Part shown: one piece after another, positions 1 to 64,000 of the stretch
Position numbering within the stretch: the first letter of the stretch is position 1
How the letters are laid out: each line of letters opens with the position of its first letter
Source of the DNA: Flavobacteriales bacterium
GTDB taxonomy: Bacteria > Bacteroidota > Bacteroidia > Flavobacteriales_C > GCA-002722245
NCBI GenBank assembly: GCA_023251095.1
Contig: JAHEZL010000023.1
Coordinates: 1 to 64,000, forward strand
Reading direction: 5' to 3'
DNA: 64,000 nt
Translations under genes and position numbers: made by a program
The notes under the pieces: generated by a model
The model's input: only the letters and a program-made list of their open reading frames with translations
Told to the model about the DNA's origin: nothing
The model's database searches: none

Positions 1-450
1 TTTGGTAGTTGTTGTAATATTTAAATAAGCCTGAGTGGTAGTAACATTTGCAATAGTGGTTTTTGTGACAAAGTTATCTGTTGAACTTTCCCAACTGGTA
101 ATAGAACCCGTATGTCCCGCTAAAGTTAAAGTAGCTCCATTGCTTCCCGAACAAACTGTTGCATCTACAGTTACCGTTCCTCCAACGGATACCGGATCAA
201 CAGTGATCGTTACATCAGCAGAATTAACCGCAGCACAGGTGGCATCTTTTACCACCGCTCTGTATTTGGTAGTAGCTACAATATTGGTATAGGTTAATGA
301 GGTGGTGACGTTAGCAATATCAACCGGAGTAACCCAATTGTCGGTGGAACTTTGCCATTTCACAATAGATCCATTATATCCTGCAAGTGTTAAAGTTGCG
401 GAGTTGGATCCCGAACATACCGTAGCGCTAGAGGATACAGTACCTCCTAC
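1..450 (-). repeat. 88-residue (264-bp) tandem repeat, one full and one partial copy
   Basis: Read on the minus strand, a unit beginning V-G-G-T-V starts at 450 and again at 186, exactly 264 bp apart. The second copy runs off the left edge. The encoded unit is nearly the same as the repeat at 61103-64000. Confidence 0.85.
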
Positions 451-1581
451 CGAATTACAAGCGACAGGCGCTGCACACGTTCCTCCATTTAAAGCAAAAT
501 ATTCATAAGTTCCACCGCCGTTAACCTCACCATTATTAAGTACATCAAATCCAGTTGCGGTCAATCCGGTTATACTGGTAGTGCTCGCCGCTGCTCCTCC
601 AAAAGTATAAGAAGTAGTTGCAGGCATTTCACAGGTTTTAAACCAGGTATTTTGTCCGCCGGCCACATCTTTAATCATTAAAAACTGAGGCGGAAGAGCT
701 ACTACACTTTTAGTAGATCCACCACCATTTCCTACATAAGATGATGTTTGTACAGTTCCGCTTTTCTTAAATGCAACATAATTATATTTCACACCAAAAG
801 CAGGACCATCGTGAGTTCCAGGAAAACTAACCGGTCTTGTTGTAAATCCAGCTGCTGAAAGGTCATTGATTACTTTTGTAGCACTGGTTAATGAACCACC
901 TTGAGTAAAATGTGAAGCTACGTTTGAGTTTACGCCATCAAAACAAAATTGTGCGGGAGATATTTGATCCCATTGTCCGGTTGTTCCTTCACCAATTACC
1001 CAAACCATCGCAGGGCGCCATCCCGGTGCCGTAATATTCCCTGTAAAAGTTCCACACACACCTAAATTTGTCCATTTAGCAGGATTGATATCGGGTTGAA
1101 ATCCACCGCCATTCCACATGGTTGCTTTATAGTTTTTACCTCCATACGATACAAGATCACCACCATTATAAACAGTAGCAGCTCCATAAGCCGGTGCACA
1201 ATTATCGGGTGTAAAACTACCAACAGTAACATCTGAGTTGTCCCAGGCAACATAATAATATATTACTCCGAGTGTATTTGCAGCTGCAGAATTACCAACT
1301 GTAAAACCGTCTGCATCTAATGAATTAATTTTTCCTGTACTTGGGGCATCAACGTCGTTGGGAGCTGTGAGCATCTTGGCATAGCCAGCCGTCATTGTGG
1401 AAGTTGCTATCCAACCCGATTGGGTACCCCCTCCTCTAACAATCAATACTGCAGGTGAAAATCCCAAGCCGGTAATCGACTGGGAAGCAGCTCCGTTACC
1501 GGTATAATAACTCACATAGTGAGTTGCACCGGCACTTAGCGTCAAAACAAATAATAAGAAAAAAATTATACCCTTTTTCAT
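1..1581 (-). CDS. Secreted repeat protein with CBM5/12-like module (partial, C-terminus off window)
   Basis: The reading frame opens at an ATG at 1581 and stays open to base 1, so 527 residues are visible and the C-terminus lies to the left. A signal peptide is clear (MKKGIIFFLLFVLTLSAGA). Residues about 20-110 hold a jelly-roll-looking stretch (SITGLGFSPAVLIVRGGG). Residues about 127-170 match the CBM5/12 chitin-binding pattern: C-A-P-A-Y, then TVYNGGDLVSYGGKNYKA, an exposed W, and W-T-N-L-G-V-C. From about residue 378 an 88-residue Ig-like repeat begins (ATVCSGSN.ATLTLAG...W.SSTDN), the same unit that fills the protein at the right edge. The family suggests an extracellular adhesin or polysaccharide-binding protein. 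A T9SS sorting domain is expected beyond the window but is not seen. None of the shared promoter elements lies upstream. Confidence 0.85.
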   Translation of the reverse strand, partial: MKKGIIFFLLFVLTLSAGATHYVSYYTGNGAASQSITGLGFSPAVLIVRGGGTQSGWIATSTMTAGYAKMLTAPNDVDAPSTGKINSLDADGFTVGNSAAANTLGVIYYYVAWDNSDVTVGSFTPDNCAPAYGAATVYNGGDLVSYGGKNYKATMWNGGGFQPDINPAKWTNLGVCGTFTGNITAPGWRPAMVWVIGEGTTGQWDQISPAQFCFDGVNSNVASHFTQGGSLTSATKVINDLSAAGFTTRPVSFPGTHDGPAFGVKYNYVAFKKSGTVQTSSYVGNGGGSTKSVVALPPQFLMIKDVAGGQNTWFKTCEMPATTSYTFGGAAASTTSITGLTATGFDVLNNGEVNGGGTYEYFALNGGTCAAPVACNSVGGTVSSSATVCSGSNSATLTLAGYNGSIVKWQSSTDNWVTPVDIANVTTSLTYTNIVATTKYRAVVKDATCAAVNSADVTITVDPVSVGGTVTVDATVCSGSNGATLTLAGHTGSITSWESSTDNFVTKTTIANVTTTQAYLNITTTTK

Positions 1582-1795
1582 ATTAAGACAATTATCATAG
1601 AAATAATTTCTTAAACAAAAGCAGTTCCCCATCGGTGAAACTATAAAATATTCTGCTGAATTCAAAAAAATACACGTCGAATATCCCTTGTTCAAAAAAC
1701 GCCCTATTGTTTATGATACGATAAGGAAGGATAAATGGTTCCGCAAATGTGAAGCCCTTGTGAATCCTGAGTTAGCGAATTATGAAAGGGAAATT

Positions 1796-3061
1796 TTAAA
1801 GAATCATTCCTGCCGCAACAGTCTCATTGGAAAATTCATCGATCAGAATCAAACAACCAGTAGTTCTGTTCTTCTTGTAAGAATCGAAAAACAAGGGTTT
1901 TGCAGATTTCAATGTTATTTTCACAATGTCGTTTTTGCTCACTTCGAAATCTCCTTCAATTTTATTTAAATTGTTGATATCTACTTTATAAGCTACTTCT
2001 TTCACTACGCATTTTGCTTCATTGGAAGTATGCTTTAATAAGTATTTTCCCTTAGGAGTCATTTTCTTGTCGTTCAACCAACACAACATCAATTCAACTT
2101 CCTGATCAACTTTTGGCTGATTATCGCTTTTCACCAGCATATCTCCCCTGCTGATATCGATGTTATTTTCCAAAGTAATACAAACCGACATGGGTGAAAA
2201 AGCTTCTTTCAATTCCACTTTCTCCTGATAGATTGCTTTTATTTTTGTTGAAATTCCTGATGGCAAAACAGTTACTTCGTCACCCGGACGGAAAATTCCG
2301 CCTTCTACTCTACCTGCAAATCCACGGAAATCAGGATAAAGATCAGATTGTGGACGAATCACTCGTTGCACAGGAAAACGGGCATCGGTGAAGTTAAAAT
2401 CGCTGATGATTTGTACATTTTCCAAAGTCTGCAATAAGGTTGAACCTGTATACCAACTCATACTTTTAGACGCATCCACCACATTATCCCCTTTCAAAGC
2501 ACTGATAGGAATAAAGTGAATATCAGGTACATTCAATGTTTTTGAAAAGTCGATATAGCTCGCTTTGATTTTCTCGAAAGATTCTTCACTAAAATTCACC
2601 AAATCCATTTTATTCACACAAACCACAATGTGTTTGATACCTAATAAAGAAGCGATGAATGAATGACGACAAGTTTGCTCTATCATCCCATTTCTCGCGT
2701 CAATCAATATAATAGCAAGGTTGGCGGTAGAAGCTCCTGTCACCATGTTTCGGGTATACTGAATATGACCCGGGGTATCGGCAATAATGAATTTTCTTTT
2801 TGGTGTAGCGAAATAACGGTAAGCCACGTCGATTGTAATTCCCTGCTCGCGCTCAGCTTTCAAACCATCGGTCAATAAAGCAAGATTCAGATTTTCATCT
2901 CCTCTTTTTTCGCTCGACTTTTCAATCGCCTGCAATTGATCTTCAAAAATCGATTTGGTATCGTACATCAATCGCCCAATCAGCGTGCTTTTCCCATCGT
3001 CAACACTACCTGCAGTAGTGAAGCGAAGTAAGTCCATATCTAAATATCCGTTAGTTTCCAT
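1796..3061 (-). CDS. cysN: Sulfate adenylyltransferase subunit 1 (GTPase)
   Basis: This is the GTPase subunit that drives ATP + sulfate to adenylylsulfate (APS) together with CysD. The GTP-binding motifs are visible: GSVDDGKST near residues 18-26, DTPGH near 95-99 and NKMD near 150, followed by EF-Tu-like domains 2 and 3. At 421 residues it is a stand-alone CysN, not a CysNC fusion, because cysC is separate in the same operon. The frame can be extended four codons to a TTG at 3073, but the ATG at 3061 is preferred; it sits 12 nt after the cysD stop. It is the last gene of cysQ-cysC-cysD-cysN. Confidence 0.96.
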   Translation of the reverse strand: METNGYLDMDLLRFTTAGSVDDGKSTLIGRLMYDTKSIFEDQLQAIEKSSEKRGDENLNLALLTDGLKAEREQGITIDVAYRYFATPKRKFIIADTPGHIQYTRNMVTGASTANLAIILIDARNGMIEQTCRHSFIASLLGIKHIVVCVNKMDLVNFSEESFEKIKASYIDFSKTLNVPDIHFIPISALKGDNVVDASKSMSWYTGSTLLQTLENVQIISDFNFTDARFPVQRVIRPQSDLYPDFRGFAGRVEGGIFRPGDEVTVLPSGISTKIKAIYQEKVELKEAFSPMSVCITLENNIDISRGDMLVKSDNQPKVDQEVELMLCWLNDKKMTPKGKYLLKHTSNEAKCVVKEVAYKVDINNLNKIEGDFEVSKNDIVKITLKSAKPLFFDSYKKNRTTGCLILIDEFSNETVAAGMIL

Positions 3062-3073
3062 CTGATTGTTCAA

Positions 3074-3976
3074 TTAAAAATATCCTTGTTTTTTTCTGTC
3101 TTCCATTGCCGCTTCCGAACGTTTGTCATCTGCGCGGTTACCTCTTTCCGTTTCACGGGCAGCAGCTACTTCTTCAATTACTTTATCTAAAGTATCCGCA
3201 TCTGAATAAATCGCTCCGGTGATGGTCATACAACCCAAAGTTCTGTAGCGAATGATTTGTTTTTCGTATTTCTCGCCCGGCAATAAAGTATTGTAAGGTG
3301 ATTCGGCCAATAAAACGCCGCCTCTGTTTACGATGCTTCTTTCATGTGAAAAGTAAATGCTTGGCAAAGCGATGTTCTCTTTTTTGATGTATTGCCAAAC
3401 GTCCATTTCTGTCCAGTTGCTGATAGGAAAAACCCTGAAAGACTCGCCTTGCGCCTTTTTACCATTGAATAAATTCCACAATTCCGGACGTTGATTCTTT
3501 GGGTCCCATTGTCCGAATTCATCCCTGTGAGAAAAAAATCTTTCTTTTGCTCTCGCTTTTTCTTCATCTCTTCTTCCGCCGCCAAAAGCCGCATCGTATT
3601 TTCCTTCTTCCAGTTTTTCTAAAAGAGTAATAGATTGTAAAGTATTTCTGCTTGGATTCAGACCTTTCTCCTCCACCGCTGTTCCTCTATTGATAGAATC
3701 CTGAACATAACCGATATCCAATTTCACATTGTATCTTTTTGCGAGTTCATCTCTGAATTCCAAAGTCTCCGGAAAGTTGTGACCAGTATCGATATGCAAC
3801 AAGGGAAAAGGAATTTTTGCAGGGAAAAATGCTTTATGTGCAAGATGCACCAAAGTGATAGAATCCTTTCCTCCCGAAAATAAAATCACAGGATTTTCAA
3901 ACTGCTCTACCGCTTCTCTGAAAATGAAAATCGCTTCCGATTCCAGTTGCTCTAAATGACTTAATTTATGACTCAT
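3074..3976 (-). CDS. cysD: Sulfate adenylyltransferase subunit 2
   Basis: This is the catalytic ATP-sulfurylase subunit of the PP-loop family; it pairs with CysN to make APS in the cytoplasm. The PP-loop SGGKDS is at residues 34-39, and the conserved C-terminal region has RTLGCMTITGAI and RGNRADD. At 300 residues it has the normal length. It starts 5 nt after the cysC stop and ends 12 nt before the cysN ATG, consistent with one operon and coupled synthesis of the heterodimer. Confidence 0.97.
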   Translation of the reverse strand: MSHKLSHLEQLESEAIFIFREAVEQFENPVILFSGGKDSITLVHLAHKAFFPAKIPFPLLHIDTGHNFPETLEFRDELAKRYNVKLDIGYVQDSINRGTAVEEKGLNPSRNTLQSITLLEKLEEGKYDAAFGGGRRDEEKARAKERFFSHRDEFGQWDPKNQRPELWNLFNGKKAQGESFRVFPISNWTEMDVWQYIKKENIALPSIYFSHERSIVNRGGVLLAESPYNTLLPGEKYEKQIIRYRTLGCMTITGAIYSDADTLDKVIEEVAAARETERGNRADDKRSEAAMEDRKKQGYF

Positions 3977-3981
3977 ACTAC

Positions 3982-4581
3982 TTATTTCAATGTTACCACT
4001 TCCAGCACCTTTGCCAACAATTTATTTTTACTTGTTTCCAAATCTTCTTCTCCTGTTTTCAGCTCTACAAAAGGATTTGAAGGAGCATCAAAAGGAGCGT
4101 TCAATCCTGTAAAATTAGGAATTTCACCGTTCAATGCCTTTTTATATAAACCTTTAACATCTCTTTTTGCACATTCTTCAAAAGAAGCGTTGATGTATAC
4201 TTCATAATAATTTTCAGCGCCGATGATGGATTTCGCCAATTCACGAATTTCCACTGTCGGACTGATCAAAGAACAAATTACAATTTCACCGTTCTCCACA
4301 AACAACTTAGCAACTTCGGCCGCACGGCGGATATTTTCCATTCTGCCGGCTTCAGAAAAATCGAGATTGTTGTTCACTCCCGTGCGAAGATTATCGCCAT
4401 CGAGTAATTTGGTTAAAAACCCTTTGTCGAATAAATCATTCTCGAGCGCACGAGCAATGGTACTTTTACCACTTCCCGACAAGCCGCTCATCCACAAAAC
4501 AATTCCCTTTTGTCCCAAAAGCTTTTCTTTATCGGCTTTTTGGAGCAAGGTGTGTTTTATGGAAAAAATATTTTTACTCAT
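3982..4581 (-). CDS. cysC: Adenylylsulfate (APS) kinase
   Basis: It phosphorylates APS to PAPS, the sulfate donor. The Walker A loop GLSGSGKST lies at residues 33-41, followed by the family motifs LDGDNLR and GLYKKA. The frame extends back to an ATG at 4614 inside cysQ, but MSKNIF at 4581 is the better start: it gives a 199-residue protein of usual length and begins one base after the cysQ stop codon. That stop/start arrangement suggests translational coupling with cysQ. Confidence 0.96.
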   Translation of the reverse strand: MSKNIFSIKHTLLQKADKEKLLGQKGIVLWMSGLSGSGKSTIARALENDLFDKGFLTKLLDGDNLRTGVNNNLDFSEAGRMENIRRAAEVAKLFVENGEIVICSLISPTVEIRELAKSIIGAENYYEVYINASFEECAKRDVKGLYKKALNGEIPNFTGLNAPFDAPSNPFVELKTGEEDLETSKNKLLAKVLEVVTLK

Positions 4582-4582
4582 T

Positions 4583-5374
4583 TCAATTGTTCTTAAAATA
4601 ATCACTTCCCACACACAAAAAACTACCGTTTCTTAAATCAGGTTTGTTATAGGTGAAAATTTCTTGTGTGCTGTCGCCCTTGAAAACTTCGCCTCCTGCG
4701 GCACGCAATATCGCGTGTCCGGCTGCAACGTCCCACTCCATTGTCGGTCCAAATCTAAAATAAACATGCGCTTTTCCCTCCGCCAGCAAACAAAATTTTA
4801 AAGAGCTGCCGATGGATATTTTATCCTGAACCGAAAATCTTTCGAGTACCTTTGTTTCTTCCGGACTCTCATGCGAACGACTGCCCACTGCAGTTTTCAC
4901 CTTATTCAAACAATGTCCTTTCAACACCACATCCACTCCATCTTCCACGTGTTTGAAAGCTCCTTTTCCTACTTCACCAAAATAAACTTCATTTTTTACC
5001 GGAACATAAATTACACCCATCACCGGCATTCCCTCACTTATCAATGCGATATTCACTGTAAACTCACCATTTCTTTTTATGAATTCCTTAGTGCCATCTA
5101 AAGGATCAACCAGCCAAAAAGTCTTCCAATCCTTTCTTTCAGCGTAAGGCAGAGATTCTATCTCTTCAGAAATCACAGGGATTTCAGGATACAATCTCTT
5201 CAGTTCCTCAACTATAATGTTATTGGAAATAGTATCGGCAATGGTTAAAGGAGAGTTATCCGACTTAATATCAATATTCACAAACGCCGACTCATCCTCA
5301 TAAACCTCCATGATGGCTTCTCCCGCTTTAATCGAGAGTTTGATGATTTCGTTGATGTTGATTTTTACTGACAT
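4583..5374 (-). CDS. cysQ: 3'(2'),5'-bisphosphate nucleotidase (CysQ family)
   Basis: This inositol-monophosphatase-fold enzyme removes the 3' phosphate from PAP (or PAPS), recycling the by-product of PAPS use. The metal-binding motif DPLDGTKEF is at residues 90-98, preceded by an EE pair (70-71) and followed by WDVAAGHAIL near the C-terminus. At 263 residues it has normal length. It is the first gene of the sulfate-activation operon. No PAPS reductase or sulfite reductase gene is in view, so the PAPS could feed either assimilation elsewhere or sulfation. Confidence 0.95.
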   Translation of the reverse strand: MSVKININEIIKLSIKAGEAIMEVYEDESAFVNIDIKSDNSPLTIADTISNNIIVEELKRLYPEIPVISEEIESLPYAERKDWKTFWLVDPLDGTKEFIKRNGEFTVNIALISEGMPVMGVIYVPVKNEVYFGEVGKGAFKHVEDGVDVVLKGHCLNKVKTAVGSRSHESPEETKVLERFSVQDKISIGSSLKFCLLAEGKAHVYFRFGPTMEWDVAAGHAILRAAGGEVFKGDSTQEIFTYNKPDLRNGSFLCVGSDYFKNN

Positions 5375-5458
5375 TATTAGCCTTCAAAAATGAGTTCGCA
5401 AACTTACGGGATTCGGCTCTGAATGCCAAAAATCAGAAGGAAAATAAATAGGGGCTGA

Positions 5459-5875
5459 TTACGCTACAAAAGCCTCCACCGCCAAACGGTAAGAATCCAT
5501 TCCAAATCCTACGATCACGCCTTTACATTTTGGCGACAAATACGAGTGATGACGGAAGTCTTCACGGGCATAAGTATTTGAAATATGCACTTCAATAGTT
5601 GGTGTTTTTATACCTGCAATAGCATCGCGAATTGCTACCGATGTATGCGTATAAGCTCCGGCGTTAATGATGATACCGTCATAAGTAAAACCTACTTCAT
5701 GAATTTTATTAATCAATTCCCCTTCCACATTCGACTGGTAATATTCCAAATCAATTGTAGCATACTTCGCTTTCAAAGTGGCAAAATATTCTTCAAAAGA
5801 TTGTGCACCATAAATACTTGTTTCTCTTTTTCCCAGGAGATTCAAATTCGGACCGTTGATGATTAATAATTTCAT
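5459..5875 (-). CDS. aroQ: 3-dehydroquinate dehydratase, type II
   Basis: It catalyses 3-dehydroquinate to 3-dehydroshikimate in the shikimate pathway. Family signatures are GPNLNLLGKRE at the N-terminus with the conserved tyrosine in TSIYG, NAGAYTHTSVAIRDA in the middle, and EVHISN with the catalytic histidine. At 138 residues it is slightly short but complete for a type II enzyme. It is divergent from the xerD-type gene with only about 50 bp between the two ATGs. Shikimate kinase aroK lies about 4.5 kb away on the same strand. Confidence 0.96.
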   Translation of the reverse strand: MKLLIINGPNLNLLGKRETSIYGAQSFEEYFATLKAKYATIDLEYYQSNVEGELINKIHEVGFTYDGIIINAGAYTHTSVAIRDAIAGIKTPTIEVHISNTYAREDFRHHSYLSPKCKGVIVGFGMDSYRLAVEAFVA

Positions 5876-5926
5876 GCATCAAAAATAGAGAGATAAAGCG
5901 AAGATAAAAATTTCCTATTTTTAATC

Positions 5927-6823
5927 ATGGATTGGAACAGCAGTATTAAAGGATTTAAAGCTTTTCTTCGTTTGGAGAAATCGCTGTCGCCCAATTCCAT
6001 TGAAGCTTATTTACACGATATTGAAAAGCTTCGTCAATTTTTGGATGCCCATCAATTATCCATTTCTCCGGCAGATATTAAATTAAATCACTTGCGTGAT
6101 TTTTTAAAATGGGCTACTGAACTAGGGATGAGTTTAAATACTCAGGCACGTGTAATTTCGGGAATAAAGGCCTTTTACAAATTTTTGGTCATGGAGCAAA
6201 TGATCAAGGAAAATCCGACCTTGATGCTGGAGGCTCCAAAGTTCGGCAGGAAATTACCCGACACATTAAATATTGATGACATTGACGCATTAATTGCAGC
6301 CATCGACCTTAGTAAAGCCGAAGGTCAGCGCAACAAAGCCATACTGGAAACCCTTTACAGTTGCGGATTGCGTGTAAGTGAGTTGGTAGGATTGAAAATT
6401 TCTGAAATGTACCTCAACGACGGATTTATAAAAGTTACAGGTAAAGGAAGCAAGGAAAGACTCGTCCCTATTGGCGGAAAAGCCTTGCGCGAAATTGCCT
6501 CTTATCACCAGGACAGGGTTCATTTGAACATTGCTCCCGAAGCAGTAGATATTTTATTTTTAAATCGCCGTGGAAAAAAATTAACCCGCGTGATGATCTT
6601 CACCATCATTAAACAACTGGCCAAAAAAATAAATCTTAAAAAAAGTATTTCTCCTCATACTTTCCGACATTCCTTCGCCACTCATTTAATTGAAGGCGGC
6701 GCTGATTTACGCGCAGTACAGGAAATGTTGGGACATGCATCTATTACAACTACAGAAATATATACTCACTTAGACAGGGATTATTTAAGATCAGCTATTA
6801 TTGATTTCCACCCGCGATCTTAG
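5927..6823 (+). CDS. xerD: Site-specific tyrosine recombinase XerC/XerD
   Basis: A tyrosine recombinase of the Xer type that resolves chromosome dimers at dif. An N-terminal SAM-like core-binding domain (residues about 5-90) precedes the catalytic domain. The catalytic residues are visible: R149 in CGLRVSEL, H244 and R247 in HTFRHSFATHL, H270 in MLGHASI, and nucleophile Y279 in TEIYTHLD. The 298-residue length and absence of adjoining phage or integron genes point to a housekeeping Xer. XerC versus XerD cannot be settled here, so the symbol is tentative. Its stop codon overlaps the stop of the convergent gene by four bases (6820-6823). Confidence 0.93.
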   Translation: MDWNSSIKGFKAFLRLEKSLSPNSIEAYLHDIEKLRQFLDAHQLSISPADIKLNHLRDFLKWATELGMSLNTQARVISGIKAFYKFLVMEQMIKENPTLMLEAPKFGRKLPDTLNIDDIDALIAAIDLSKAEGQRNKAILETLYSCGLRVSELVGLKISEMYLNDGFIKVTGKGSKERLVPIGGKALREIASYHQDRVHLNIAPEAVDILFLNRRGKKLTRVMIFTIIKQLAKKINLKKSISPHTFRHSFATHLIEGGADLRAVQEMLGHASITTTEIYTHLDRDYLRSAIIDFHPRS

Positions 6824-8730
6824 AATTCTGAATAATCAATCGATTTATCATCGTAATCGTTTGAACTGGTAAAAAACGAGAGGTTTATCATTCCGTACCA
6901 TCCCGACATTAAAGTCGCGGGTGAAGAGGCAATGATATTATTGCTGCGCCACTGAGGATCAGAAAAATCAAGTTGATAACCGGCTTTAAATCCGAGACTG
7001 ATAAATTTCATATTCACTCTTGAATCCACTTGTAACAATGCATTGAAAGCTCTGTTTTCATAAGTGGTATTCAAGGTTGTTCCAAACAATGCCGCTGCAT
7101 TTTGCGAGGCAATATTTTGCTGCAGTTTAAAAACACCATAACCCAATCCGCCCGAAGCAATCAAATCAAAAACTTTACTTTTAAAAAAATCTCTTCCCAA
7201 AAACATTTGAATAGAATATCCATCCAGATCCAACACATCACCATTGCTTAAATTTCTACTTTGTTTTAAGTAATAACGATAATCAAAACCAAAGCCCACT
7301 TTATCTCCCGACCACATTGTGCCCACGCCTATCATTGGTAAATAATTATTGAAACTAGGGAGAGGATCAATATGCGTTTGTATATAAGTATTAAGATTTA
7401 AAAAGTTCCCCGACAAGGCGCCATAGTTAATATCCAAATGAAAACGAATGTCTTCGTCATCATTGCTCATATCCGAAAAACCTGCTCTTCTCTCTAACTC
7501 TCTGGATTCTTTATCAGGATTCAATTTATTGATGATGACATACTGAAATTTACCCTTCATATCATTGTGAGCTGATGTATCACAAAAAACTTTGTAAGCC
7601 ACCATTGCATCATCTTTTGAATACGCTACCAATTCTTGCAAATAGTCGGATTCATGCGTTGGATTGGCAACAGCACTGAAACTTTTAGGATAGTAAGTCC
7701 CTATTGACAACACCTTATTTTTCAAAGCAGGATTGGAAGACGAATTGATGCGCTTTAGTAAGGATTTAAAATAATACAATCCGCACCATTCACTTTGCTC
7801 ATTCAAACTGGTATGACAGCGTCCGAAAGAACCGAAATATTTTTGATTCGGATTTTTTTTCACCAGATCTTCAAAACGCGAAAACATGTATTGTTCGCGG
7901 TAAACCCATTCCTGATACGCATTTTTATTTTGATATTCTTCCCACTGTTTATTGGCATTGATGCCCTCTGTTACCGTTTTAAAAACATCATAATTTTTAC
8001 CCAGATAAATTTTGTACAGAGAATCATTCTTTTTAAAATCTTCCAGAAAAATATCCAGCGTATTGTTGGTTGAAAAATATTGTGAATTTCTTTCAAAACT
8101 ATCGTCGCTGTCAAACAAAGAATCTTTTTGATATTCATCAAAATATTTATCCAGATAAGCACCCAATCCTCTTAAACTTTCAACATTCATCTGAAGTGCC
8201 GAAGGAACCTCTTTATCAGCGGGCAACAGTAAATTCAAATATTTTGCAGCAGCGGCTACCGAACGCTCCATATCAATACCCACCACAGAAATTTTATTGG
8301 CAGAATCCAGCGTTTCATTGAACTCTCTCAACTGCTCATAAAACTTTTGAAAGTCGATAAAAGCATAGTTTCTGAAAGAATGGTAATACGACGAATCTCC
8401 AGTTTGAATGTAATGATTCACCATCCACCCAATGCTCGGTCCGAACTCAAACAACAAGGTACGCACACCTGCTTTTTTATGCAGATACTTCAAAAATTTT
8501 ATTTGCAAACGCGTATTGCTTCTGCGATAAGAATGATCTTCACCGATAATGAAAATGGATTTCTGAGGAAGAAGGGAATCAAAAATGGCGAAGGAGGAAA
8601 AATCAGTGCTGTCGGATAAATTCAGTTCTGAATATTCACAAACAACACTATCTACAACTGTTTTCTCATTGCTTTGCGAAAACAAAAAAGCGGGAAATAC
8701 CAATAAAAGAAAAGAGAAAATTACTTTCAT
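6820..8730 (-). CDS. EreA/ChaN-like hydrolase domain fused to a putative outer-membrane beta-barrel
   Basis: The signal peptide is clear from the ATG at 8730 (MKVIFSFLLLVFPAFLFSQS); the frame extends three codons to a TTG at 8739, which I do not favour. Residues about 40-360 resemble the erythromycin-esterase/ChaN/TraB-like fold: IIGEDHS, LLFEFGPSIG, VVGIDMERS, and a later FGRCHTS. Residues about 420-630 change character to short alternating strands with glycines and aromatics (GFGFDYRYYL, IASGGLGYGVF, SLGFKAGYQLDF), as in a small beta-barrel or beta-sandwich. The substrate is unknown and antibiotic resistance should not be assumed. It is the last gene of a compact minus-strand operon. Confidence 0.7.
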   Translation of the reverse strand: MKVIFSFLLLVFPAFLFSQSNEKTVVDSVVCEYSELNLSDSTDFSSFAIFDSLLPQKSIFIIGEDHSYRRSNTRLQIKFLKYLHKKAGVRTLLFEFGPSIGWMVNHYIQTGDSSYYHSFRNYAFIDFQKFYEQLREFNETLDSANKISVVGIDMERSVAAAAKYLNLLLPADKEVPSALQMNVESLRGLGAYLDKYFDEYQKDSLFDSDDSFERNSQYFSTNNTLDIFLEDFKKNDSLYKIYLGKNYDVFKTVTEGINANKQWEEYQNKNAYQEWVYREQYMFSRFEDLVKKNPNQKYFGSFGRCHTSLNEQSEWCGLYYFKSLLKRINSSSNPALKNKVLSIGTYYPKSFSAVANPTHESDYLQELVAYSKDDAMVAYKVFCDTSAHNDMKGKFQYVIINKLNPDKESRELERRAGFSDMSNDDEDIRFHLDINYGALSGNFLNLNTYIQTHIDPLPSFNNYLPMIGVGTMWSGDKVGFGFDYRYYLKQSRNLSNGDVLDLDGYSIQMFLGRDFFKSKVFDLIASGGLGYGVFKLQQNIASQNAAALFGTTLNTTYENRAFNALLQVDSRVNMKFISLGFKAGYQLDFSDPQWRSNNIIASSPATLMSGWYGMINLSFFTSSNDYDDKSIDYSEF

Positions 8731-8748
8731 AAATACCAATCCGACTTA

Positions 8749-9261
8749 TTACTCTAAATAAATCACTTCTTTGTTTTTTTCTAAACTCACTCTGATATTT
8801 TCTTGTAAAGTTGTGGAAATAGACAAGCCTACATAATCCGCTTTTACCGGATAACGCGTATGATCTCTATCCACCAACACCACTGTTTGTATACGTTTCA
8901 CAGGTTTATTTAAAAAATGATTGACTGCATAAATAATTGTTTTGCCCGAATTGATCACATCATCCACCACCAAAATAACTTTGTTTTCATATTGCTCAGC
9001 CGTAACTCCTTCCAAAGTAATGGGCATAGCCAAAGGATTTTCTTTATCCATTTTTATTTTACTGAGAATGATTTTCAGTTTTGAAACTGCTCCCAATTCT
9101 TTTGCGATGCGCTCGGCAATTACATAACCATAGCCATCAATGCCAGCAATGATGATTTCTTTTTCGTCGAAAACATTTTCATGAATCTGGTGAATGAGTC
9201 GGTTTAGTTTTTGTAAAACCTTTTCTTTACTCAGTACTACCGTATTATTTTTTGTTGGCAT
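8749..9261 (-). CDS. PyrR-like phosphoribosyltransferase
   Basis: A type I phosphoribosyltransferase with the PRPP-binding motif VILVVDDVINSGKT near residues 95-108 and an upstream IIAGIDGYGYVIAERIA block that fits the PyrR/PRTase fold. At 170 residues it has typical length. The substrate base is not certain; uracil-type (PyrR-like) activity is the closest resemblance, but no pyr genes are nearby. Its ATG overlaps the end of the upstream channel gene by 17 bp, so the two are co-transcribed. Confidence 0.85.
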   Translation of the reverse strand: MPTKNNTVVLSKEKVLQKLNRLIHQIHENVFDEKEIIIAGIDGYGYVIAERIAKELGAVSKLKIILSKIKMDKENPLAMPITLEGVTAEQYENKVILVVDDVINSGKTIIYAVNHFLNKPVKRIQTVVLVDRDHTRYPVKADYVGLSISTTLQENIRVSLEKNKEVIYLE

Positions 9262-10213
9262 ATGCTACAAAGTTAAGTGGTGAATTTAATGAAACTTCCT
9301 CAAACTTGTCGATACCATCTATATTAAGGTATACAATGCCTCCCGGACGGTTTTCAATAGCACTTAAAAATTTGGCTCCCCATACAAATTCACTCACTCT
9401 GTAAGATCTTCTGTCGTAAACCACCTGAGAAAAGGACTCATCAAAAGCTTTCACCAAAATAATAATCTCTCCATCCTGATCGGCAAAATAGGATTTATCC
9501 TTTCCCCAAAACGGACTGGTTTCATCAATGGGATGCACAATAGTCCAGCTTAAAGGCATGAAATTAATTTTCTCTATTTCCAATGGCAACTTTGCATAAT
9601 CTCTTTTACCCGTCTCTTTGTTTAACCAAACCATATTCACACTCACTTCTATTTCAATGAGCTGATTATTTCTCATGTTCACCATGCGAAACATCATTCC
9701 GTTGGAGTCCTGATACGGCGCTATAATAGCCTGCTCGCTATACCTGATACGGGCCACAGGGCGCGAAAACCTGCCATACAAAACACCTGTAGCCATTGCA
9801 AATCCAAGTAAACCGATAAAAGCTTCAAAGGAGGCAATTATTTTTGCGTGTGTTCCAACCGGAGCAAAAAATCCGTAGCCTACGGTAGTCATGGTTTGCG
9901 TGCTGAAATAAAATGCATCCCAAAAATTAGCGGTGACATCTCCTTTATTAATTGAAGAAATTTGTTCCACGCCACAATAGAGGTATAACAAAGCAAACAA
10001 AGCATTGGCAACGAAAAACAAAACCGAAATCAAAATGGCAAACTGCCACCACTTAATTGTTATTAATGAGTGGTATATGTCGGATACATTGAAAGAAGAA
10101 ACCCCTTTTCTTTTTACATTAAAAGTCCCGTCAGAATTGATTAATCGTGAACCTTTATTGTAAGATTTTTCACCAAATCCAAGATCACTTTTGTTTCTGC
10201 TAAACACTTTCAT
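9245..10213 (-). CDS. Inward-rectifier (Kir-type) potassium channel
   Basis: A KirBac-like channel for K+ across the inner membrane. The first transmembrane helix is at about residues 56-80 (FAILISVLFFVANALFALLY). The pore loop carries the selectivity filter TVGYG at residues 110-114, followed by the second helix (SFEAFIGLLGFAMATGVLYGRF). The cytoplasmic C-terminal half is the immunoglobulin-like Kir domain (RIRYSEQAII, RMVNMRNNQLIE, WTIVHPIDETSP). The 322-residue length matches the family. It sits 9 bp downstream of aroK. Confidence 0.95.
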   Translation of the reverse strand: MKVFSRNKSDLGFGEKSYNKGSRLINSDGTFNVKRKGVSSFNVSDIYHSLITIKWWQFAILISVLFFVANALFALLYLYCGVEQISSINKGDVTANFWDAFYFSTQTMTTVGYGFFAPVGTHAKIIASFEAFIGLLGFAMATGVLYGRFSRPVARIRYSEQAIIAPYQDSNGMMFRMVNMRNNQLIEIEVSVNMVWLNKETGKRDYAKLPLEIEKINFMPLSWTIVHPIDETSPFWGKDKSYFADQDGEIIILVKAFDESFSQVVYDRRSYRVSEFVWGAKFLSAIENRPGGIVYLNIDGIDKFEEVSLNSPLNFVAYANKK

Positions 10214-10222
10214 ATTAAATTA

Positions 10223-10735
10223 TTATTGCGGAATAATCTGACTAAGTTTCTCAACATCACGATTGACAGATCCTTCGGAAGTGTATATCATTCTTGCTTT
10301 ATTATAGAAAGACTCTCTTACTTTCAATCTTTCTTTTATTTCCTTTTCCAATTCTGAAGGGGAAAGATCAGCCAGTAAAGGACGTTTTTCTAATCCGTTT
10401 TTCAGGCGGCCGATGATTTTCTCCACTTCTAAATTGAGATAAACAGAATATCCTGCTTCATTCATTACTTCCATATTATCAAAAAAACAAGGCGTACCGC
10501 CACCTGTAGAAACAACTACTTTTTCCATGGAGCATAAGGACTTCAAAACCCTTTGTTCCAATTCACGGAAATACACTTCACCATCTGTTTTAAAAATATC
10601 AGAAACCGTGCGGCCTTCCTGTTGTTCAATGTAGGCATCCATATCAATAAAATCGTAAGCCAATTTAGCCGCCAGTTTTTTACCGATGGTACTCTTACCC
10701 GAACCCATAAACCCTATCAAAAAAATTCTTTTCAT
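10223..10735 (-). CDS. aroK: Shikimate kinase
   Basis: It phosphorylates shikimate at the 3-hydroxyl in the chorismate pathway. The Walker A loop GFMGSGKST is at residues 8-16, followed by DMDAYIEQ (metal and shikimate binding), FRELE, the glycine-rich STGGGTPC and the lid region with RPLL. At 170 residues it is full length. It is the first gene of the minus-strand operon with the Kir channel, the PRTase and the EreA-like protein, and it is divergent from tRNA-Lys. Confidence 0.96.
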   Translation of the reverse strand: MKRIFLIGFMGSGKSTIGKKLAAKLAYDFIDMDAYIEQQEGRTVSDIFKTDGEVYFRELEQRVLKSLCSMEKVVVSTGGGTPCFFDNMEVMNEAGYSVYLNLEVEKIIGRLKNGLEKRPLLADLSPSELEKEIKERLKVRESFYNKARMIYTSEGSVNRDVEKLSQIIPQ

Positions 10736-10806
10736 CTTTATTTACCTGAAAAACAGCACTTAGGCAAAAATAGCGCTAAAACTTTTTATTTTACGAATAA
10801 TGCACA

Positions 10807-10814
10807 TATATTTG
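10807..10814 (+). promoter_or_regulatory. Bacteroidota-type -7 box upstream of tRNA-Lys
   Basis: TATATTTG matches the Bacteroidota -7 consensus TAnnTTTG exactly. It ends 18 bp before the mature tRNA 5' end, a sensible distance for a short leader. Confidence 0.6.
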
Positions 10815-10832
10815 CCCTCGCTAAAAAATAAT

Positions 10833-10905
10833 GATTCCGTAGCTCAGCTGGTAGAGCATTTCACTTTTAATGAAGGGGTCCTGGGTTCAAATCCCAGCGG
10901 GATCA
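10833..10905 (+). tRNA. tRNA-Lys (anticodon UUU)
   Basis: A full cloverleaf folds by eye. Acceptor GATTCCG pairs with CGGGATC, with discriminator A at 10905. The D arm is AGCTCAGCTGGTAGAGC and the anticodon stem is TTTCA/TGAAG with loop CTTTTAA. The T arm is CTGGG-TTCAAAT-CCCAG. Anticodon TTT is at 10866-10868, giving lysine. CCA is not encoded. It is followed directly by a strong terminator and is probably transcribed alone. Confidence 0.97.
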
Positions 10906-10907
10906 CA

Positions 10908-10940
10908 AAAGCCTGAAGATATAAATCTTCAGGCTTTTTT
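10908..10940 (+). terminator. Intrinsic terminator after tRNA-Lys
   Basis: A 12-bp hairpin (AAGCCTGAAGAT / ATCTTCAGGCTT, loop ATAA) followed by a run of T begins just after the tRNA 3' end. Confidence 0.92.
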
Positions 10941-10996
10941 GTTTTTCATCCGGAAGAACATTAAAGCTAAAAATGCAATTTCCCGGTGGAGAAATC

Positions 10997-11029
10997 GGTG
11001 GAGGTAACTTTTTAGAATTTACCTCCACC
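10997..11029. repeat. Inverted repeat, 11-bp arms, unknown role
   Basis: GGTGGAGGTAA at 10997-11007 pairs with TTACCTCCACC at 11019-11029 around an 11-nt loop. No T-run follows on either strand, so it is not a convincing terminator. Apart from the terminator just after the tRNA and the promoter at 11341-11468, this is the only structure I see in the roughly 630-bp gene-free stretch 10906-11538. Confidence 0.5.
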
Positions 11030-11340
11030 AACTTCCTTCTATTTCTTTGTTTTTCAATATTGTGAAATTTCATCGGAAAAACAGTGAAAGTAAAAAGCTT
11101 AACCAACTCTATTGCAACACTCATGTTTTAACAATCGTCTTCATATTATATATCTATTCAATCTAGACTTATCATTTTTTAAAAACAAAGGCATTAAGAT
11201 TTCAAAAAAACAATATCCTTATTTCATATTGCTTCATAGTTGATTTACAATTTTCTATTTAAAAAGATTTCAATTGCCTGTCTAATTTTAAAACACCCCC
11301 CTATTTAGCCTATTTCACTCCATATTATTTGACGATTTAT

Positions 11341-11468
11341 CAATATTTTAAGAGGTTCAAATAAGTGTTTTATCATTGTAAATCAATTACTTATATTCAC
11401 GTCCGCCTCCATTCCGACTTGATTTTTCATAGACAATTGGATTTCGCGATTTGTAAGGCCTTACTTTG
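11341..11468 (+). promoter_or_regulatory. Shared-architecture promoter, site A
   Basis: Elements in order: CAATATTT at 11341; AATCAATTACTTA at 11381-11393; CTTGATTTTTCA at 11419-11430; GACAATTGG at 11432-11440; a 20-bp spacer; TTACTTTG (-7) at 11461-11468. The same elements recur at the same distances upstream of seven other transcription units. Transcription would start about 65 bp before the ATG at 11539. Confidence 0.8.
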
Positions 11469-11538
11469 ACTTATCTGAGAATATCAGAACAAATGAAACT
11501 TCTAATTTCTTATTATGTTAAACTTAAAAATTAAACCA

Positions 11539-12627
11539 ATGAAAAAATTACTACTATGCGGAAGCGCACTTTTCTTAATGCTTGGTTCAGCCAACGCTCA
11601 AGGATGGAACACAAAAGGTGCTTCAGATGATTTTAAAACTACCGATAACTATGTTAACGGACCGAACAATGAAGGTGTTTATTGGTGGGTTACTGATACC
11701 AATGCAATGAAAATTTCTCGTCCAGGTACTGGAACAATGACCCTTACTGCCACTAATTTAGGAGCTTGTAGTTCTTGCTTCCCTCAACTTGGGGTGGATT
11801 TTGGAACGGTAAACGGCAATCCAGTTACTCTTGACCTTACTACCGGAGCAGATATTTATTTAGAGGTTGAAAACACAGTAAATTCCAGAATCTTTGCAAC
11901 TGTTCTTTTGACTGACATCAATGATAAAGTTTCGAAAATAGAACCAAATGTTTCAGATGTAACTTCAAATGTAACTTGGGGAACTGCAGGTAACCCTCGT
12001 AAATCTCAAAATGGTTTTTCATTTGGCGATTATGTTGACTCAATTCCAACAGAAACTGCTAAAGGAAAGAAAAAAATCTTTATCGACTTGTCTTCTGTAC
12101 CAAGTGCTATGGGAGGATTAACTGATGATGCTTGGACTTGCTCAACCCCATACAATTGCCCTACAACTTCATATGCTATTGATGTTACTAAAATTAAAGC
12201 CGTAGCGTTTATGATAAATTTTGGTGTTAACAATGTTTTCGTAAGTGAAGGAAATGGTACAGATGCTCATAAAGAGGATACTTATATTCAAGGAAAATTC
12301 CTTAAACCTTACACAGGTGCATTAAAATTCACAACTTTCGTTATTGGTGAATCAACAAATGGTGTAGGTATAAATGAAAACTTAGTAACTAAGTCTTTAA
12401 ATGTATATCCTAATCCTGCTAGTGACGCTGTAAACGTTACATTTGAATCTAATAGCATTGCAACTGTATCTATTACTGATTTATTTGGTCGTACAGTATA
12501 CACAAACTCTGCAAACGCAGGTAAAAACAACATTTCTATCAATACTTCAAACCTTTCAACAGGTATGTACCTTGTGAATGTAACTTCTTCAAACGGAAGT
12601 GTATCCAGCAAAATAACTATTAAGTAA
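11539..12627 (+). CDS. T9SS type A secreted beta-sandwich protein, first gene of five-gene operon
   Basis: The start is MKKLLL at 11539, which begins a clean signal peptide ending SANAQ; an in-frame ATG at 11515 only adds a polar tail. The 362-residue protein has a central region (about 25-255) that looks like a galactose-binding-type beta-sandwich (WWVTDTNAMKISRPG, GADIYLEVENTVNSRIFATV, KIKAVAFMINFG). The last 75 residues are a T9SS type A sorting domain (LNVYPNPASDAVNV, ...LSTGMYLVNVTS...KITIK). It should be secreted or surface-anchored and may bind a carbohydrate; no catalytic motif was recognised. It is followed by a stable hairpin that may leave it better expressed than the genes behind it. 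Confidence 0.85.
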   Translation: MKKLLLCGSALFLMLGSANAQGWNTKGASDDFKTTDNYVNGPNNEGVYWWVTDTNAMKISRPGTGTMTLTATNLGACSSCFPQLGVDFGTVNGNPVTLDLTTGADIYLEVENTVNSRIFATVLLTDINDKVSKIEPNVSDVTSNVTWGTAGNPRKSQNGFSFGDYVDSIPTETAKGKKKIFIDLSSVPSAMGGLTDDAWTCSTPYNCPTTSYAIDVTKIKAVAFMINFGVNNVFVSEGNGTDAHKEDTYIQGKFLKPYTGALKFTTFVIGESTNGVGINENLVTKSLNVYPNPASDAVNVTFESNSIATVSITDLFGRTVYTNSANAGKNNISINTSNLSTGMYLVNVTSSNGSVSSKITIK

Positions 12628-12650
12628 TCCAATTATTTAAGGAACTAATT

Positions 12651-12682
12651 GAGCCGGTTTTGAAACCAATCAAAACCGGCTC
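12651..12682 (+). terminator. Intra-operon hairpin (attenuator or 3' stabiliser)
   Basis: GAGCCGGTTTTG at 12651-12662 pairs perfectly with CAAAACCGGCTC at 12671-12682 (12 bp, 8-nt loop). Only a weak CTTATT follows, so read-through into the outer-membrane genes is likely. Confidence 0.6.
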
Positions 12683-12705
12683 TTATTAACCCTAAACCAA
12701 AAAAG

Positions 12706-14913
12706 ATGATAGCATTGAAAAAACATATTGTACTTCTTTTGTTTGGGCTGTTGATGTTCCCTGCTCTGATCTTTGCAACAGGAAACAAAGATTCACTCAG
12801 CCTTTACCAGTCCTCTGTATATTTACCGCAGACCTCTTTATTAATAAAAAAACAAATCAAGACTAGCTCTTTTGCAAGCTTGTCGAACAACACCACCAAA
12901 AGTTCAAAAAAGCTTTGGTTTAAATCCATGCGTTATTCCGGGTACGCAAGATTTTATCCTTATTACCGGAACATGAAAAACAATAACGTCACCGCTTCAA
13001 ATGTAAACGGACTTACAGTGCCCATCACTCTTAATGCAGATGATGGTTACCAACAACCTTTAATGTTATTCCGACTGGAAGGAAATCCTACAGCGAAAAC
13101 ATCTTTTCAAACAGAATTACAATTCAGCAGTCTCTTTAACAGAACAACCCCATTAACAGATGCCAACGGAAAGCTGGCAAATTTATACGTGATATTTAAA
13201 TTAGAAGGAGCTGTAGATACTAAAATAGGCCATATCAGAGTAATTGCCGGAGGTGGTGCCAACTGGTACCGATTGAGTCCGTCAACACTTTGGGGCTACC
13301 AATACCGCGATGATCTTTTCGAAAGATATCCATGGGACCCTGAAGGTTATGATTTTAACAACCGCTACAATTCAGCCTACTCAACAGGTGACATACCGCG
13401 TGACCAACGTTTTGGAATGCAGGCCACTCAGGGTTTTATCCTCGAAGGCACAAAAATGCCGGCAGGTTTTGATGCAGCTTTCCTCTACGGTAAAGTTTCA
13501 ACAGGGGCAGGTTTTACAAGCTTTGCGAGTCAAACCCCGCTCAACATGATGGCCACCAGAATAGGAAAATCATTTGGATTGCATAAAGTAGGCTTTAACT
13601 ATTTTGATCAATTGGGATATCAGGGATTTTACGATAAAAATAACGTGTTGCAAAACAACACTGTGAATTACAAAAAAGTGGTGCGCTCGGGAACCGACAG
13701 TGTTTATGTGGAAGACAATTATGTTAGTCAACTGGTTACTTCAATCGATGCTCGCTTTGAATTCAAAAAATTCAGCCTCTTCACTGAGCTTGGCGGAGGA
13801 TCTTACCTCAGCAACAACTACAATGACAATAAAAAAGTTGAAAATGTTTTGGGCTTACCCAACGTTACTCACTACAAAAGGCAATGGGGAGAAACCATGT
13901 TTTTAGAAATCACTACTAAAAAACAACTCACACGTATTCCTTTAAAATTAGGCTTATACAGAATCAGCGGTCGCGTTGTAAATAACGCAGGATCTGTTTC
14001 CAATACTTCTGTAGAAGAGGTAAAACCAAGTATTGATACCGACCCGAGTTACTACACCAATTACTATGACGGTATGATTACCGACGTGGGACAATTGGCA
14101 AACAACCGACAAGGATTGAATCTTTTTGCTTCTAAAAACATTCAAAAATTAGTAGTGAAATTCGATATGGGCATCGCTCAGGAAATAATTAATCTGGCAG
14201 GTGATTTAAGAAATGGTGCACGCGTAAAAGCAATGCCGGGAACCAATGCCGATATTGCTACAAGAGAACCTTTCACCAATAGTATAACTTTTGAGCACAA
14301 ACTCAATGCATTGACCATGTCGAGATTTGCTCCTTACCAAAGATTCACCGGTGCTTACGGCCGCAATCACTCTATTTTCAGAAGAACATTTGAAAACATT
14401 GCGATCACCGACACCATCGTGAATTACAATAAATCATTCAACACCATCGACCTTGAATTAAAATACAAATTCCGCATCATGGGCAAGGAACTTATCATGA
14501 CCAACTACAACAATTACAGTTCGGTTCAGGATCAATGGTCGATCATTCCGGTATTCAGCGACAAAGCTTTCGTGAGATATTTTTACACCGAACTAATGGC
14601 CTTTTACGGTATTCATCCTAAAGTAACAGCACTTGCTTTTGGCGGTATGGAAAGAGTGCTGGGCAACAACAGAACCGAATTGGCTGATGCCAATGGTAAA
14701 TTACTTACAAATGCTGCAGGAAGACCTATTAGTGGTAACGGCAAAGCTACAGATCAAACAAGCTATGGTTATGGTGTAGGTGTAGATTACAATTTCCACG
14801 GTCGCGCAAGCATACACTGGAGGGGTCGTTGGTTTTCACATTCCGACAAAAATTTTACACTCGATCAATACCACGGTTTTGAATCAACAATGGAATTTAA
14901 AGTATTCTTTTAA
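12706..14913 (+). CDS. Putative outer-membrane beta-barrel protein (735 aa)
   Basis: A signal peptide is present (MIALKKHIVLLLFGLLMFPALIFA). The rest is rich in alternating aromatic/polar strands typical of an outer-membrane barrel: YSGYARFYPYYRN, LFTELGGGSYLSN, LGLYRISGRVV, and a C-terminal strand ending FESTMEFKVFF with the terminal aromatic. It is not a TonB receptor: no plug domain or TonB box is apparent. It is followed after 11 bp by a second barrel-like gene. The likely roles are pore, receptor or anchor for the operon's secreted and lipid-anchored partners. I do not recognise a named family. Confidence 0.65.
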   Translation: MIALKKHIVLLLFGLLMFPALIFATGNKDSLSLYQSSVYLPQTSLLIKKQIKTSSFASLSNNTTKSSKKLWFKSMRYSGYARFYPYYRNMKNNNVTASNVNGLTVPITLNADDGYQQPLMLFRLEGNPTAKTSFQTELQFSSLFNRTTPLTDANGKLANLYVIFKLEGAVDTKIGHIRVIAGGGANWYRLSPSTLWGYQYRDDLFERYPWDPEGYDFNNRYNSAYSTGDIPRDQRFGMQATQGFILEGTKMPAGFDAAFLYGKVSTGAGFTSFASQTPLNMMATRIGKSFGLHKVGFNYFDQLGYQGFYDKNNVLQNNTVNYKKVVRSGTDSVYVEDNYVSQLVTSIDARFEFKKFSLFTELGGGSYLSNNYNDNKKVENVLGLPNVTHYKRQWGETMFLEITTKKQLTRIPLKLGLYRISGRVVNNAGSVSNTSVEEVKPSIDTDPSYYTNYYDGMITDVGQLANNRQGLNLFASKNIQKLVVKFDMGIAQEIINLAGDLRNGARVKAMPGTNADIATREPFTNSITFEHKLNALTMSRFAPYQRFTGAYGRNHSIFRRTFENIAITDTIVNYNKSFNTIDLELKYKFRIMGKELIMTNYNNYSSVQDQWSIIPVFSDKAFVRYFYTELMAFYGIHPKVTALAFGGMERVLGNNRTELADANGKLLTNAAGRPISGNGKATDQTSYGYGVGVDYNFHGRASIHWRGRWFSHSDKNFTLDQYHGFESTMEFKVFF

Positions 14914-14924
14914 ATACAAGAAAA

Positions 14925-16649
14925 ATGGCTAGAAAAATAAGATTTACACTTATCATCGTTTGTGCTTTTCTGTTTACAGAATTGTCGGCGCAAACTGTAT
15001 ATTTCACCGGACTCGGGCGTGCCCTTGTTACCAACGGCAATCTGTCGGATCAAAGCAATACTGCTTCCCGACTCAAATCTTCGGGAGGTTATACCTTATT
15101 TGATCTTGGTATTTATGCCAAACCAAATGAAGTATTAAGAGGTGGCGTTATCCTGAGAACAAAAAATGCTTTTGGCGGCTTCTTTGGAAATGGCGCATCG
15201 TTGTCGTTCCGTCAAATACAGATGGAAGGTTTGATTGCCAAAAAATTAAAGTATGAATTGGGAGACGTTTATTTGAGTCACACTCCCTACACTTTGTGGA
15301 ACGCGGATTCTGCCGATTTCAAATATGAAGCAGGAGTTTTCAGTATGAGAAGAGACATCATCAACTACGAAAACTTTTTTGTAGGAAATTCATGGAGAAT
15401 GCAAGGCTTCAACACAAAAGCCAAAATAAATTTCACCAAAGGAGTTGAAAGTTTAGGCATCAGAATATATGGCGGACGAACGAGAGAAACCAATTACACT
15501 ACTATTCCCGACAGATATTTTTACGGCGGACGACTGGATCTTTTGCAAAGCAAATATTTCAAAATTGCAGGAAACCTTGCTGCCATCAATGATATCGCAG
15601 GTACAGTAAAAAATGCTCAGGTGAATTACAACAACATGGTGTACACTTCGGATTTTGCCGTGACACTGGACAAAAGCGAAAAATTTAAATTTGTAGTGAA
15701 CGGTGAAGCCGGTGCATCTCAGCTTGAATTGCAAAGAGCATCGGATTCTACCGACAGTAAATTCAATGATTTCTTTTACGATTTAGGAGCTAAGGCCACT
15801 TACAAACCATGGAACCTTAATGTTGGCGGCTCATACCGCAACGTAGGTTTTAACTTCAACAGTCCGATGGCACAATCGCGCAGAATGGCTGCTCCTTCTG
15901 ATATTACCTTGAGTAATTTCTCTAAACTGAATGATGCTGCAACAGCTCGCCCCGTTTCATTGTTTGATCCTTTAACTCAGGAAAACAATATTTACAACCA
16001 GGGAATTTCCACCACTTTGATGAATTACTTTATTCAGTACAACATAGTGGAGCCTTACGGAAAAGCTACTCCTAACCGACAAGGCTTTACCTTCAGTGCA
16101 GATTTACAAGATGCAAAAAAAATAATCACTGCCGATGTTCAGGTAAATCTTTTATCGGAAGTGGTATCCGAAGGAGACACTTTAACCCACGCAAAAAGAA
16201 ACTTCACTTTAATTCGCGGAGGTTTTGTATTTAATTTACACAACCTCATCAACTTCAAAAAAGTGATTGCAATCAATGGTGGTATCAGAAGAGAAAGCTC
16301 AGTACGCGGAGGTACGAATGCGGTGAATCTTTCAAGTACTTTGATTGACGCAGGATTGGATGTGGAAGTGATAAAAAGCTTACACTTATTGGGTGGCGTA
16401 AAATTATTCTCTGTGAGCGGTAACGAAATACAAAGCTCACGAAACAGCGTTAATCAGCTGGTTGCATTTACACCTGTGAGCTTCAATCAAACACAAAGCA
16501 TTATTGCTGCCGGAGCGCGTTATGATTATGATAAAGCCGGTTGTTTTTTCAGCGTACATTATCATATGGTGAATTACAATGATAAGCTGATCACAACAAA
16601 TCAATACAACCTGAATCAGTTGTTTTTTGTTTTCGGATTGAAGTTTTAA
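14925..16649 (+). CDS. Second putative outer-membrane beta-barrel protein (574 aa)
   Basis: The signal peptide runs MARKIRFTLIIVCAFLFTELSAQ. The body shows many amphipathic strands (FGGFFGNGASLSFRQIQMEG, KYELGDVYLSH, LNVGGSYRNVGFNFNS, ARYDYDKAGCFFSVHYHMVNY) and a C-terminal strand LNQLFFVFGLKF ending in an aromatic-basic-aromatic pattern. It starts 11 bp after the preceding barrel gene, so the two are probably made together and may form one complex. No enzymatic motif is seen and the family is not recognised. Confidence 0.65.
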   Translation: MARKIRFTLIIVCAFLFTELSAQTVYFTGLGRALVTNGNLSDQSNTASRLKSSGGYTLFDLGIYAKPNEVLRGGVILRTKNAFGGFFGNGASLSFRQIQMEGLIAKKLKYELGDVYLSHTPYTLWNADSADFKYEAGVFSMRRDIINYENFFVGNSWRMQGFNTKAKINFTKGVESLGIRIYGGRTRETNYTTIPDRYFYGGRLDLLQSKYFKIAGNLAAINDIAGTVKNAQVNYNNMVYTSDFAVTLDKSEKFKFVVNGEAGASQLELQRASDSTDSKFNDFFYDLGAKATYKPWNLNVGGSYRNVGFNFNSPMAQSRRMAAPSDITLSNFSKLNDAATARPVSLFDPLTQENNIYNQGISTTLMNYFIQYNIVEPYGKATPNRQGFTFSADLQDAKKIITADVQVNLLSEVVSEGDTLTHAKRNFTLIRGGFVFNLHNLINFKKVIAINGGIRRESSVRGGTNAVNLSSTLIDAGLDVEVIKSLHLLGGVKLFSVSGNEIQSSRNSVNQLVAFTPVSFNQTQSIIAAGARYDYDKAGCFFSVHYHMVNYNDKLITTNQYNLNQLFFVFGLKF

Positions 16650-16666
16650 AATAAAAGGGAAAGATT

Positions 16667-17719
16667 ATGAAGGCATTATTCAAGTTTTCTGTTTTATTGA
16701 TTCTCCTTGCCGGATGCAAGAGAGACAAAGTGGATTTTATCGGTCCGGCTTATATTTCCGCGCCTTCAGGCTTTGAGGTAATGAGCTTTACCAGTTCTCT
16801 TTCATCTGTTGATTTTACGGTTGACAGTGTATTTTTGAATGCAACTTTTAGTCACGAAGTTACCTGGAAATTAACCATTACCGGAAAGAAATCCGGCGCT
16901 GTAGAAGAAATAAGTGGAACATCAAAGGGCTTCAGTAATTTAAAATGGAACGGCTGTCATACCGGCGTATATTTTTTCAAAACCGATGAAAACGCTATTG
17001 CTACTTTATCCTTCTTTGGTACCGATTTAAAGCCATCCTTAAACATTAATATTCTAGCAGAGCGAGATTTTTCAACCTATGGTCAATTTCCTTTCTTTGG
17101 TGATTTTGAAAATGAAGCAGGCATACAACAAAATAGTATCTGGTACGCATTTAGTAATCCTATTACTCCAATTCCAAATGTAAAACAGGGAGTTGATTCA
17201 ATAGCGATAGATTACAATGGTAATTTAGTGCCTACTGTTCAGGGTAAAAATTATTACTTTATTAAAGGAAAAGGAGATCAGCCAGCTTTTGTGAGTGGGA
17301 TTAGATATGATAAAGCCCAAAAATTGATTAGCCCTGTTTTAACTGCTACTCCCGACAACATATGGGTAAATGTATATATTTATGGAACAGGTGACGCAAA
17401 TGCATCTGTAGAAATTGAATATCAGGAGGCACATATGAATGGGCCGGTACCAGTATATGATCAAGAAATAGATGATGCCTTTGTTGCCTATGTAACGCTC
17501 AGTCATAAAGGCTGGAAGCTTTTCAGTTTTAAATACAGTGACCTCACTCCCAGCTTAAATGCTAAATTTGGAGGAAGTGGCAATAAAATTCACGAACCTC
17601 AATTACTTAAAGCTTTCGATTTGATTTTAGTGAAAAAATCAAACCCTGATTCACCGGTTGAGTTATATTTTGACTATCCAATCATTACTGTAGGCGGACC
17701 TTTTAACCCCTCTAAATAA
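16667..17719 (+). CDS. Lipoprotein (350 aa), operon A
   Basis: The lipobox LAGC puts the lipidated cysteine at residue 17. The following residues, KRDKVD, include charges resembling a Bacteroidota surface-export signal, so exposure on the cell surface is possible but not proven. The mature part looks all-beta. Residues about 25-125 contain ITGKKSG and WNGCHTGVYFF, like an extracellular beta-sandwich; residues about 140-340 (FFGDFENEAG...YYFIKGKGDQPAF...DIWVNVYIYG) look like a carbohydrate-binding jelly roll. No catalytic residues were recognised. Confidence 0.7.
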   Translation: MKALFKFSVLLILLAGCKRDKVDFIGPAYISAPSGFEVMSFTSSLSSVDFTVDSVFLNATFSHEVTWKLTITGKKSGAVEEISGTSKGFSNLKWNGCHTGVYFFKTDENAIATLSFFGTDLKPSLNINILAERDFSTYGQFPFFGDFENEAGIQQNSIWYAFSNPITPIPNVKQGVDSIAIDYNGNLVPTVQGKNYYFIKGKGDQPAFVSGIRYDKAQKLISPVLTATPDNIWVNVYIYGTGDANASVEIEYQEAHMNGPVPVYDQEIDDAFVAYVTLSHKGWKLFSFKYSDLTPSLNAKFGGSGNKIHEPQLLKAFDLILVKKSNPDSPVELYFDYPIITVGGPFNPSK

Positions 17720-17725
17720 AATAGA

Positions 17726-18385
17726 ATGAAAAAAGGAACTATATATTTAATCGCTTGTATCACTTTCCTATACTCATGTGCAGGAACTATGCAAACCTAC
17801 GACCTCAATGAAGAGTACGCTAGAACTTTGCACTACGAAGAAATGGCGGCCGGAGAAAATAAAGCGGAAAGCGGTGAAGAAAAAAGTGATTTGGTTGGTG
17901 TGCCTGCGCTTAATTTTTATGGAGGAGATTTGAAACGAGGCGGTATATGGTGGAGCGGTAAAGGCATTACTTTAGAAAAAGGAGATGTTTTTACTTTTGA
18001 TGCTGAAAATGTTGGTCCCGACAGTATTCCTTTTGGAGCTACCTTCCCTCCTCTTGATTTATTGAAAGCAAAAGTTTTGGTTAAAATAAGTGCCCGTGCC
18101 GAAGGAAAAGATGGCGCTGTACCTGTTCTTTATTTACAAGTTGATGATGCCAGCGGTTACAAAGCCGACGCCAAAAGACCTTCACAAAAAATTGAAAATT
18201 CAGCCGACTTTAAAGATTACTATTTCGACTTAAAAGACATCTTTGTTCAAAGCGTACCGAAACACTCGGTTAATGGAGCAATGATTAATAGCTTGAAGTT
18301 TTTTATCAATCCTGGACAAACAGCCTTTACCGGACAAATTTACATCCGCGAAATTAAACTTGTTCCGGTTCCTGAAGGGAAGTAA
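17726..18385 (+). CDS. Lipoprotein (219 aa), last gene of operon A
   Basis: The signal peptide ends in the lipobox LYSC, with the cysteine at residue 18. No charged export signal follows it, so the periplasmic face is more likely. Residues about 60-215 form a beta-sandwich-like region (LNFYGGDLKRGGIWWSGKGI, AKVLVKISARAEG, DFKDYYFDLKDIF, IYIREIKLVPV) that resembles carbohydrate-binding/galactose-binding folds and the core of the first protein of the operon. It begins 6 bp after the previous stop, and a terminator follows. Confidence 0.7.
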   Translation: MKKGTIYLIACITFLYSCAGTMQTYDLNEEYARTLHYEEMAAGENKAESGEEKSDLVGVPALNFYGGDLKRGGIWWSGKGITLEKGDVFTFDAENVGPDSIPFGATFPPLDLLKAKVLVKISARAEGKDGAVPVLYLQVDDASGYKADAKRPSQKIENSADFKDYYFDLKDIFVQSVPKHSVNGAMINSLKFFINPGQTAFTGQIYIREIKLVPVPEGK

Positions 18386-18411
18386 TAAAATCTTCATCGC
18401 ATACATTCTCA

Positions 18412-18440
18412 GCTAAGTTTTCAACTTAGCGGAATTTTTT
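18412..18440 (+). terminator. Terminator of the five-gene operon
   Basis: GCTAAGTT / AACTTAGC with a 3-nt loop, followed by GGAA and six T residues. Confidence 0.75.
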
Positions 18441-18475
18441 CTTAAAGAATTAAATCTTTTACATCGTGTTTTTTC

Positions 18476-18554
18476 TTGTAGAGACGCAAAATTTTGCGTC
18501 TTAAATAATAACTGACACATTTTACCGGAGACGGAAAATCTTCCGTCTCTACAA
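18476..18554. repeat. REP/MITE-like element with 11-bp terminal inverted repeats
   Basis: TTGTAGAGACG at 18476-18486 is the inverse complement of CGTCTCTACAA at 18544-18554. Inside are two further hairpins: the perfect palindrome GACGCAAAATTTTGCGTC at 18483-18500, and GAGACGGAA/TTCCGTCTC at 18528-18549. It carries no coding sequence. Its form suits a REP or non-autonomous miniature element. Confidence 0.75.
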
Positions 18555-18678
18555 ACACCATTTCCTAAAATGCAATGAGTCATCTTGAGATAAAATAAGA
18601 TAAAGGTATTTATTCTTGTAAAAACATTTTTTTAAGCCCAATCCACCCCAAAAACACCTGTACAATCACATATTTTAT

Positions 18679-18804
18679 CTATATTTTTCAATACTTAAAA
18701 TTATATTTAACACTGTAAATCAATGACTTAAATTAATATTCTCTTATTTTCATTGATATTATAAATTGACAAATAGCTTCTCGGTTGACAATCGTCTTAA
18801 TTTG
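18679..18804 (+). promoter_or_regulatory. Shared-architecture promoter, site B
   Basis: CTATATTT at 18679; AATCAATGACTTA at 18718-18730; GACAAATAG at 18768-18776; a 20-bp spacer; TTAATTTG at 18797-18804. It precedes the GH97 / large surface protein / GH13 operon. It shares the extra block ATTTTCATTGATATTA with orphan site C. Confidence 0.8.
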
Positions 18805-18941
18805 TATCAGTACGCTATTCTTGAAAGATTTATAACACGTTAAAACTAAAACATATGAAATGTTCAAGCACCGAAATTTTGATCGCTAAAAAAGATAGCA
18901 TGAACATAACATATGACCTTAAAAAATTAAAACCGAAACAT

Positions 18942-21050
18942 ATGAAAGCAAATTTTGAAGGCACTCGTGGGAAAGGATTAAAAGCAATTTCTCTGATTTT
19001 ATTCCTTGTGATTTTAAACGCATGTCAAACAAAGAATTTTGCTGTTGTCATCAACAGCATCTCTTCTCCGGGAAAGATAAATACCATTGAATTCTTTTTG
19101 GATGAAAACGGTACACCACGTTATTTAGTTAAACACGGAAATAAAACAGTTATCGACAGCTCAAGTATGAGCTTTGATTTCAAAGGACAAGATCCTATGA
19201 ACGCAGGTTTTGTAATCAAAAATACTTCTGAAAAAGATTTCAATGAAACCTGGGAAATGCCTTGGGGCGAGCAACGCAATGTAGTTAACAAGTACAAAGA
19301 ACTGATGGTAGAACTGGAAGAAGCTTCCGGCGCTAAACGCCCGTTGAATATCTACTTCCGCGCCTATGACGATGGTATCGCGTTTCGTTATGAATTCCCG
19401 AAACAAGCCGGAGTTGACTCTCTTACTATACTAGATGAAAATACTGAATTCCAATTGACAGGTGACCATACCTGCTGGTGGAATCCGGGCGACTGGGACA
19501 GTTCAGAGCATTTATACTACACCGACAGCTTATCGAAAATTGATGCTTTAGAGTTGAAGAAAAATGAATTGGCAAATAGTCATATCGTTGACAACTCTGT
19601 ACTTACTCCTTTAACAATGCGTACAAAAGAAGGTGTGCACATTGCCTTCCACGAAGCAAATCTTACTGATTATGCAGGTATGACGCTTAAACTTGGCGGT
19701 GATAACTTTTTGCTTACAAGTGAGCTCGTAGGTTCCGATCGTTTAGGATACAAAGCAAAATGTGCTTTGCCTTTCGTAACGCCTTGGAGAACCATTCAAA
19801 TTGCCGACAAAGCAACTCAATTGTTGGAATCTCGCTTAATTGAAAACTTAAACGAAAGAAATAAAATTGGTGATGTAAGTTATTTCGCTCCTAAAAAATA
19901 TGTAGGCATCTGGTGGGAAATGCACATCGGTAAATCAACCTGGGATTTAGCCAGCGGAAAACACGGCGCAACTACAGAGAATGCAAAAAAATACATCGAC
20001 TTTGCCGCAGCAAACGGATTGAAAGGGATTTTGGTAGAAGGATGGAACACCGGCTGGGAGCACTGGATAGGCTTTGAAGACAGAGAAGGTGTATTTGATT
20101 TTGTGACTCCTTATCCTGATTATGATTTGAAAGAAGTAGTGCGCTACGGTAAAGAAAAAGGAGTTGAATTAATTATGCACAATGAAACTTCTGCTGCGCC
20201 ACGTACTTACGACAAACAAATGGACACTGCTTATAAAATGATGCATCAGTTGGGCATTCATTCTGTGAAAACCGGTTATGTTGGTCCAATTATTCCGAAA
20301 GGAGAATACCACGATGGCCAATGGATGGTGAATCATTACCAAAGAGTAGTTGAAAAAGGTGCCCAATACCAAGTGGCTATTGATGTACATGAGCCAATTA
20401 AACCAACAGGTTTAAGAAGAACTTATCCAAACCTTGTTGCAGCAGAAGGTGCAAGAGGTCAGGAATTCAACGCCTGGTCGAACGACGGCGGAAATCCTCC
20501 TGAACATTTACCAATTTTAGCTTTCACAAGAATGCTGGCCGGACCAATGGATTTTACTCCGGGGATTTTTGAAATCTCTTTGCCATCAAAACCGCACAAC
20601 CAAATCAACACTACTTTGGCGCAACAACTGGCTTTGTATGTGGTGATTTACAGTCCGGTGCAAATGGCTGCAGATTTACCTGAAAACTACAAAGGTCAGC
20701 CTGCTTTCCAATTCATTAAAGATGTTGGAGTGGATTGGGAACAAACAGTGGTGTTGAACGGAGAAGTTGGAGATTTTGTCTCCATCGCAAGAGAAGAACG
20801 CGAAACAGGAAATTGGTTTGTTGGCGGTATCACCGATGAAAACCAAAGAGAAATCACTATCGATTTTTCTTTCCTTAAAGACGGAAAAAAATATGAGGCA
20901 GTAATTTATCAGGATGGAAAAAAAGCACACTACAAAAGAAATCCAACCGATATCGAAATTGTAAAAGTGACCATCGACAAAAACACAAAGCAAACTTTAA
21001 AACTGGCTGAAGGCGGTGGATTTGCCATCAGTTTAAAGTTGATAAAGTAA
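18942..21050 (+). CDS. GH97 alpha-glucosidase, inverting (SusB-like) lipoprotein
   Basis: GH97 hydrolyses alpha-glucosides; the Bacteroides SusB member is periplasmic. The signal peptide from the ATG at 18942 ends in the lipobox LNAC. The frame is open from earlier ATGs at 18855 and 18900, but those add a long polar leader. Family landmarks are GIWWEMHIGKSTW, HNETSAAP, VKTGYVG, DVHEPIKPTGLRRTYPN, EGARGQEFNAW and MLAGPMDFTPG. The glycine in VKTGYVG, where retaining members carry an aspartate nucleophile, together with the glutamates in HEPIKPTG and AAEGARG, fits the inverting GH97a subtype. The residues after the lipid cysteine (QTKNF) lack an export signal, so a periplasmic site is likely. 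Confidence 0.93.
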   Translation: MKANFEGTRGKGLKAISLILFLVILNACQTKNFAVVINSISSPGKINTIEFFLDENGTPRYLVKHGNKTVIDSSSMSFDFKGQDPMNAGFVIKNTSEKDFNETWEMPWGEQRNVVNKYKELMVELEEASGAKRPLNIYFRAYDDGIAFRYEFPKQAGVDSLTILDENTEFQLTGDHTCWWNPGDWDSSEHLYYTDSLSKIDALELKKNELANSHIVDNSVLTPLTMRTKEGVHIAFHEANLTDYAGMTLKLGGDNFLLTSELVGSDRLGYKAKCALPFVTPWRTIQIADKATQLLESRLIENLNERNKIGDVSYFAPKKYVGIWWEMHIGKSTWDLASGKHGATTENAKKYIDFAAANGLKGILVEGWNTGWEHWIGFEDREGVFDFVTPYPDYDLKEVVRYGKEKGVELIMHNETSAAPRTYDKQMDTAYKMMHQLGIHSVKTGYVGPIIPKGEYHDGQWMVNHYQRVVEKGAQYQVAIDVHEPIKPTGLRRTYPNLVAAEGARGQEFNAWSNDGGNPPEHLPILAFTRMLAGPMDFTPGIFEISLPSKPHNQINTTLAQQLALYVVIYSPVQMAADLPENYKGQPAFQFIKDVGVDWEQTVVLNGEVGDFVSIAREERETGNWFVGGITDENQREITIDFSFLKDGKKYEAVIYQDGKKAHYKRNPTDIEIVKVTIDKNTKQTLKLAEGGGFAISLKLIK

Positions 21051-21101
21051 AGAGCTGTTAGCTTAGGCCATCTTCACAAAAGATAAAAGCCTTGGCAATT
21101 T

Positions 21102-21143
21102 TACCGACCGGGAATACTATACCCCGTTTTCTCCCGGTCGGTA
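21102..21143 (+). terminator. Intercistronic hairpin after the GH97 gene
   Basis: TACCGACCGGGA at 21102-21113 pairs with TCCCGGTCGGTA at 21132-21143 around an 18-nt loop. TTAAATC follows rather than a T-run, so partial termination or RNA stabilisation is more likely than a full stop. Confidence 0.55.
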
Positions 21144-21174
21144 TTAAATCATAATAGAAATAAAAAATAATAGT

Positions 21175-24100
21175 ATGATTTTACATAATTCTAAAAAGCT
21201 TTTATTCACTATTGTTGCTGCGCTGCTAACGCTTTACAGCTTTGCTGCCAACATTACTTCTACAGCAGGTGGCGGGAACTGGAACAGTGCTGCTACGTGG
21301 GTGGGAGGAGTTATTCCGGGAGCTGCCGACAATGTTACTATTGCCGGAAATGTTACTGTAAATGCCAACGCTTCAGCTACCAACATTACCATTAGTACAG
21401 GAGCAACGCTTACATGTAGCAATGCGGGATTGAGTGTAGCCGGCAACTGGACTAACAATGGAACATTCAATGGTTCTCCAACCGGACAAAACGGTAACAC
21501 CAATGAAAAAGTAACTTTCACCGGAGCAGGCACCACCATTGGCGGCTCAGCTGTTTCTCATTTTTGTAATCTTACAATCAATCCGGGTGCAGGAGGCACA
21601 GTAACCATCACTTCTACTGCTATTGATTTCGGTCCGGCGCAATTTTCAAATTCAGTAATTACATTACAAAGCGGAACTTTAGATGTTGGTGCAGGACACT
21701 CCATCAACTCCGTATCTCAACAAGGTGGTTCAATAGTGAGCACTGGAGGTGATTTTAAATCTTACGGACCAACGGGTTGGAATTTAAATCTGTCAGCTGC
21801 TTTTGGCGCTACTTTCAACACTACAGGAACCGTTAGTTTAGATAACGTTATCGGATTGGGAACAAGCGGAAATTTCGGTTACTCTCTTCAAAACAATACT
21901 TCCGGCGGACTCCATCTCAACGGATTATACAGCGTTAAAGGAGCGCAATCGCAAAACTGGGCCATTAAAAACAATGCGCCAATTTGGGGGCCTGCTTCTA
22001 CTTTATACAGAGACAACGACAATCAAGGATTTAACATTGGAAACAATGGCGATTTATCATGGACGGCCAACACCGGAACTATTGGTGTAACGCCGGGATT
22101 TCCCAACAATGTGACTTTAGTAAACATGGGCAGCTCGGTATTTAACAATACAGGATGGCACCCAACAGGAGCCATTGGATTGAACGGAGCTTTGCATATC
22201 GGTGATCCTACAACCAACGGACGAATTACTCTGGAAGATGTAACCAGCTTTACTTCGGGAGGTTTGATCATCGACAACAACTCTTTAATCATCGGACCGA
22301 AAACAGGAATTCCATTTACCGATAAAGGTGATTTCACATTGACAGGCGGAACAACAGGTATTTTTCAAACCTCGGGAGCCACTATTAATTTTGCAGGATC
22401 GGGAACCTCAGGATCTCCGCAGGTGATCAGCACTACAGGCTCTTCTGTAGTTTTTGGCAACATGTCGGTAACTAACGGAACCTATGTTCAATTGCAGGAT
22501 CCCGTGAGCGTTACGGGGACTTTGAATTTAACTTCAGGATACATTGGTACAACTTCAACCAATTTATTAACGATAAGCAATACTGCTACTTCGGCCATTA
22601 ATGGCGGTGGTACAACTGCTTATGTGGACGGACCTTTAGCTTGGTCGGTTCCGGCAACAACTTCAGGAAATTATATTTTCCCTATTGGTAATGGAGGAAA
22701 ATATCTTCCCTTGACTTTAGCCCCGAATTCTACTTCTGGAACAACTGTTACGGCAACGGCCTTCAATCAAAATTCAAATGGTACTCCGGATAAAACAGTA
22801 ACCTCTATCAGTCAAACTGAATACTGGTCGGTAACTACTTCCAGTCCGTTTACAAGCGGTCCGTTAGTAAGCGTTGCCCGTCCGAATGCAGTAGCACCTG
22901 ATAACGCTTTAGCAGTGAGTTCAACTTCCAATGGAGTATATACCGCAATTGGCGGCACAGCAGGCGGAAATACCATTAGTGGCGGAGGAATTGGCACAGG
23001 CAGTCCGGCTTTTGTTACTATGGTTTTAGCTCCTTTATCCATTGTTAAACTAAGCGGCACCAATGTAACCTGTAATGGTACTACCGGTTCATTAACAGTG
23101 GGCGGAAGCGGCGGTACTCCAGCTTATCAATACAGCATTAACGGAGGAGCTTTTCAGGCATCCAACACCTTCAGTCCTTTAGCACCCGGAAATCATACCG
23201 TAAACGTGAAAGACAATACGGGAACAATAGCCACAGATACTTTAAAAGTGTTGGGTTCCATCGTGATCAACGGCAACGATAAAGATGTTTCTATTTGTTC
23301 GGGCTCTTCCACTACCTTAACTGCTGCTAACTTACAAAACACCACGCCGGTTTATTCATGGTCGACTAGTTTAAGTGGAACTCCTGTAATAGGGACCAAT
23401 GCAGCTTTAACGGTATCGCCTACCACCACTACAAAATATTATGTTACCAGTAAATTGTACAACAATAATAAATTGGTGAACGGAAGTTTTGAATCGGGAA
23501 ATACCGGATTCACTTCCACCTACACCAACTATACCGGAGCTCAATACGCCACTACACCGGGCAATAACGGCTATTACAAAATTTCAAATTCAGGAATTAA
23601 TCTTTGTCAGTATTTCAGTATCACAGGTGCGCCGAATCAAACCAGTTTAACTCCACAAAATGGCGGTCAGTATTTTATTGGCGACGGAGCAACTACAAGT
23701 TCCAAAGTATGGGAACAAACGGTAAGCGGATTAACAGCAGGCGAAGTATATAAATTTCAATTTTATTACGCAGCGGGAAATCCTGATGCAACGAGAGCAG
23801 TGTTGCGTCCAACCATCAATGGTGGCGCTACTTTGGGAGATGTTACCACCACCAATGCCGGGGCATGGACTCAGGCTACTTATACCTGGACAGCTACAGG
23901 AACTTCGGCTACAGTAGCCATCACCGATATGACTTCTTCAGGAAGCACAAACGGTAACGACTTCTATCTGGACAACATGGAATTTCTTGCTCCTTGTACA
24001 GTGACTGATTCTATCAGAGTAATTGTATCTACCGCAACACCCGGTACAGTATCGGCCAATCAAACTATTTGTGTTGGTGCAACACCGGCTTCTCTTACCT

Positions 24101-27100
24101 TAAGCGGTAATTTAAATACCACCATCATCAGATGGGAAGTTGCCACCAATGCAGCATTTACTGCAAACCTCACTCCTATTGCTTCTACCGCTACAACTTT
24201 AACAGGAGCAAATACCGGTGCGAATGCCTTACCAGCCGGTACTTATTATTTCCGTGTGGTAGAAAGTGGTTGCGGAACAACCATTTATTCAACAAGTGCA
24301 ACGATCACCGTAACAGCTCCTGTAACACCAACATTTACTGCAATAGCAGCAATATGCAGCGGAGCAACGGCACCAACTTTATCGTTGAGTTCAACCAATA
24401 GTCCGACCATCACCGGAACATGGAACCCGTCAACAATAAGCAATACAGCAGGCGCCACTTATACCTTTACACCCGCAACCGGACAATGTGCCACCACTAC
24501 CACTTTAACCACTACGGTAAATCCGGTTTTAACACCAACAGTAAGTTGTGGTACCACCACCACCAGCTCAGTACAATTTAACTGGACTGCCACTGCAGGA
24601 GCCACCAACTACACTTTAAGCTACACTAAAAACGGAGGAGCTGCTACCAGCGGAGGAACAACCAACAGCACAACCTACACTGTTAGTTCCCTTCTTCCGG
24701 GAGATGCAATAGTATTAACGGTAACACCAACCGGACCGGGATGTTATGCGCCGGGAACATGCACCTGTACAGCAATTTCCTGTTCACCGATAACAGTCAC
24801 TGTACCGGCCAATTCTTCTGTATGTGCAGGAGCAACAATACCTTTAACTGCTTTTGTAAGTTCTCCTACGGGAGCAACATTTGCATGGACAAATTCTAAT
24901 CCGCTGATCGGACTCGCAGCATCAGGCACCGGACAAATTGCGTCGTTTACATCAACCAACACAACAGGCGCTGCAATCATCGCTACCATCACCGTAACAC
25001 CAACCATTGGATTGTGTGCAGGAACTCCGAGCACTTATACCATAACGGTAAATCCTGCGGCTACCAATACTTTGAGTTCAACTACCGGTACCGATGCTCA
25101 ATCCATATGCGTTAATACTGCCATCACCAATATCACTTACGCAATAGGTGGAAGCGCAACCGGTGCTGCATTGACCGGTACACTTCCGGCAGGTGTAACA
25201 GGATCTTATGATGCATTAGCAAAAGTGTTCACTATCAGCGGAACACCAACAGCAGCAACAGGAAGCCCTTTCAATTACACAATATCCACAAGCGGTCCGT
25301 GCGCAGTAGTAAGCACAACTGGAACCATCACCGTTAATCCGATTTTAACGCCAACAGTAAGTTGTGGCACTTCCACCAATTCATCGGTGCAATTCACTTG
25401 GACAGCTCTTGCAGGAGCTGCCAACTATTCTTTAAGTTATACTGTAAATGGCGCCTTCCCTACCAACGGCGGAACAATAGCAGGCACCAGCTTTAGCGTA
25501 AGTTCATTGGCACCAAGCGATGTTGTTATGTTAACAGTAACACCAATCGGTACAGGATGCTATACTACGGGAACAGGAACTTGTACTGCAATAGTTTGTG
25601 ATCCGATATCGGTAATAGTACCAGCTGATTTTGTGGTGTGTAAAGGCGAAAATGTTTTACCAACTTCTTTCACCAGTTCTCCTGCAGGTGCAACTTTTAC
25701 GTGGACAAACAGTAATCCCGCTATAGGTTTGGCCGCATCGGGTATGGGCGATGTACCTGCTTTTATAGCTGCTAATAATGGAACTACCGACTTAGTGGCA
25801 ACCATCGTTGTAACACCAAAAATTGGTTTGTGTTCAGGAACAGCAAATACTTACACCATTACTGTGCGTCCTGAAGCAATCAATACCTATCTATCCGGTC
25901 CGGCCACACAAACGGTATGCATCAATGATCCTATTGCGGATCTTGTTTATACAATAGATGGAAGCGCAACAGGCGCAACCTTAGGCGGCACAGTGCCTGC
26001 AGGCGTAACGGGAACTTACAATGCGCTGGCGAAAACATTTACCGTTAGCGGAACACCAACAGAATCATCAGCTACTTATTTTGCTTTCACGATAACAACA
26101 ACAGGTCCGTGTCCGTCATCAACAACAGGCGGTGTGCTCTACGTCAATCCGATTTATACACCGGTTGTCGCTTGTGGTGCAAGCAGTAATACATCAGTTG
26201 AATTTATTTGGACAAGTGCAACAGGTGCCACCGGCTATTCTTTGAGCTATACCAAAAACGGAGGTTCTGCTACGAATGCTCCGTCAACCAGCGATACCAG
26301 TTATACTTTTACTGCATTGAATCCGGGTGATATTATCGTATTAACAGTGACGCCGACAGGCACGGGTTGTTTTGAGTCTGCAACTGCTACATGCACAGCT
26401 ATTCCTTGTTCTCCAATCACAGTAACAGTGCCGACCGACACCGCTTTATGTGCAGGAGGAACAATTGCAGCAACTAACTTTGTAAGTTCTCCAACAGGCG
26501 CAACATTTATCTGGACGAATTCAAATCCTTCTATCGGATTAGCAGCTTCGGGCAGCGGACAAATTGCGGCATTCACAGCCACTAACAATTCCTCTTCAAC
26601 AATAAGTGCAACCATCACTGTAACACCAACAATAGGATTGTGCACCGGAACCCCAAGCACTTACACCATCACTGTAAATCCAACCGTAACACCATCATTT
26701 ATTGCCATTGATCCGATTTGCATTGGAACAACAGCACCTCTTTTATCTTTAACTTCCACTAACTCTCCTGCTATCAGCGGAACATGGAATCCGGCATTGG
26801 TCAATAATTCTCTTGTAGGAACCACAACTTATACTTTTACTCCTGATGCAGGTGGTTGCGCCTTGAACACAAATATTTCCGTTACAGTGGTAGATTCCTT
26901 TCAGGTAGATGCAGGCGAAGATGTGATTGTTTGCAGTGGCGAAACAGTGAATTTAACAGCCAACGCAACAGTTGCTGCAAGTTATGTATGGAGTAACGAC
27001 GCTGTTGGAGCAAGCATCAGCATCACTACCGACAGCTCAAAAGAATACCGCGTTACGGCATCCAACGGCGTATGTACAGCAGTTGATCTGGTTAAAATAA

Positions 27101-27402
27101 ATTTAAAAGATTCATTGTCGCCAACACTTTATATTCCTAATGCCTTTACTCCCAATGAAGATGGCGTGAACGATGTATTTAAAGTTTACGGAGAAGGTGT
27201 TATCGCATTTGAAGGAAATATTTTCAACCGATGGGGAGAACTGGTTTACCACTGGGAAAATATTGAAGAAGGCTGGAATGGCAAATCAAAATCCAATAAT
27301 CTTGTAATGGGAGAAGTTTATGTGTACTCCATCAAAGTAAAAAATGAATGTCAGCAAAATTTCGAAAAGGTGAGAATAGGCAGTGTAACCATGATTAAAT
27401 AG
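21175..27402 (+). CDS. Giant surface protein with G8-like, SprB, PKD-like repeats and CHU_C (T9SS type B) domain
   Basis: This 2075-residue protein begins with a signal peptide (MILHNSKKLLFTIVAALLTLYSFA) and a G8-like stretch (WNSAATWVGGVIPGAADNVTI). A SprB-type repeat follows near residue 631 (VTCNGTTGSLTVGGSGG) and a carbohydrate-binding-like domain near 767 (VNGSFESGN). Residues about 1115-1845 hold three copies of a roughly 270-residue compound unit (fibronectin-like, PKD-like TNSNPxIGLAASG, Ig-like). From about 1983 it ends in a CHU_C domain (IPNAFTPNEDGVNDVF...RWGE...WNGK), the T9SS type B signal. It is probably a long surface adhesin or scaffold. It lies between GH97 and GH13 genes and stops 5 bp before the amylase start. 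Confidence 0.9.
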   Translation: MILHNSKKLLFTIVAALLTLYSFAANITSTAGGGNWNSAATWVGGVIPGAADNVTIAGNVTVNANASATNITISTGATLTCSNAGLSVAGNWTNNGTFNGSPTGQNGNTNEKVTFTGAGTTIGGSAVSHFCNLTINPGAGGTVTITSTAIDFGPAQFSNSVITLQSGTLDVGAGHSINSVSQQGGSIVSTGGDFKSYGPTGWNLNLSAAFGATFNTTGTVSLDNVIGLGTSGNFGYSLQNNTSGGLHLNGLYSVKGAQSQNWAIKNNAPIWGPASTLYRDNDNQGFNIGNNGDLSWTANTGTIGVTPGFPNNVTLVNMGSSVFNNTGWHPTGAIGLNGALHIGDPTTNGRITLEDVTSFTSGGLIIDNNSLIIGPKTGIPFTDKGDFTLTGGTTGIFQTSGATINFAGSGTSGSPQVISTTGSSVVFGNMSVTNGTYVQLQDPVSVTGTLNLTSGYIGTTSTNLLTISNTATSAINGGGTTAYVDGPLAWSVPATTSGNYIFPIGNGGKYLPLTLAPNSTSGTTVTATAFNQNSNGTPDKTVTSISQTEYWSVTTSSPFTSGPLVSVARPNAVAPDNALAVSSTSNGVYTAIGGTAGGNTISGGGIGTGSPAFVTMVLAPLSIVKLSGTNVTCNGTTGSLTVGGSGGTPAYQYSINGGAFQASNTFSPLAPGNHTVNVKDNTGTIATDTLKVLGSIVINGNDKDVSICSGSSTTLTAANLQNTTPVYSWSTSLSGTPVIGTNAALTVSPTTTTKYYVTSKLYNNNKLVNGSFESGNTGFTSTYTNYTGAQYATTPGNNGYYKISNSGINLCQYFSITGAPNQTSLTPQNGGQYFIGDGATTSSKVWEQTVSGLTAGEVYKFQFYYAAGNPDATRAVLRPTINGGATLGDVTTTNAGAWTQATYTWTATGTSATVAITDMTSSGSTNGNDFYLDNMEFLAPCTVTDSIRVIVSTATPGTVSANQTICVGATPASLTLSGNLNTTIIRWEVATNAAFTANLTPIASTATTLTGANTGANALPAGTYYFRVVESGCGTTIYSTSATITVTAPVTPTFTAIAAICSGATAPTLSLSSTNSPTITGTWNPSTISNTAGATYTFTPATGQCATTTTLTTTVNPVLTPTVSCGTTTTSSVQFNWTATAGATNYTLSYTKNGGAATSGGTTNSTTYTVSSLLPGDAIVLTVTPTGPGCYAPGTCTCTAISCSPITVTVPANSSVCAGATIPLTAFVSSPTGATFAWTNSNPLIGLAASGTGQIASFTSTNTTGAAIIATITVTPTIGLCAGTPSTYTITVNPAATNTLSSTTGTDAQSICVNTAITNITYAIGGSATGAALTGTLPAGVTGSYDALAKVFTISGTPTAATGSPFNYTISTSGPCAVVSTTGTITVNPILTPTVSCGTSTNSSVQFTWTALAGAANYSLSYTVNGAFPTNGGTIAGTSFSVSSLAPSDVVMLTVTPIGTGCYTTGTGTCTAIVCDPISVIVPADFVVCKGENVLPTSFTSSPAGATFTWTNSNPAIGLAASGMGDVPAFIAANNGTTDLVATIVVTPKIGLCSGTANTYTITVRPEAINTYLSGPATQTVCINDPIADLVYTIDGSATGATLGGTVPAGVTGTYNALAKTFTVSGTPTESSATYFAFTITTTGPCPSSTTGGVLYVNPIYTPVVACGASSNTSVEFIWTSATGATGYSLSYTKNGGSATNAPSTSDTSYTFTALNPGDIIVLTVTPTGTGCFESATATCTAIPCSPITVTVPTDTALCAGGTIAATNFVSSPTGATFIWTNSNPSIGLAASGSGQIAAFTATNNSSSTISATITVTPTIGLCTGTPSTYTITVNPTVTPSFIAIDPICIGTTAPLLSLTSTNSPAISGTWNPALVNNSLVGTTTYTFTPDAGGCALNTNISVTVVDSFQVDAGEDVIVCSGETVNLTANATVAASYVWSNDAVGASISITTDSSKEYRVTASNGVCTAVDLVKINLKDSLSPTLYIPNAFTPNEDGVNDVFKVYGEGVIAFEGNIFNRWGELVYHWENIEEGWNGKSKSNNLVMGEVYVYSIKVKNECQQNFEKVRIGSVTMIK
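24520..26690 (+). repeat. Three ~815-bp tandem units within the giant surface protein gene
   Basis: The phrase encoding VNPxxTPxVxCG recurs near 24525, 25340 and 26155. Each unit carries the same order: fibronectin-like strand set, VTVP...CAG, TNSNPxIGLAASG and ITVTPxIGLC. Boundaries are approximate. Confidence 0.7.
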
Positions 27403-27407
27403 ATGTT

Positions 27408-29273
27408 ATGAATTATTCTAAAAAACTTTTCCTGTTTTTATTTTTAAGCATCAACATGCTTTCCTTTGCGCAAAGTACTCCACAAACTTCTTGGTGGAAC
27501 GACGCCGTGTTTTACGAAGTATTTGTGCGCAGCTTTAAAGACAGTGATGGCGATGGTAAAGGAGATTTTAAAGGATTAATATCCAAGCTGGATTATCTCA
27601 ACGATGGCGATCCTAACACCACTACCGATTTAGGAATTACCGCTATCTGGCTCATGCCCATTATGCAATCGCCAAGTTACCACGGATACGATGTTACCGA
27701 TTACCGAACGATAGAACAGGATTATGGCAACAATCAGGATTTTAAAAATTTCATGACAGAAGCGCACAACAGAGGCATCAAAGTCATTATTGATTATGTG
27801 ATGAACCACACCTCTTCACAACACCCGTGGTTTCAGGCATCCAGCGATTCCACTTCTGCAAAAAGAAATTGGTACAACTGGCAAAAAACCAGTCCGGGCA
27901 ACAAGGGACCGTGGAATCAACAAGTATGGTATCCTAAAAACAGTAGCAATTATTACGCAATATTCTGGTCGGAAATGCCCGATTTAAATTACAATACTCC
28001 TGCAGTAAAAGATGAAATGTTTGACATTGCGCGCTTCTGGATGGAAGACATGAATGTGGATGGTTTTCGTTTAGACGCGGTGAAATATATTTTTGAAAAT
28101 GGAAATACGCTGGAAGATGTTCCTGCCACTATTTCTTTCTGGCAAGATTTCCGCACCTATTACAAATCGGTTGACGCCGATGCTTTTGCTGTTGGTGAAG
28201 CGTGGACTTCCACCGACAAAGTTGCGCCTTATGTAAACAACAACGGATTGGATTTTTGTTTTGAATTTGATTTGGCAAGCGCCATTGTAAACACTGCAAA
28301 CAACGGAAGTACCACAGCATTAAAAACTCAGATAGATAAAGTAATGACTGCTTATCCTACTTTACAATTCGGAACTTTTTTAACCAATCACGACATGAAT
28401 CGTGCGATGTCGCAATTGGGAAGCAACACCGCAAAAGCAAAAATAGCAGCCGATCTTTTACTCACTCTTCCCGGCATCCCTTACATTTATTACGGCGAAG
28501 AAATTGGGATGACAGGAAGCGGCGTTGATGAAAATAAAAGAACTCCTTTACAATGGAGCAATACTTCGCAAGGAGGCTTTACTACAGGCACTCCATGGCG
28601 TGCAGTAAATTCTGATTACACCACAAAAAACATTGCCACTCAGCAAGCCGATGCAAATTCTTTATGGAATAAATACCGAAAATTAATTGCTTTGCGCAAC
28701 GATGAAATCGCATTGCGAAGAGGAGATTATAAAAATATTTCCTCCTCTACTTCTTCTGCATTTTCTTTTTTACGTCAGTATGGAACTGAAAACATTATTG
28801 TTGTTTCCAATCCCGGCACCAGTGATTTATCCAATGTTACGATCAGCTTAACACAAGGAGGAATTGCAGCAGGAACTTATAAATTGGTAGAGCTGCAAAA
28901 CAGCAATCAAATTCCTGTGACGATTGATGCAAACGGAAGTTTTTCAAATTTAAACATCAGTCTTATTCCTGCACAAAGCACTTTAATTTATAAATTGATG
29001 GAGCCTGCAGCAGCCACCAATGCTATGCAAACACCAATATTTTCTGTTTACCCAACACCGGCAAACAAAGAAATATTTATCAATTATTCTTCTGATTTCA
29101 ACGATGAAATAGCTTATCAAATTTATGATGTAATTGGAGTTCAAATAGCATCTTCTACTCTTGCTTCCGGACAAAAAAATTTTTCCTGTGAAAATCTTTC
29201 TTCAGGAATTTATATGCTGAATTTATCTTACAATGAAAATCATGAAGTTTTTAGAATTGTGATTCAGAAGTAA
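27408..29273 (+). CDS. GH13 alpha-amylase family enzyme with T9SS type A domain
   Basis: It hydrolyses alpha-1,4 (possibly alpha-1,6) glucosidic links in starch-like glucans. After the signal peptide (ending SFAQS) the barrel begins WWNDAVFYEVFVRSFKDSDGDG. The four GH13 regions are present: DYVMNHTSS; GFRLDAVKY with the nucleophile aspartate; VGEAWTS with the acid glutamate; and FLTNHDMNR with the third carboxylate. A C-terminal all-beta domain is followed by a T9SS type A sorting domain (FSVYPTPANKEIFINY...SSGIYMLNL...IVIQK), so it should act outside the cell. Its products would suit the GH97 enzyme of the same operon. Confidence 0.95.
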   Translation: MNYSKKLFLFLFLSINMLSFAQSTPQTSWWNDAVFYEVFVRSFKDSDGDGKGDFKGLISKLDYLNDGDPNTTTDLGITAIWLMPIMQSPSYHGYDVTDYRTIEQDYGNNQDFKNFMTEAHNRGIKVIIDYVMNHTSSQHPWFQASSDSTSAKRNWYNWQKTSPGNKGPWNQQVWYPKNSSNYYAIFWSEMPDLNYNTPAVKDEMFDIARFWMEDMNVDGFRLDAVKYIFENGNTLEDVPATISFWQDFRTYYKSVDADAFAVGEAWTSTDKVAPYVNNNGLDFCFEFDLASAIVNTANNGSTTALKTQIDKVMTAYPTLQFGTFLTNHDMNRAMSQLGSNTAKAKIAADLLLTLPGIPYIYYGEEIGMTGSGVDENKRTPLQWSNTSQGGFTTGTPWRAVNSDYTTKNIATQQADANSLWNKYRKLIALRNDEIALRRGDYKNISSSTSSAFSFLRQYGTENIIVVSNPGTSDLSNVTISLTQGGIAAGTYKLVELQNSNQIPVTIDANGSFSNLNISLIPAQSTLIYKLMEPAAATNAMQTPIFSVYPTPANKEIFINYSSDFNDEIAYQIYDVIGVQIASSTLASGQKNFSCENLSSGIYMLNLSYNENHEVFRIVIQK

Positions 29274-29341
29274 AAAACAAATTATGACATATTACGGACA
29301 GGACTACAGAAAGTGGGAATATCAAAAATTAAATTTTTATT

Positions 29342-29992
29342 ATGGGAAGTAGGGAATATGAATTATACCGAAGGACATCAGAGGTGTACGCTAAAAATGG
29401 AATTAAAAATACCACTATGGCCGATATGGCTAGTAAATTAAAAATTTCTAAAAAAACATTGTACAAATTTGTCAATGACCGACCAGAACTGGTTTCCAAT
29501 TCAATGACATGGAAATTAGCACACGACACAAAAATTGTCAACGACATTATCGGCAAGAATTTAAATGCTGTTGCCGAATTATATGAAATCAGCAATTTTT
29601 ATTGCAGTAACCTGATGGGTATTCATCCTTCTATTTATTTGGATCTGGAGAAATATTACCCCAATGCATGGAACCAGTTTACTGAATACAAAAACATATT
29701 TATATACAACATCATGTTCTCAAACATGAAAAAGGGCATAATAGAAGGATTGTACAGAGATGATTTTGATGTGGAAGTGATTGTTAGATTGTATACTTCA
29801 AAAGTAGACATGGTTTTTGATCCAAGGATTTTTCCAGTAGAAAAATTTAAATTTTCAGAAGTATATCTGGAAATGGTAAACTACCATCTTGCAGGTATTG
29901 TTAGTGAGGAAGGAATGAAGGAAATCCATCATCTAACTGAAGAAGTTGTGCCTCGACACGAAAATGAGTTAATTGCTGAGTTCGCTTATTAG
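29342..29992 (+). CDS. TetR-family transcriptional regulator
   Basis: The N-terminal 60 residues match the TetR DNA-binding domain: VYAKNGIKNTTMADMASKLKISKKTLYKFVNDRPELV, with the recognition helix around KKTLYKFV (residues 37-44). The remaining 150 residues are helical ligand-binding type (YPNAWNQFTEYKNIF). It follows the amylase gene by 68 bp on the same strand, so it may be the distal gene of the GH97/GH13 operon. It is one of two candidates for the factor that reads the shared promoter elements; the inducer is unknown. It ends 16 bp from the convergent next gene. Confidence 0.88.
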   Translation: MGSREYELYRRTSEVYAKNGIKNTTMADMASKLKISKKTLYKFVNDRPELVSNSMTWKLAHDTKIVNDIIGKNLNAVAELYEISNFYCSNLMGIHPSIYLDLEKYYPNAWNQFTEYKNIFIYNIMFSNMKKGIIEGLYRDDFDVEVIVRLYTSKVDMVFDPRIFPVEKFKFSEVYLEMVNYHLAGIVSEEGMKEIHHLTEEVVPRHENELIAEFAY

Positions 29993-30008
29993 TTGAGCTA
30001 TTTTTTGT

Positions 30009-32330
30009 TTAATCCTCTTTCACAAACTTAGTTGTAGCCTGTACATTTTGCGGATTCAAAATATTGATAAAATAATTCCCGTTAGTATAGTCAGAAAAGT
30101 TTAAATCAAACTTATTATCTCCTGGGATTCCGGCCACCATCGCCGAATAAAGCACTTCTCCATTTATATTGCAAACATTTAAACGATACATTCCTCCCAA
30201 CTCTGAAGAAAAGATTAAAGTAGTTTTACCGGTAGTAGGATTTGGAAATATTTGTGTGACGATATCCATTTTATTATCGATATCAACAGCAACTATTTTT
30301 GATTGCTGATGCTTTCCGTCAAAATCATATTCTGTTAACAGATAATAATTCACACCTGCTTTCGGAGAAGAATCAAAGAAATGATAAGAGAGTAATTTAT
30401 TGCTGTTATTGGCTGCAGGAAGTTTTCCGATGCTTTCAAAATTTTTGCCGTCTTTGGATCGTAAAATATCATAAACATCACTATTGATTTCTGAAGCAGT
30501 TACCCAGGTTAAAGCAACTCCTTCATTTTGCTTTTCTCCTGAAAAAGAAACCAATTCAACAGGCAATGTTGAAGTAGGTACTAATTCACCGGTAACTGCA
30601 GCAACCGTTTGAGTACCCGTATAACGACCCGCATTACTGGCGCGGATAAAAGTAACTTTTGCCAATTGAGCAGCAGTTAAATCAACAGCTACGTTATTTC
30701 CTGTTCCAAATTTAATTTTAGGATCGGAACCACCTGCAACAGTACCATCATAACCTCCAAGCCAATCATGAATGTATAAATAATTTGCACCCCAGGCTAC
30801 ACCGGCACTTGCCGCAAAAGTAACCGTATGATTTCCTGTACTTAAATAAATATGCGCACCGCCAGAACTAGCAGCGAAGGTTCCTGCTGTTAAATTATAA
30901 TCTGCTTCCAGAGATGAATTGCTTATTATCCATGCAGCAGCGGTTGAAACGCTTAAAATGCAATTTGTTTTCACATAAGTACCGCCACTGATGGTTACAT
31001 AATTCAAAGTAGTAATAGTTGACGTAGAACCCGAACAGTTAATTGTTTGTGGAGAACCTGAAGTTCCGCTGCCTGCAAATGTTATCGGAACAACACCTGC
31101 CACCCATGTAAAAATTCCTGTTGTGGCACCTTGTTGCGTCCAGTTGCCTTTTACCGTAAATGTTTCTCCACTGTGTTTTAAAGTAGCTCCGTTATCAATT
31201 TTAATTCCTCCACAGGTAAACGCTGTCATGCTTTCCAAAGTAGCAGCACAGGCCGTTGTTCCGTCACCTACTGCCAATGTACCTTCAATGCACCAGGTAC
31301 CGCTGGGTGCAAATCCGCAACTATTGGTTACGCTGGTACCCATGTTCTTGATGGTCACATTATTCGGATATCCTACTGTAGTACCAATAGTTCCTGATGC
31401 CATTGCCATCCACTCTAAGCGAGAGCCCGCTCCAGGGGTGTAGCCTTGACCATTATTATCAATTATAAGTGTTGAAGCCGATCCGTATTTAGGAGAATTG
31501 GTTGTCCACTGTGCATTGTTATCTTGCAAAGTGAGAGTCCCATTAATCAACACATTGGTATTTGTTTGCACTACATGCCTGTTGGCAGTTCCAACCACTG
31601 CACCTATCTGTAAATTATATAAAGCAATTTGTGCAGTACCAGTGAAGTTATGATCATTACCTCCACCCGTAGTTAATAATACTGTACCACCATCAGTACC
31701 ATTTGTACCCGTGGTTGCCATTGAGCCTCCAGTATTTGGATTGTGAATAGTAGTGGATCCACCATTCCCTGTCATGGTAAGTGTGTTCGCTGAACCTATT
31801 TTAAATATCCCTTTGGTTAAAGTTAAAATTCCCCCACCGCTATTGTATTTGATAGTTGCGGCAGAAGAGCTCATGGCGAGAATATCAGTACTGTTGGTCA
31901 AATTCATGGTAATGTTACATACTACAGTAGCACTTGATCCTGCAATAGTTCCGCTGGTACCAGTAAATGTAAGTGTGTTTCTATGTTCAGTAAAAGTTCC
32001 ATTATTAGTAAAGGTACCGGTGGCCAACGTTAAGATAATATCGTCATTTACTGTAAGAGTTCCTCCAGTGTTAATAGTCACAGAGATAATTGATGCTGCT
32101 CCCGATACAGTTACCGTATGTCCGTTGGCTATAACAGCATTATCAGATGAAGTAGGAGCAACTCCTCCTGACCATGTTGCTCCCGTGGCCCAGTCGCCCG
32201 TTGCTTGTGATGTTATTGTAGAAGAATAGGCTGAAAAACCAATGAATAGAGATAAAAAAAACAATAAATATCTTTTTATAACCCCCCCTTTAATTGTTGC
32301 GGACAAGCTATTTAAGAAAAATATATTCAT
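30009..32330 (-). CDS. T9SS type A secreted protein with G8-like N-terminus (773 aa)
   Basis: After the signal region (KRYLLFFLSLFIGFSAYSS) the protein opens with a G8-like stretch, SQATGDWATGATWSGGVAPTSSDNAVI, very similar to the start of the 2075-residue surface protein. A long glycine/threonine-rich beta-solenoid-like region follows (GGTLTVNDDIILTLATGTFTNNGTF). Residues about 590-690 have the common T9SS-cargo domain (LPVELVSFSGEKQNEGVALTWVTASEINSDVY), and the end is a type A sorting domain (QIFPNPTTGKTTLIF...NGNYFINIL). A run of seven G residues lies in codons 14-16, between the ATG and the signal peptide core, so slippage there would abolish secretion or expression. Function unknown. Confidence 0.85.
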   Translation of the reverse strand: MNIFFLNSLSATIKGGVIKRYLLFFLSLFIGFSAYSSTITSQATGDWATGATWSGGVAPTSSDNAVIANGHTVTVSGAASIISVTINTGGTLTVNDDIILTLATGTFTNNGTFTEHRNTLTFTGTSGTIAGSSATVVCNITMNLTNSTDILAMSSSAATIKYNSGGGILTLTKGIFKIGSANTLTMTGNGGSTTIHNPNTGGSMATTGTNGTDGGTVLLTTGGGNDHNFTGTAQIALYNLQIGAVVGTANRHVVQTNTNVLINGTLTLQDNNAQWTTNSPKYGSASTLIIDNNGQGYTPGAGSRLEWMAMASGTIGTTVGYPNNVTIKNMGTSVTNSCGFAPSGTWCIEGTLAVGDGTTACAATLESMTAFTCGGIKIDNGATLKHSGETFTVKGNWTQQGATTGIFTWVAGVVPITFAGSGTSGSPQTINCSGSTSTITTLNYVTISGGTYVKTNCILSVSTAAAWIISNSSLEADYNLTAGTFAASSGGAHIYLSTGNHTVTFAASAGVAWGANYLYIHDWLGGYDGTVAGGSDPKIKFGTGNNVAVDLTAAQLAKVTFIRASNAGRYTGTQTVAAVTGELVPTSTLPVELVSFSGEKQNEGVALTWVTASEINSDVYDILRSKDGKNFESIGKLPAANNSNKLLSYHFFDSSPKAGVNYYLLTEYDFDGKHQQSKIVAVDIDNKMDIVTQIFPNPTTGKTTLIFSSELGGMYRLNVCNINGEVLYSAMVAGIPGDNKFDLNFSDYTNGNYFINILNPQNVQATTKFVKED

Positions 32331-32490
32331 AGATTAGAAACCGGTGGCGATGGCTTCTTACAAAATATTGCATCGAAAGGTTTCATTTTATTCAGAATAC
32401 AAACAGTGTTGGCTGTCTTATAAAAACAAAAAAATCTATCGGACATTATTGACATAAGCTGCAACCTAAGTGGCCATTTTATTTTATAAG

Positions 32491-32606
32491 CAAAATACGA
32501 CATTAATAAGCCAAGAAGCTAGGTATTTATATAAAATATGGAGAATAAAAAATTCAATGATCTGATTTACAGATAACTATTTTAATAAAGACAAATAAAA
32601 ATATTG
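32491..32606 (-). promoter_or_regulatory. Shared-architecture promoter, site I (variant spacing)
   Basis: Minus-strand elements: CAATATTT (32606-32599); AATCAGATCATTG (32567-32555); AATACCTAG (32527-32519); a 20-bp spacer closely resembling that of site B; GTATTTTG (32498-32491, the same -7 as site D). The gap between the second and third elements is 27 bp rather than 37/38, about one helical turn shorter. It would serve the gene starting at 32330. Confidence 0.6.
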
Positions 32607-32672
32607 ATTTTTATTGCTCCTAACTCATCAAATACTCCGTTTATTTACTGAGTTCTCCCTCACTAACAAAAT

Positions 32673-32800
32673 CAATATTAACTAATCAGCAAAAACACAG
32701 CTTAGTATTTGGTAATCAGATTTTTAAATATCAAACAACACGACATCATCTTGATTTTTCAGAAGCGGCTGGCTTTAGTAGCAAATAACTCTTTACTTAA
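32673..32800 (+). promoter_or_regulatory. Shared-architecture promoter, site H
   Basis: CAATATTA at 32673; AATCAGATTTTTA at 32714-32726; CTTGATTTTTCA at 32750-32761; AGCGGCTGG at 32764-32772; a 20-bp spacer; TTACTTAA at 32793-32800. It lies 24 bp before the ATG at 32824. Sites H and I share the 492-bp divergent gap and overlap no gene. Confidence 0.7.
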
Positions 32801-32823
32801 GACACCCAATAAACTCAATAATT

Positions 32824-35800
32824 ATGAATTATAAATTTACTCATCCAACTTTTCTTGTCCTCTTTTCACTATTTACTTTTCATTTGTCCAGTGCACAAAC
32901 CTGGCAACTGGTGACACCTAAGTATTCAACGAACGATGCTATCGTTGCAGGGTTTGTTGCCAATGCTTCCCAATACGGCAATGGCACAACCGATGCAACT
33001 TCGTACATTCAGGCATGCTTGAATTCTTTAGACAATGCCGTTGGCGATGCTAATCACGGTGGTGGTGTTTTGTATTTACCTGAAGGAAAATATAAAATCA
33101 CAGGAAGTATCCTCATCCCTAAAGGCATTACCATCCGCGGCGATTGGCAAAAACCGGTGAAAGGACAAAGTATTGTAGGAACCATTTTAATGGCTTACAA
33201 TGATAAAGGCAATGTCAACGGCACACCCTTTATAACAATGCAACCGGGCGCTGCTGTATTGGATCTGGCTTTCTGGTATCCCGAACAAGATCCTAATAAT
33301 ATTGTAGCCTATCCTCCTACTATTCAATTCGGACAACCCAATTATTTCGGTAATGAATACTGCAATGCGAAAAATATAACACTGGTAAATTCCTATTCGG
33401 GAATATTTTTTTACCGCGGCGGAGGAACTTGTCCAACTATTAATGGTGTTTATGGAACGCCGTTAAAACAAGGAATTGAAATCGACAGAATTGTAGATAT
33501 CGGCAGAACAGAATGGTGTGACTTTTCACCGGCTTATTGGGCGGGTTCGGGGTTGGCGGGCGCCCCCTCCCTGTCTAATACTGTTTACACAAAATGGATT
33601 TACGACAATGGAACAGGTATCATCATGCGCCGCAACGACTGGTCATACACCTGCTATATCTCTATAGATGGCTACAATAAAGGATTTTATGCCACCAAAA
33701 CAATTGATGCCATTGAAACTGCAACACCAAACGGACACAATTACGGATTCACTTTTACCAATTGCAAATACGGCTTGTACTTCGATGGCGACAATACCGT
33801 TGGCATCATGTTTACCGAGATGAAAGTTACGGGCTGTGAATACGGAGTATATGCAGCACCCAATACTGCGGGCATTTTACAATTGTATAAATGGGATATC
33901 AACGCAAGCAACTGCGCTATTTTTTCCGATCAGACTTCCACCACAAAAATCACTTTACAGGAATCCATAATCGCTAACGGAAAAGTAAAACTGCTGGGAG
34001 GAACTTTACTGGCAATGGATAATGATTTTAATAATTCAGCACCTCAAATTCTTTTTGAAATTAATTCAAGAGGAAACCTAACAGGCAACAGATTTAAAAA
34101 TGCAGTTAACATTTCCGAGAAATCGGTTTTTGTAAATCACATTGATCATACTCCTGTTAGCACCACTAAACTTCCTACTTATTTCGAATTTAAATCTCAA
34201 TCTAAAAAACCTTCAAGAAACGTAATGTATAACGTGCTTTCCTATGGCGTTACGGTTGGAACAAGAAATGCAATTCCTGCAGCTGACGCAACAACAGGAA
34301 TTCAAAATGCGCTCAATCAGGCAAAAACAGATGGCGGTGGAATCGTTTATCTTCCGCCCGGACATTACCGTATCAACGGTTCATTAACCATTCCGGCAGG
34401 TGTTGAATTGAAAGGATCGGTAGATGTTGGCGAAGTTCCAATGGGCCCCGGATCAGTGCTGGAAGTTTACGGAAGCAAAGGAAATGAAAACGGAACTCCT
34501 TGTATTCAAATGCAACAAGGAAGCGGTTTGAGAGGTGTTGTATTCAATTACCCCGATCAGGTTTTTTGTACAGTTCTTCCCGAAAGTGTACTGAAGTTTC
34601 CTTACACCGTTCAGGTACAAGGAAGTGATGTTTACATTGTAAATGTTGGATTTCGCACGGCTTACAAAGGAGTGGATTTGTTTACTTATAAATGTGATCG
34701 CTTCTATCTGGATTTTTTAGAAGGTCATGTTTTTACTGTAGGAGCAAAAGTGGGTAATGGTTCTGCCGATGGTATAATTGCCAATATGCAATTCAATACC
34801 ATTGTATATAATTCAGGAGATGAAACTAAATTTGGCAGCTGGCCGAATTCTGATCGCTCTTCTTGTTCCACCGACGCAACAAAAAATCCTTACAACTACA
34901 ACGCAAAATATCTGGATTTTCTAACCATTGGCGATGCTCCGAATATCTTGCTATACAATGATTTTAACTATGGCGCCAATCACGGTTTAATTTTACAAAA
35001 CGGCGCATCGGGCACTGCCCTTGGTTTAGGTTTGGATGGCGATCGCACCGGCATTTTAGTGGATGGAAATGCAAACTTTTCTTTCATAAACACGCAGGAT
35101 GTTTCTTTGAATTATGATGCATTGGGAGGTGAACAATCTTCTTATATCAAAACCACATCTAATTTTACTTCAGGCTCTATTAATTTATTCAGTTCCGATT
35201 ATTGGGGACAAGCTACCAGCAGCGGTATTGTGATGAATGGCGCAGGAACAGTAAATCTGCAATCTTCAAATTTTGAAAGTCCGGGCAGCCAGTCTTTCGC
35301 CAATGTAAACAATGGAACATTAAACATCGGAAATTCTATTGTCAATCCGAGAGATCCTCTGGTGAATGGAACACAGTTATCGGGCGTTAACATTGTTGGT
35401 TCTGATGTAAATCCTTATTCTTTAAACACAAATACTTTAGGCAGCTATAAAGATAATTTTACCGGTGCTCAACCCTCACCCACCAGTTCATTAAACAGAA
35501 CTGGCTGGATTGCCACAGCTTCAAGAAGCAATGGCGGAAGAGAAGCTCAAAAAAGTATTGACGGTGATGCAGCTACCAGCTGGTCGAGCGGATGGCAAAA
35601 CGACGGCGTAGCCATTTGGTATCAGGTAGATATGCTCACTCCTCAAACTTTTAATCAGGTGATACTGGATTATACCGGTAGTCCGAATGACGGTCCGGCT
35701 TCCTATAATTTTTCGGTATCCAACGATGGTATCAACTGGACGCAAGTAGCCACAGGAACCGGTGCAAACCAAATGACCATCATTTCTTTTCCTGTAAGTA

Positions 35801-38025
35801 CTGCGCGTTATATACGTTTAGATAAACCTGCCAATGCAAGCAAAGCAAATTATCTGGCCATTCATGAATTGTATGTATTTAATGTAAGTACCGGCGCAGG
35901 AAGTTTGATTTCTGTAGCCATGAAAAATCCTTTATTCCATCAATTCACTTCTCCTTTATATGGAAATATTGGAACAGGAAATATGTATACTGCCGATCCG
36001 TCGGCACATGTATGGGCCGACGGACGTTTGTATGTTTATGCTTCACACGATATAGAGCCTGCAGTGGGTTGCGACCGAATGGATCGTTACCATGTTTTCT
36101 CTACCGATGATATGACCAACTGGGTGGATCACGGTGAAATACTCAATGCAAGCCAGGTTTCATGGGGACGTGCTGAAGGCGGATTTATGTGGGCGCCTGA
36201 TTGTGCGTATAATCCGGCCAACCAGACTTATTATTTTTATTACCCTCACCCAAGCGGAACCGATTGGGGCTCTACTTGGAAAATTGGTGTTGCTACCAGC
36301 AAGGAACCTGCTGCGAATTTTGTGGATCAGGGATACATCACCGGAATGTCGAATTTAATTGACCCTTGTGTTTTCGTTGACGATGACGGTCAGCCTTATA
36401 TTTATCAGGGAGGCGGCGGAACCTGCATGGGCGGTAAATTGGATAAAAATGACTGGACAAAATTATCAGGCACTATGACGCAAATGCAGGGACTGGTTGA
36501 TTTTCACGAAGCCACCTGGGTACACAAATACAACGGAAAATATTATTTGTCGCATGCCGATAACCATGGCAGCGACGGCAATCAGTTGAAATACGCGGTG
36601 AGTAACAGTTCGCTGGGACCATGGACCGACATGGGCGTTTTAATGTACGCTACCGGTTGTGACACACATCACGGATCTGTTGTGGAATATAATGGTCAGT
36701 GGTGGTCCTTCTATCACACCAGCAATTTCTCGGGAGAATATAATTTACGTTCGGTATGCGCCGATAAATTATCTTACAACAACGATGGAAGTATTCAACC
36801 GGTGAACAACTGGGGAACACCTTTTAAAACCAACACGGTTGCCATCACCAACAACACAACAGACATCGCATTAACACTGGAAGCTGAAGACTTTAACAAC
36901 GGCGGATCACATTACGGATACTGGGATAAAACCGATGCCAATTCAGGCGGCAACACTACTTATCGCGCAGGTGAAGGAGTAGATATTGAAAATCGTGCAG
37001 GTTCTGTCACCAACATCGGATGGATGGAAGATGGTGAATGGCTGAGATATACCATCAGCGTTACTAAAGCCGGATTGTACGATATCGACTGTATTGTAGC
37101 TGCAGGAAACGCCGGAGGAAAATTCCATTTGAGTGTGAATGGCACCAACCTTACGGGAGACATCACTGTGCCTAACACCGGCGACTGGGGTACCTGGACT
37201 ACCGTGACGGCAAAAAATATTCCGCTGCAGGCGGGTGATCAGTACATAGAATTGCGCAGCAACGGAGGATTCAATCTTGATAAGTTCAAAATCCGTAAAT
37301 CAGCGCCCTATGCGGGAACTGCCTATAACGGTCCGCACAACGTGCCCGGAACTTTTGAAGCAGAAGATTACGACAATGGCGGTACAGGCGTAGCTTATTT
37401 CGATTCAGATCCCGCAAACAACAGCGGTGCCTACAGAACAACAGAAGGTGTTGATTTAGAAAGCTCCAGCGGAAGTATCCATATGAGCTGGACCAATAGC
37501 GGCGAGTGGACCAAATACACCATCAACGTTACCAGCGCAGGAACTTATGATATTCAGATTCCTGTAGCAACGGGCAACGGTGCAAGCGGCACTTTGTATG
37601 TTACGTTTGATGACACCTACACCTTACCAATTGCAAGCATCAATACAGGGAATTGGAATACTTATCAGACTTTAACCATTTCTAATGTTCAGTTAACTGC
37701 AGGCGCTCATGTGATGAAACTCAATATTGGCGGCAACATCAATGTCGACAAATTTACCTTTATCAAAAATGTTGTTACTGAATTAACCGAAACAGAATCG
37801 GCAGAAGTAATGATTTACCCTAATCCGTCTGAAGGCATTTTCAAAATCAACACCACTAAGTCGGGTAAATTAAATATCACCGATGTAACGGGTAAATTGG
37901 TTTTTTCTGAAAATGTAAATCATCAAACAATTATCGATTTATCTTCTCAGGCTTCAGGAATGTATCTTGCTACAATGACTGCAGGCAATGAAACACACAG
38001 ATTTAAACTGATGATAAACAAGTAA
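32824..38025 (+). CDS. Multidomain glycan-active enzyme: tandem beta-helix, F5/8C, GH43, CBM6 x2, T9SS type A
   Basis: A 1733-residue protein with a signal peptide ending LSSAQ. Residues about 25-455 and 464-880 are two tandem pectate-lyase-3-type beta-helices, each opened by a GGG-V/I-x-YLP-x-G-x-Y motif; this layout recalls GH55 beta-1,3-glucanases, but the catalytic residue was not identified. Residues 888-1020 are an F5/8 type C domain. Residues 1032-1350 are GH43, with carboxylates in YTADPSAHVW, LIDPCVFVDDDG and FHEATWVH. Two CBM6 modules begin at about 1351 and 1509 (LEAEDF, FEAEDY). A type A sorting domain starts near 1661 (IYPNPSEG...ASGMYLATM). It is probably an extracellular enzyme acting on a complex or branched glycan. 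Confidence 0.88.
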   Translation: MNYKFTHPTFLVLFSLFTFHLSSAQTWQLVTPKYSTNDAIVAGFVANASQYGNGTTDATSYIQACLNSLDNAVGDANHGGGVLYLPEGKYKITGSILIPKGITIRGDWQKPVKGQSIVGTILMAYNDKGNVNGTPFITMQPGAAVLDLAFWYPEQDPNNIVAYPPTIQFGQPNYFGNEYCNAKNITLVNSYSGIFFYRGGGTCPTINGVYGTPLKQGIEIDRIVDIGRTEWCDFSPAYWAGSGLAGAPSLSNTVYTKWIYDNGTGIIMRRNDWSYTCYISIDGYNKGFYATKTIDAIETATPNGHNYGFTFTNCKYGLYFDGDNTVGIMFTEMKVTGCEYGVYAAPNTAGILQLYKWDINASNCAIFSDQTSTTKITLQESIIANGKVKLLGGTLLAMDNDFNNSAPQILFEINSRGNLTGNRFKNAVNISEKSVFVNHIDHTPVSTTKLPTYFEFKSQSKKPSRNVMYNVLSYGVTVGTRNAIPAADATTGIQNALNQAKTDGGGIVYLPPGHYRINGSLTIPAGVELKGSVDVGEVPMGPGSVLEVYGSKGNENGTPCIQMQQGSGLRGVVFNYPDQVFCTVLPESVLKFPYTVQVQGSDVYIVNVGFRTAYKGVDLFTYKCDRFYLDFLEGHVFTVGAKVGNGSADGIIANMQFNTIVYNSGDETKFGSWPNSDRSSCSTDATKNPYNYNAKYLDFLTIGDAPNILLYNDFNYGANHGLILQNGASGTALGLGLDGDRTGILVDGNANFSFINTQDVSLNYDALGGEQSSYIKTTSNFTSGSINLFSSDYWGQATSSGIVMNGAGTVNLQSSNFESPGSQSFANVNNGTLNIGNSIVNPRDPLVNGTQLSGVNIVGSDVNPYSLNTNTLGSYKDNFTGAQPSPTSSLNRTGWIATASRSNGGREAQKSIDGDAATSWSSGWQNDGVAIWYQVDMLTPQTFNQVILDYTGSPNDGPASYNFSVSNDGINWTQVATGTGANQMTIISFPVSTARYIRLDKPANASKANYLAIHELYVFNVSTGAGSLISVAMKNPLFHQFTSPLYGNIGTGNMYTADPSAHVWADGRLYVYASHDIEPAVGCDRMDRYHVFSTDDMTNWVDHGEILNASQVSWGRAEGGFMWAPDCAYNPANQTYYFYYPHPSGTDWGSTWKIGVATSKEPAANFVDQGYITGMSNLIDPCVFVDDDGQPYIYQGGGGTCMGGKLDKNDWTKLSGTMTQMQGLVDFHEATWVHKYNGKYYLSHADNHGSDGNQLKYAVSNSSLGPWTDMGVLMYATGCDTHHGSVVEYNGQWWSFYHTSNFSGEYNLRSVCADKLSYNNDGSIQPVNNWGTPFKTNTVAITNNTTDIALTLEAEDFNNGGSHYGYWDKTDANSGGNTTYRAGEGVDIENRAGSVTNIGWMEDGEWLRYTISVTKAGLYDIDCIVAAGNAGGKFHLSVNGTNLTGDITVPNTGDWGTWTTVTAKNIPLQAGDQYIELRSNGGFNLDKFKIRKSAPYAGTAYNGPHNVPGTFEAEDYDNGGTGVAYFDSDPANNSGAYRTTEGVDLESSSGSIHMSWTNSGEWTKYTINVTSAGTYDIQIPVATGNGASGTLYVTFDDTYTLPIASINTGNWNTYQTLTISNVQLTAGAHVMKLNIGGNINVDKFTFIKNVVTELTETESAEVMIYPNPSEGIFKINTTKSGKLNITDVTGKLVFSENVNHQTIIDLSSQASGMYLATMTAGNETHRFKLMINK

Positions 38026-38032
38026 TCGAATT

Positions 38033-38067
38033 AAAACAGATCCTGAATTAAATTCAGGATCTGTTTT
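38033..38067. terminator. Bidirectional-type hairpin terminator
   Basis: AAAACAGATCCTGAA pairs with TTCAGGATCTGTTTT around a 5-nt loop, immediately after the stop at 38025. Confidence 0.85.
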
Positions 38068-38201
38068 CACTAAAACCAAGAAGGTGAATTTCCTCGTTTT
38101 TTTTGTAACTTTCCAGTTGGCTTGGGTGTTTGTGCATTAATGAACCATTTTCTATAAAGTTCGTAAGATTGCACCACCACAACAGATTTTAAATTTGTTT
38201 T

Positions 38202-39809
38202 ATGAAGTATAAGTTTTTATTGTTTTTCTATTTCTCTTTTATTTTTTTAGCCTCTGCTAATCAATCTGACGAAGCTGTTTATGCTAAACTGGATAGTCTT
38301 TTAGATCAAAAACCGGAACTCGTAAAACAAAAGCAAAAACGAATCGCCTCTCTGGACAGGATGTTAAAAGACAGTGAAGTCAGAAAGGACATTGCCAATC
38401 AATTTCAATTTTGCACAAAACTTTTTGAAGAATACAAATCCTTTCAATACGATTCGGCATACAAATACACCACCCGCATGGTGAGCACGGCCTACCTCCT
38501 GAATGACAATGCAAAAATCAACAATGCTAAAGTAAATGTAAGTTTCATTTTTCTTTCTGCGGGTATGTTTAAGGAAGCGCTGGATACATTAAACACTGTT
38601 GATCCTATGGCTTTAGCGGTTCCTGAAAGAATTAATTTATACAAAGTTTTTGCGCGAACCTATTTTGATCTTTCTGATTTTTCACAAAATCAGCAATACA
38701 ATCAGGCATACAACACATTGGGAAATGAGTATCTGGAAAAGGCTCTTGCTCTTTCGGAAAAAGCATCTGCAGAATTTCTTTTTTTAAAAGCATGGAAATA
38801 CATGCGTGTTAGAAACATTGAACTGGCGATTAAAACCTACCAAAAATTACTCCTCTATTACAATCTTACAGAACATGAATATGCTATTGTAACATCAAGT
38901 TTAAGCTTTATGTACATGCTGGATAACGATCAACCCAAACACAAAGAATTTTTAATTAAAGCAGCCATCGCAGATATCCGCGGATGTGTATTTGAAACTG
39001 TTGCACTTCGTAATCTTGCGGAAATAATTTACAAAGAAAATGATTTTGACCGCGCTTACCGTTACATAAAAATTGCCAACGATGATGCCTATGCTTATGG
39101 CGCAAAATTCCGTCAGGTTCAGGTGGCTTATCTCTTGCCGATGATAGAAGCTGCAAACATGAACGAGCAGGAAAGCAAAAAAAGAAATCTGATCATCATC
39201 ACTCTTTTCGCAACACTGGTAAGCGTGTTGATTTTTATTTTGTATTTCATCGTTTACCGCAACAACGTAAAACTAAAACTGGCTAAGGCAAGCCTTGTTG
39301 AATCGCATGCAAGCCTTCAGGAATTGAACAACACACTTCTCGATGCCAATAAAATTAAAGAGGAATACATCGGTCACTTTTTCAAAACCATTTCTGAGTA
39401 CATCGACAAACTGGATAAACTTAAAAGTTCCATCGACAGAAAAATTACTCAGAAAAGAACAGATCAGATTCAGGACATTATCAAACAAATTAATCTCAAA
39501 GCAGAGCGCGAAGATTTGTATGGTAGTTTCGACAGGATTTTCCTGAAATTATTTCCCGACTTCATTGCCAAGTTCAATACATTTATCAGCGAAGACGGAA
39601 AATATGTAATTGAAGAAAATGCTCCGCTTCCTCCCGAACTTAGAATTTTTGCACTCATCCGTTTGGGGATTACCGACAATGAAAAAATCGCTCAGTTTTT
39701 AGGCTATTCTATCAATACCATTTATACTTATAAAACGAGGTTGAAGAACAAAACCATTATTCCAAATGAAAAACTGGAAGCGCGGGTGATGGAGATTAAA
39801 GCGAATTAA
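38202..39809 (+). CDS. DUF6377-type membrane-anchored regulator with C-terminal HTH
   Basis: This 535-residue protein has a signal peptide (MKYKFLLFFYFSFIFLASA) and the typical N-terminal LDSLLDQKPELVKQKQKRIASLDRML. A helical, TPR-like periplasmic region spans about 40-325, with one transmembrane helix at about 329-349 (LIIITLFATLVSVLIFILYF). A coiled-coil stretch follows. Residues about 476-520 form a LuxR-like helix-turn-helix (RIFALIRLGITDNEKIAQFLGYSINTIYTYKTRLKNK). Proteins of this layout are found beside glycan loci in Bacteroidota and are thought to sense a periplasmic ligand and bind DNA. It is a strong local candidate for the activator of the shared promoters. It has none of those elements upstream itself and converges on the lectin gene with a 7-bp gap. 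Confidence 0.85.
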   Translation: MKYKFLLFFYFSFIFLASANQSDEAVYAKLDSLLDQKPELVKQKQKRIASLDRMLKDSEVRKDIANQFQFCTKLFEEYKSFQYDSAYKYTTRMVSTAYLLNDNAKINNAKVNVSFIFLSAGMFKEALDTLNTVDPMALAVPERINLYKVFARTYFDLSDFSQNQQYNQAYNTLGNEYLEKALALSEKASAEFLFLKAWKYMRVRNIELAIKTYQKLLLYYNLTEHEYAIVTSSLSFMYMLDNDQPKHKEFLIKAAIADIRGCVFETVALRNLAEIIYKENDFDRAYRYIKIANDDAYAYGAKFRQVQVAYLLPMIEAANMNEQESKKRNLIIITLFATLVSVLIFILYFIVYRNNVKLKLAKASLVESHASLQELNNTLLDANKIKEEYIGHFFKTISEYIDKLDKLKSSIDRKITQKRTDQIQDIIKQINLKAEREDLYGSFDRIFLKLFPDFIAKFNTFISEDGKYVIEENAPLPPELRIFALIRLGITDNEKIAQFLGYSINTIYTYKTRLKNKTIIPNEKLEARVMEIKAN

Positions 39810-39816
39810 TTTACAC

Positions 39817-41166
39817 TTAGTTTTTAATAATCTTTTGCTGCTCAACAAAGGTACCGGCTTTAACAGTAATGATATATGTGCCTTTTGCTAATTCAGGCAT
39901 AATACTGATAGTACTTTGATTGTTTATTCGGTTATCATGGTATAATTCCCTTCCTAAAACATCATGAATAATTATATCCACTTTGCCTTGTATATTGCTA
40001 TTGATAGTCAACACATCATCAAAAGGATTAGGGAAAATGCTAACATGCTTTTTATTTAACTCTACCGTAACAATCTTACTATACTTGAAAACCCCATCAA
40101 AATCCACTTGACGCAAACGATAATAAACATTGTTATCATACAGAGTATTGTCGGAAAATTTATATGCAAGAAAAGAATTAGAATTACCAGCCCCGGCTAC
40201 TTCTCCTATTGCATCCCAGTCAAAAAGATTTGTTGAACGCTCAATAATAAATTTTTCATTATTTATTTCACTGGCAGTTCCCCAATACAAATCTACTTTG
40301 TCTTTTTTATTTATAGCAGTAAATGAAACCAACTCTACCGGCAAAATAGCACAACCCAAATTGTTTCCTGTTAAATTACTAATGTCATGTCCATTACTCA
40401 CTGTTGCCGAACTGGTAGCTCCAAATTTTCCGGATCCCCATGTTTGATTTAATCCCCCCGCACCGAAATAAGTACAAAGTTGATATGATGATCCTGTAAA
40501 ATCGTAAGATAATTTTACTGTTGCGTCAATGTATACTTTTAAGATGTGTGTAAACGGACTATAATTAAAACAAATCCAATGCTCTAAACCATCCTCTAGA
40601 TTCCCGGCATCAGCACTTGTAATTCTTCCGTTGTCGCTCGCATCACCATCTCTATGAATAGCAACCTCATCACTGTTTCCTGAGGTTCCACCACCATATG
40701 AACCATCAAAATTTGCTGTACCCTCACTGCTCCAGGTATCAAATTCCACAGTAATCATTGATGCGCACGCCCCGTGATAACCCAATCCACCACCACAAGC
40801 ACCATTATTAATATTGTAAGCACACTTTGAAAAAGAAAATGAAACACCATCACCTCCTGCATCACTTCCTATATTATCACTTCCACCCGAACATCCAAAA
40901 AACACTTGATAACAAAGGACAAAATTAGCTGAGCCACATGGATCATAAGTTGAAGAGCTTTCCGTAACAGCCGCTCCTGCACATCCTGTACTGGTAGTAT
41001 TCAATAATTGAATCACGCCACTACCCCAGTCGGTATAACCTGTAGTACCTACCGTATAACTTGCATCCCAGCCACCACTAGGCTGAGCATACAAATCAAA
41101 AACAAATGATACCAAAACAAAAGTAATCGGTAAAATTTTTGAGAGGTTAATCATTCTAATATTCAT
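39817..41166 (-). CDS. L-type lectin domain protein with T9SS type A domain
   Basis: A signal peptide ending LYAQ is followed by SGGWDAS and an L-type (legume-type) lectin domain at residues about 35-270: VCYQVFFGC-like core, GDGVSFSF, MITVEFDTWSS, DEVAIHRDGD, LEDGLEHWICFNY and LKVYIDATVKLSYDF. Residues about 275-370 are the usual linker domain (LPVELVSFTAINKKDKVDLYWGTASEIN), then a type A sorting domain (SIFPNPFDDVLTI...AKGTYIITVKAG). It is probably a surface glycan-binding protein. An internal ATG at 41154 is an alternative start. It lies 42 bp behind the upstream gene and shares promoter G. Confidence 0.9.
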   Translation of the reverse strand: MNIRMINLSKILPITFVLVSFVFDLYAQPSGGWDASYTVGTTGYTDWGSGVIQLLNTTSTGCAGAAVTESSSTYDPCGSANFVLCYQVFFGCSGGSDNIGSDAGGDGVSFSFSKCAYNINNGACGGGLGYHGACASMITVEFDTWSSEGTANFDGSYGGGTSGNSDEVAIHRDGDASDNGRITSADAGNLEDGLEHWICFNYSPFTHILKVYIDATVKLSYDFTGSSYQLCTYFGAGGLNQTWGSGKFGATSSATVSNGHDISNLTGNNLGCAILPVELVSFTAINKKDKVDLYWGTASEINNEKFIIERSTNLFDWDAIGEVAGAGNSNSFLAYKFSDNTLYDNNVYYRLRQVDFDGVFKYSKIVTVELNKKHVSIFPNPFDDVLTINSNIQGKVDIIIHDVLGRELYHDNRINNQSTISIMPELAKGTYIITVKAGTFVEQQKIIKN

Positions 41167-41208
41167 TGTTATTCTCTGAGGCTTTCCAAATATAAATATA
41201 TTAAAGAC

Positions 41209-42921
41209 CTATCTCACAATGACTTTTTCTGTGTAGATAGCATTAAAAGAGTTGGTAACTTGAAGCAAATACATTCCTGATGCAATATTATCAAACTCAA
41301 CAATATTATTATTGGCACTGACCTGATTTTTATATTTAATCAGGCGACCGCTGACATCATACAAAGACAGTGATAACAATGAATTATTTTCGCTGCTGAG
41401 GTGAACCATAATATTTTTTCCTTCGGCAGTTCCGTTATTCAAAACCTTCGCATAAAATTCTTTTTGGCAACCTTGAAATGAAACAACATTAGAATAAGAA
41501 TAACCTCCATCGTAATCTGTTTGTTTCAATCGGTAATACACCGGAAAATTTTCGTGTGCATCAAAATCAACATCGCTATTGTATACTAATCTCTGAGTGC
41601 TGTTACCTGCGCCTTTTACTGTTAACACTTCATTAAAATTTCCACCATCAGCACTTTTTTCTATGGTATAAAAATCATTGTCGATTTCAGAAACCGACAC
41701 CCATTCAAAGGCAACCTTATCATCATCTTGTTTGGAACATGCAGCATCAAAATACATTAGTTTAACAGGCAACACCGCATTTGAACAAGTGCTTACACCT
41801 GCAACAGCCCTGGTACATTTGGTCCACCCACCTGCAGCAGGATCAGTACCATCCCAACCACCGGTGGGATTACCCGCATCACAAAAATCCAGTTCTTGTC
41901 CCGAAGGAACAAATCCTCCCGCTGTATAAGTAGAAACTCCCGCCACATTAATTTTACCGATATATCCGCTTGCCGTAGTAGGTCCCCAGATACCACCGGC
42001 ACTTATAGTATTGGAAGTAAAATTATGCGTAACATCAATCCAGCAATAATTGTAAAAATCCAAAGCAGAATTTGTGAGTGCAAAATCGTAGGCTTTAATT
42101 TTTCCGTAATTATAAAAAGCACTGCTGGTTGCTGTTTCATTATCGGAATAGAATTTCCCTGTACCTGTTCCACTGCTTCCCAAAGTAGTGATTACACCAT
42201 AATTATAAATATTAGAAGCACCGCCATTACTCACCATTCTAAAATCACCGTTTACTTTAATGATTCCTGATGAACGATTCATAAAAGCAGTTGTTCCATT
42301 GTACCCATCTAAATTTACTTTTTTTCCACTTCCCGAAAGTATGATGGTACCATAGTTATCAATAAAACCTGTTCCACCCTGCGGTCCCTTTAAATCTCCA
42401 TTATCTATGGTAATGGTTCCCGATACTGAATTGGTTAAACTGGATCCCTGATTATTCAAATCCATTTGAAAATCTTTATTCGTTCCAGTAACATGAATAT
42501 TTCCTGAATTAGTAACCGTAGTAGCCCACAACAATAAACCCGGAGGAGTTAAAGTACCGGTAACATCCAGCTTTACTAAATTTCCGTTACTGCCCGAATA
42601 ATCCAAAGTTGTTGTTGGCGTCCAGTAACCGGTAACACAAACCCAAACATTACCCACATCGCTGATATTGGTGATTTGACCTGTGTAAGGTGAGCCTGCT
42701 GTTCCGGCAATACAAATTCGGGGATTACTTCCATCGGCCCATGCAACATAATCACCACTGGCCCCGGTTAAAGTTTTTGTACAAGCATTTGCTCCTGTGC
42801 AAATACTTTGAGCATAAACACAATTAAAACCAAACAGCATTATGATTAACAGGAATGAAATTTCAGGAAAACATCCTGAACTGAAATTTTTGTTTATTCT
42901 TTTTGTCACGGCGCTGAGCAT
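41209..42921 (-). CDS. Beta-solenoid-like T9SS type A secreted protein (570 aa)
   Basis: The signal peptide has an extended N-region (MLSAVTKRINKNFSSGCFPEISFLLIIML...YAQ). Residues about 40-390 show solenoid-like repeats of Asn-Tyr-Gly and Gly-rich turns (FIDNYGTIILSGSGKKVNL, NIYNYGVITTLGSSG, FYNYGKIKAYDF), like secreted beta-helical adhesins. Residues about 390-490 are the T9SS-cargo linker domain (LPVKLMYFDAACSKQDDDKVAFEWVSVSEID), followed by a type A-like end (SLYDVSGRLIKYKN...ASGMYLLQVTN...KVIVR). No enzyme motif was recognised. The predicted promoter G places its ATG only a few bases behind the transcription start. Confidence 0.8.
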   Translation of the reverse strand: MLSAVTKRINKNFSSGCFPEISFLLIIMLFGFNCVYAQSICTGANACTKTLTGASGDYVAWADGSNPRICIAGTAGSPYTGQITNISDVGNVWVCVTGYWTPTTTLDYSGSNGNLVKLDVTGTLTPPGLLLWATTVTNSGNIHVTGTNKDFQMDLNNQGSSLTNSVSGTITIDNGDLKGPQGGTGFIDNYGTIILSGSGKKVNLDGYNGTTAFMNRSSGIIKVNGDFRMVSNGGASNIYNYGVITTLGSSGTGTGKFYSDNETATSSAFYNYGKIKAYDFALTNSALDFYNYCWIDVTHNFTSNTISAGGIWGPTTASGYIGKINVAGVSTYTAGGFVPSGQELDFCDAGNPTGGWDGTDPAAGGWTKCTRAVAGVSTCSNAVLPVKLMYFDAACSKQDDDKVAFEWVSVSEIDNDFYTIEKSADGGNFNEVLTVKGAGNSTQRLVYNSDVDFDAHENFPVYYRLKQTDYDGGYSYSNVVSFQGCQKEFYAKVLNNGTAEGKNIMVHLSSENNSLLSLSLYDVSGRLIKYKNQVSANNNIVEFDNIASGMYLLQVTNSFNAIYTEKVIVR

Positions 42922-42932
42922 TATTTTTAACT

Positions 42933-43058
42933 CAAATAAACGCCTTAGTCAAGCCGCTGTCCAGTAGTCTCTGAAAAATCAAGAAGGAATTTAAAAAACA
43001 CAAAATCAATCAACTGATTATCAACATACAACAATTAATATTGCCTTAATAAATATAG
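42933..43058 (-). promoter_or_regulatory. Shared-architecture promoter, site G
   Basis: Minus-strand elements: CTATATTT (43058-43051); TGATAATCA core with AATCAGTTGATTG (43019-43007); CTTGATTTTTCA (42983-42972); GACTACTGG (42969-42961); a 20-bp spacer; TTTATTTG (42940-42933). The ATG at 42921 is 11 bp beyond the -7 box, so the leader would be nearly absent. Confidence 0.75.
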
Positions 43059-43131
43059 GCTTAGTATAGAAAAATATGAAGCGAAAAAGATGTTATTGAA
43101 ACGCAATCGACTACTATATTAAAGAAGAAGA

Positions 43132-43156
43132 AGGTCGTGAAAAATATTCACGACCT
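43132..43156 (-). terminator. Hairpin terminator after the GH87 operon
   Basis: On the minus strand AGGTCGTGAA pairs with TTCACGACCT (10 bp, 5-nt loop) 30 bp after the stop at 43186. The tail is T-rich but interrupted (TCTTCTTCTTT). Confidence 0.65.
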
Positions 43157-43185
43157 CATCTTCGTTTCCCGGAAGTCAAAAAAAA

Positions 43186-45564
43186 TTATTTTATCAATGA
43201 AGATGTTTGTTTACTCATATTGATATCTGATGCAACAACAGTATAAAAACCGGGAGCAAAATTTCCGAAGTTCACGGAGAAATTATTTCCGGGATTGGAT
43301 TGATTGTAAACCAATCTTCCTGTAGCATCATAAATTGCGATTTCACGCAAGGACTCAGGAGCAGTGAAATTCAACACATCAGATACTGGATTAGGATACA
43401 TCTTAAATAACTGCACACTGCTGGTTTCCGTCACACCAACGGTAGTTGAAAAGTCAATATAATTTAAATTAAATCCTCCGGTAGTGGTTGTAATGGTTAA
43501 ATCCATAACTGCCATTGGTAACTGAATATTTTGCGTAACCGTTTGCCAATTTTGCCACCCTCCTGTATTGGGTATATTGATCGTGCAATATACGATACCT
43601 CCTGATTCTAATTTCAAGGATGCTCCATCTACAAAAGATGCTACTCTGAATGAAGCCGCATATTCTTTTGCTTGTGTTACATCTACTTTATATAGCAGAT
43701 AATCTCCGCCATCAATATATCCAATATCCATTCCGACACCAACGTCAGTTGTAGTTTCCGATTGCACGCCTATCATGCTACAATAACTCTCCGCTTGTAT
43801 AACATCGGAAATTTTAGTTCCTATAGATACAGCATCACACGTGGGGCAAGTACCGCCAGTCCAGCTCATGCTGCCTATCGCGCCTTTATTTTCATTTACA
43901 TTCGCATTTCCGCCTCTGTTCATATAATTCATATTGCATGCGGTTGCGTTACCTGAAGGAGTACCGGCAAACAATATATCATAACCTCTGCCCCAGTTTA
44001 AATTATTCACATTGTTGTTAGGGTATTCCTTACCTGTACCATCCACAGTGATGTTTTCAAAAACCAGATTGTAAAATCCTTCACCCGCTTTTTTATAAAT
44101 ATAAATGCCGTCATTTTTTGAATCGGTGATGGTGATATTCGAAAACTTCACGTTGTTAATTCTGGTACCGGCAACGTTGTCGCATAAAATATCAATGGCT
44201 CCAACCGGACTATTAAACAAATCATTGAAGGTTCCGCAACGCACAATTGTAATATCGGAAAACACTTGCATACCGGTAGTATTGAAAGGTGATCCGCTGA
44301 AATTATTTCCAACGCGCAATCCTACTTCCACATTGTCTTTAATCAAAAGGTGATGCGCAGTATTATTTAAACCGCCGTAAATGGCACAGCCTGCAGCTCT
44401 CCAGCAGTTTTCAGAAGTATTGTAACGAAAAGTATTGTTCTGACATTCCTGTCCGCTTTGCGACCAAATTGCCATATCATCATCACCATTGTTTCTAAAA
44501 TCACAATGCTCAACAATTGCATTGCTGGTACCTTTACACAAATTGATTCCATCGGCATAATTATCTCTGAAGCGACAATTAGAAACCGTGAATCCATCGG
44601 AAGCAGAAATACTTCCTGAATTGTATTGCGCTATCCATGCACCACATTCAAAATGTTCGGCCCAAACATTTGTAATGGTTGATCCGCTGGTGTAAACGCC
44701 ATTAATACCTTTGTAAGAACATGATCTTGAATTTCTATTGGTAGTTAAATACAAGCCTGAATAACTGATGTTACTTGCGTTGGCTGTTAAGCCGCCACTA
44801 CCTCCGTCGCAAGTATTGCTTTCGGTAAAATTTATTTGTGTGTACCACATGCCCGCACCTTTTAATTTGGTGTTGGCCACGCCGAAATAAAGTTGAGTAC
44901 TCACTTGAAAAGTTCCTGCCGGAAGATAAATTGTTTTACCGCCGTGTCCGTTAATATAGGTTTGAAGATTGGTTCCATCACCGGTAAAAACCTGATCGCC
45001 TGCAGAGGAAGCAACAGCCGCCGGGACAAGTTCTAATTCTGCGAAATCAACATGTACATTTCCACTCGTTCTCACTAATTTCAAACTTTGTCCGACTAAA
45101 ATTTTTGACGACAATTTCATTCTCACCTCATCAAAACGCATTTTAGGATTGGTATTCACCACGCCGCTGTTATTGGGATTTCCGTCCGACGATAAATATT
45201 CCCACGACCAGTTTGAACTCAAATTAAGCGTACCTGCATATGCGTTATTAGCATACACATCTATACTGCCCGATTGCCCGTCGGGTACACTGTAACGCAC
45301 TACTAATCCGTCGCCATCGGCAGTAACCGTCCAGCTTACAGAAGCATTTGAATTGGATAAATTTACACACACCTGCTCTGAAGCTTCGCTTTGTAAATTA
45401 GATTGCGCAAATGATTTTGCTGTAGCGCTGGCATTGCTTAAAGTTCCCTGATCGGCTTCATACCTGGTGTAGGGAGCATCATAATAACCGGTTTGTGCAT
45501 TTACGTCGTTTGCCCGTAATAAAAGTGCACTTGCAATAAAGTAAAGTAGGTTTAGTTTTCTCAT
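43186..45564 (-). CDS. GH87 alpha-1,3-glucanase/mycodextranase-like enzyme with CBM6 and T9SS type A domain
   Basis: GH87 cleaves alpha-1,3-glucan (mutanase) or nigeran (mycodextranase). After the signal peptide (ending VNAQ), residues about 30-185 form the YEAD-starting carbohydrate-binding-like domain usual in this family (LQSEASEQVCV, FDEVRMKL). Residues about 190-590 are a right-handed beta-helix. Three aspartates, D338 (ADGIN) and D361/D362 (NNGDDD), have the 23-residue-then-adjacent spacing I recall for the catalytic triad of characterised GH87 enzymes. A CBM6 lies at about 600-720 (QAESYCS...GGDYLLYKVDV), then a type A sorting domain (KMYPNPVSDVLNF...APGFYTVVAS). It is the last of four GH87 genes and the only one with a CBM6. 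Confidence 0.88.
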   Translation of the reverse strand: MRKLNLLYFIASALLLRANDVNAQTGYYDAPYTRYEADQGTLSNASATAKSFAQSNLQSEASEQVCVNLSNSNASVSWTVTADGDGLVVRYSVPDGQSGSIDVYANNAYAGTLNLSSNWSWEYLSSDGNPNNSGVVNTNPKMRFDEVRMKLSSKILVGQSLKLVRTSGNVHVDFAELELVPAAVASSAGDQVFTGDGTNLQTYINGHGGKTIYLPAGTFQVSTQLYFGVANTKLKGAGMWYTQINFTESNTCDGGSGGLTANASNISYSGLYLTTNRNSRSCSYKGINGVYTSGSTITNVWAEHFECGAWIAQYNSGSISASDGFTVSNCRFRDNYADGINLCKGTSNAIVEHCDFRNNGDDDMAIWSQSGQECQNNTFRYNTSENCWRAAGCAIYGGLNNTAHHLLIKDNVEVGLRVGNNFSGSPFNTTGMQVFSDITIVRCGTFNDLFNSPVGAIDILCDNVAGTRINNVKFSNITITDSKNDGIYIYKKAGEGFYNLVFENITVDGTGKEYPNNNVNNLNWGRGYDILFAGTPSGNATACNMNYMNRGGNANVNENKGAIGSMSWTGGTCPTCDAVSIGTKISDVIQAESYCSMIGVQSETTTDVGVGMDIGYIDGGDYLLYKVDVTQAKEYAASFRVASFVDGASLKLESGGIVYCTINIPNTGGWQNWQTVTQNIQLPMAVMDLTITTTTGGFNLNYIDFSTTVGVTETSSVQLFKMYPNPVSDVLNFTAPESLREIAIYDATGRLVYNQSNPGNNFSVNFGNFAPGFYTVVASDINMSKQTSSLIK

Positions 45565-45595
45565 TTAATTATGGTTTGGGGGTTAGTACTAGGTT

Positions 45596-47542
45596 TTAAT
45601 ATTTAATAAATTTTGCGGTTTCACCGGAAAGACCATTCGATACTTTTAACAAGTACATTCCCGGCGCCAAATCATCCCCAACAGAATAAACCCCACCTCC
45701 CGTCAGATTTGTATTCCACAAAACTTTACCATTCATATCCATGATGCTTACTGAAAACAATTCTCCGTTTTCTGAATTAAGATTTAAATTTCCCGAAGTG
45801 GAAAACGGATTCGGATAAAAAGAAAAAGAAGAGTTTTTATTTTTAAGATTAGCAACTGCATTGTAATGCTGAGTACAATCTTCCGTCCAGACGAAAGTGC
45901 CGATTTGCGCATTATTAATATTTGACGCCGCATTTCCTCCTCTGTCGCTATAAGTCATGTTGCAATAAGTTCCATAGCCGGCAGGATTGCCTACAAACAA
46001 AATTCCATAACCTCTTCCCCAGTTTAAATTCTTGACATTATTATATGGATATTCTTTGCCGGTTCCTTTGATGGCAATATTCTCAAAAATCAAATTATAA
46101 AATCCTTCACCACCTTTTTTATAAATATAAATTGCATTGTTTTTTGAATCGATAATATCAATATTTGAAAATCTCACATTATTGATTCGTGTCCCTGCTA
46201 CATTGTTACATGCTACATCAATGGCTCCTATAGTTCCATTGAAAAGATCGTTGAAAGTACCACAACCGATAATGGTGATATCAGAAAAAACATGCATTCC
46301 ATTTTTGTTGAATCCGATTCCTGCAAAATCATTGTTTACTTTCAAGCCCGCTTCCAGATTATCCTTAATCAAAAGATGATGCGCCTGGTTGTTCAATCCT
46401 CCGTAAATGGCGCAGCCTGCAGATCTCCAGCAATGTTCGGAAGTATTGTAACGATAGGTATTGTTCTGACATTCCAATCCGTTGGCCGACCAGATCGCCA
46501 TATCATCATCGCCGTTGTTACGAAAACTGCAGTGCTCAACAATAGCATTTGAAGTGCCTTTGCATAAATTAATTCCATCGGCATAATTATTTCTGAAGCG
46601 GCAATTCGACAGCGTAAATCCATCGGCATAATCCGGACCACCAATATTGTACTGACCTATCCATGCACCGCATTCAAAATGTTCGGCCCATAAATTTGTG
46701 ATCATAGATCCGGAAGTATAAACTCCGTTGATGGCTTTGTAAGAATTGGATCTTGAATTTCTGACTGTGGTTAAATACAAATCTGAATAGCTGATGTTAT
46801 TGGCATTTGCACGCAAACCTCCTTTTTTAGCATCGGTAAAATGTATGCGTGTATACCACATGCCCGCACCTTTTAAAACAGTGTTGTTTACACCAAAATA
46901 CAATTCACTTCCTACCTCATAAACACCTGCGGGAAGGTAAATTGTTTTACCTCCGTGCGAATCAATAAAACTTTGCAAACCACTGCCGGTTCCTGAATAA
47001 ACAACATCATTGACTGCCCACAACACTTCTGCGGAGATTGCTTCCATCTCAACAAAATCAATATGGATGTTACCACTTTTTCGTGCTAATTTTAATTTCT
47101 TTCCGGCAGAAATCAGAGAAGATAATTTTAATCTTACTTCATCAAATCTCATTTTAGGATTGGCATTGGCTAAGCCTAAATTTTCCCAGGAATAATAAGA
47201 AGTCAATTTTAAAGTATCTACTAAAATATTATCGGCATAAACTGCCACAACACCTGAATCTCCATTGGGTACACTGTAACGCAAAACTAATCCGTCTGCC
47301 GCGGACGAAAGTGTCCATTCAACAGAAGCGGCAGATGCAGACAAATCAACACACACCTGATTGGATGCTTCACTTTGTAAAGCCGACTGCGCATAAGATT
47401 TTGCAGTAACAACAGCATTTGCCAAAATAGCCGAATCAGCCTCATAGCGAATATATGGTGCATCAAAATATCCTCGTTGCGCAACGAGATTATTCGTTAG
47501 AAATAAAACAAAGTATAATATTAGTATTCGTAGTTTTTTCAT
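45596..47542 (-). CDS. GH87 alpha-1,3-glucanase-like enzyme with T9SS type A domain
   Basis: The second paralogue upstream from the operon end, 648 residues. The signal peptide ends NLVAQ. The N-terminal YEAD-type domain (IRYEADSAILANA, LQSEASNQVCVDL) covers about residues 30-170 and the beta-helix about 175-560. The aspartate triad is D322, D345 and D346. The T9SS type A domain (FSFYPNPFSTSGNLNL...APGMYLLKVSN) follows the helix directly, without a CBM6. It sits 31 bp upstream of the next GH87 gene. Likely an extracellular or surface enzyme. Confidence 0.88.
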   Translation of the reverse strand: MKKLRILILYFVLFLTNNLVAQRGYFDAPYIRYEADSAILANAVVTAKSYAQSALQSEASNQVCVDLSASAASVEWTLSSAADGLVLRYSVPNGDSGVVAVYADNILVDTLKLTSYYSWENLGLANANPKMRFDEVRLKLSSLISAGKKLKLARKSGNIHIDFVEMEAISAEVLWAVNDVVYSGTGSGLQSFIDSHGGKTIYLPAGVYEVGSELYFGVNNTVLKGAGMWYTRIHFTDAKKGGLRANANNISYSDLYLTTVRNSRSNSYKAINGVYTSGSMITNLWAEHFECGAWIGQYNIGGPDYADGFTLSNCRFRNNYADGINLCKGTSNAIVEHCSFRNNGDDDMAIWSANGLECQNNTYRYNTSEHCWRSAGCAIYGGLNNQAHHLLIKDNLEAGLKVNNDFAGIGFNKNGMHVFSDITIIGCGTFNDLFNGTIGAIDVACNNVAGTRINNVRFSNIDIIDSKNNAIYIYKKGGEGFYNLIFENIAIKGTGKEYPYNNVKNLNWGRGYGILFVGNPAGYGTYCNMTYSDRGGNAASNINNAQIGTFVWTEDCTQHYNAVANLKNKNSSFSFYPNPFSTSGNLNLNSENGELFSVSIMDMNGKVLWNTNLTGGGVYSVGDDLAPGMYLLKVSNGLSGETAKFIKY

Positions 47543-47629
47543 ATAAATGTTTGGGGGTTTATATAAACTCTCGATGTAATAAATGTCTTTTTACATAAGC
47601 AAAATTTTAAAATGAATTATCTAATGATT

Positions 47630-49378
47630 CTATTTGGGTGCATTTCCACAGCCCTCAACCTTCAGCCATTCCAGAGTTCCGATCTCGACAGAATTAACAT
47701 CTGCCTTAGCACTTCCTCCTCTGTTTTTAATAGTCAGATTACAATAAGTGATATTTCCTTTAGGTTTATATTTAAAAAACACTCCTGCTCCTCTTTCTCT
47801 TTCTGCATTGATTCCTTTTGCATCATTGTAAGGATATTCTTTTCCTGTTCCGTCAATGTTGATGTTTTCAAAAACCATATTAACGATTTTATCACCGCCG
47901 AAACGCAAGATATAAACAGCATCATTTTTTGAATTAATAATATCGATGTTGGAGAACTTAACGTTTTTAACTTTCATACCGCATCTGTCAGTGCAGCTGA
48001 TGTCAATCGCTCCGATAGGACCATAATACAAATCGTTGTTTGTTCCGCATCTGATGATAGTAATATCCGAAAACTCATGCATTCCCGCATCATTGAATCC
48101 TGCGCCCGGAAAAGCATTGTTCACTCTTAATCCTGCTTCCAGATTATCTTTAATTAAAAGATGATGTGCTTTATTATTCAAGCCGCCATAAATAGCGCAA
48201 CCTGATGCTCTCCATGTGTTTTCAGATGTACAATAAGCGAAAGTATTGTTTTGACATTCCATTTTATCGGCCGACCAGATGGCCATGTCGTCATCACCGT
48301 TGTTACGGAAACTGCAATGTTCAACAATAGTATTTCTGGTACCTTTACACAAATTGATTCCATCGGCATAATTGCCTCTGAATCTGCAATTCGTTACTAA
48401 AAATCCGTCGGCATATTCCACTTCACCTTTGTTGTATTGTGCTATCCATGCACCACATTCAAAATGCTCGGCCCACACATTTTTAATCACCGATTTCTGA
48501 GTAAAAATCCCGTTGATCGCTTTGTAAGAATTGGATCGTGAATTATTATCAGTAGTTAAAAAAAGATCTGTGAAACTGATGTCTTTTGCGTTGGCATACA
48601 ATCCGCCTTTCAGCCATTTTATTTTTTTGAAATTCAATTGTGTGTACCACATTCCGGCACCTTTTAAAGTAGTGCCGTTTACACCAAAATAAAGCTCGCT
48701 GTAAATGTTGTAAACTCCCGCAGGAACATAAATTGTTTTACCTCCGTTTTGATCAATAAAACTTTGCAGCTCATCTCCTTCTCCCGAAAAAACAAGATCC
48801 CCCGGAGCAGCGGAAACAGCAGCAGGAACAGTTTCTATTTCAACGAAATCAATATGAATATTACCGCTTTTATTTACGAGTTTTAATTTTCCTCCCGCAG
48901 CAATTTTTGAAGGCAACTTCATTCTGATTTCATCAAAACGCATTTTAGGATTGGTGTTGGTAACACCGCTGTTGTTGGAGTTTCCATCTTTCCACAAATA
49001 CTCCCACGACCAGTGTGCACTCAAATTTAAAGTGCCCGCTTTTTTTCCGTCGGCATAAACATCCAGTTCCGCTGTGCTGGAATCAGGAACGCTAAAACGA
49101 ACTACCAATCCATCACCACCTTCTTTAATTTTCCATTCAACAGAAGATTTCTTTTTAGTAAGATCAACACATATTTGCTCCGAAGCTTCGCTTTGCAATT
49201 CAGTCTGACTGAAAGACATTGCAGTTGCTTTTGCTTTCGACAAAGTTGCTTTATCCGCTTCATACCTTACATAAGGCGCATCGTAATAACCTCTCTGATC
49301 GCTTTGCGCATTAAGGAAGCCATTTGTTAAAAATAAAATGGCACAAGATATCCCGCTTAAAATCTTAGATTTTTTCAT
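47630..49378 (-). CDS. GH87 alpha-1,3-glucanase-like enzyme without sorting domain
   Basis: This 582-residue paralogue has the same order: signal peptide (ending FLNAQS), YEAD-type domain, beta-helix. The aspartate triad is D339, D362 and D363 within ADGIN...NNGDDD. It stops soon after the helix (GTLEWLKVEGCGNAPK) and lacks any T9SS C-terminal domain, so Sec export would leave it in the periplasm. The 87-bp gap to the next gene holds no clear promoter. Confidence 0.87.
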   Translation of the reverse strand: MKKSKILSGISCAILFLTNGFLNAQSDQRGYYDAPYVRYEADKATLSKAKATAMSFSQTELQSEASEQICVDLTKKKSSVEWKIKEGGDGLVVRFSVPDSSTAELDVYADGKKAGTLNLSAHWSWEYLWKDGNSNNSGVTNTNPKMRFDEIRMKLPSKIAAGGKLKLVNKSGNIHIDFVEIETVPAAVSAAPGDLVFSGEGDELQSFIDQNGGKTIYVPAGVYNIYSELYFGVNGTTLKGAGMWYTQLNFKKIKWLKGGLYANAKDISFTDLFLTTDNNSRSNSYKAINGIFTQKSVIKNVWAEHFECGAWIAQYNKGEVEYADGFLVTNCRFRGNYADGINLCKGTRNTIVEHCSFRNNGDDDMAIWSADKMECQNNTFAYCTSENTWRASGCAIYGGLNNKAHHLLIKDNLEAGLRVNNAFPGAGFNDAGMHEFSDITIIRCGTNNDLYYGPIGAIDISCTDRCGMKVKNVKFSNIDIINSKNDAVYILRFGGDKIVNMVFENINIDGTGKEYPYNDAKGINAERERGAGVFFKYKPKGNITYCNLTIKNRGGSAKADVNSVEIGTLEWLKVEGCGNAPK

Positions 49379-49411
49379 GTGTAGATAATTTAATTTTAAT
49401 AGTCGCCTAGC

Positions 49412-51148
49412 TTATTTCACCTTCACGCAATCTTTCACTTCCGTTAAAGTAAAAGAACCTATTCCATTATCATCTACATCTACCATAGCACTTCCACCAC
49501 GATTTTTATAAACAATATTACAAGACGTAGCATTTCCTGCAGGATTTTGAATGATGATCATACCAAAACCACGAGGCCAGTCTTTTTTCTGTTCATTGTT
49601 GTAAGGAAATTCTCTTCCTGTTCCATCCACAGTAATGTTTTCAAAAACCAGATTGTAAAATCCTTTTCCGCCGATTTTGTTCATCAGGATCGCATTGTCT
49701 TTGGCATCAATCACATCAATGTTTGAGAATTTTATGTTTTGAACTTTTGTTCCTGCCAAGCTGTTACACATCAAATCGATGGCACCCACCATGTTGTAAA
49801 ACAAGTCGTTGAAAGTACCGCATCTTACAATGGTAATATTTGAAAATTCATGCATTCCTTTTTCACTGAAACCAACACCGGGATAGTTGTTGTTTACTCT
49901 GATACCACACTCCACATGATCTTTCACAATAATGTGATGCGCTTTGTTGTTTGTTCCGCCGTAGATGGCACAACCTGATGATCTCCATCCGTTTTCAGCA
50001 GTACTGTAAGCAAAAGTATTGTTCATACATTCCAATCCGTCGGCACACCAAATTGCCATGTCGTCGTCACCATTGTTACGGAAGCTGCAATGTTCAACGG
50101 TTGTATTTCTTGTTCCTTTACAAAGATTGATGCCGTCGGCATAATTGTTTCTGAAACGACAATTAGAAACTGTAAATCCATCAGCAAATAAAATATCACC
50201 GATATTGTATTGAGCGATCCAGGCTCCGCATTCAAAATGTTCTACCCAAAGATTTTTAATAACAGATCCGCTGGTGAAAACACCATTGATTCCTTTGTAA
50301 GAACTTGATCTTGAATTTCTGGTGGTTGTTAATGACAAATCTAAAAAACTAATGTCTTTTGCGTTGGCACGAAGACCACCTTGCAAATAATCTTCACTTG
50401 TAAAATTCACGGTAGAATACCACATCCCTGCACCTTTCAGTTTAGTTCCCGGTACACCGAAATACAATTCTCTGTTTACATTGTAAGTTCCTGCCGGCAA
50501 ATAAATAGATTTTCCTCCGCCTTTGTTGTCGATGAAAACCTGTAAATCACTACCATCTCCTGTGTAAACCAAATCAGCCGCTGTAGCCTGAACCGCTGCA
50601 GGTACTGCTTCCAATTCTATAAAATCAAGATGAATATCTCCGCTTTTGTTAACCAGTTTTATTTTTCCGCCTGCTGCAATTTTAGAAGGTAATTTTAAAC
50701 GAACTTCATCAAAACGCATTTTAGGATTTTCATTTTTAACGGCAACGTTATTCGGATTACCATTTGTAGTTAAATACTCCCATGACCAATAAGAAGTAAG
50801 ATTCAAAGTTCCAACCAATTTACCATCAGCATAAACATCCACCACTCCTGATTTTTCATCGGGTACACTGTAACGAACCACTAATCCGTCGGCCTCTTTT
50901 TTCAGTTTCCATTCTACAGAAGCATCTTTAGCCGATAAATCAACACATACCTGCTCAGAGGCTTCACTTTGTAAATCTTTCTGATTGAAAGACATCATGG
51001 CTATGGTAGCATTGGTTAAAGCACCCTGATCAGCTTCATATCTAAGATAGGGAGCATCATAATAACCTCTTTCGTCCTGGGCGTTTAAGCTTGTCGACAA
51101 ACATAGCGCCGCACCAAGTATTAGATTTAAAGTTTTTAAGGTTCTCAT
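49412..51148 (-). CDS. GH87 alpha-1,3-glucanase-like enzyme, first gene of the array, without sorting domain
   Basis: I place the start at the ATG at 51148 (MRTLKTLNLILGAALCLSTSLNAQ); the frame extends ten codons to a non-ATG at 51178, which adds nothing signal-like. The 578-residue protein has the YEAD-type N-terminal domain and a beta-helix with triad D338, D361 and D362. It ends right after the helix (GSFTLTEVKDCVKVK) with no sorting domain, like its neighbour, and is probably periplasmic. Promoter E lies about 80 bp upstream and should drive all four genes. Confidence 0.87.
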   Translation of the reverse strand: MRTLKTLNLILGAALCLSTSLNAQDERGYYDAPYLRYEADQGALTNATIAMMSFNQKDLQSEASEQVCVDLSAKDASVEWKLKKEADGLVVRYSVPDEKSGVVDVYADGKLVGTLNLTSYWSWEYLTTNGNPNNVAVKNENPKMRFDEVRLKLPSKIAAGGKIKLVNKSGDIHLDFIELEAVPAAVQATAADLVYTGDGSDLQVFIDNKGGGKSIYLPAGTYNVNRELYFGVPGTKLKGAGMWYSTVNFTSEDYLQGGLRANAKDISFLDLSLTTTRNSRSSSYKGINGVFTSGSVIKNLWVEHFECGAWIAQYNIGDILFADGFTVSNCRFRNNYADGINLCKGTRNTTVEHCSFRNNGDDDMAIWCADGLECMNNTFAYSTAENGWRSSGCAIYGGTNNKAHHIIVKDHVECGIRVNNNYPGVGFSEKGMHEFSNITIVRCGTFNDLFYNMVGAIDLMCNSLAGTKVQNIKFSNIDVIDAKDNAILMNKIGGKGFYNLVFENITVDGTGREFPYNNEQKKDWPRGFGMIIIQNPAGNATSCNIVYKNRGGSAMVDVDDNGIGSFTLTEVKDCVKVK

Positions 51149-51229
51149 AATTTCTTTATTTAATGGGTTTTGAATCATTAAGTGTATTCGTTTTAATCAA
51201 AAGTGTTAATCGTTCACATTTCATTTACT

Positions 51230-51357
51230 CAAATAAACATTTTACTTAACACTAAATCCAATTGTCCCTGAAAAATCAAGACGAAACACAAAACCACAAA
51301 TCATTAAGTATTTGATTATCAAACTACAAATAGGCTTAAATAGATTCATAAATATGG
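51230..51357 (-). promoter_or_regulatory. Shared-architecture promoter, site E
   Basis: Minus-strand elements: CCATATTT (51357-51350); AATCAAATACTTA (51317-51305) inside the near-palindrome GTTTGATAATCAAAT; CTTGATTTTTCA (51280-51269); GACAATTGG (51266-51258); a 20-bp spacer; TTTATTTG (51237-51230). It serves the GH87 operon. I see nothing in 51358-51590 between this and site C. Confidence 0.8.
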
Positions 51358-51595
51358 CTTTTTATTAAAAAAATATGGAGTTAAATGATCGACTTTAAGG
51401 CTCAACAGATGCTTTTACAAACAAATTCCGGCCCGAAGATGAAATTTTAAAAAGAAAAATAAATGATCTGCCGGTATTTTATGAATAGGAGAAATACCTG
51501 ATTAAATAAATGATGGTTAACGTAAATTACTTCAATTAAATAGGCCCGGGAAGATGCATTCATCAAAAAATCGCCGACAGACAGCCGACTTTGAT

Positions 51596-51722
51596 CTATA
51601 TTTTTTATGCTGCCTTATTACAATTGAATACTGAAAATCAATGATTTAGAAACAGACCTCGTGATTTTCATTGATATTAAAAATTGAGGGCTGGTTTTTA
51701 CAAAAACAATATCCGTCTTTTA
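51596..51722 (+). promoter_or_regulatory. Orphan copy of the shared promoter, site C
   Basis: CTATATTT at 51596; AATCAATGATTTA at 51636-51648; ATTTTCATTGATATTA at 51664-51679 (as in site B); GAGGGCTGG at 51686-51694; a 20-bp gap, then GTCTTTTA where the -7 should be, a poor match. It faces right with no ORF ahead of it, only a terminator and the 3' end of an oppositely oriented gene. Confidence 0.55.
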
Positions 51723-51727
51723 CACCA

Positions 51728-51823
51728 CAGACGTTCGTATAAATACTTACAATATAAAGATCCTTACCTGGTTAGATTTGACCCCTATCCCATGCTTCTT
51801 GAGGGAGAAGCATGGGATTTTTT
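51728..51823 (+). ncRNA. Candidate small RNA from orphan promoter C to terminator
   Basis: If site C is active, transcription would begin near 51728 and end at the hairpin at 51788-51823, giving an RNA of roughly 95 nt with no start-to-stop ORF of note. The poor -7 box is the main argument against activity. Confidence 0.3.
51788..51823 (+). terminator. Intrinsic terminator, plus-strand orientation
   Basis: TCCCATGCTTCT / AGAAGCATGGGA (12 bp, 6-nt loop) followed by TTTTTT. The T-run lies on the plus-strand side only, so it fits a rightward transcript, although the nearby minus-strand gene (stop at 51836) could also use the hairpin. Confidence 0.8.
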
Positions 51824-51835
51824 ATGTCTCTTTTT

Positions 51836-54800
51836 TTAATGCTGAACGATCACCTGACTGACTGCAGATTCGTTTTTAAGATTGGTAATTCTTAAAAAAT
51901 ATTTCCCACTGCTGAAAGAACCCAGCCCTAAGTTAAATTGATTTTCTCCTTCAATAGCCGCCACAATGGCTGAATAAACTTCTTTGCCCTGATCATCCAT
52001 CAAACTTAAAAAACAAGTTCCCCTTGTTTCGCTTTGAAAACTCACCGTCACTAAACCTAATGTTGGATTGGGATACAAAGCAGAGATTTTAAAATGACTC
52101 TCTTCCTTATTTACAATAGGCACCAAATGGAAGGTCTCATTGGCACCGTTAAAATCATATTGAATCAATTTGTAATAACTATATCCTGATAAAGGCAAAG
52201 AATCAACAAAGGTATAAGACAAAAAATCATTGCTGTTTCCTGCAGCACTCACTTTACCTATACTTTCAAAATGGAGTGCGTCGGAAGAACGCAGAATTTC
52301 AAAATAATCACTATTGATTTCCGATGCAGTAATCCAATACAAATGAACTTTATTCTCCTTCAATTCCCCTTCAAAAGAAATGAGTTTAACAGGAAGAGTA
52401 CTAGTAGGAACTATTTCTCCATCATTCAGCTGACAAGCTGTAAAAGGTAATCCGCTAATAGGATGAGAAAAAAATATCTGTGCTAATTTTCCTCCCGAAA
52501 GTTCGGCACTGTTCCCTGTATATATTTTACCTGATGTACCACTTGAACAATTGAATGCTCCCTGCCATCCCGTGATGCGCAAAAGCGTTGCGGCAGTCCA
52601 GGTGGTACCATCACTTGCTGCAAAATTCAAACTATGATTTCCTGTCCCCAATGCAATAATGGTATTCGCATTAAGGGTTAAAGTACCCATTGTTTCACTA
52701 TATCCGGCAGCCGATCCGGTAGAAAAGGTACCGCCAGCTGCAATGAAATTACTTGAATTTGAAATTCTATTGGCAGCACCCAGCTGCAAAGCACCTGCGC
52801 TTATGGTGGTTGTACCTGTATAAGTATTGGCACCGGAAAGAGTGAGTGTTCCACTGCCCACTTTTGTTAAAGACAAGACCCCACTTGTATTTTGTATCAC
52901 TCCTGAAAAAGTGGTGCTCGTATGATTTCCACCACAGCTCAGCAAAGGTGTTCCTCCTCCCGCAACGTTGTCAATAGTTCCTGAGCCCGCAATTGATCCA
53001 ACCGTTTCGTTAAAGGTATTCATATCTAAAAGACCCGGGGAGGTAACCGTTACAGCACAGGCATTGGGAATTACACCTGCAGTTCCTAACTGCAAAGTTC
53101 CGGCAGTGACAGTAGTGGTTCCACCGAAGGTATTGGCTCCCGATAGTGTCCATGTTCCGGTTCCCGATTTTGCAAGAGAAGTGGTACCGGAACCATCTGG
53201 AATCACTCCCGCTATCAGTCCGGTTCCCGCAGTAGATCCCTGTAAAGTAAAGGTTTTAGCCCCTGCACCCGTTGCGGTTAAATTACTTGAAAAGGTAAGT
53301 AAACCCGTTCCTGATTGATCAAGAATAGCACCTCCTGTAGTCCCGGCTAAATCAATTACCCTATCAGTACTTTGTACTCCGCCGGTATACTCCAAAGTAC
53401 CGGTAGTGGTAGTGGATCCTATTGGAATGGTCCCATTGGCAGCAGTAGTAGGAGCTCCCACAGCGCTGGCTCCTCCTGAAACATCTTTGATGGTATTAAT
53501 GCTTAATGTTCCTTTTCTAATATAAGTAGGTCCGGTATAAGTATTCAATCCGCTTAAAACCTGTTTACCTGCACCTTGTCCGCCGCGGACATTAAAGGTG
53601 CCCGGACCGGAAATAACACCCGAAAAGTCGCTACCTGTTCCTGTTGCAGGCAAATCAATTTCAAAACCATCACCTGCAGCAGCTGTTCCGAAATTATTTA
53701 TGTTACCTGCACCTGCAATATAACCGATAGCATCTTTCTGATTGTTCATGTCCCAGGTCCCTGTAACAGTAATTACTGCATCATTGGTAATTATATTTCC
53801 CGCGGTAGTATTGTTCAAAGTTGCACCTGCGCTTACTGTCCATGACGTAGCTTTATAGTTGTCATTGCCCGGATTTACAAGATTCAAAGTACCCGCACTT
53901 ACTGTAAATGATCCCGTCCAGTTGGCAGCAGAAACACTTCCTAAAGTCATGGTTCCTGCACCAGCTTTTGTGAGTCCGCTGGTTCCACTAATGGTTCCGC
54001 CAACAGTTAAAGTAGAAGCACTTACAGTCACTGTTCGTGTTGCTGCTCCCATTGCTACAGCACCGGCATCCATATTCAGGGCATTTGATCCTGTGAAAGT
54101 GAAATTACCGTTCCATGTCATAGGGTTGTCGGCTGTCATGGTAATGGTTCCGCCTGAAGTATTATCAATAATGGTTCCGTTGGCAATGGTAAAAGTACCT
54201 GTACCCAAAGCGGTAGCGTTGTTAATGTTTAGCTGACCGGCAGATAAGCTTACTCCGCTCGAAAAAGTATTTGCGCCTGAGAGGGTTAATGCTCCTGCAC
54301 CAGCTTTGGTTATTGCACCTGTTCCACTGATGATTCCACCAATAATCAATGTAGAAGCACTAGCCGTAACGGTTCGTGATGCTGCACCTATGTCCACAGC
54401 ACCGGCATCCATATTCAAGATATTTGATCCCGTAAAAGTAAAACTGCCGTTCCATGTCATCGGATTATCAGCCGTCATGGTAATGGTTCCACCTGAAGTA
54501 TTGTCGATGGTAGTTCCGTTGGCAATAACAAAAGTACCTGTACCCAAAGCGGTCGCATGATTAATATTAAGTGTTCCAGCACTAAGAGTCACCCCACCTG
54601 AAAATGTATTGGCTCCCGATAATGTTAATGCATCTGCTCCGGATTTGACGAGGCTGCCTGTACCACTAATAATTCCACTCAGAGTAGTTGTACCGCCGGA
54701 ACTAACAGTGATTGCCAGTCCCCCATTATCAATAGTTCCCGTAAGCGCTAAAGTTCCGCCTGAAGTACTGGTAATGGTAGGTGCTGAAGTACTAAAAACA

Positions 54801-55150
54801 ACATTGTTTCCAATCGTCATTGTTAAACTGGCATTACTTGCCGTGATGGCAGAAGCGCCACCGGTAATGGTTACAGAATTACCTGAAAGTGTAAAAGCAC
54901 TTGCTGTAGCTGCAAAAGTAACAGAGGTAAAATTGGTTGCTGCTACAAAATCATTGCTGGGAGAAGTTCGGGTTGAACCGTCAAAAATCAAATCGTCTCC
55001 TGCCACAGGCGCTACATCTGAATCCCAGTTTGCAGCAGTGGTCCAATTGTTATCTGCTCCGCCACCATCCCAAGTTTTAGTAGCCGCAAAAACACTTAAA
55101 ACACAAAAGTGAGAAACAAACAGTAATATTATTTTGTGTTTTAAAAACAT
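51836..55150 (-). CDS. Autotransporter-type beta-strand repeat protein with T9SS type A domain (1104 aa)
   Basis: The signal peptide ends SVFAA. Most of the protein is made of autotransporter-associated beta-strand (PATR-like) repeats of the form LTKAGAGTMTLSGANTFSGG...LSAGTL, which build a long beta-helix. Two adjacent units are near-identical. Residues about 900-1000 are the T9SS-cargo linker domain (LPVKLISFEGELKENKVHLYWITASEIN), and the end is a type A sorting domain (LYPNPTLGLVTVSF...SSGKYFLRITN). No autotransporter barrel is present, so secretion is by T9SS. Its upstream region lacks the shared promoter elements and carries a run of ten G residues 45 bp before the ATG. Probably a surface adhesin. 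Confidence 0.87.
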   Translation of the reverse strand: MFLKHKIILLFVSHFCVLSVFAATKTWDGGGADNNWTTAANWDSDVAPVAGDDLIFDGSTRTSPSNDFVAATNFTSVTFAATASAFTLSGNSVTITGGASAITASNASLTMTIGNNVVFSTSAPTITSTSGGTLALTGTIDNGGLAITVSSGGTTTLSGIISGTGSLVKSGADALTLSGANTFSGGVTLSAGTLNINHATALGTGTFVIANGTTIDNTSGGTITMTADNPMTWNGSFTFTGSNILNMDAGAVDIGAASRTVTASASTLIIGGIISGTGAITKAGAGALTLSGANTFSSGVSLSAGQLNINNATALGTGTFTIANGTIIDNTSGGTITMTADNPMTWNGNFTFTGSNALNMDAGAVAMGAATRTVTVSASTLTVGGTISGTSGLTKAGAGTMTLGSVSAANWTGSFTVSAGTLNLVNPGNDNYKATSWTVSAGATLNNTTAGNIITNDAVITVTGTWDMNNQKDAIGYIAGAGNINNFGTAAAGDGFEIDLPATGTGSDFSGVISGPGTFNVRGGQGAGKQVLSGLNTYTGPTYIRKGTLSINTIKDVSGGASAVGAPTTAANGTIPIGSTTTTGTLEYTGGVQSTDRVIDLAGTTGGAILDQSGTGLLTFSSNLTATGAGAKTFTLQGSTAGTGLIAGVIPDGSGTTSLAKSGTGTWTLSGANTFGGTTTVTAGTLQLGTAGVIPNACAVTVTSPGLLDMNTFNETVGSIAGSGTIDNVAGGGTPLLSCGGNHTSTTFSGVIQNTSGVLSLTKVGSGTLTLSGANTYTGTTTISAGALQLGAANRISNSSNFIAAGGTFSTGSAAGYSETMGTLTLNANTIIALGTGNHSLNFAASDGTTWTAATLLRITGWQGAFNCSSGTSGKIYTGNSAELSGGKLAQIFFSHPISGLPFTACQLNDGEIVPTSTLPVKLISFEGELKENKVHLYWITASEINSDYFEILRSSDALHFESIGKVSAAGNSNDFLSYTFVDSLPLSGYSYYKLIQYDFNGANETFHLVPIVNKEESHFKISALYPNPTLGLVTVSFQSETRGTCFLSLMDDQGKEVYSAIVAAIEGENQFNLGLGSFSSGKYFLRITNLKNESAVSQVIVQH
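53940..54640 (-). repeat. Two near-identical 339-bp tandem units in the autotransporter-repeat gene
   Basis: The plus-strand text ACCCAAAGCGGT recurs at 54203 and 54542, 339 bp (113 codons) apart, with long matching flanks encoding TALGTGTF, NGTxIDNTSGGTITM and NPMTWNG. Outer boundaries are approximate. Confidence 0.75.
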
Positions 55151-55194
55151 TATTTAATTCATTATCCCGAATAGGTTTGAATGTCAAGTATTTC

Positions 55195-55204
55195 GGGGGG
55201 GGGG
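55195..55204. repeat. Homopolymer of ten G (plus strand)
   Basis: An uninterrupted G10 run lies 45 bp upstream of the minus-strand ATG at 55150, in the likely leader or promoter region. Confidence 0.9.
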
Positions 55205-55292
55205 TCGAAAATAAAAATTATTTAACAGAATATTGCTGTGGGAAGCAATTTATCAAATAAGATAATATCGTATTTACATAATATTTAAGCTA

Positions 55293-55324
55293 AAAAGCCA
55301 TCCGTCAATCGACGGATGGCTTTT
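55293..55324. terminator. Bidirectional terminator
   Basis: AAAAGCCATCCGTC pairs with GACGGATGGCTTTT (14 bp, 4-nt loop AATC). It lies directly after the stop of the minus-strand gene ending at 55326 and isolates it from the gene starting at 55150. Confidence 0.9.
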
Positions 55325-55325
55325 G

Positions 55326-58300
55326 TTATTTAAGAAGAGAAACTCTTCCAACTTCTTCTCGGGTTTTTCCATCGTGCTTCCAATCCGACCAGTATTTGTA
55401 AGAGATTTTCCATACATACACATCAATCTGAGCATTTCTCAAATCATTGTATTTTTTCCCGTTCCAGCCGGTATTCATATCATTGGTATGAAAGATAACT
55501 TCACCCCAACGATCGAAAACAAATAACTCGAAATCGTAAATATTTTCACCGCTCACATAAAAAACATCATTAACACCATCTTCATTGGGCGTAAATGCAT
55601 TGGGTGCAAAAATAGAAGAAGGACAATCTTCAGAAACAATCACTGTGTCATTCGATGTGCATCCAAAATCACTCACTAGTTCAACCCTATATTCACCATC
55701 CTTTCTAACAGTCATAAACTGTCCGCTTTGTCCGTCACTCCAGTTGTATTGAGTAGCATCGCTTCCTGCATCCAGTAATAATCCGTCCGACAATTTCACG
55801 AAGCAAACTGTTGTATCTTGCATGCCCAACACCTTAGGTTGATCATGTACAAATACTTCCAGATTATCTGTTGCATTACACATCCCTTCATTACTTACCG
55901 CTATAGAAATTACGCCCGCAGAACTCACTGTAATACTCGACCCTATTTCCCCTGTTCCCCACGTTATACTTACGTTAGTAGGAGTAACCTGTGCACTAAT
56001 TCGCGCACTTTCACCAGCACAAAGATCAATATTAGGTCCAATCTCCACCGTTGGAGTTTTCACAAATCGTGCATTGGCTGCTCCAGTCCCTATGCATCCA
56101 TTAGCATCAGTAACAACAACTGAATAAGCTCCGTCGACAGTAGCAAACAAGGTTTGAGCAGTTGACGCATCATTCCATAAGTAATCGGCTCCCGGGTTTT
56201 CTGCATCAAACACTGCTGTAGTTCCTTCACAACCAACGTAGTCAGCCCCTAGTTTTACGATAGGATTAGGATTGACTGTAAGCGTAGCCATATCGGAGTT
56301 TTTGCAACCATTTACATCAGTAACAGTAACGGTATAAGTTCCTGCTTGTGATACTGTAATCGGATTGATGGCCGAAGTAAAGGCATTTGGTCCAACCCAA
56401 CTATAGACACTATAATTACCCGCATTGAAAGTAGCGGAAAACCCTGCGCATTTTGCCTGATCGGCAACTGCCGGTGTTGGTAAAGGATTGACGATTAAAT
56501 CCACATCTCCATCTCCCTGACAACCCAGCGGATCCTGTACATGTACGGCATAATTTCCTGCAACACTAGGACTGATCGCTTGCGTGTTATTGGTGTATCC
56601 GGCCGGACCGATCCATGCGTAAGTCACGCCCGCAGCTGCATAGTTGGCCGTGAAAGTAATGTTATCTCCTGCACAAATACTTTTGTCGGCTCCTAAATCA
56701 ATAGTCAGATTCGGATTTACCGTTACATCTATTGCATCACTGTTTTTACAACCGTTGGCATCCGTCACTGTAACAGTATAAGTTCCTGCTGTACTCACAG
56801 AAATAGAGGAAGTGGTTTGGTTTCCCGGCGCCCATTTATAAACAGAGAAAGTAGCTCCTGCATCTATTGTTACAGATGCCCCTGCACACATACTTTGATT
56901 GGCTCCCAAATCCACAACCGGCAATGTATTCACTGTTAAAACGCCTGTTGCAAAAGCTTTACAGCCTTTGGCATCAGTCACCTGAACAGTGTAATTCCCT
57001 GCAATACTTCCTGTTGTTGTTTGCGCCGCTCCAGTTCCATTGGCACTCCACAAATAAGCAGCATATCCTGCTCCTGCATCAAAGGTTGCTGCAGGATCTC
57101 CGGTGCATATTGCTTTGTTTGCTACAACAGGTGTTGGCAAGGCATTTACTGTTAAAACTGCTGTTGTTGTAGCCGAACAACCTCCGGCACTGGTAACCAC
57201 CACAGTATAATTTCCTGCTGTATTCCCTGTAGTTGTTTGTGCTGTACCCGTTCCATTCACACTCCAGGTGTAGGAAGTATAACCCGGTCCGGCATCAAAA
57301 GTAACAGCCGGATCTCCGGCACATATTGCCTTATTTGCAACTATAGGTGCTACTGCAGAGCCCGTAGATAAAACTCCTGTTGCTGAAGCCTTGCAGCCTT
57401 TAGCATCTGTTACCTGAACGGTATAATTTCCGGCTGTAGTTCCCGAAGTGGTTTGAGCAGTTCCTGTTCCCAATGCGCTCCACAAATAAGCAGAATATCC
57501 CGGTCCTGCGTCAAAAGTAGCAGAACCACCACCACAAATAGATTGATTGGCTACTGAAGGTGTTGGCAATGCATTTACTGTTAACACTCCTGTTGCTGAA
57601 GCTTTACAACCTTTGGCATCAGTTACCTGAACAGTATAATTTCCTGCTGTAGTTCCACTTGTTGTTTGTGCAGTACCTGTTCCATTCACGCTCCAAACAT
57701 AGGACGTATAAGAACCTGCATCAAAAGTAGCAGCAGGATCTCCTGCACAAATTGCTTTATTGGCTACTGTTGGTGTTGGCAATGCGTTTACTGTCAACAC
57801 CCCAGTTGCTGAAGCTTTACAACCTTTGGCATCAGTCACCTGAACAGTATAATTTCCGGCAGTAGTGCCCGAAGTGGTTTGCGCTGTTCCTGTTCCGTTG
57901 GCGCTCCACAAATAAGCAGAATAAGAACCTGCATCAAAAGTAGCAGCAGGATCTCCTGCGCAAATTGCTTTATTGGCTACTGTTGGTGTTGGCAATGCGT
58001 TTACTGTCAATACCCCTGTTGCTGAAGCTTTACAACCTTTGGCGTCTGTCACCTGAACAGTGTAGTTTCCTGCGGTAGTTCCCGAAGTGGTTTGAGCGGT
58101 TCCGCTTCCGTTAGCACTCCAAGCATAAGCAGAATAAGCTCCTGTAGTAAAAGTAGCAGCAGGATCACCCGCACAAATAGCATTATTAGCTACTGTTGGT
58201 GTTGGTAAGGCATTCACCACCAAAACTCCTGTATCTTTAGCCGAACAACCCGCAGCATTGGTAACGTCAACAATGTAATTACCTGCACCGGTACTTGATG

Positions 58301-59297
58301 TAGTGGTAGCTGTTCCCGTTCCCAAACCGCTCCATTGAATAGAAGTAAAAGGACCACCGCCTCCCGTAACAACAGTGAAATTAGGAAAAGGATCTCCTGC
58401 GCAGATGGCCTGATCGGCAACATCAGGATCAGGCAAACCAATAACAGCTCCTGCATTGTCGCTGATGCTGGCTCCTTTACTTACGGTAATCGGACTGTAG
58501 GCTCCGAACTTAGCAGACGACCAGCTGATGTTCAAACCACCAGCACCAAAATAACTTTGCAAACTTAATCCGCCTCCACCCATATTGTAATTCAATCTTG
58601 TCACTCCATCAATCGTTACCAATAAAACAGTAGTGGATGGAGTATAAGTAATGCAAATCGTATGTTCCTTACCATCTTCCAGATTTCCTACATTTCCGGT
58701 AGTACCTGCTACTAAACCTGCATCACTCGCATCACCTTGCTTATGGACAGATATCTCATCGTTAATTGAACCTCCGCCTCCACCTCCGTAAGCATTATCA
58801 AAATTAGCTCCTCCCATACTGCTATAGGTATCAAATTCAACCGTAATCATTTTGGTAGCGGGATTCGTTGGATCACCCACAGCACCCATGTATCCCAATC
58901 CTCCGGCAGTTGAAAGAACTCCGTAAGGACTGCCATTGTTAATATTGTAAGTAGAAGTGCTTTTATAAAATGAAAAAGCTGCACCATCTCCTTTTGAATC
59001 ACTGCCTACTCCATCATTACCCGGACATGCAAAAAACACCTGGTAACACTGACTGAATACAGCTCCTGTACTAGGATCATAAGGATTAGTAGTTTCCAAT
59101 ATAGCACCTGAACTTTGTCCAAACGTAGCCGTTTGCAACTGAACTACGCCATTGCCCCAGTCGGTAATTCCTGAAGCATTGTATTGCTGAGAAGCATCCC
59201 ATCCACCACTTAATTGAGCAGAAATATTGCCGGCGCCTAAAAACATCATGACAACTGCCAGCGTGGATTTTTTCAGTATCGTTAATTTAATTCTCAT
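55326..59297 (-). CDS. L-type lectin / Ig-like repeat surface protein with CHU_C (T9SS type B) domain
   Basis: A 1323-residue protein with a signal peptide ending ISAQ and then SGGWDAS. Residues about 28-275 are an L-type lectin domain (GDGAAFSFYKS, MITVEFDTYSS, DEISVHKQGD, LEDGKEHTICITY, LLVTIDGVTRLNY). Then come tandem Ig/SprB-like repeats with period about 71 residues (AICAGDPAATFDAG...GNYTVQVTDAKGCKA) up to about residue 900 and more diverged ones to about 1220. The C-terminal 98 residues are a CHU_C domain (APNAFTPNEDGVNDVF...DRWGEVIF...WNGK). It is a long surface adhesin that likely presents a glycan-binding head. Promoter F is about 75 bp upstream. Confidence 0.92.
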   Translation of the reverse strand: MRIKLTILKKSTLAVVMMFLGAGNISAQLSGGWDASQQYNASGITDWGNGVVQLQTATFGQSSGAILETTNPYDPSTGAVFSQCYQVFFACPGNDGVGSDSKGDGAAFSFYKSTSTYNINNGSPYGVLSTAGGLGYMGAVGDPTNPATKMITVEFDTYSSMGGANFDNAYGGGGGGSINDEISVHKQGDASDAGLVAGTTGNVGNLEDGKEHTICITYTPSTTVLLVTIDGVTRLNYNMGGGGLSLQSYFGAGGLNISWSSAKFGAYSPITVSKGASISDNAGAVIGLPDPDVADQAICAGDPFPNFTVVTGGGGPFTSIQWSGLGTGTATTTSSTGAGNYIVDVTNAAGCSAKDTGVLVVNALPTPTVANNAICAGDPAATFTTGAYSAYAWSANGSGTAQTTSGTTAGNYTVQVTDAKGCKASATGVLTVNALPTPTVANKAICAGDPAATFDAGSYSAYLWSANGTGTAQTTSGTTAGNYTVQVTDAKGCKASATGVLTVNALPTPTVANKAICAGDPAATFDAGSYTSYVWSVNGTGTAQTTSGTTAGNYTVQVTDAKGCKASATGVLTVNALPTPSVANQSICGGGSATFDAGPGYSAYLWSALGTGTAQTTSGTTAGNYTVQVTDAKGCKASATGVLSTGSAVAPIVANKAICAGDPAVTFDAGPGYTSYTWSVNGTGTAQTTTGNTAGNYTVVVTSAGGCSATTTAVLTVNALPTPVVANKAICTGDPAATFDAGAGYAAYLWSANGTGAAQTTTGSIAGNYTVQVTDAKGCKAFATGVLTVNTLPVVDLGANQSMCAGASVTIDAGATFSVYKWAPGNQTTSSISVSTAGTYTVTVTDANGCKNSDAIDVTVNPNLTIDLGADKSICAGDNITFTANYAAAGVTYAWIGPAGYTNNTQAISPSVAGNYAVHVQDPLGCQGDGDVDLIVNPLPTPAVADQAKCAGFSATFNAGNYSVYSWVGPNAFTSAINPITVSQAGTYTVTVTDVNGCKNSDMATLTVNPNPIVKLGADYVGCEGTTAVFDAENPGADYLWNDASTAQTLFATVDGAYSVVVTDANGCIGTGAANARFVKTPTVEIGPNIDLCAGESARISAQVTPTNVSITWGTGEIGSSITVSSAGVISIAVSNEGMCNATDNLEVFVHDQPKVLGMQDTTVCFVKLSDGLLLDAGSDATQYNWSDGQSGQFMTVRKDGEYRVELVSDFGCTSNDTVIVSEDCPSSIFAPNAFTPNEDGVNDVFYVSGENIYDFELFVFDRWGEVIFHTNDMNTGWNGKKYNDLRNAQIDVYVWKISYKYWSDWKHDGKTREEVGRVSLLK
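56930..58420 (-). repeat. Tandem 213-216-bp Ig-like repeats in the lectin/CHU_C gene
   Basis: The plus-strand phrase GCTTTACAACCTTTGGC recurs at about 57601, 57814 and 58027, exactly 213 bp apart, with high identity at DNA level. More diverged copies flank them on both sides. About seven units are visible; edges are approximate. Confidence 0.85.
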
Positions 59298-59372
59298 AGA
59301 TCTATAATTTTAACAAGACCGCTTGATTAATTATCGTTTCATCAAGTAGGACTCTTTACATCCTATAACAAT

Positions 59373-59500
59373 CAAATAAACATTATAACTACTGCTAAAT
59401 CCACTTGTCCTTGAAGAATCAAGATAAAACACAAAACCAAATAGAATTAAGTGTTTGATTATCAAACTACAAATGAACATGAGTAGAATTATAAATATGG
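59373..59500 (-). promoter_or_regulatory. Shared-architecture promoter, site F
   Basis: Minus-strand elements: CCATATTT (59500-59493); AATCAAACACTTA (59460-59448) within the perfect palindrome GTTTGATAATCAAAC; CTTGATTCTTCA (59423-59412); GACAAGTGG (59409-59401); a 20-bp spacer; TTTATTTG (59380-59373). Long stretches match site E base for base. I see nothing else in 59501-59773. Confidence 0.8.
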
Positions 59501-59773
59501 CCTGATCCAGAAAAAATATGAAGCCTGCTCGGCAACATGAATGTTAATTTAAGTTGGTGAAAGTATTTAAATCATCAAAAAACAATAAGGTTATCCCAAA
59601 GTTGAATACCTTATAGATCCTATATTAAATGTTCAATGGAAGTTTAAAAAAAAGGATAGAAAAATTCAATCTGAAAACATTTAAACGAACCATTTTATCT
59701 ATTTCAATGATAAATTCATACGTATTTTATCTTAGTTCGTCTACGTGACGATCAATAATAGGGCTCTTTTTAT

Positions 59774-59901
59774 CTATATTTTTTTACGCTCATAAATTTA
59801 AATTAACACTGAAAATCAAGCACTTAAAACCATACCGCACTATTTTTTATTCATATAAAAATTTGACAACTAGATTCTCATGTGACAATGCTCGTATTTT
59901 G
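59774..59901 (+). promoter_or_regulatory. Shared-architecture promoter, site D
   Basis: CTATATTT at 59774; AATCAAGCACTTA at 59814-59826; GACAACTAG at 59865-59873; a 20-bp spacer containing TGTGACAAT as in site B; GTATTTTG at 59894-59901. It serves the gene at 60035 with a leader of about 125 nt. Confidence 0.78.
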
Positions 59902-60034
59902 ATCGTAAGATATTCTAGTAAATCAGACAAAAAAGAATAGCGAAACATTTTATACTTATTGAGATATAAAACTTCAGTCTGATTTAAGAAGTCGCAAAAG
60001 ATTTTTAAAGAATGATAAAACAGGCGAAAAAAAT

Positions 60035-63000
60035 ATGAATACTTCTTATCAACCAAACAATACTTTTGAAAAAGCATTTTGCCCGAAAAGAAAAAAAGGC
60101 CTGGCGCTTTTCATATTATTGTTATCCCTTGGCGCTCTTCAGGCCCAAAGCGGTGGTTGGGATGCAAGCGCCACTAACGGTGTTAGCGGATATACCGACC
60201 ACGGCAATGGAGTAATTCAATTACTAAGTACTGCAAGTACCGGTTGTGCAGCAGCAGCGATTCACGAAACTTCTTCCACTTATAATCCTACTACCAGCGA
60301 TTTCAATCAATGCTACCAAGTATATTTTGGTTGTTTGGGGAATGACAATATCGGCAGCGACTCCAAAGGTGACGGATTGGCTTTTTCATTTTGGAAAAAC
60401 TCTGCTACATACAACATTAACAATGGTAGTGCCTGCGGTGGTGGATTGGGCTACATGGGTTCTGCTTCAGACGGTAAAATGATTACCATTGAATTCGACA
60501 CCTGGAGCAGTCAGGGTAATTCAGGTTTTGATGCTTCTTATGGCGGTGGCGGCTCCGGAATCAACGATGAGATTGCTCTGCAAAGAGATGGAACTGCCAA
60601 TGATGGCGGCAGAATTACCAGTACCAATGCAGGAAATCTGGAAGATGGATTGGAACATACTGTTTGTATTACATATAACCGTACAACACATATACTGTTA
60701 GTGACTATCGATGGCGTTACAAAATTAAGCTCCGATCTTACAGGATCTCCTTATGAACTGGGTGCTTATTTTGGTAATACAGGATTGAATCAAACCTGGT
60801 CATCAGGTAAATTCGGTGCTACCAATGCAGCTACAGTAAGCAAGGGAGCTGATATTTCCGACAATGCCGGTGCTGCTCTCAATCAAGTCACCGTATCTCT
60901 GGCCAACCAAACCGTATGTTCGGGTACCAGCGCAACTTTTGATGCAGGAGGAGGCTATACCTCTTATGCCTGGAGTGCTAATGGAAGTGGTGGCGCACAA
61001 ACCAGCAGCGGAACGGCAGCCGGAAATTATACTGTCACTGTTACCAATGCTGCCGGCTGTTCAGGCGTTGCCACCGGAGTTTTAACCGTAGATGCTACAA
61101 CAGTTGGCGGAAGTGTAACTGCTGATGCAACAGTTTGTTCAGGATCAAATGGAGCAACTTTAACTTTAGCGGGACATACAGGAAGCATTGTTAAATGGCA
61201 AAGCTCAACTGATAATTTTGTGACTCCTGTGGATATTGCCAATGTCACTACCACTCAAACTTACACCAATCTTGTTAGCGCTACAAAATATCGGGCTGTT
61301 GTAAAATCCGGACTCTGTGCCTCTGCAAATTCTGCCGCCGCAACAATCACCATTGATCCTGCAACGGTGGCCGGATCTGTAACTGCTGACGCAACGGTTT
61401 GTTCAGGATCCAATGGAGCAACTTTAACTCTTGCAGGACACACTGGAAGCATTGTTAAATGGCAAAGATCTACTGATAATTTCGTGACGCCTGTGGATAT
61501 TGCCAACGTTACTACCACTCAAACTTATTCAAACATCACTGCAACTACTAAATACAGAGCGGTTGTAAAATCAGGAACTTGTGCTTCTGCTAATTCTGCT
61601 GCTGCAACAATTACTGTTGATCCTGCAACTGTTGCCGGTTCTGTTACTGCCGATGCAACAGTTTGTTCTGGAGCAAACGGTGCTACCTTAACTCTTGCAG
61701 GACACACAGGAAGCATTGTAAAATGGCAAAGCTCAACTGATAATTTTGTAACTCCTGTGGATATTGCTAACGTTACTACCACTCAGGCTTATTTAAACAT
61801 CACTGCTACAACAAAATACAGAGCAGTTGTGAAATCAGGAACTTGTGCTTCTGCTAATTCTGCTGCTGCAACAATTACCATTGATCCTGCAACAGTTGCA
61901 GGTTCTGTTACTGCTGATGCAACGGTTTGTTCAGGATCAAATGGTGCAACTTTAACATTGGCGGGGCATACAGGAAGCATTGTTAAATGGCAAAGCTCCA
62001 CCGATAATTTCGTGACACCTGTTGACATTGCCAATGTTACTACCACTCAAGCTTATTTAAACATCACTGCAACTACCAAATACAGAGCTGTGGTAAAATC
62101 CGGAACTTGTGCTTCTGCTAATTCAGCGGCGGCGACAATCACTGTAGATCCTCCAACGGTGGCAGGTTCCGTTACAGCTGATGCCACAGTTTGTTCAGGA
62201 GCAAACGGTGCTACTTTAACTTTAGCAGGACATACCGGAAGCATTGTAAAATGGCAAAGCTCCACGGATAATTTTGTAACTCCTGTGGATATTGCCAACG
62301 TTACCACCACTCAGACTTATTTAAACATCACTACAACTACTAAATACAGAGCGGTTGTGAAATCAGGAACTTGTGCTTCTGCTAATTCTGCTGCTGCAAC
62401 TATCACCATTGATCCTGCAACAGTTGCAGGTTCTGTTACTGCTGATGCAACAGTTTGTTCAGGATCAAATGGTGCAACTTTAACTCTTGCAGGACACACA
62501 GGAAGCATTGTAAAATGGCAAAGCTCCACTGATAATTTCGTGACTCCGGTTGATATCGCCAATATTACTACCACTCAGGCTTATTTAAATATCACTGCAA
62601 CAACAAAATACAGAGCGGTTGTGAAATCAGGAACTTGTGCTTCTGCTAATTCTGCTGCTGCAACAATTACAGTTGATCCTGCAACAGTTGCAGGTTCTGT
62701 TACTGCCGACGCAACAGTTTGTTCAGGAGCAAATGGCGCTACTTTAACTTTAGCAGGTCACACCGGAAGTATCGTTAAATGGCAAAGATCTACTGATAAT
62801 TTCGTGACACCAATTGACATTGCTAACGCTACTACCACTCAGGCTTATTTAAACATCACTACAACTACTAAATACAGAGCGATTGTAAAATCAGGAACTT
62901 GTACTTCTGCTAATTCTGCTGCCGCAACAATTACTGTTGATCCGGCATCAGCAAGCGGAACAGTTAGTTCCGATGCAACAGTTTGTTCAGGAGCAAATGG

Positions 63001-64000
63001 TGCTACCTTAACTCTTGCAGGTCATACCGGAAGTATTATTAAATGGCAAAGATCTACTGATAATTTCGTGACCCCTGTTGATATTGCGAACGTTACTACT
63101 TCTCAGGCTTACTCCAATATTACTGCTACAACAAAATACAGAGCAATAATACAATCAGGAGCTTGTCCTGCCGCGAATTCTGCTGCTGCAACAATTACAG
63201 TTGATCCGGCAACTGTTGGCGGTTCTGTTACTGCTGATGCAACGGTTTGCTCGGGTGCAAATACCGGAACTTTGACCTTATCCGGTAATACAGGAACAGT
63301 AAGCAACTGGGAAAGCTCCACTGATAATTTTATCACAAAAACTACCATTGCCAATGTCGCTACTTCTCAGGCTTATGCTAATATTACCGCTACAACAAAA
63401 TACAGAGCTGTGGTAAAATCAGGAACTTGTGCTTCTGATATTTCTGCTGCTGCAACAATCACTGTTGATCCTGTTTCTGTTGGGGGAACAGTGTCAGCCG
63501 ATGCAACAGTTTGTTCAGGAGCAAACGGTGCTACTTTGACTTTGGCCGGATATACCGGAACAATCACAGGATGGCAAAGTTCTACTGATAATTTCGTTAC
63601 AAAAACTGCTATTGCGAATTTAACTGCTTCTCAACCCTACTCTAACATTACCGCTACAACAAAGTACAGAGCTGTTGTAAAATCAGGAACTTGCTCTTCT
63701 GCCAATTCATCTTCTTCAACCATTACTGTTGATCCTGTTTCTGTTGGCGGAACTGTTACTGCCGATGCAACGGTTTGTTCGGGTGCAAACACAGGAACAT
63801 TAACCCTTGCAGGAAATACAGGATCTGTAACAGGTTGGGAAAGTTCAACAGATAACTTTATCACAAAAACCACTATTGCTAACGCCACTACTTCTCAGCC
63901 TTATTTGAATATTACAACAACAACCAAATACAGAGCGGTTGTAAAATCAGGAACTTGTGCTTCCGATAATTCTGCTGCTGCAACAATTACTATTGATCCG
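60035..64000 (+). CDS. L-type lectin protein with 88-residue tandem repeats (partial, runs off right edge)
   Basis: The frame opens at the ATG at 60035 and is still open at 64000, giving 1322 visible residues. After an extended signal peptide (ending LGALQAQ) and SGGWDAS, residues about 40-280 are an L-type lectin domain (GDGLAFSFWKN, MITIEFDTWSS, DEIALQRDGT, LEDGLEHTVCITY, LLVTIDGVTKL). A single Ig-like unit follows (TVCSGTSATFDAGGGY...NYTVTVTNAAGC). Ten full and one partial 88-residue repeats (ATVCSGSNGATLTLAGHTGSI, KWQSSTDNF) start at residue 357. The C-terminus, probably with a T9SS domain, is outside the window. Likely a long surface stalk with a sugar-binding tip. Confidence 0.9.
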   Translation, partial: MNTSYQPNNTFEKAFCPKRKKGLALFILLLSLGALQAQSGGWDASATNGVSGYTDHGNGVIQLLSTASTGCAAAAIHETSSTYNPTTSDFNQCYQVYFGCLGNDNIGSDSKGDGLAFSFWKNSATYNINNGSACGGGLGYMGSASDGKMITIEFDTWSSQGNSGFDASYGGGGSGINDEIALQRDGTANDGGRITSTNAGNLEDGLEHTVCITYNRTTHILLVTIDGVTKLSSDLTGSPYELGAYFGNTGLNQTWSSGKFGATNAATVSKGADISDNAGAALNQVTVSLANQTVCSGTSATFDAGGGYTSYAWSANGSGGAQTSSGTAAGNYTVTVTNAAGCSGVATGVLTVDATTVGGSVTADATVCSGSNGATLTLAGHTGSIVKWQSSTDNFVTPVDIANVTTTQTYTNLVSATKYRAVVKSGLCASANSAAATITIDPATVAGSVTADATVCSGSNGATLTLAGHTGSIVKWQRSTDNFVTPVDIANVTTTQTYSNITATTKYRAVVKSGTCASANSAAATITVDPATVAGSVTADATVCSGANGATLTLAGHTGSIVKWQSSTDNFVTPVDIANVTTTQAYLNITATTKYRAVVKSGTCASANSAAATITIDPATVAGSVTADATVCSGSNGATLTLAGHTGSIVKWQSSTDNFVTPVDIANVTTTQAYLNITATTKYRAVVKSGTCASANSAAATITVDPPTVAGSVTADATVCSGANGATLTLAGHTGSIVKWQSSTDNFVTPVDIANVTTTQTYLNITTTTKYRAVVKSGTCASANSAAATITIDPATVAGSVTADATVCSGSNGATLTLAGHTGSIVKWQSSTDNFVTPVDIANITTTQAYLNITATTKYRAVVKSGTCASANSAAATITVDPATVAGSVTADATVCSGANGATLTLAGHTGSIVKWQRSTDNFVTPIDIANATTTQAYLNITTTTKYRAIVKSGTCTSANSAAATITVDPASASGTVSSDATVCSGANGATLTLAGHTGSIIKWQRSTDNFVTPVDIANVTTSQAYSNITATTKYRAIIQSGACPAANSAAATITVDPATVGGSVTADATVCSGANTGTLTLSGNTGTVSNWESSTDNFITKTTIANVATSQAYANITATTKYRAVVKSGTCASDISAAATITVDPVSVGGTVSADATVCSGANGATLTLAGYTGTITGWQSSTDNFVTKTAIANLTASQPYSNITATTKYRAVVKSGTCSSANSSSSTITVDPVSVGGTVTADATVCSGANTGTLTLAGNTGSVTGWESSTDNFITKTTIANATTSQPYLNITTTTKYRAVVKSGTCASDNSAAATITIDP
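61103..64000 (+). repeat. 264-bp tandem repeat array, ten full copies and one partial
   Basis: Units begin at 61103, 61367, 61631, 61895, 62159, 62423, 62687, 62951, 63215, 63479 and 63743, every 264 bp without indels. Early copies are very similar at DNA level, while those after 62951 are more diverged (for example VSNWESSTDNFITKTT). Confidence 0.95.

Follow-up and report, generated by a model that had tools for sequence, protein, structure and literature searches.

A five-gene operon of a Flavobacteriales bacterium is, by sequence, an alpha-glucan-linked relative of the Cytophaga hutchinsonii cellulose cluster

The stretch of Flavobacteriales DNA analyzed here (64,000 nucleotides in its entirety, hereafter the window) carries a five-gene operon, g1-A-B-C-D, which sequence homology identifies as an alpha-glucan-linked relative of the cellulose cluster of Cytophaga hutchinsonii. 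PUL prediction looks for the SusC/SusD pair, which is regarded as the defining mark of glycan uptake in Bacteroidota; the described exception, the cellulose cluster of C. hutchinsonii, has to our knowledge been reported only there and in two close relatives. Our results place it within a family that shares this core, tracks the substrate, recurs in several orders and in at least one further class of the phylum, and includes an order where no examined genome has SusD. We consider it reasonably probable that the operon of the window encodes an outer-membrane machine for the capture and import of alpha-glucan oligosaccharides that replaces SusC/SusD, the barrel fold, the formation of a complex, transport, its energetics and the substrate being inferred parts of this reading.

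The five open reading frames are all present on the forward strand at 11539-18385, in agreement with the first-pass annotation as to position. Successive genes are separated by gaps of 78, 11, 17 and 6 bp, and 469 bp lie between D and the GH97 gene; given the common strand and these gaps, g1 to D are likely to form a single transcription unit, transcription itself being inferred. The g1 frame opens at an ATG at 11515, of which 11539 is the second ATG; the latter is preferred as the start because a signal peptide (MKKLLLCG) opens there and because the orthologue in L030, a locus from the window's genus, starts at the corresponding place.

The C. hutchinsonii genes chu_1276-chu_1280 have been described as an 'atypical PUL' that is essential for cellulose use and comprises two outer-membrane proteins, CHU_1278, CHU_1279 (375 aa, with two CBM-like domains) and an endoglucanase (PMC12016534), the latter belonging to GH9 (PMC6247017). 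A profile search with a CHU_1279-like D found a locus, L099, whose D protein has 375 residues, lies between C and a GH9 gene and carries at the exact positions the full set of six residues that were mutated in PMC12016534 (W89, F92, F180, Y253, F256 and F343), and L099 was taken as chu_1276-1280 on the strength of this coincidence. Homologues of CHU_1276, CHU_1277, CHU_1278 and CHU_1279 follow one another in the same order on the forward strand of the window as A (735 aa, 12706..14913; 37% identity, E=7e-148), B (574 aa, 14925..16649; 40%, E=7e-140), C (16667..17719; 30%, E=2e-37) and the single-domain, glycan-binding-type D (17726..18385), which aligns with either domain of CHU_1279 (35%, E=6e-23, and 34%, E=3e-20) and has Ser, Phe and Phe at the aromatic positions Y253, F256 and F343. 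GH9 as a final gene is not met in the window, where GH97, GH13 and GH87 are found instead, and the GH9 version is a separate locus (L014) of the same genome; the window operon thus belongs to the same family of systems and is not the cellulose system itself. The literature supports an outer-membrane location and a requirement in polysaccharide use for the homologues only, and both can be extended to the window proteins solely by analogy.

The remaining gene of the operon, g1 (11539..12627, +), codes for a beta-sandwich protein with a T9SS sorting domain (PF18962, E=4e-19), as had been read from the sequence, and is probably a surface glycan-binding protein; the corresponding position in L030 is occupied by a protein with 53% identity, and another, with 36%, lies beside locus L111. 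C and D, previously proposed to be lipoproteins, both possess the lipobox cysteine. No Pfam or NCBIfam family covers any of the four window proteins A to D. Among homologues, weak CBM_11 matches occur in 4 of 29 C proteins and CBM30 in 18 of 23 D proteins, and relatives of D also match CBM9 and SGBP_B domains. The claim that the first and last proteins are related carbohydrate-binding folds finds moderate support, resting on an hhalign probability of 85% (E=6e-6) over 64 columns between the g1 and D profiles.

A and B had been interpreted as two adjacent outer-membrane barrels without a plug. Their adjacency is clear, and no TonB plug was detected either in the window proteins or by Pfam in 30 homologues of each; the barrel fold, in contrast, is only weakly supported, by weak Pfam and PDB matches, the C-terminal Phe in which A ends, low cysteine and the published prediction for CHU_1276. 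Neither window protein has a match of note in Pfam, NCBIfam or PDB, so that the assignment to a known unrelated family that would have spoken against the original interpretation did not materialize, and Pfam matches in the 30 homologues of each are few and weak, mostly to the barrel families OMP_b-brl, OmpA_membrane and BBP2, with stray DUF matches too. Hydrophobicity autocorrelation did not tell barrels apart from other beta-rich proteins, and the predicted structure models of A and B, each built from a two-sequence alignment, reached a pLDDT of 27-28 and were unusable for fold comparison. A match of the B profile to OprF (E=4e-4) faded to 0.09 with a deeper profile and is not relied on. The A and B profiles match each other with a probability of 98.5% (E=4e-15) over 481 columns, whereas control comparisons of A or B with C, with D and with TonB-dependent transporters of the same genome yielded 0.3-10%; since the controls reach at most 10%, the match cannot be put down to barrels in general or to the comparison tool, and at the level of sequence profiles A and B are distant paralogues that are unrelated to TonB transporters.

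The surroundings of the operon are those of an alpha-glucan locus. Downstream of D on the forward strand lies a SusB-type GH97 alpha-glucosidase (18855..21050, Pfam 1e-103; 601 bits to SusB versus 208-211 bits to alpha-galactosidases), a probable lipoprotein whose true start is probably internal. It is followed by a 2075-aa T9SS (CHU_C) repeat adhesin-like protein (21175..27402, +), the N-terminal part of which is conserved in loci L111 and L114 and which was rejected as an enzyme, only the CHU_C domain and a sub-cutoff Ig-like match being found, and by a GH13 alpha-amylase with a T9SS sorting domain (27408..29273, +; PF00128, 7e-106) whose best solved relative is alpha-amylase A. Further along are a TetR-like HTH regulator below the Pfam cutoff (29342..29992, +), a G8-domain T9SS protein (30009..32330, -) similar to one in L111, a possible accessory T9SS protein with GH43, CBM6 and pectate-lyase-like domain matches (32824..38025, +), a DUF6377 protein (38202..39809, +) that is 49% identical to that of the L111 locus, and four tandem GH87 alpha-1,3-glucanases (43186..51178, -), all four with PF22815 and PF22816 and two of them with recognizable T9SS tails. 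A fungal cell-wall glucan or another alpha-1,3/1,4-glucan is a plausible target, inferred from the neighbouring enzymes only. At the end of the window a large forward-strand frame (60035-64000) runs out of the sequence and is accompanied by 85-aa antisense ORFs at a regular spacing of 264 bp, which suggests a tandem repeat with a unit of about 88 residues. On the other side of the operon, the reverse strand carries an inward-rectifier-type (Kir) potassium channel gene (9245-10213; PF17655, 4e-20) and a gene for an erythromycin-esterase-like protein (6820-8739; PF05139, 6e-10).

Several of these units have upstream elements in common with the five-gene operon. The promoter-like region of the latter (11377..11444, +) consists of TGTAAATCAATTACTTA plus CTTGATTTTTCATAGACAATTGGATTT, the first element being common to the GH97 promoter region (0.1 expected) and the second to the promoter regions of the GH87 operon and the adhesin gene (0 expected), and promoter-like sequence of this kind is also present upstream of the orthologous operon in L030. 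The element CTTGATTTTTCANNGACAATTGGATTT, whose end lies 71 bp 5' of the ATG at 11515, is found upstream of three units, namely the five-gene operon, the GH87 operon and an adhesin gene (0 expected, zero matches in shuffles), and again before the L030 operon, which bears out the earlier notion of a shared promoter, on sequence evidence only; TGTAAATCAATNACTTANATT is the other element, common to the five-gene operon and GH97 promoter regions. Element matches place the GH97 copy at 18714..18734 (+), and both elements occur in the promoter-like region of the GH87 operon (51254..51321, -) and upstream (59397..59464, -) of the CHU_C adhesin gene at 55326-59297. The TGNAAATCAANNACTTAAA element has 9 matches in the window against 2.8 expected; further copies, at 51303, 51632, 59446 and 59810 and in part as divergent pairs, sit upstream of the GH87 operon and of large adhesin genes. 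The exact Bacteroidetes promoter consensus, TTTG-N18-21-TANNTTTG, is absent upstream of g1. Elements common to the five-gene, GH97, GH87 and adhesin promoter regions fit one regulon, and the data are consistent with these genes belonging to it, co-expression being inferred. A rival reading makes the operon chiefly a sensor of the substrate, relaying a signal through the outer membrane to regulate the locus, inasmuch as chu_1276 is under ECF sigma factor control (PMC12016534) and the beta-glucan-type loci tested adjoin either a gene for an ECF sigma factor or a Reg_prop/Y_Y_Y regulator; we deem this very improbable, because A and B showed neither a TonB plug nor a signalling domain at the N-terminus, because the two are always paired and because the neighbouring regulators vary by locus.

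The A-B-C order was seen again in about 95 loci. Among relatives from the window's order, the class sample and the phylum sample, B is directly preceded by A in 65 of 66 loci and directly followed by C in 66 of 67, the lone A exception, L019, being a GC-rich locus in which ORF calling picked overlapping long ORFs; absence of a conserved order would have refuted the first interpretation, and A-B-C(-D) is near-universal in the loci examined. D is usually fourth; in chitin-type loci a second lipoprotein resembling C stands there instead, and D is missing from some GH3-type loci; loci of the Cytophaga-containing order keep the same arrangement except for contig-end fragments and L120, where no C was called. 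The system is present in all ten genomes of the window's order, in 48 of 395 genomes of the class sample (those ten included), in 6 of 396 of the phylum sample (four of them outside the class) and in 26 of 391 of the Cytophaga-containing order, and no relative of the operon was found in plasmid and viral collections. The window genome holds four further A-B pairs, always adjacent, with GH9 (L014, contig C30), with GH16 and GH3 (L015 and L017, contigs C3 and C2) and with GH18 and a NagB-like protein (L016, contig C39), so that the five A-B loci of one genome adjoin enzymes for different glycans; L015 and L017 are close relatives of each other. In two loci, L018 (4308-10182), from a Flavobacteriales genome, and L045 (6659-12554), A-B-C-D lies between several sulfatases, suggesting a sulfated-glycan version. 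Regulator genes were also noticed beside beta-glucan-type loci (L064, 14113-14853; L069, 12546-15425; L058, 3517-4260), coding for an ECF sigma factor, a Reg_prop/LuxR protein and a NUDIX-NrtR protein; the ECF sigma case recalls the published control of chu_1276.

The enzymes linked to the system follow its phylogeny. On a B tree of 81 loci, enzyme labels change 11 times as opposed to 37.2 times with shuffled labels, and alpha-, cellulose- and chitin-type loci each fall on one side of a branch, with support of 100, 98 and 100; an earlier tree of 67 loci with bootstraps gave the same picture. The labels derive from profiles built on annotated neighbours, with Pfam confirmation for representatives only. 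Along the tree the enzymes run through GH9 (cellulose), GH18 (chitin), GH16/GH3 (beta-glucan), sulfatases and the alpha-glucan type, that is, GH13 with GH97 and/or GH87, to which the window belongs. Its clade comprises the window, L030 (GH97 and GH13) and, from another order, L111 and L114, whose contigs encode GH13, GH87 and an adhesin/G8-type T9SS protein, L111 additionally having a DUF6377 protein and a g1 homologue; the predicted linkage of the five-gene system to GH87 and GH13 is thereby encountered in a second order. The GH97 of L030 (4179-6361) is split into two ORFs, by a frameshift or an assembly error. Within the cellulose clade, Sporocytophaga-like and related loci (L100, L104, L105) have GH3 where C. 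hutchinsonii has GH9, and their CHU_1279-type proteins are longer or duplicated. Judged from gene content and phylogeny, the A-B cluster is a wider family that swaps enzymes to suit different polysaccharides. The weak matches to OmpA, OMP_b-brl and BBP2 models could still be taken to mean that A and B are nothing more than general porins, placed near glycan genes by chance and leaving no specific role for C, D and g1, an idea to which we give scarcely any credence in view of the strict A-B-C order in several orders and outside the class and of a B phylogeny that tracks the linked enzymes and not the species.

The window genome has no match to the SusD models PF14322 and PF07980, and the SusC model TIGR04056 finds in it only sub-cutoff TonB-dependent relatives; other TonB-dependent transporters exist in the genome. 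PF07980 is absent from all ten genomes of the window's order, two of which are only 74-77% complete, and present in 34 of the 42 other genomes with an A-B system, indicating that the system coexists with SusD elsewhere and stands alone only in the window's order. The co-location of glycoside hydrolases (GH97, GH13 and GH87) with common upstream elements is as in a SusC/SusD PUL.

The suggestion that the five proteins form a binding and transport complex in place of SusC/D is favoured by homology, gene order and the absence of SusD, transport itself remaining an inference. In the proposed mechanism, T9SS-secreted GH87 and GH13 enzymes and adhesins would act at the cell surface to cut alpha-1,3/alpha-1,4-glucan, whose chains g1, D and C would keep close to the membrane; the paired barrels A and B, probably complexed with C and D, would need no TonB plug to move oligosaccharides into the periplasm, and GH97 would finish them to glucose. 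According to PMC5553014, which cites Ji et al. (2014), CHU_1277 acts in cellooligosaccharide assimilation and is termed a porin. The missing plug and the literature on CHU_1276-1279 lead us to favour TonB-independent capture and import, the main rival being that A and B serve as scaffolds in the outer membrane on which surface enzymes, adhesins and binding proteins are anchored or displayed, with oligosaccharides entering through other porins or TonB-dependent transporters. Loss of CHU_1276/1277 lowers cell-associated beta-glucosidase activity (PMC5553014), and CHU_1279 variants that bind poorly are still functional although chu_1279 is required (PMC12016534), observations that a scaffold fits as well as a channel does, and many T9SS cargo proteins and adhesins are encoded at the locus, in a genome that, as noted, holds other TonB-dependent transporters. 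Display alone, however, can hardly explain the poor growth of mutants of chu_1276 and of chu_1279 when free glucose is low (0.1%; PMC12016534), nor does it sit easily with the duplication of the system per substrate in an order without SusD or with a membrane-transporter-like gene directly 5' of A in several relatives (a by-eye reading with no Pfam basis); all in all, we regard a scaffold as unlikely, if by no means to be dismissed. Only tentatively, and with some doubt, do we extend capture and import to the broader possibility that A and B together make up a TonB-independent, paired-barrel importer for large oligosaccharides, one that might serve as a general alternative to SusC/SusD in Bacteroidota, with versions retuned to alpha-glucan, to the beta-glucan, cellulose and chitin types and to sulfated glycan, and might be the only dedicated glycan importer of the entire order.

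Since its core is homologous to the described C. hutchinsonii system, the operon is not categorically new; as far as the open-access literature shows, the alpha-glucan variant, the breadth of the family, its substrate-tracking, the paralogy of A and B and the SusD-less order are. Should the transport role hold true, surveys based on SusC/D miss A-B loci, and the family offers natural variants for the long-standing question of cellulose uptake in C. hutchinsonii. Experiments on the alpha-glucan version would benefit from the availability of soluble substrates (maltooligosaccharides and nigerooligosaccharides).

The operon was compared with four known systems. With OmpA/OmpL-type barrels and porins, A and B have in common the weak profile matches of a few homologues and the lack of a plug, but they are always two paired paralogues accompanied by lipoprotein C and show no family-level match. 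D homologues resemble SGBP-B surface glycan-binding proteins in being CBM-like lipoproteins, some of which match the SGBP_B_XBD model, whereas window D has a single domain and no Pfam match. A Bacteroides Sus-type PUL likewise combines a SusB-type GH97, a secreted GH13 and outer-membrane and lipoprotein components for glycan capture; the window differs in having neither a TonB-dependent SusC nor SusD, in its two unrelated barrels and in the T9SS signals of its surface enzymes. Closest is chu_1276-chu_1280, which shares the ordered A-D homologues, the lack of SusC/SusD in the cluster and the adjoining glycoside hydrolases. There, GH9 stands in contrast to the GH97, GH13 and four GH87 enzymes for alpha-glucan of the window, and CHU_1279 has two binding domains and the aromatic Y253 where window D has one domain and Ser, the window being further distinguished by an additional T9SS-secreted sandwich protein before A.

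Follow-up and report, generated by a model that had tools for sequence, protein, structure and literature searches.

Four GH87 genes in a putative SusC/SusD-less alpha-1,3-glucan utilisation locus of a Flavobacteriales bacterium

The GH87 genes and their family assignment

The window, by which we mean the whole stretch of 64,000 nucleotides analysed here, contains four complete GH87 open reading frames on the minus strand, spanning 43186-51178 in the order D-C-B-A. GH87 gene A (43186..45564, 792 aa) encodes a signal peptide, the catalytic domains CatAgl_D1 and CatAgl_D2, a CBM6 domain and a type IX secretion system (T9SS) type A tail. Gene B (45596..47542, 648 aa) encodes the signal peptide, both catalytic domains and a T9SS tail, without a CBM. 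Genes C (47630..49378, 582 aa) and D (49412..51178, 588 aa) are tail-less and encode only the signal peptide and the two catalytic domains (domains from Pfam, tails from TIGR04183). For gene D, the orthologues and the coordinate given in a preliminary description of this DNA point to the ATG at 51148 as the probable start, which would give a protein of 578 aa. That description reported four consecutive GH87 genes, which is borne out; its statement that all four encode the same enzyme holds for the catalytic domains but not for the architecture. In the 3.59 Mb genome these four are the sole GH87 genes.

The gaps between the genes measure 33 (D-C), 87 (C-B) and 31 (B-A) bases and contain no terminator-like sites. 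A strong terminator-like hairpin with a T-rich tail lies 3' of gene A at the array end (43131..43157, minus strand), and another strong hairpin (51787..51818, plus strand) lies between the array and its upstream gene. Judged by these flanking hairpins and the terminator-free gaps, the single operon proposed earlier is likely rather than proven.

The catalytic part of GH87 enzymes is made up of a beta-sandwich, CatAgl_D1, and a right-handed beta-helix, CatAgl_D2. All four proteins match both catalytic-domain profiles, PF22815 (E 4e-25 to 1.5e-30) and PF22816 (E 1e-19 to 9e-25), with scores so well over the Pfam cut-offs that these are GH87 matches far beyond chance. Among solved structures the closest match is Agl-KA of Bacillus circulans (5zru), with E 7e-87 for gene D and E 4e-86 for gene A, at an identity to the array enzymes of 37-40%. 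The predicted model of the gene D protein overlays 5zru with a Z-score of 43.0 (523 residues, rmsd 2.3) and gives Z about 39-40 against Agl-FH1 of Paenibacillus glycanilyticus (6k0m series).

The D-(22 residues)-D-D arrangement noticed at the outset is present in every copy and invariant in 22 of 22 aligned sequences, 5zru included. Its residues are D338/D361/D362 in A (codons 44551-44553, 44482-44484 and 44479-44481), D322/D345/D346 in B, D339/D362/D363 in C and D348/D371/D372 in D, and their columns align with the catalytic D1045/D1068/D1069 of Agl-FH1 (PMC10696023). Membership of GH87, a family that is already known and not new, is thus supported by profile, by sequence match to solved enzymes, by predicted fold and by catalytic triad.

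Placement in another beta-helix family without a GH87 match, as for a pectate lyase, GH28 or polygalacturonase, is not what we found: the matches to GH28 (E 0.018) and Pect-lyase_RHGA (E 1e-5) are both under the Pfam cut-off, and the gene D model reaches Z 39-43 against GH87 structures and at most 28 against other helices. NCBIfam, which is the basis of protein naming at NCBI, yields for the array only an under-cut-off generic beta-helix match and the T9SS tails, and it is plausible that such enzymes are easily mislabelled, as had been suggested.

Divergence and secretion signals of the four copies

The catalytic regions of A to D share 66-71% mutual identity. Synonymous sites between the copies are near saturation, so there was no recent amplification, and dN/dS is at most about 0.23. 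Genes C and D cluster with their positional orthologues of other species and not with each other, which together with the synonymous divergence rules out recent tandem duplication or gene conversion. At least three species keep all four genes of the array. By these comparisons it is old; purifying selection acts on its copies, which persist as orthologues in different species.

The T9SS tails of A and B (PF18962/TIGR04183) score over cut-off, and the genome encodes a T9SS, as judged by a SprA match of 1786 bits. Pfam and NCBIfam searches found no C-terminal T9SS sorting domain in C, in D or in their orthologues, with the C orthologues of two relatives (G007 and G731) likewise tail-less. In every species with a readable gene end, tails are found on the A and B types and on no C or D type. 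Decayed tails after C and D were considered and rejected because the 87 and 33 bases that follow these genes are too few to contain one. The proteins of C and D are most likely periplasmic, a location that tail absence alone does not prove. The preliminary description had read the quadruple array as a sign of strong selection for cleaving alpha-1,3-glucan in different contexts. The age of the array, the purifying selection and the kept orthologues bear this reading out in part, and the contexts seen to differ are the predicted compartment and the binding modules.

The surrounding locus

The array appears to sit in an alpha-glucan locus of about 57 kb, reaching from about 11.4 kb in the window to 68.5 kb of the contig. 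Its first gene on the plus strand encodes a secreted protein with a T9SS tail (11515..12627), whose homologue is the neighbour of GH87 gene D in two relatives, G731 and G732, and in G733 precedes the 5' end of a D-type GH87 gene. It is followed on the same strand by an outer-membrane module. Barrel 1 (12706..14913, 735 aa) and outer-membrane protein 2 (14925..16649, 574 aa, C-terminal Phe) belong to no Pfam family. Lipoprotein 1 (16667..17719), with a LAGC lipobox, and lipoprotein 2 (17726..18385), a candidate glycan-binding protein, complete the module, and they and protein 2 were assigned by sequence and synteny. The low-confidence model of barrel 1 (pLDDT 65.6) matches membrane beta-barrels only, with a best Z-score of 15.3. 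Relatives of barrel 1 occur in 46 of 395 class genomes, and outer-membrane protein 2 directly follows it in all loci read.

Downstream of the module, also on the plus strand, are a GH97 alpha-glucosidase-type enzyme and probable lipoprotein (18855..21050, Pfam), a giant surface protein with a CHU_C T9SS signal (21175..27402) and a GH13 alpha-amylase-family enzyme with a T9SS tail (27408..29273). In G732 and G733 a homologue of the giant protein neighbours GH13 and GH87, and in G731 one of the GH13 enzyme is found within the GH87 array. A SusR-family glycan utilisation regulator (DUF6377, PF19904) is encoded at 38202..39809 on the plus strand (NF058541, 559.6 bits at a cut-off of 480).

Three surface or secreted proteins lie on the minus strand. 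The first (39817..41166) has a T9SS tail, no other Pfam domain and an N-terminal region that looks lectin-like by eye, and its homologues adjoin GH87 genes in G731, G007, G730 and G732. The second (41209..42921) is a secreted T9SS-tailed protein of no assigned function with a 79% identical neighbour in G007. The third (55326..59297) is a lectin-like surface protein with a CHU_C T9SS signal, found by profile search. In the profiled parts of the locus we identified neither a chitinase nor a beta-1,3-glucanase.

The same genes are associated in relatives. One contig of G733 carries GH87, GH31, GH13, a surface protein, barrel 1 and barrel 2, then lipoproteins 1 and 2, SusR, a T9SS protein and the start of a D-type GH87 gene. 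In G007, GH97 and GH13 adjoin the outer-membrane module. Along 12706-21050, two genes for outer-membrane proteins, two for candidate surface-binding-type proteins and one for a glycoside hydrolase follow one another, with syntenic sets in G007, G009 and G006 and shorter versions in G347, G004 and G254. The genome also contains a paralogous set (L068) that keeps this gene order and includes a GH9 enzyme.

A SusC/SusD importer pair is usual in Bacteroidota. Profile search detected no SusD in the genome, and SusC only as sub-cut-off matches on other contigs. Compared with a canonical SusC/SusD PUL, the locus has a SusR-type regulator and co-located hydrolases (four GH87, GH97 and GH13) and lacks the SusC/SusD pair.

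A 17-mer, CTTGATTTTTCAGGGAC, is found upstream of the GH87 operon (51264..51280, minus strand), and a copy, CTTGATTTTTCAGAGAC, upstream of the 41209-42921 / 39817-41166 pair (42967..42983, minus strand). Another copy with one mismatch precedes the module head at 11515 (11418..11434, plus strand), and copies with two mismatches lie upstream of a GH43 protein (32750..32766, plus strand) and of the lectin-like protein 55326-59297 (59407..59423, minus strand). Six of the eight best genome-wide copies (at most two mismatches), among them those upstream of the GH87 operon and of the module, are within 54 kb of this locus, counted with a consensus that had been built from two of the element's sites. 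At three mismatches the 54 genome-wide matches are about twofold the 30 of a reversed control and mostly noise. The common element would link the GH87 operon with the outer-membrane module as a putative regulon.

A predicted route for alpha-1,3-glucan and its alternatives

We infer, with a probability of roughly two in three, an atypical SusC/SusD-less, SusR-regulated alpha-1,3-glucan utilisation locus of which the GH87 operon is one arm. The four genes would be expressed as a single operon D-C-B-A, encoding predicted endo-alpha-1,3-glucanases in which the aspartate triad supplies a general acid and a water-activating base, as proposed for Agl-FH1. Enzymes A (with its CBM6) and B would be exported by the T9SS and attack insoluble alpha-1,3-glucan extracellularly, while the surface lectin-like proteins and GH13 may bind the polymer and open it. 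The two barrels and two lipoproteins would capture and import fragments without SusC/SusD. C and D, with a Sec signal and no tail, would probably act on imported oligosaccharides in the periplasm, and GH97, in relatives also GH31, may finish the fragments to glucose.

The import step is where this reading is most easily replaced by another, in which the module 12706-18385 is a chance neighbour that imports, for example, starch fragments and GH87 products enter otherwise. About 25 kb separate the module from the GH87 operon, and GH97 and GH13 are the enzymes nearest to it. However, on one contig of G733 the module is flanked by GH87/GH31/GH13 on one side and by SusR with the D-type GH87 start on the other, and the 17-mer stands upstream of both units here and, in G007, of the module head as well as of GH87 gene D, which makes a chance association doubtful. 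It is quite unlikely that the four copies are redundant, sharing one task and one location and maintained for gene dosage, with the absence of tails on C and D incidental: the whole active site is kept in all four, but the fixed tailed and tail-less orthologous types persist across species with about 30-35% divergence between types, and recent amplification is excluded as above.

Two further alternatives concern the substrate and the purpose of the enzymes. GH87 also covers mycodextranases, which are inactive on pure alpha-1,3-glucan (PMC13421300). With both activities in one family and a GH13 enzyme co-localised in several relatives, the array could have mycodextranase (nigeranase) specificity for a mixed alpha-1,3/alpha-1,4-glucan such as nigeran, with GH13 cutting the alpha-1,4 stretches. 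Every solved relative found is an alpha-1,3-glucanase, 5zru being far the best in a comparison that mycodextranase sequences lay outside of, and the Flavobacterium type at 62-66% identity includes a mutanase hardly touching starch (PMC10696023), so that nigeran as the substrate seems unlikely. The operon might also serve chiefly to attack living fungi, by wall lysis or predation, and not for feeding, as Agl-EK14 removes alpha-1,3-glucan from the walls of Aspergillus and strengthens the growth inhibition by chitinase and beta-1,3-glucanase (PMC10696023). The SusR-family regulator, the GH97/GH31/GH13 partners and the outer-membrane module point instead to sugar use, and the two accompanying wall enzymes were not identified in the profiled locus parts; we regard a chiefly antifungal role as improbable.

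The utilisation locus proposed here has parts in common with several known systems. Agl-EK14 of Flavobacterium sp. EK-14 (980 aa, triad 346/369/370), which cuts alpha-1,3-glucan, is like the array a Bacteroidota GH87 enzyme with a Sec signal, the same catalytic domains and triad, and a T9SS tail as in A and B (PMC10696023). In their catalytic domains the array enzymes share 62-66% identity with Flavobacterium-type proteins of G557 and G678, the former of which, with 979 aa, Ig-like repeats, a T9SS tail and triad 345/368/369, is of the Agl-EK14 type. The Flavobacterium-type genomes examined differ in having a single GH87 gene with Ig-like and ricin-type modules, no tail-less sisters and no array. 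Agl-KA and Agl-FH1 share fold and aspartate triad with the array enzymes but have Gram-positive secretion and other accessory domains. A predicted GH87-GH97-GH99 PUL of Prevotella melaninogenica likewise combines GH87, GH97 and a SusR-like regulator for alpha-glucan (PMC13421300). It contains a TonB-dependent transporter with a SusD-like protein, a single GH87 enzyme that is a lipoprotein, and an enzyme of the GH71/99 type, whereas here there are four GH87 enzymes, T9SS export and no SusC/SusD pair.

The module resembles CHU_1276-CHU_1280, an atypical PUL of Cytophaga hutchinsonii needed for cellulose use, which also combines, in consecutive order and without SusC/SusD, two outer-membrane proteins, two proteins of surface-binding type and a glycoside hydrolase (PMC12016534). 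We judge this likeness by the order, number and lengths of the genes and by the GH9 enzyme that accompanies the paralogous set, and the set here is tied to alpha-glucan enzymes in place of cellulose. In the literature searched we found no description of a GH87 array, nor of such a module outside cellulose users.

GH87 carriers are few in the class and phylum samples (395 genomes each), and no GH87 array was found in them outside this genus; the order- and family-level samples are the same 10 genomes and add no breadth. Profile search found no GH87 gene in G006 and G008, and a weak match in G009, of the same genus (20 bits, 50 positions, under cut-off), was rejected as no full enzyme.

The array enzymes make good candidates for the breakdown of alpha-1,3-glucan, which occurs as a polymer in fungal walls and dental plaque, and their natural split into exported and tail-less forms allows comparison. 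The locus matters more than the enzymes. It suggests that the SusC/SusD-less system known for cellulose in Cytophaga may be a general import system, for which alpha-1,3-glucan is a further substrate for testing. Bacteroidota would then possess a general SusC/SusD-independent system for harvesting glycans at the outer membrane, with the GH87 operon as part of it, a reading for and against which we see the balance as about even, in which a four-gene core is combined with varying hydrolases (GH9/GH3 for cellulose, GH16/GH3 for beta-glucan and GH87/GH97/GH13/GH31 for alpha-1,3-glucan) under a SusR-type regulator acting at a common element.

Four consecutive GH87 genes

The window encodes four consecutive GH87 genes on the minus strand, all complete ORFs: A (43186-45564), B (45596-47542), C (47630-49378) and D (49412-51178), with gaps A-B, B-C and C-D of 31, 87 and 33 bases. 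No further GH87 genes were found in this genome. For gene D, the ATG at 51148, as in the preliminary description, is the likelier start because it agrees with the start of the orthologues.

The assignment to GH87 made in that description is borne out. CatAgl_D1 and CatAgl_D2 were found above cut-off in all four products by profile search, and every solved structure that matches over the full length is a GH87 alpha-1,3-glucanase, the best being Agl-KA of Bacillus circulans (5zru). The structure model of the D product, built with 17 relatives (pLDDT 85.3), aligns with 5zru at Z 43.0 and rmsd 2.3 over 523 residues; its top seven structural matches are all GH87, with the next family down at Z 28. 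The D-(22)-D-D arrangement, named in that description as the GH87 catalytic triad, is unchanged across 22 of 22 aligned sequences, and its columns are D1045, D1068 and D1069 of Agl-FH1 (Paenibacillus glycanilyticus) and D346, D369 and D370 of Agl-EK14 (Flavobacterium sp. EK-14), the triads of these enzymes (PMC10696023). The third D of GDDD lies outside the triad, since in this alignment it varies beyond the array group. A-D are predicted enzymes that are new members of GH87, and Agl-EK14 is closest to them in kind.

Beyond the catalytic domains, the A product carries CBM6 and a T9SS tail and the B product a T9SS tail, whereas C and D stop after the catalytic domain. By eye, all four have signal peptides, in which no lipobox was seen. 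In two relatives, the same-genus G007 and the more distant G731, the A- and B-type genes are also tailed, with CBM6 or Big_7 and CBM9, and no tails were found on the C- and D-type genes. The simplest reading is that A and B would act outside the cell and C and D in the periplasm.

Conservation of the GH87 set

The four-gene set also occurs in G007, with two ORFs between C and D, and in G731, interrupted by GH13 and lectin-like proteins; in G730, D and C are neighbours at a contig end. The G007 ORFs are a GDSL-lipase/Big_2 protein (L010 14310-17867) and a 190-aa ORF of unassigned family (L010 18950-19522). Identity across species is 77-87% for D and 79-85% for C orthologues, against 66-71% between the four types within the window. 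Between this genome and G007, dN/dS is 0.05-0.09 for A, C and D and about 0.15 for B, rough ratios because synonymous sites are near saturation. The four genes form an ancient set kept under purifying selection.

GH87 is rare elsewhere, with matches in 6/395 genomes of the class sample and 6/395 of the phylum sample, and carriers outside this genus in these samples have single copies. A second, divergent lineage (L036 1275-3038, L039 283-2001, L043 2083-3807) has about 30% identity to the array enzymes and adjoins GH31 and GH13 in the relatives G732 and G733.

Outer-membrane module and upstream element

Two predicted outer-membrane proteins (barrels 1 and 2) and two lipoproteins lie in a row at 12706-18385. 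No Pfam or NCBIfam family was found for any of the four. Structural matches to the barrel 1 model (pLDDT 65.6) are all membrane beta-barrels, namely ushers, porins and TonB-dependent receptors, the best at Z 15.3, and relatives of barrel 1 occur in 46/395 class genomes. In the loci read, barrel 2 follows barrel 1, mostly with one or two lipoproteins behind. Four-gene sets were also located in L045 (11048-16780), L066 (6893-12550) and L068 of this genome (2057-8382). Nearby glycoside hydrolases are GH9 (L068 and the relative G006), GH3 or GH16; across Bacteroidota the module recurs with GH9, GH3, GH16 and GH97/GH13. The GH9 form has the same layout as CHU_1276-1280, required for cellulose use in Cytophaga hutchinsonii (PMC12016534), a likeness of gene layout and protein length: CHU_1279 has 375 aa (PMC12016534), near the 380 aa of the fourth L068 protein. 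No SusD was detected in this genome and no SusC above cut-off; T9SS is present.

The window further encodes GH97 (18855-21050), GH13 with a T9SS tail (27408-29273), a SusR-family regulator (38202-39809) and several T9SS-exported lectin-like or repeat proteins. GH97 and GH13 adjoin the module in G007. A single G733 contig reads GH87, GH31, GH13, giant surface protein, barrels 1 and 2, lipoproteins 1 and 2, SusR, T9SS protein and, represented by its 5' end, a D-type GH87 gene. These loci represent one gene set in different arrangements. An inward-rectifier potassium channel (IRK) homologue, here in a bacterial genome, lies at 9245-10213.

The 17-nt element CTTGATTTTTCAGRGAC, defined from two of its own sites, stands at 11418, 32750, 42967, 51264 and 59407, ahead of 11515, 32824, 42921, 51178 and 59297, and at 65350 before the gene at contig 65423. 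At up to 3 mismatches the window holds 6 matches against 0.43 expected, and 0/100 shuffles had as many; the sixth (6956) is outside the set. At up to 2 mismatches, 6/8 of the best copies in the 3.59-Mb genome fall in this 54-kb stretch, or 4/6 without the defining sites. Related copies precede GH87 D and the 11515 and 41209 homologues in G007, and the lectin-like gene preceding GH87 D in G730. A TTTATTTGA-like stretch follows several copies by about 30 bases. The sites mark what looks like one regulon, with the SusR-family protein as the natural, putative binder.

The gene at 32824-38025, which shares the element, encodes a 1733-aa protein in which two stretches resemble pectate lyase and which further contains F5/8 C, GH43, a pair of CBM6 domains and a T9SS tail. 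A surface protein with long tandem repeats (60035-64000; 1740-aa frame) runs past the window end, followed by another at contig 65423-68485 that carries the element.

Of the operon proposed earlier, the four-gene block stands, and a single D-C-B-A transcript is likely, since terminator-like hairpins flank the array, none was found in its gaps and, among the four genes, the element precedes only D.

Proposed route of alpha-glucan use

From their domains, T9SS lectin-like proteins and CBM6 would bind at the surface. By family, A and B would endo-cleave insoluble alpha-1,3-glucan and GH13 would take alpha-1,4 parts. The two lipoproteins and two barrels may capture and import the products, as synteny and the Cytophaga precedent suggest; C, D and GH97, from signals and family, would trim them in the periplasm, and the SusR-family regulator may induce the locus. 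As predicted, the system is new as a variant: a four-enzyme GH87 operon inside an alpha-glucan locus that would use a SusC/SusD-less outer-membrane module.
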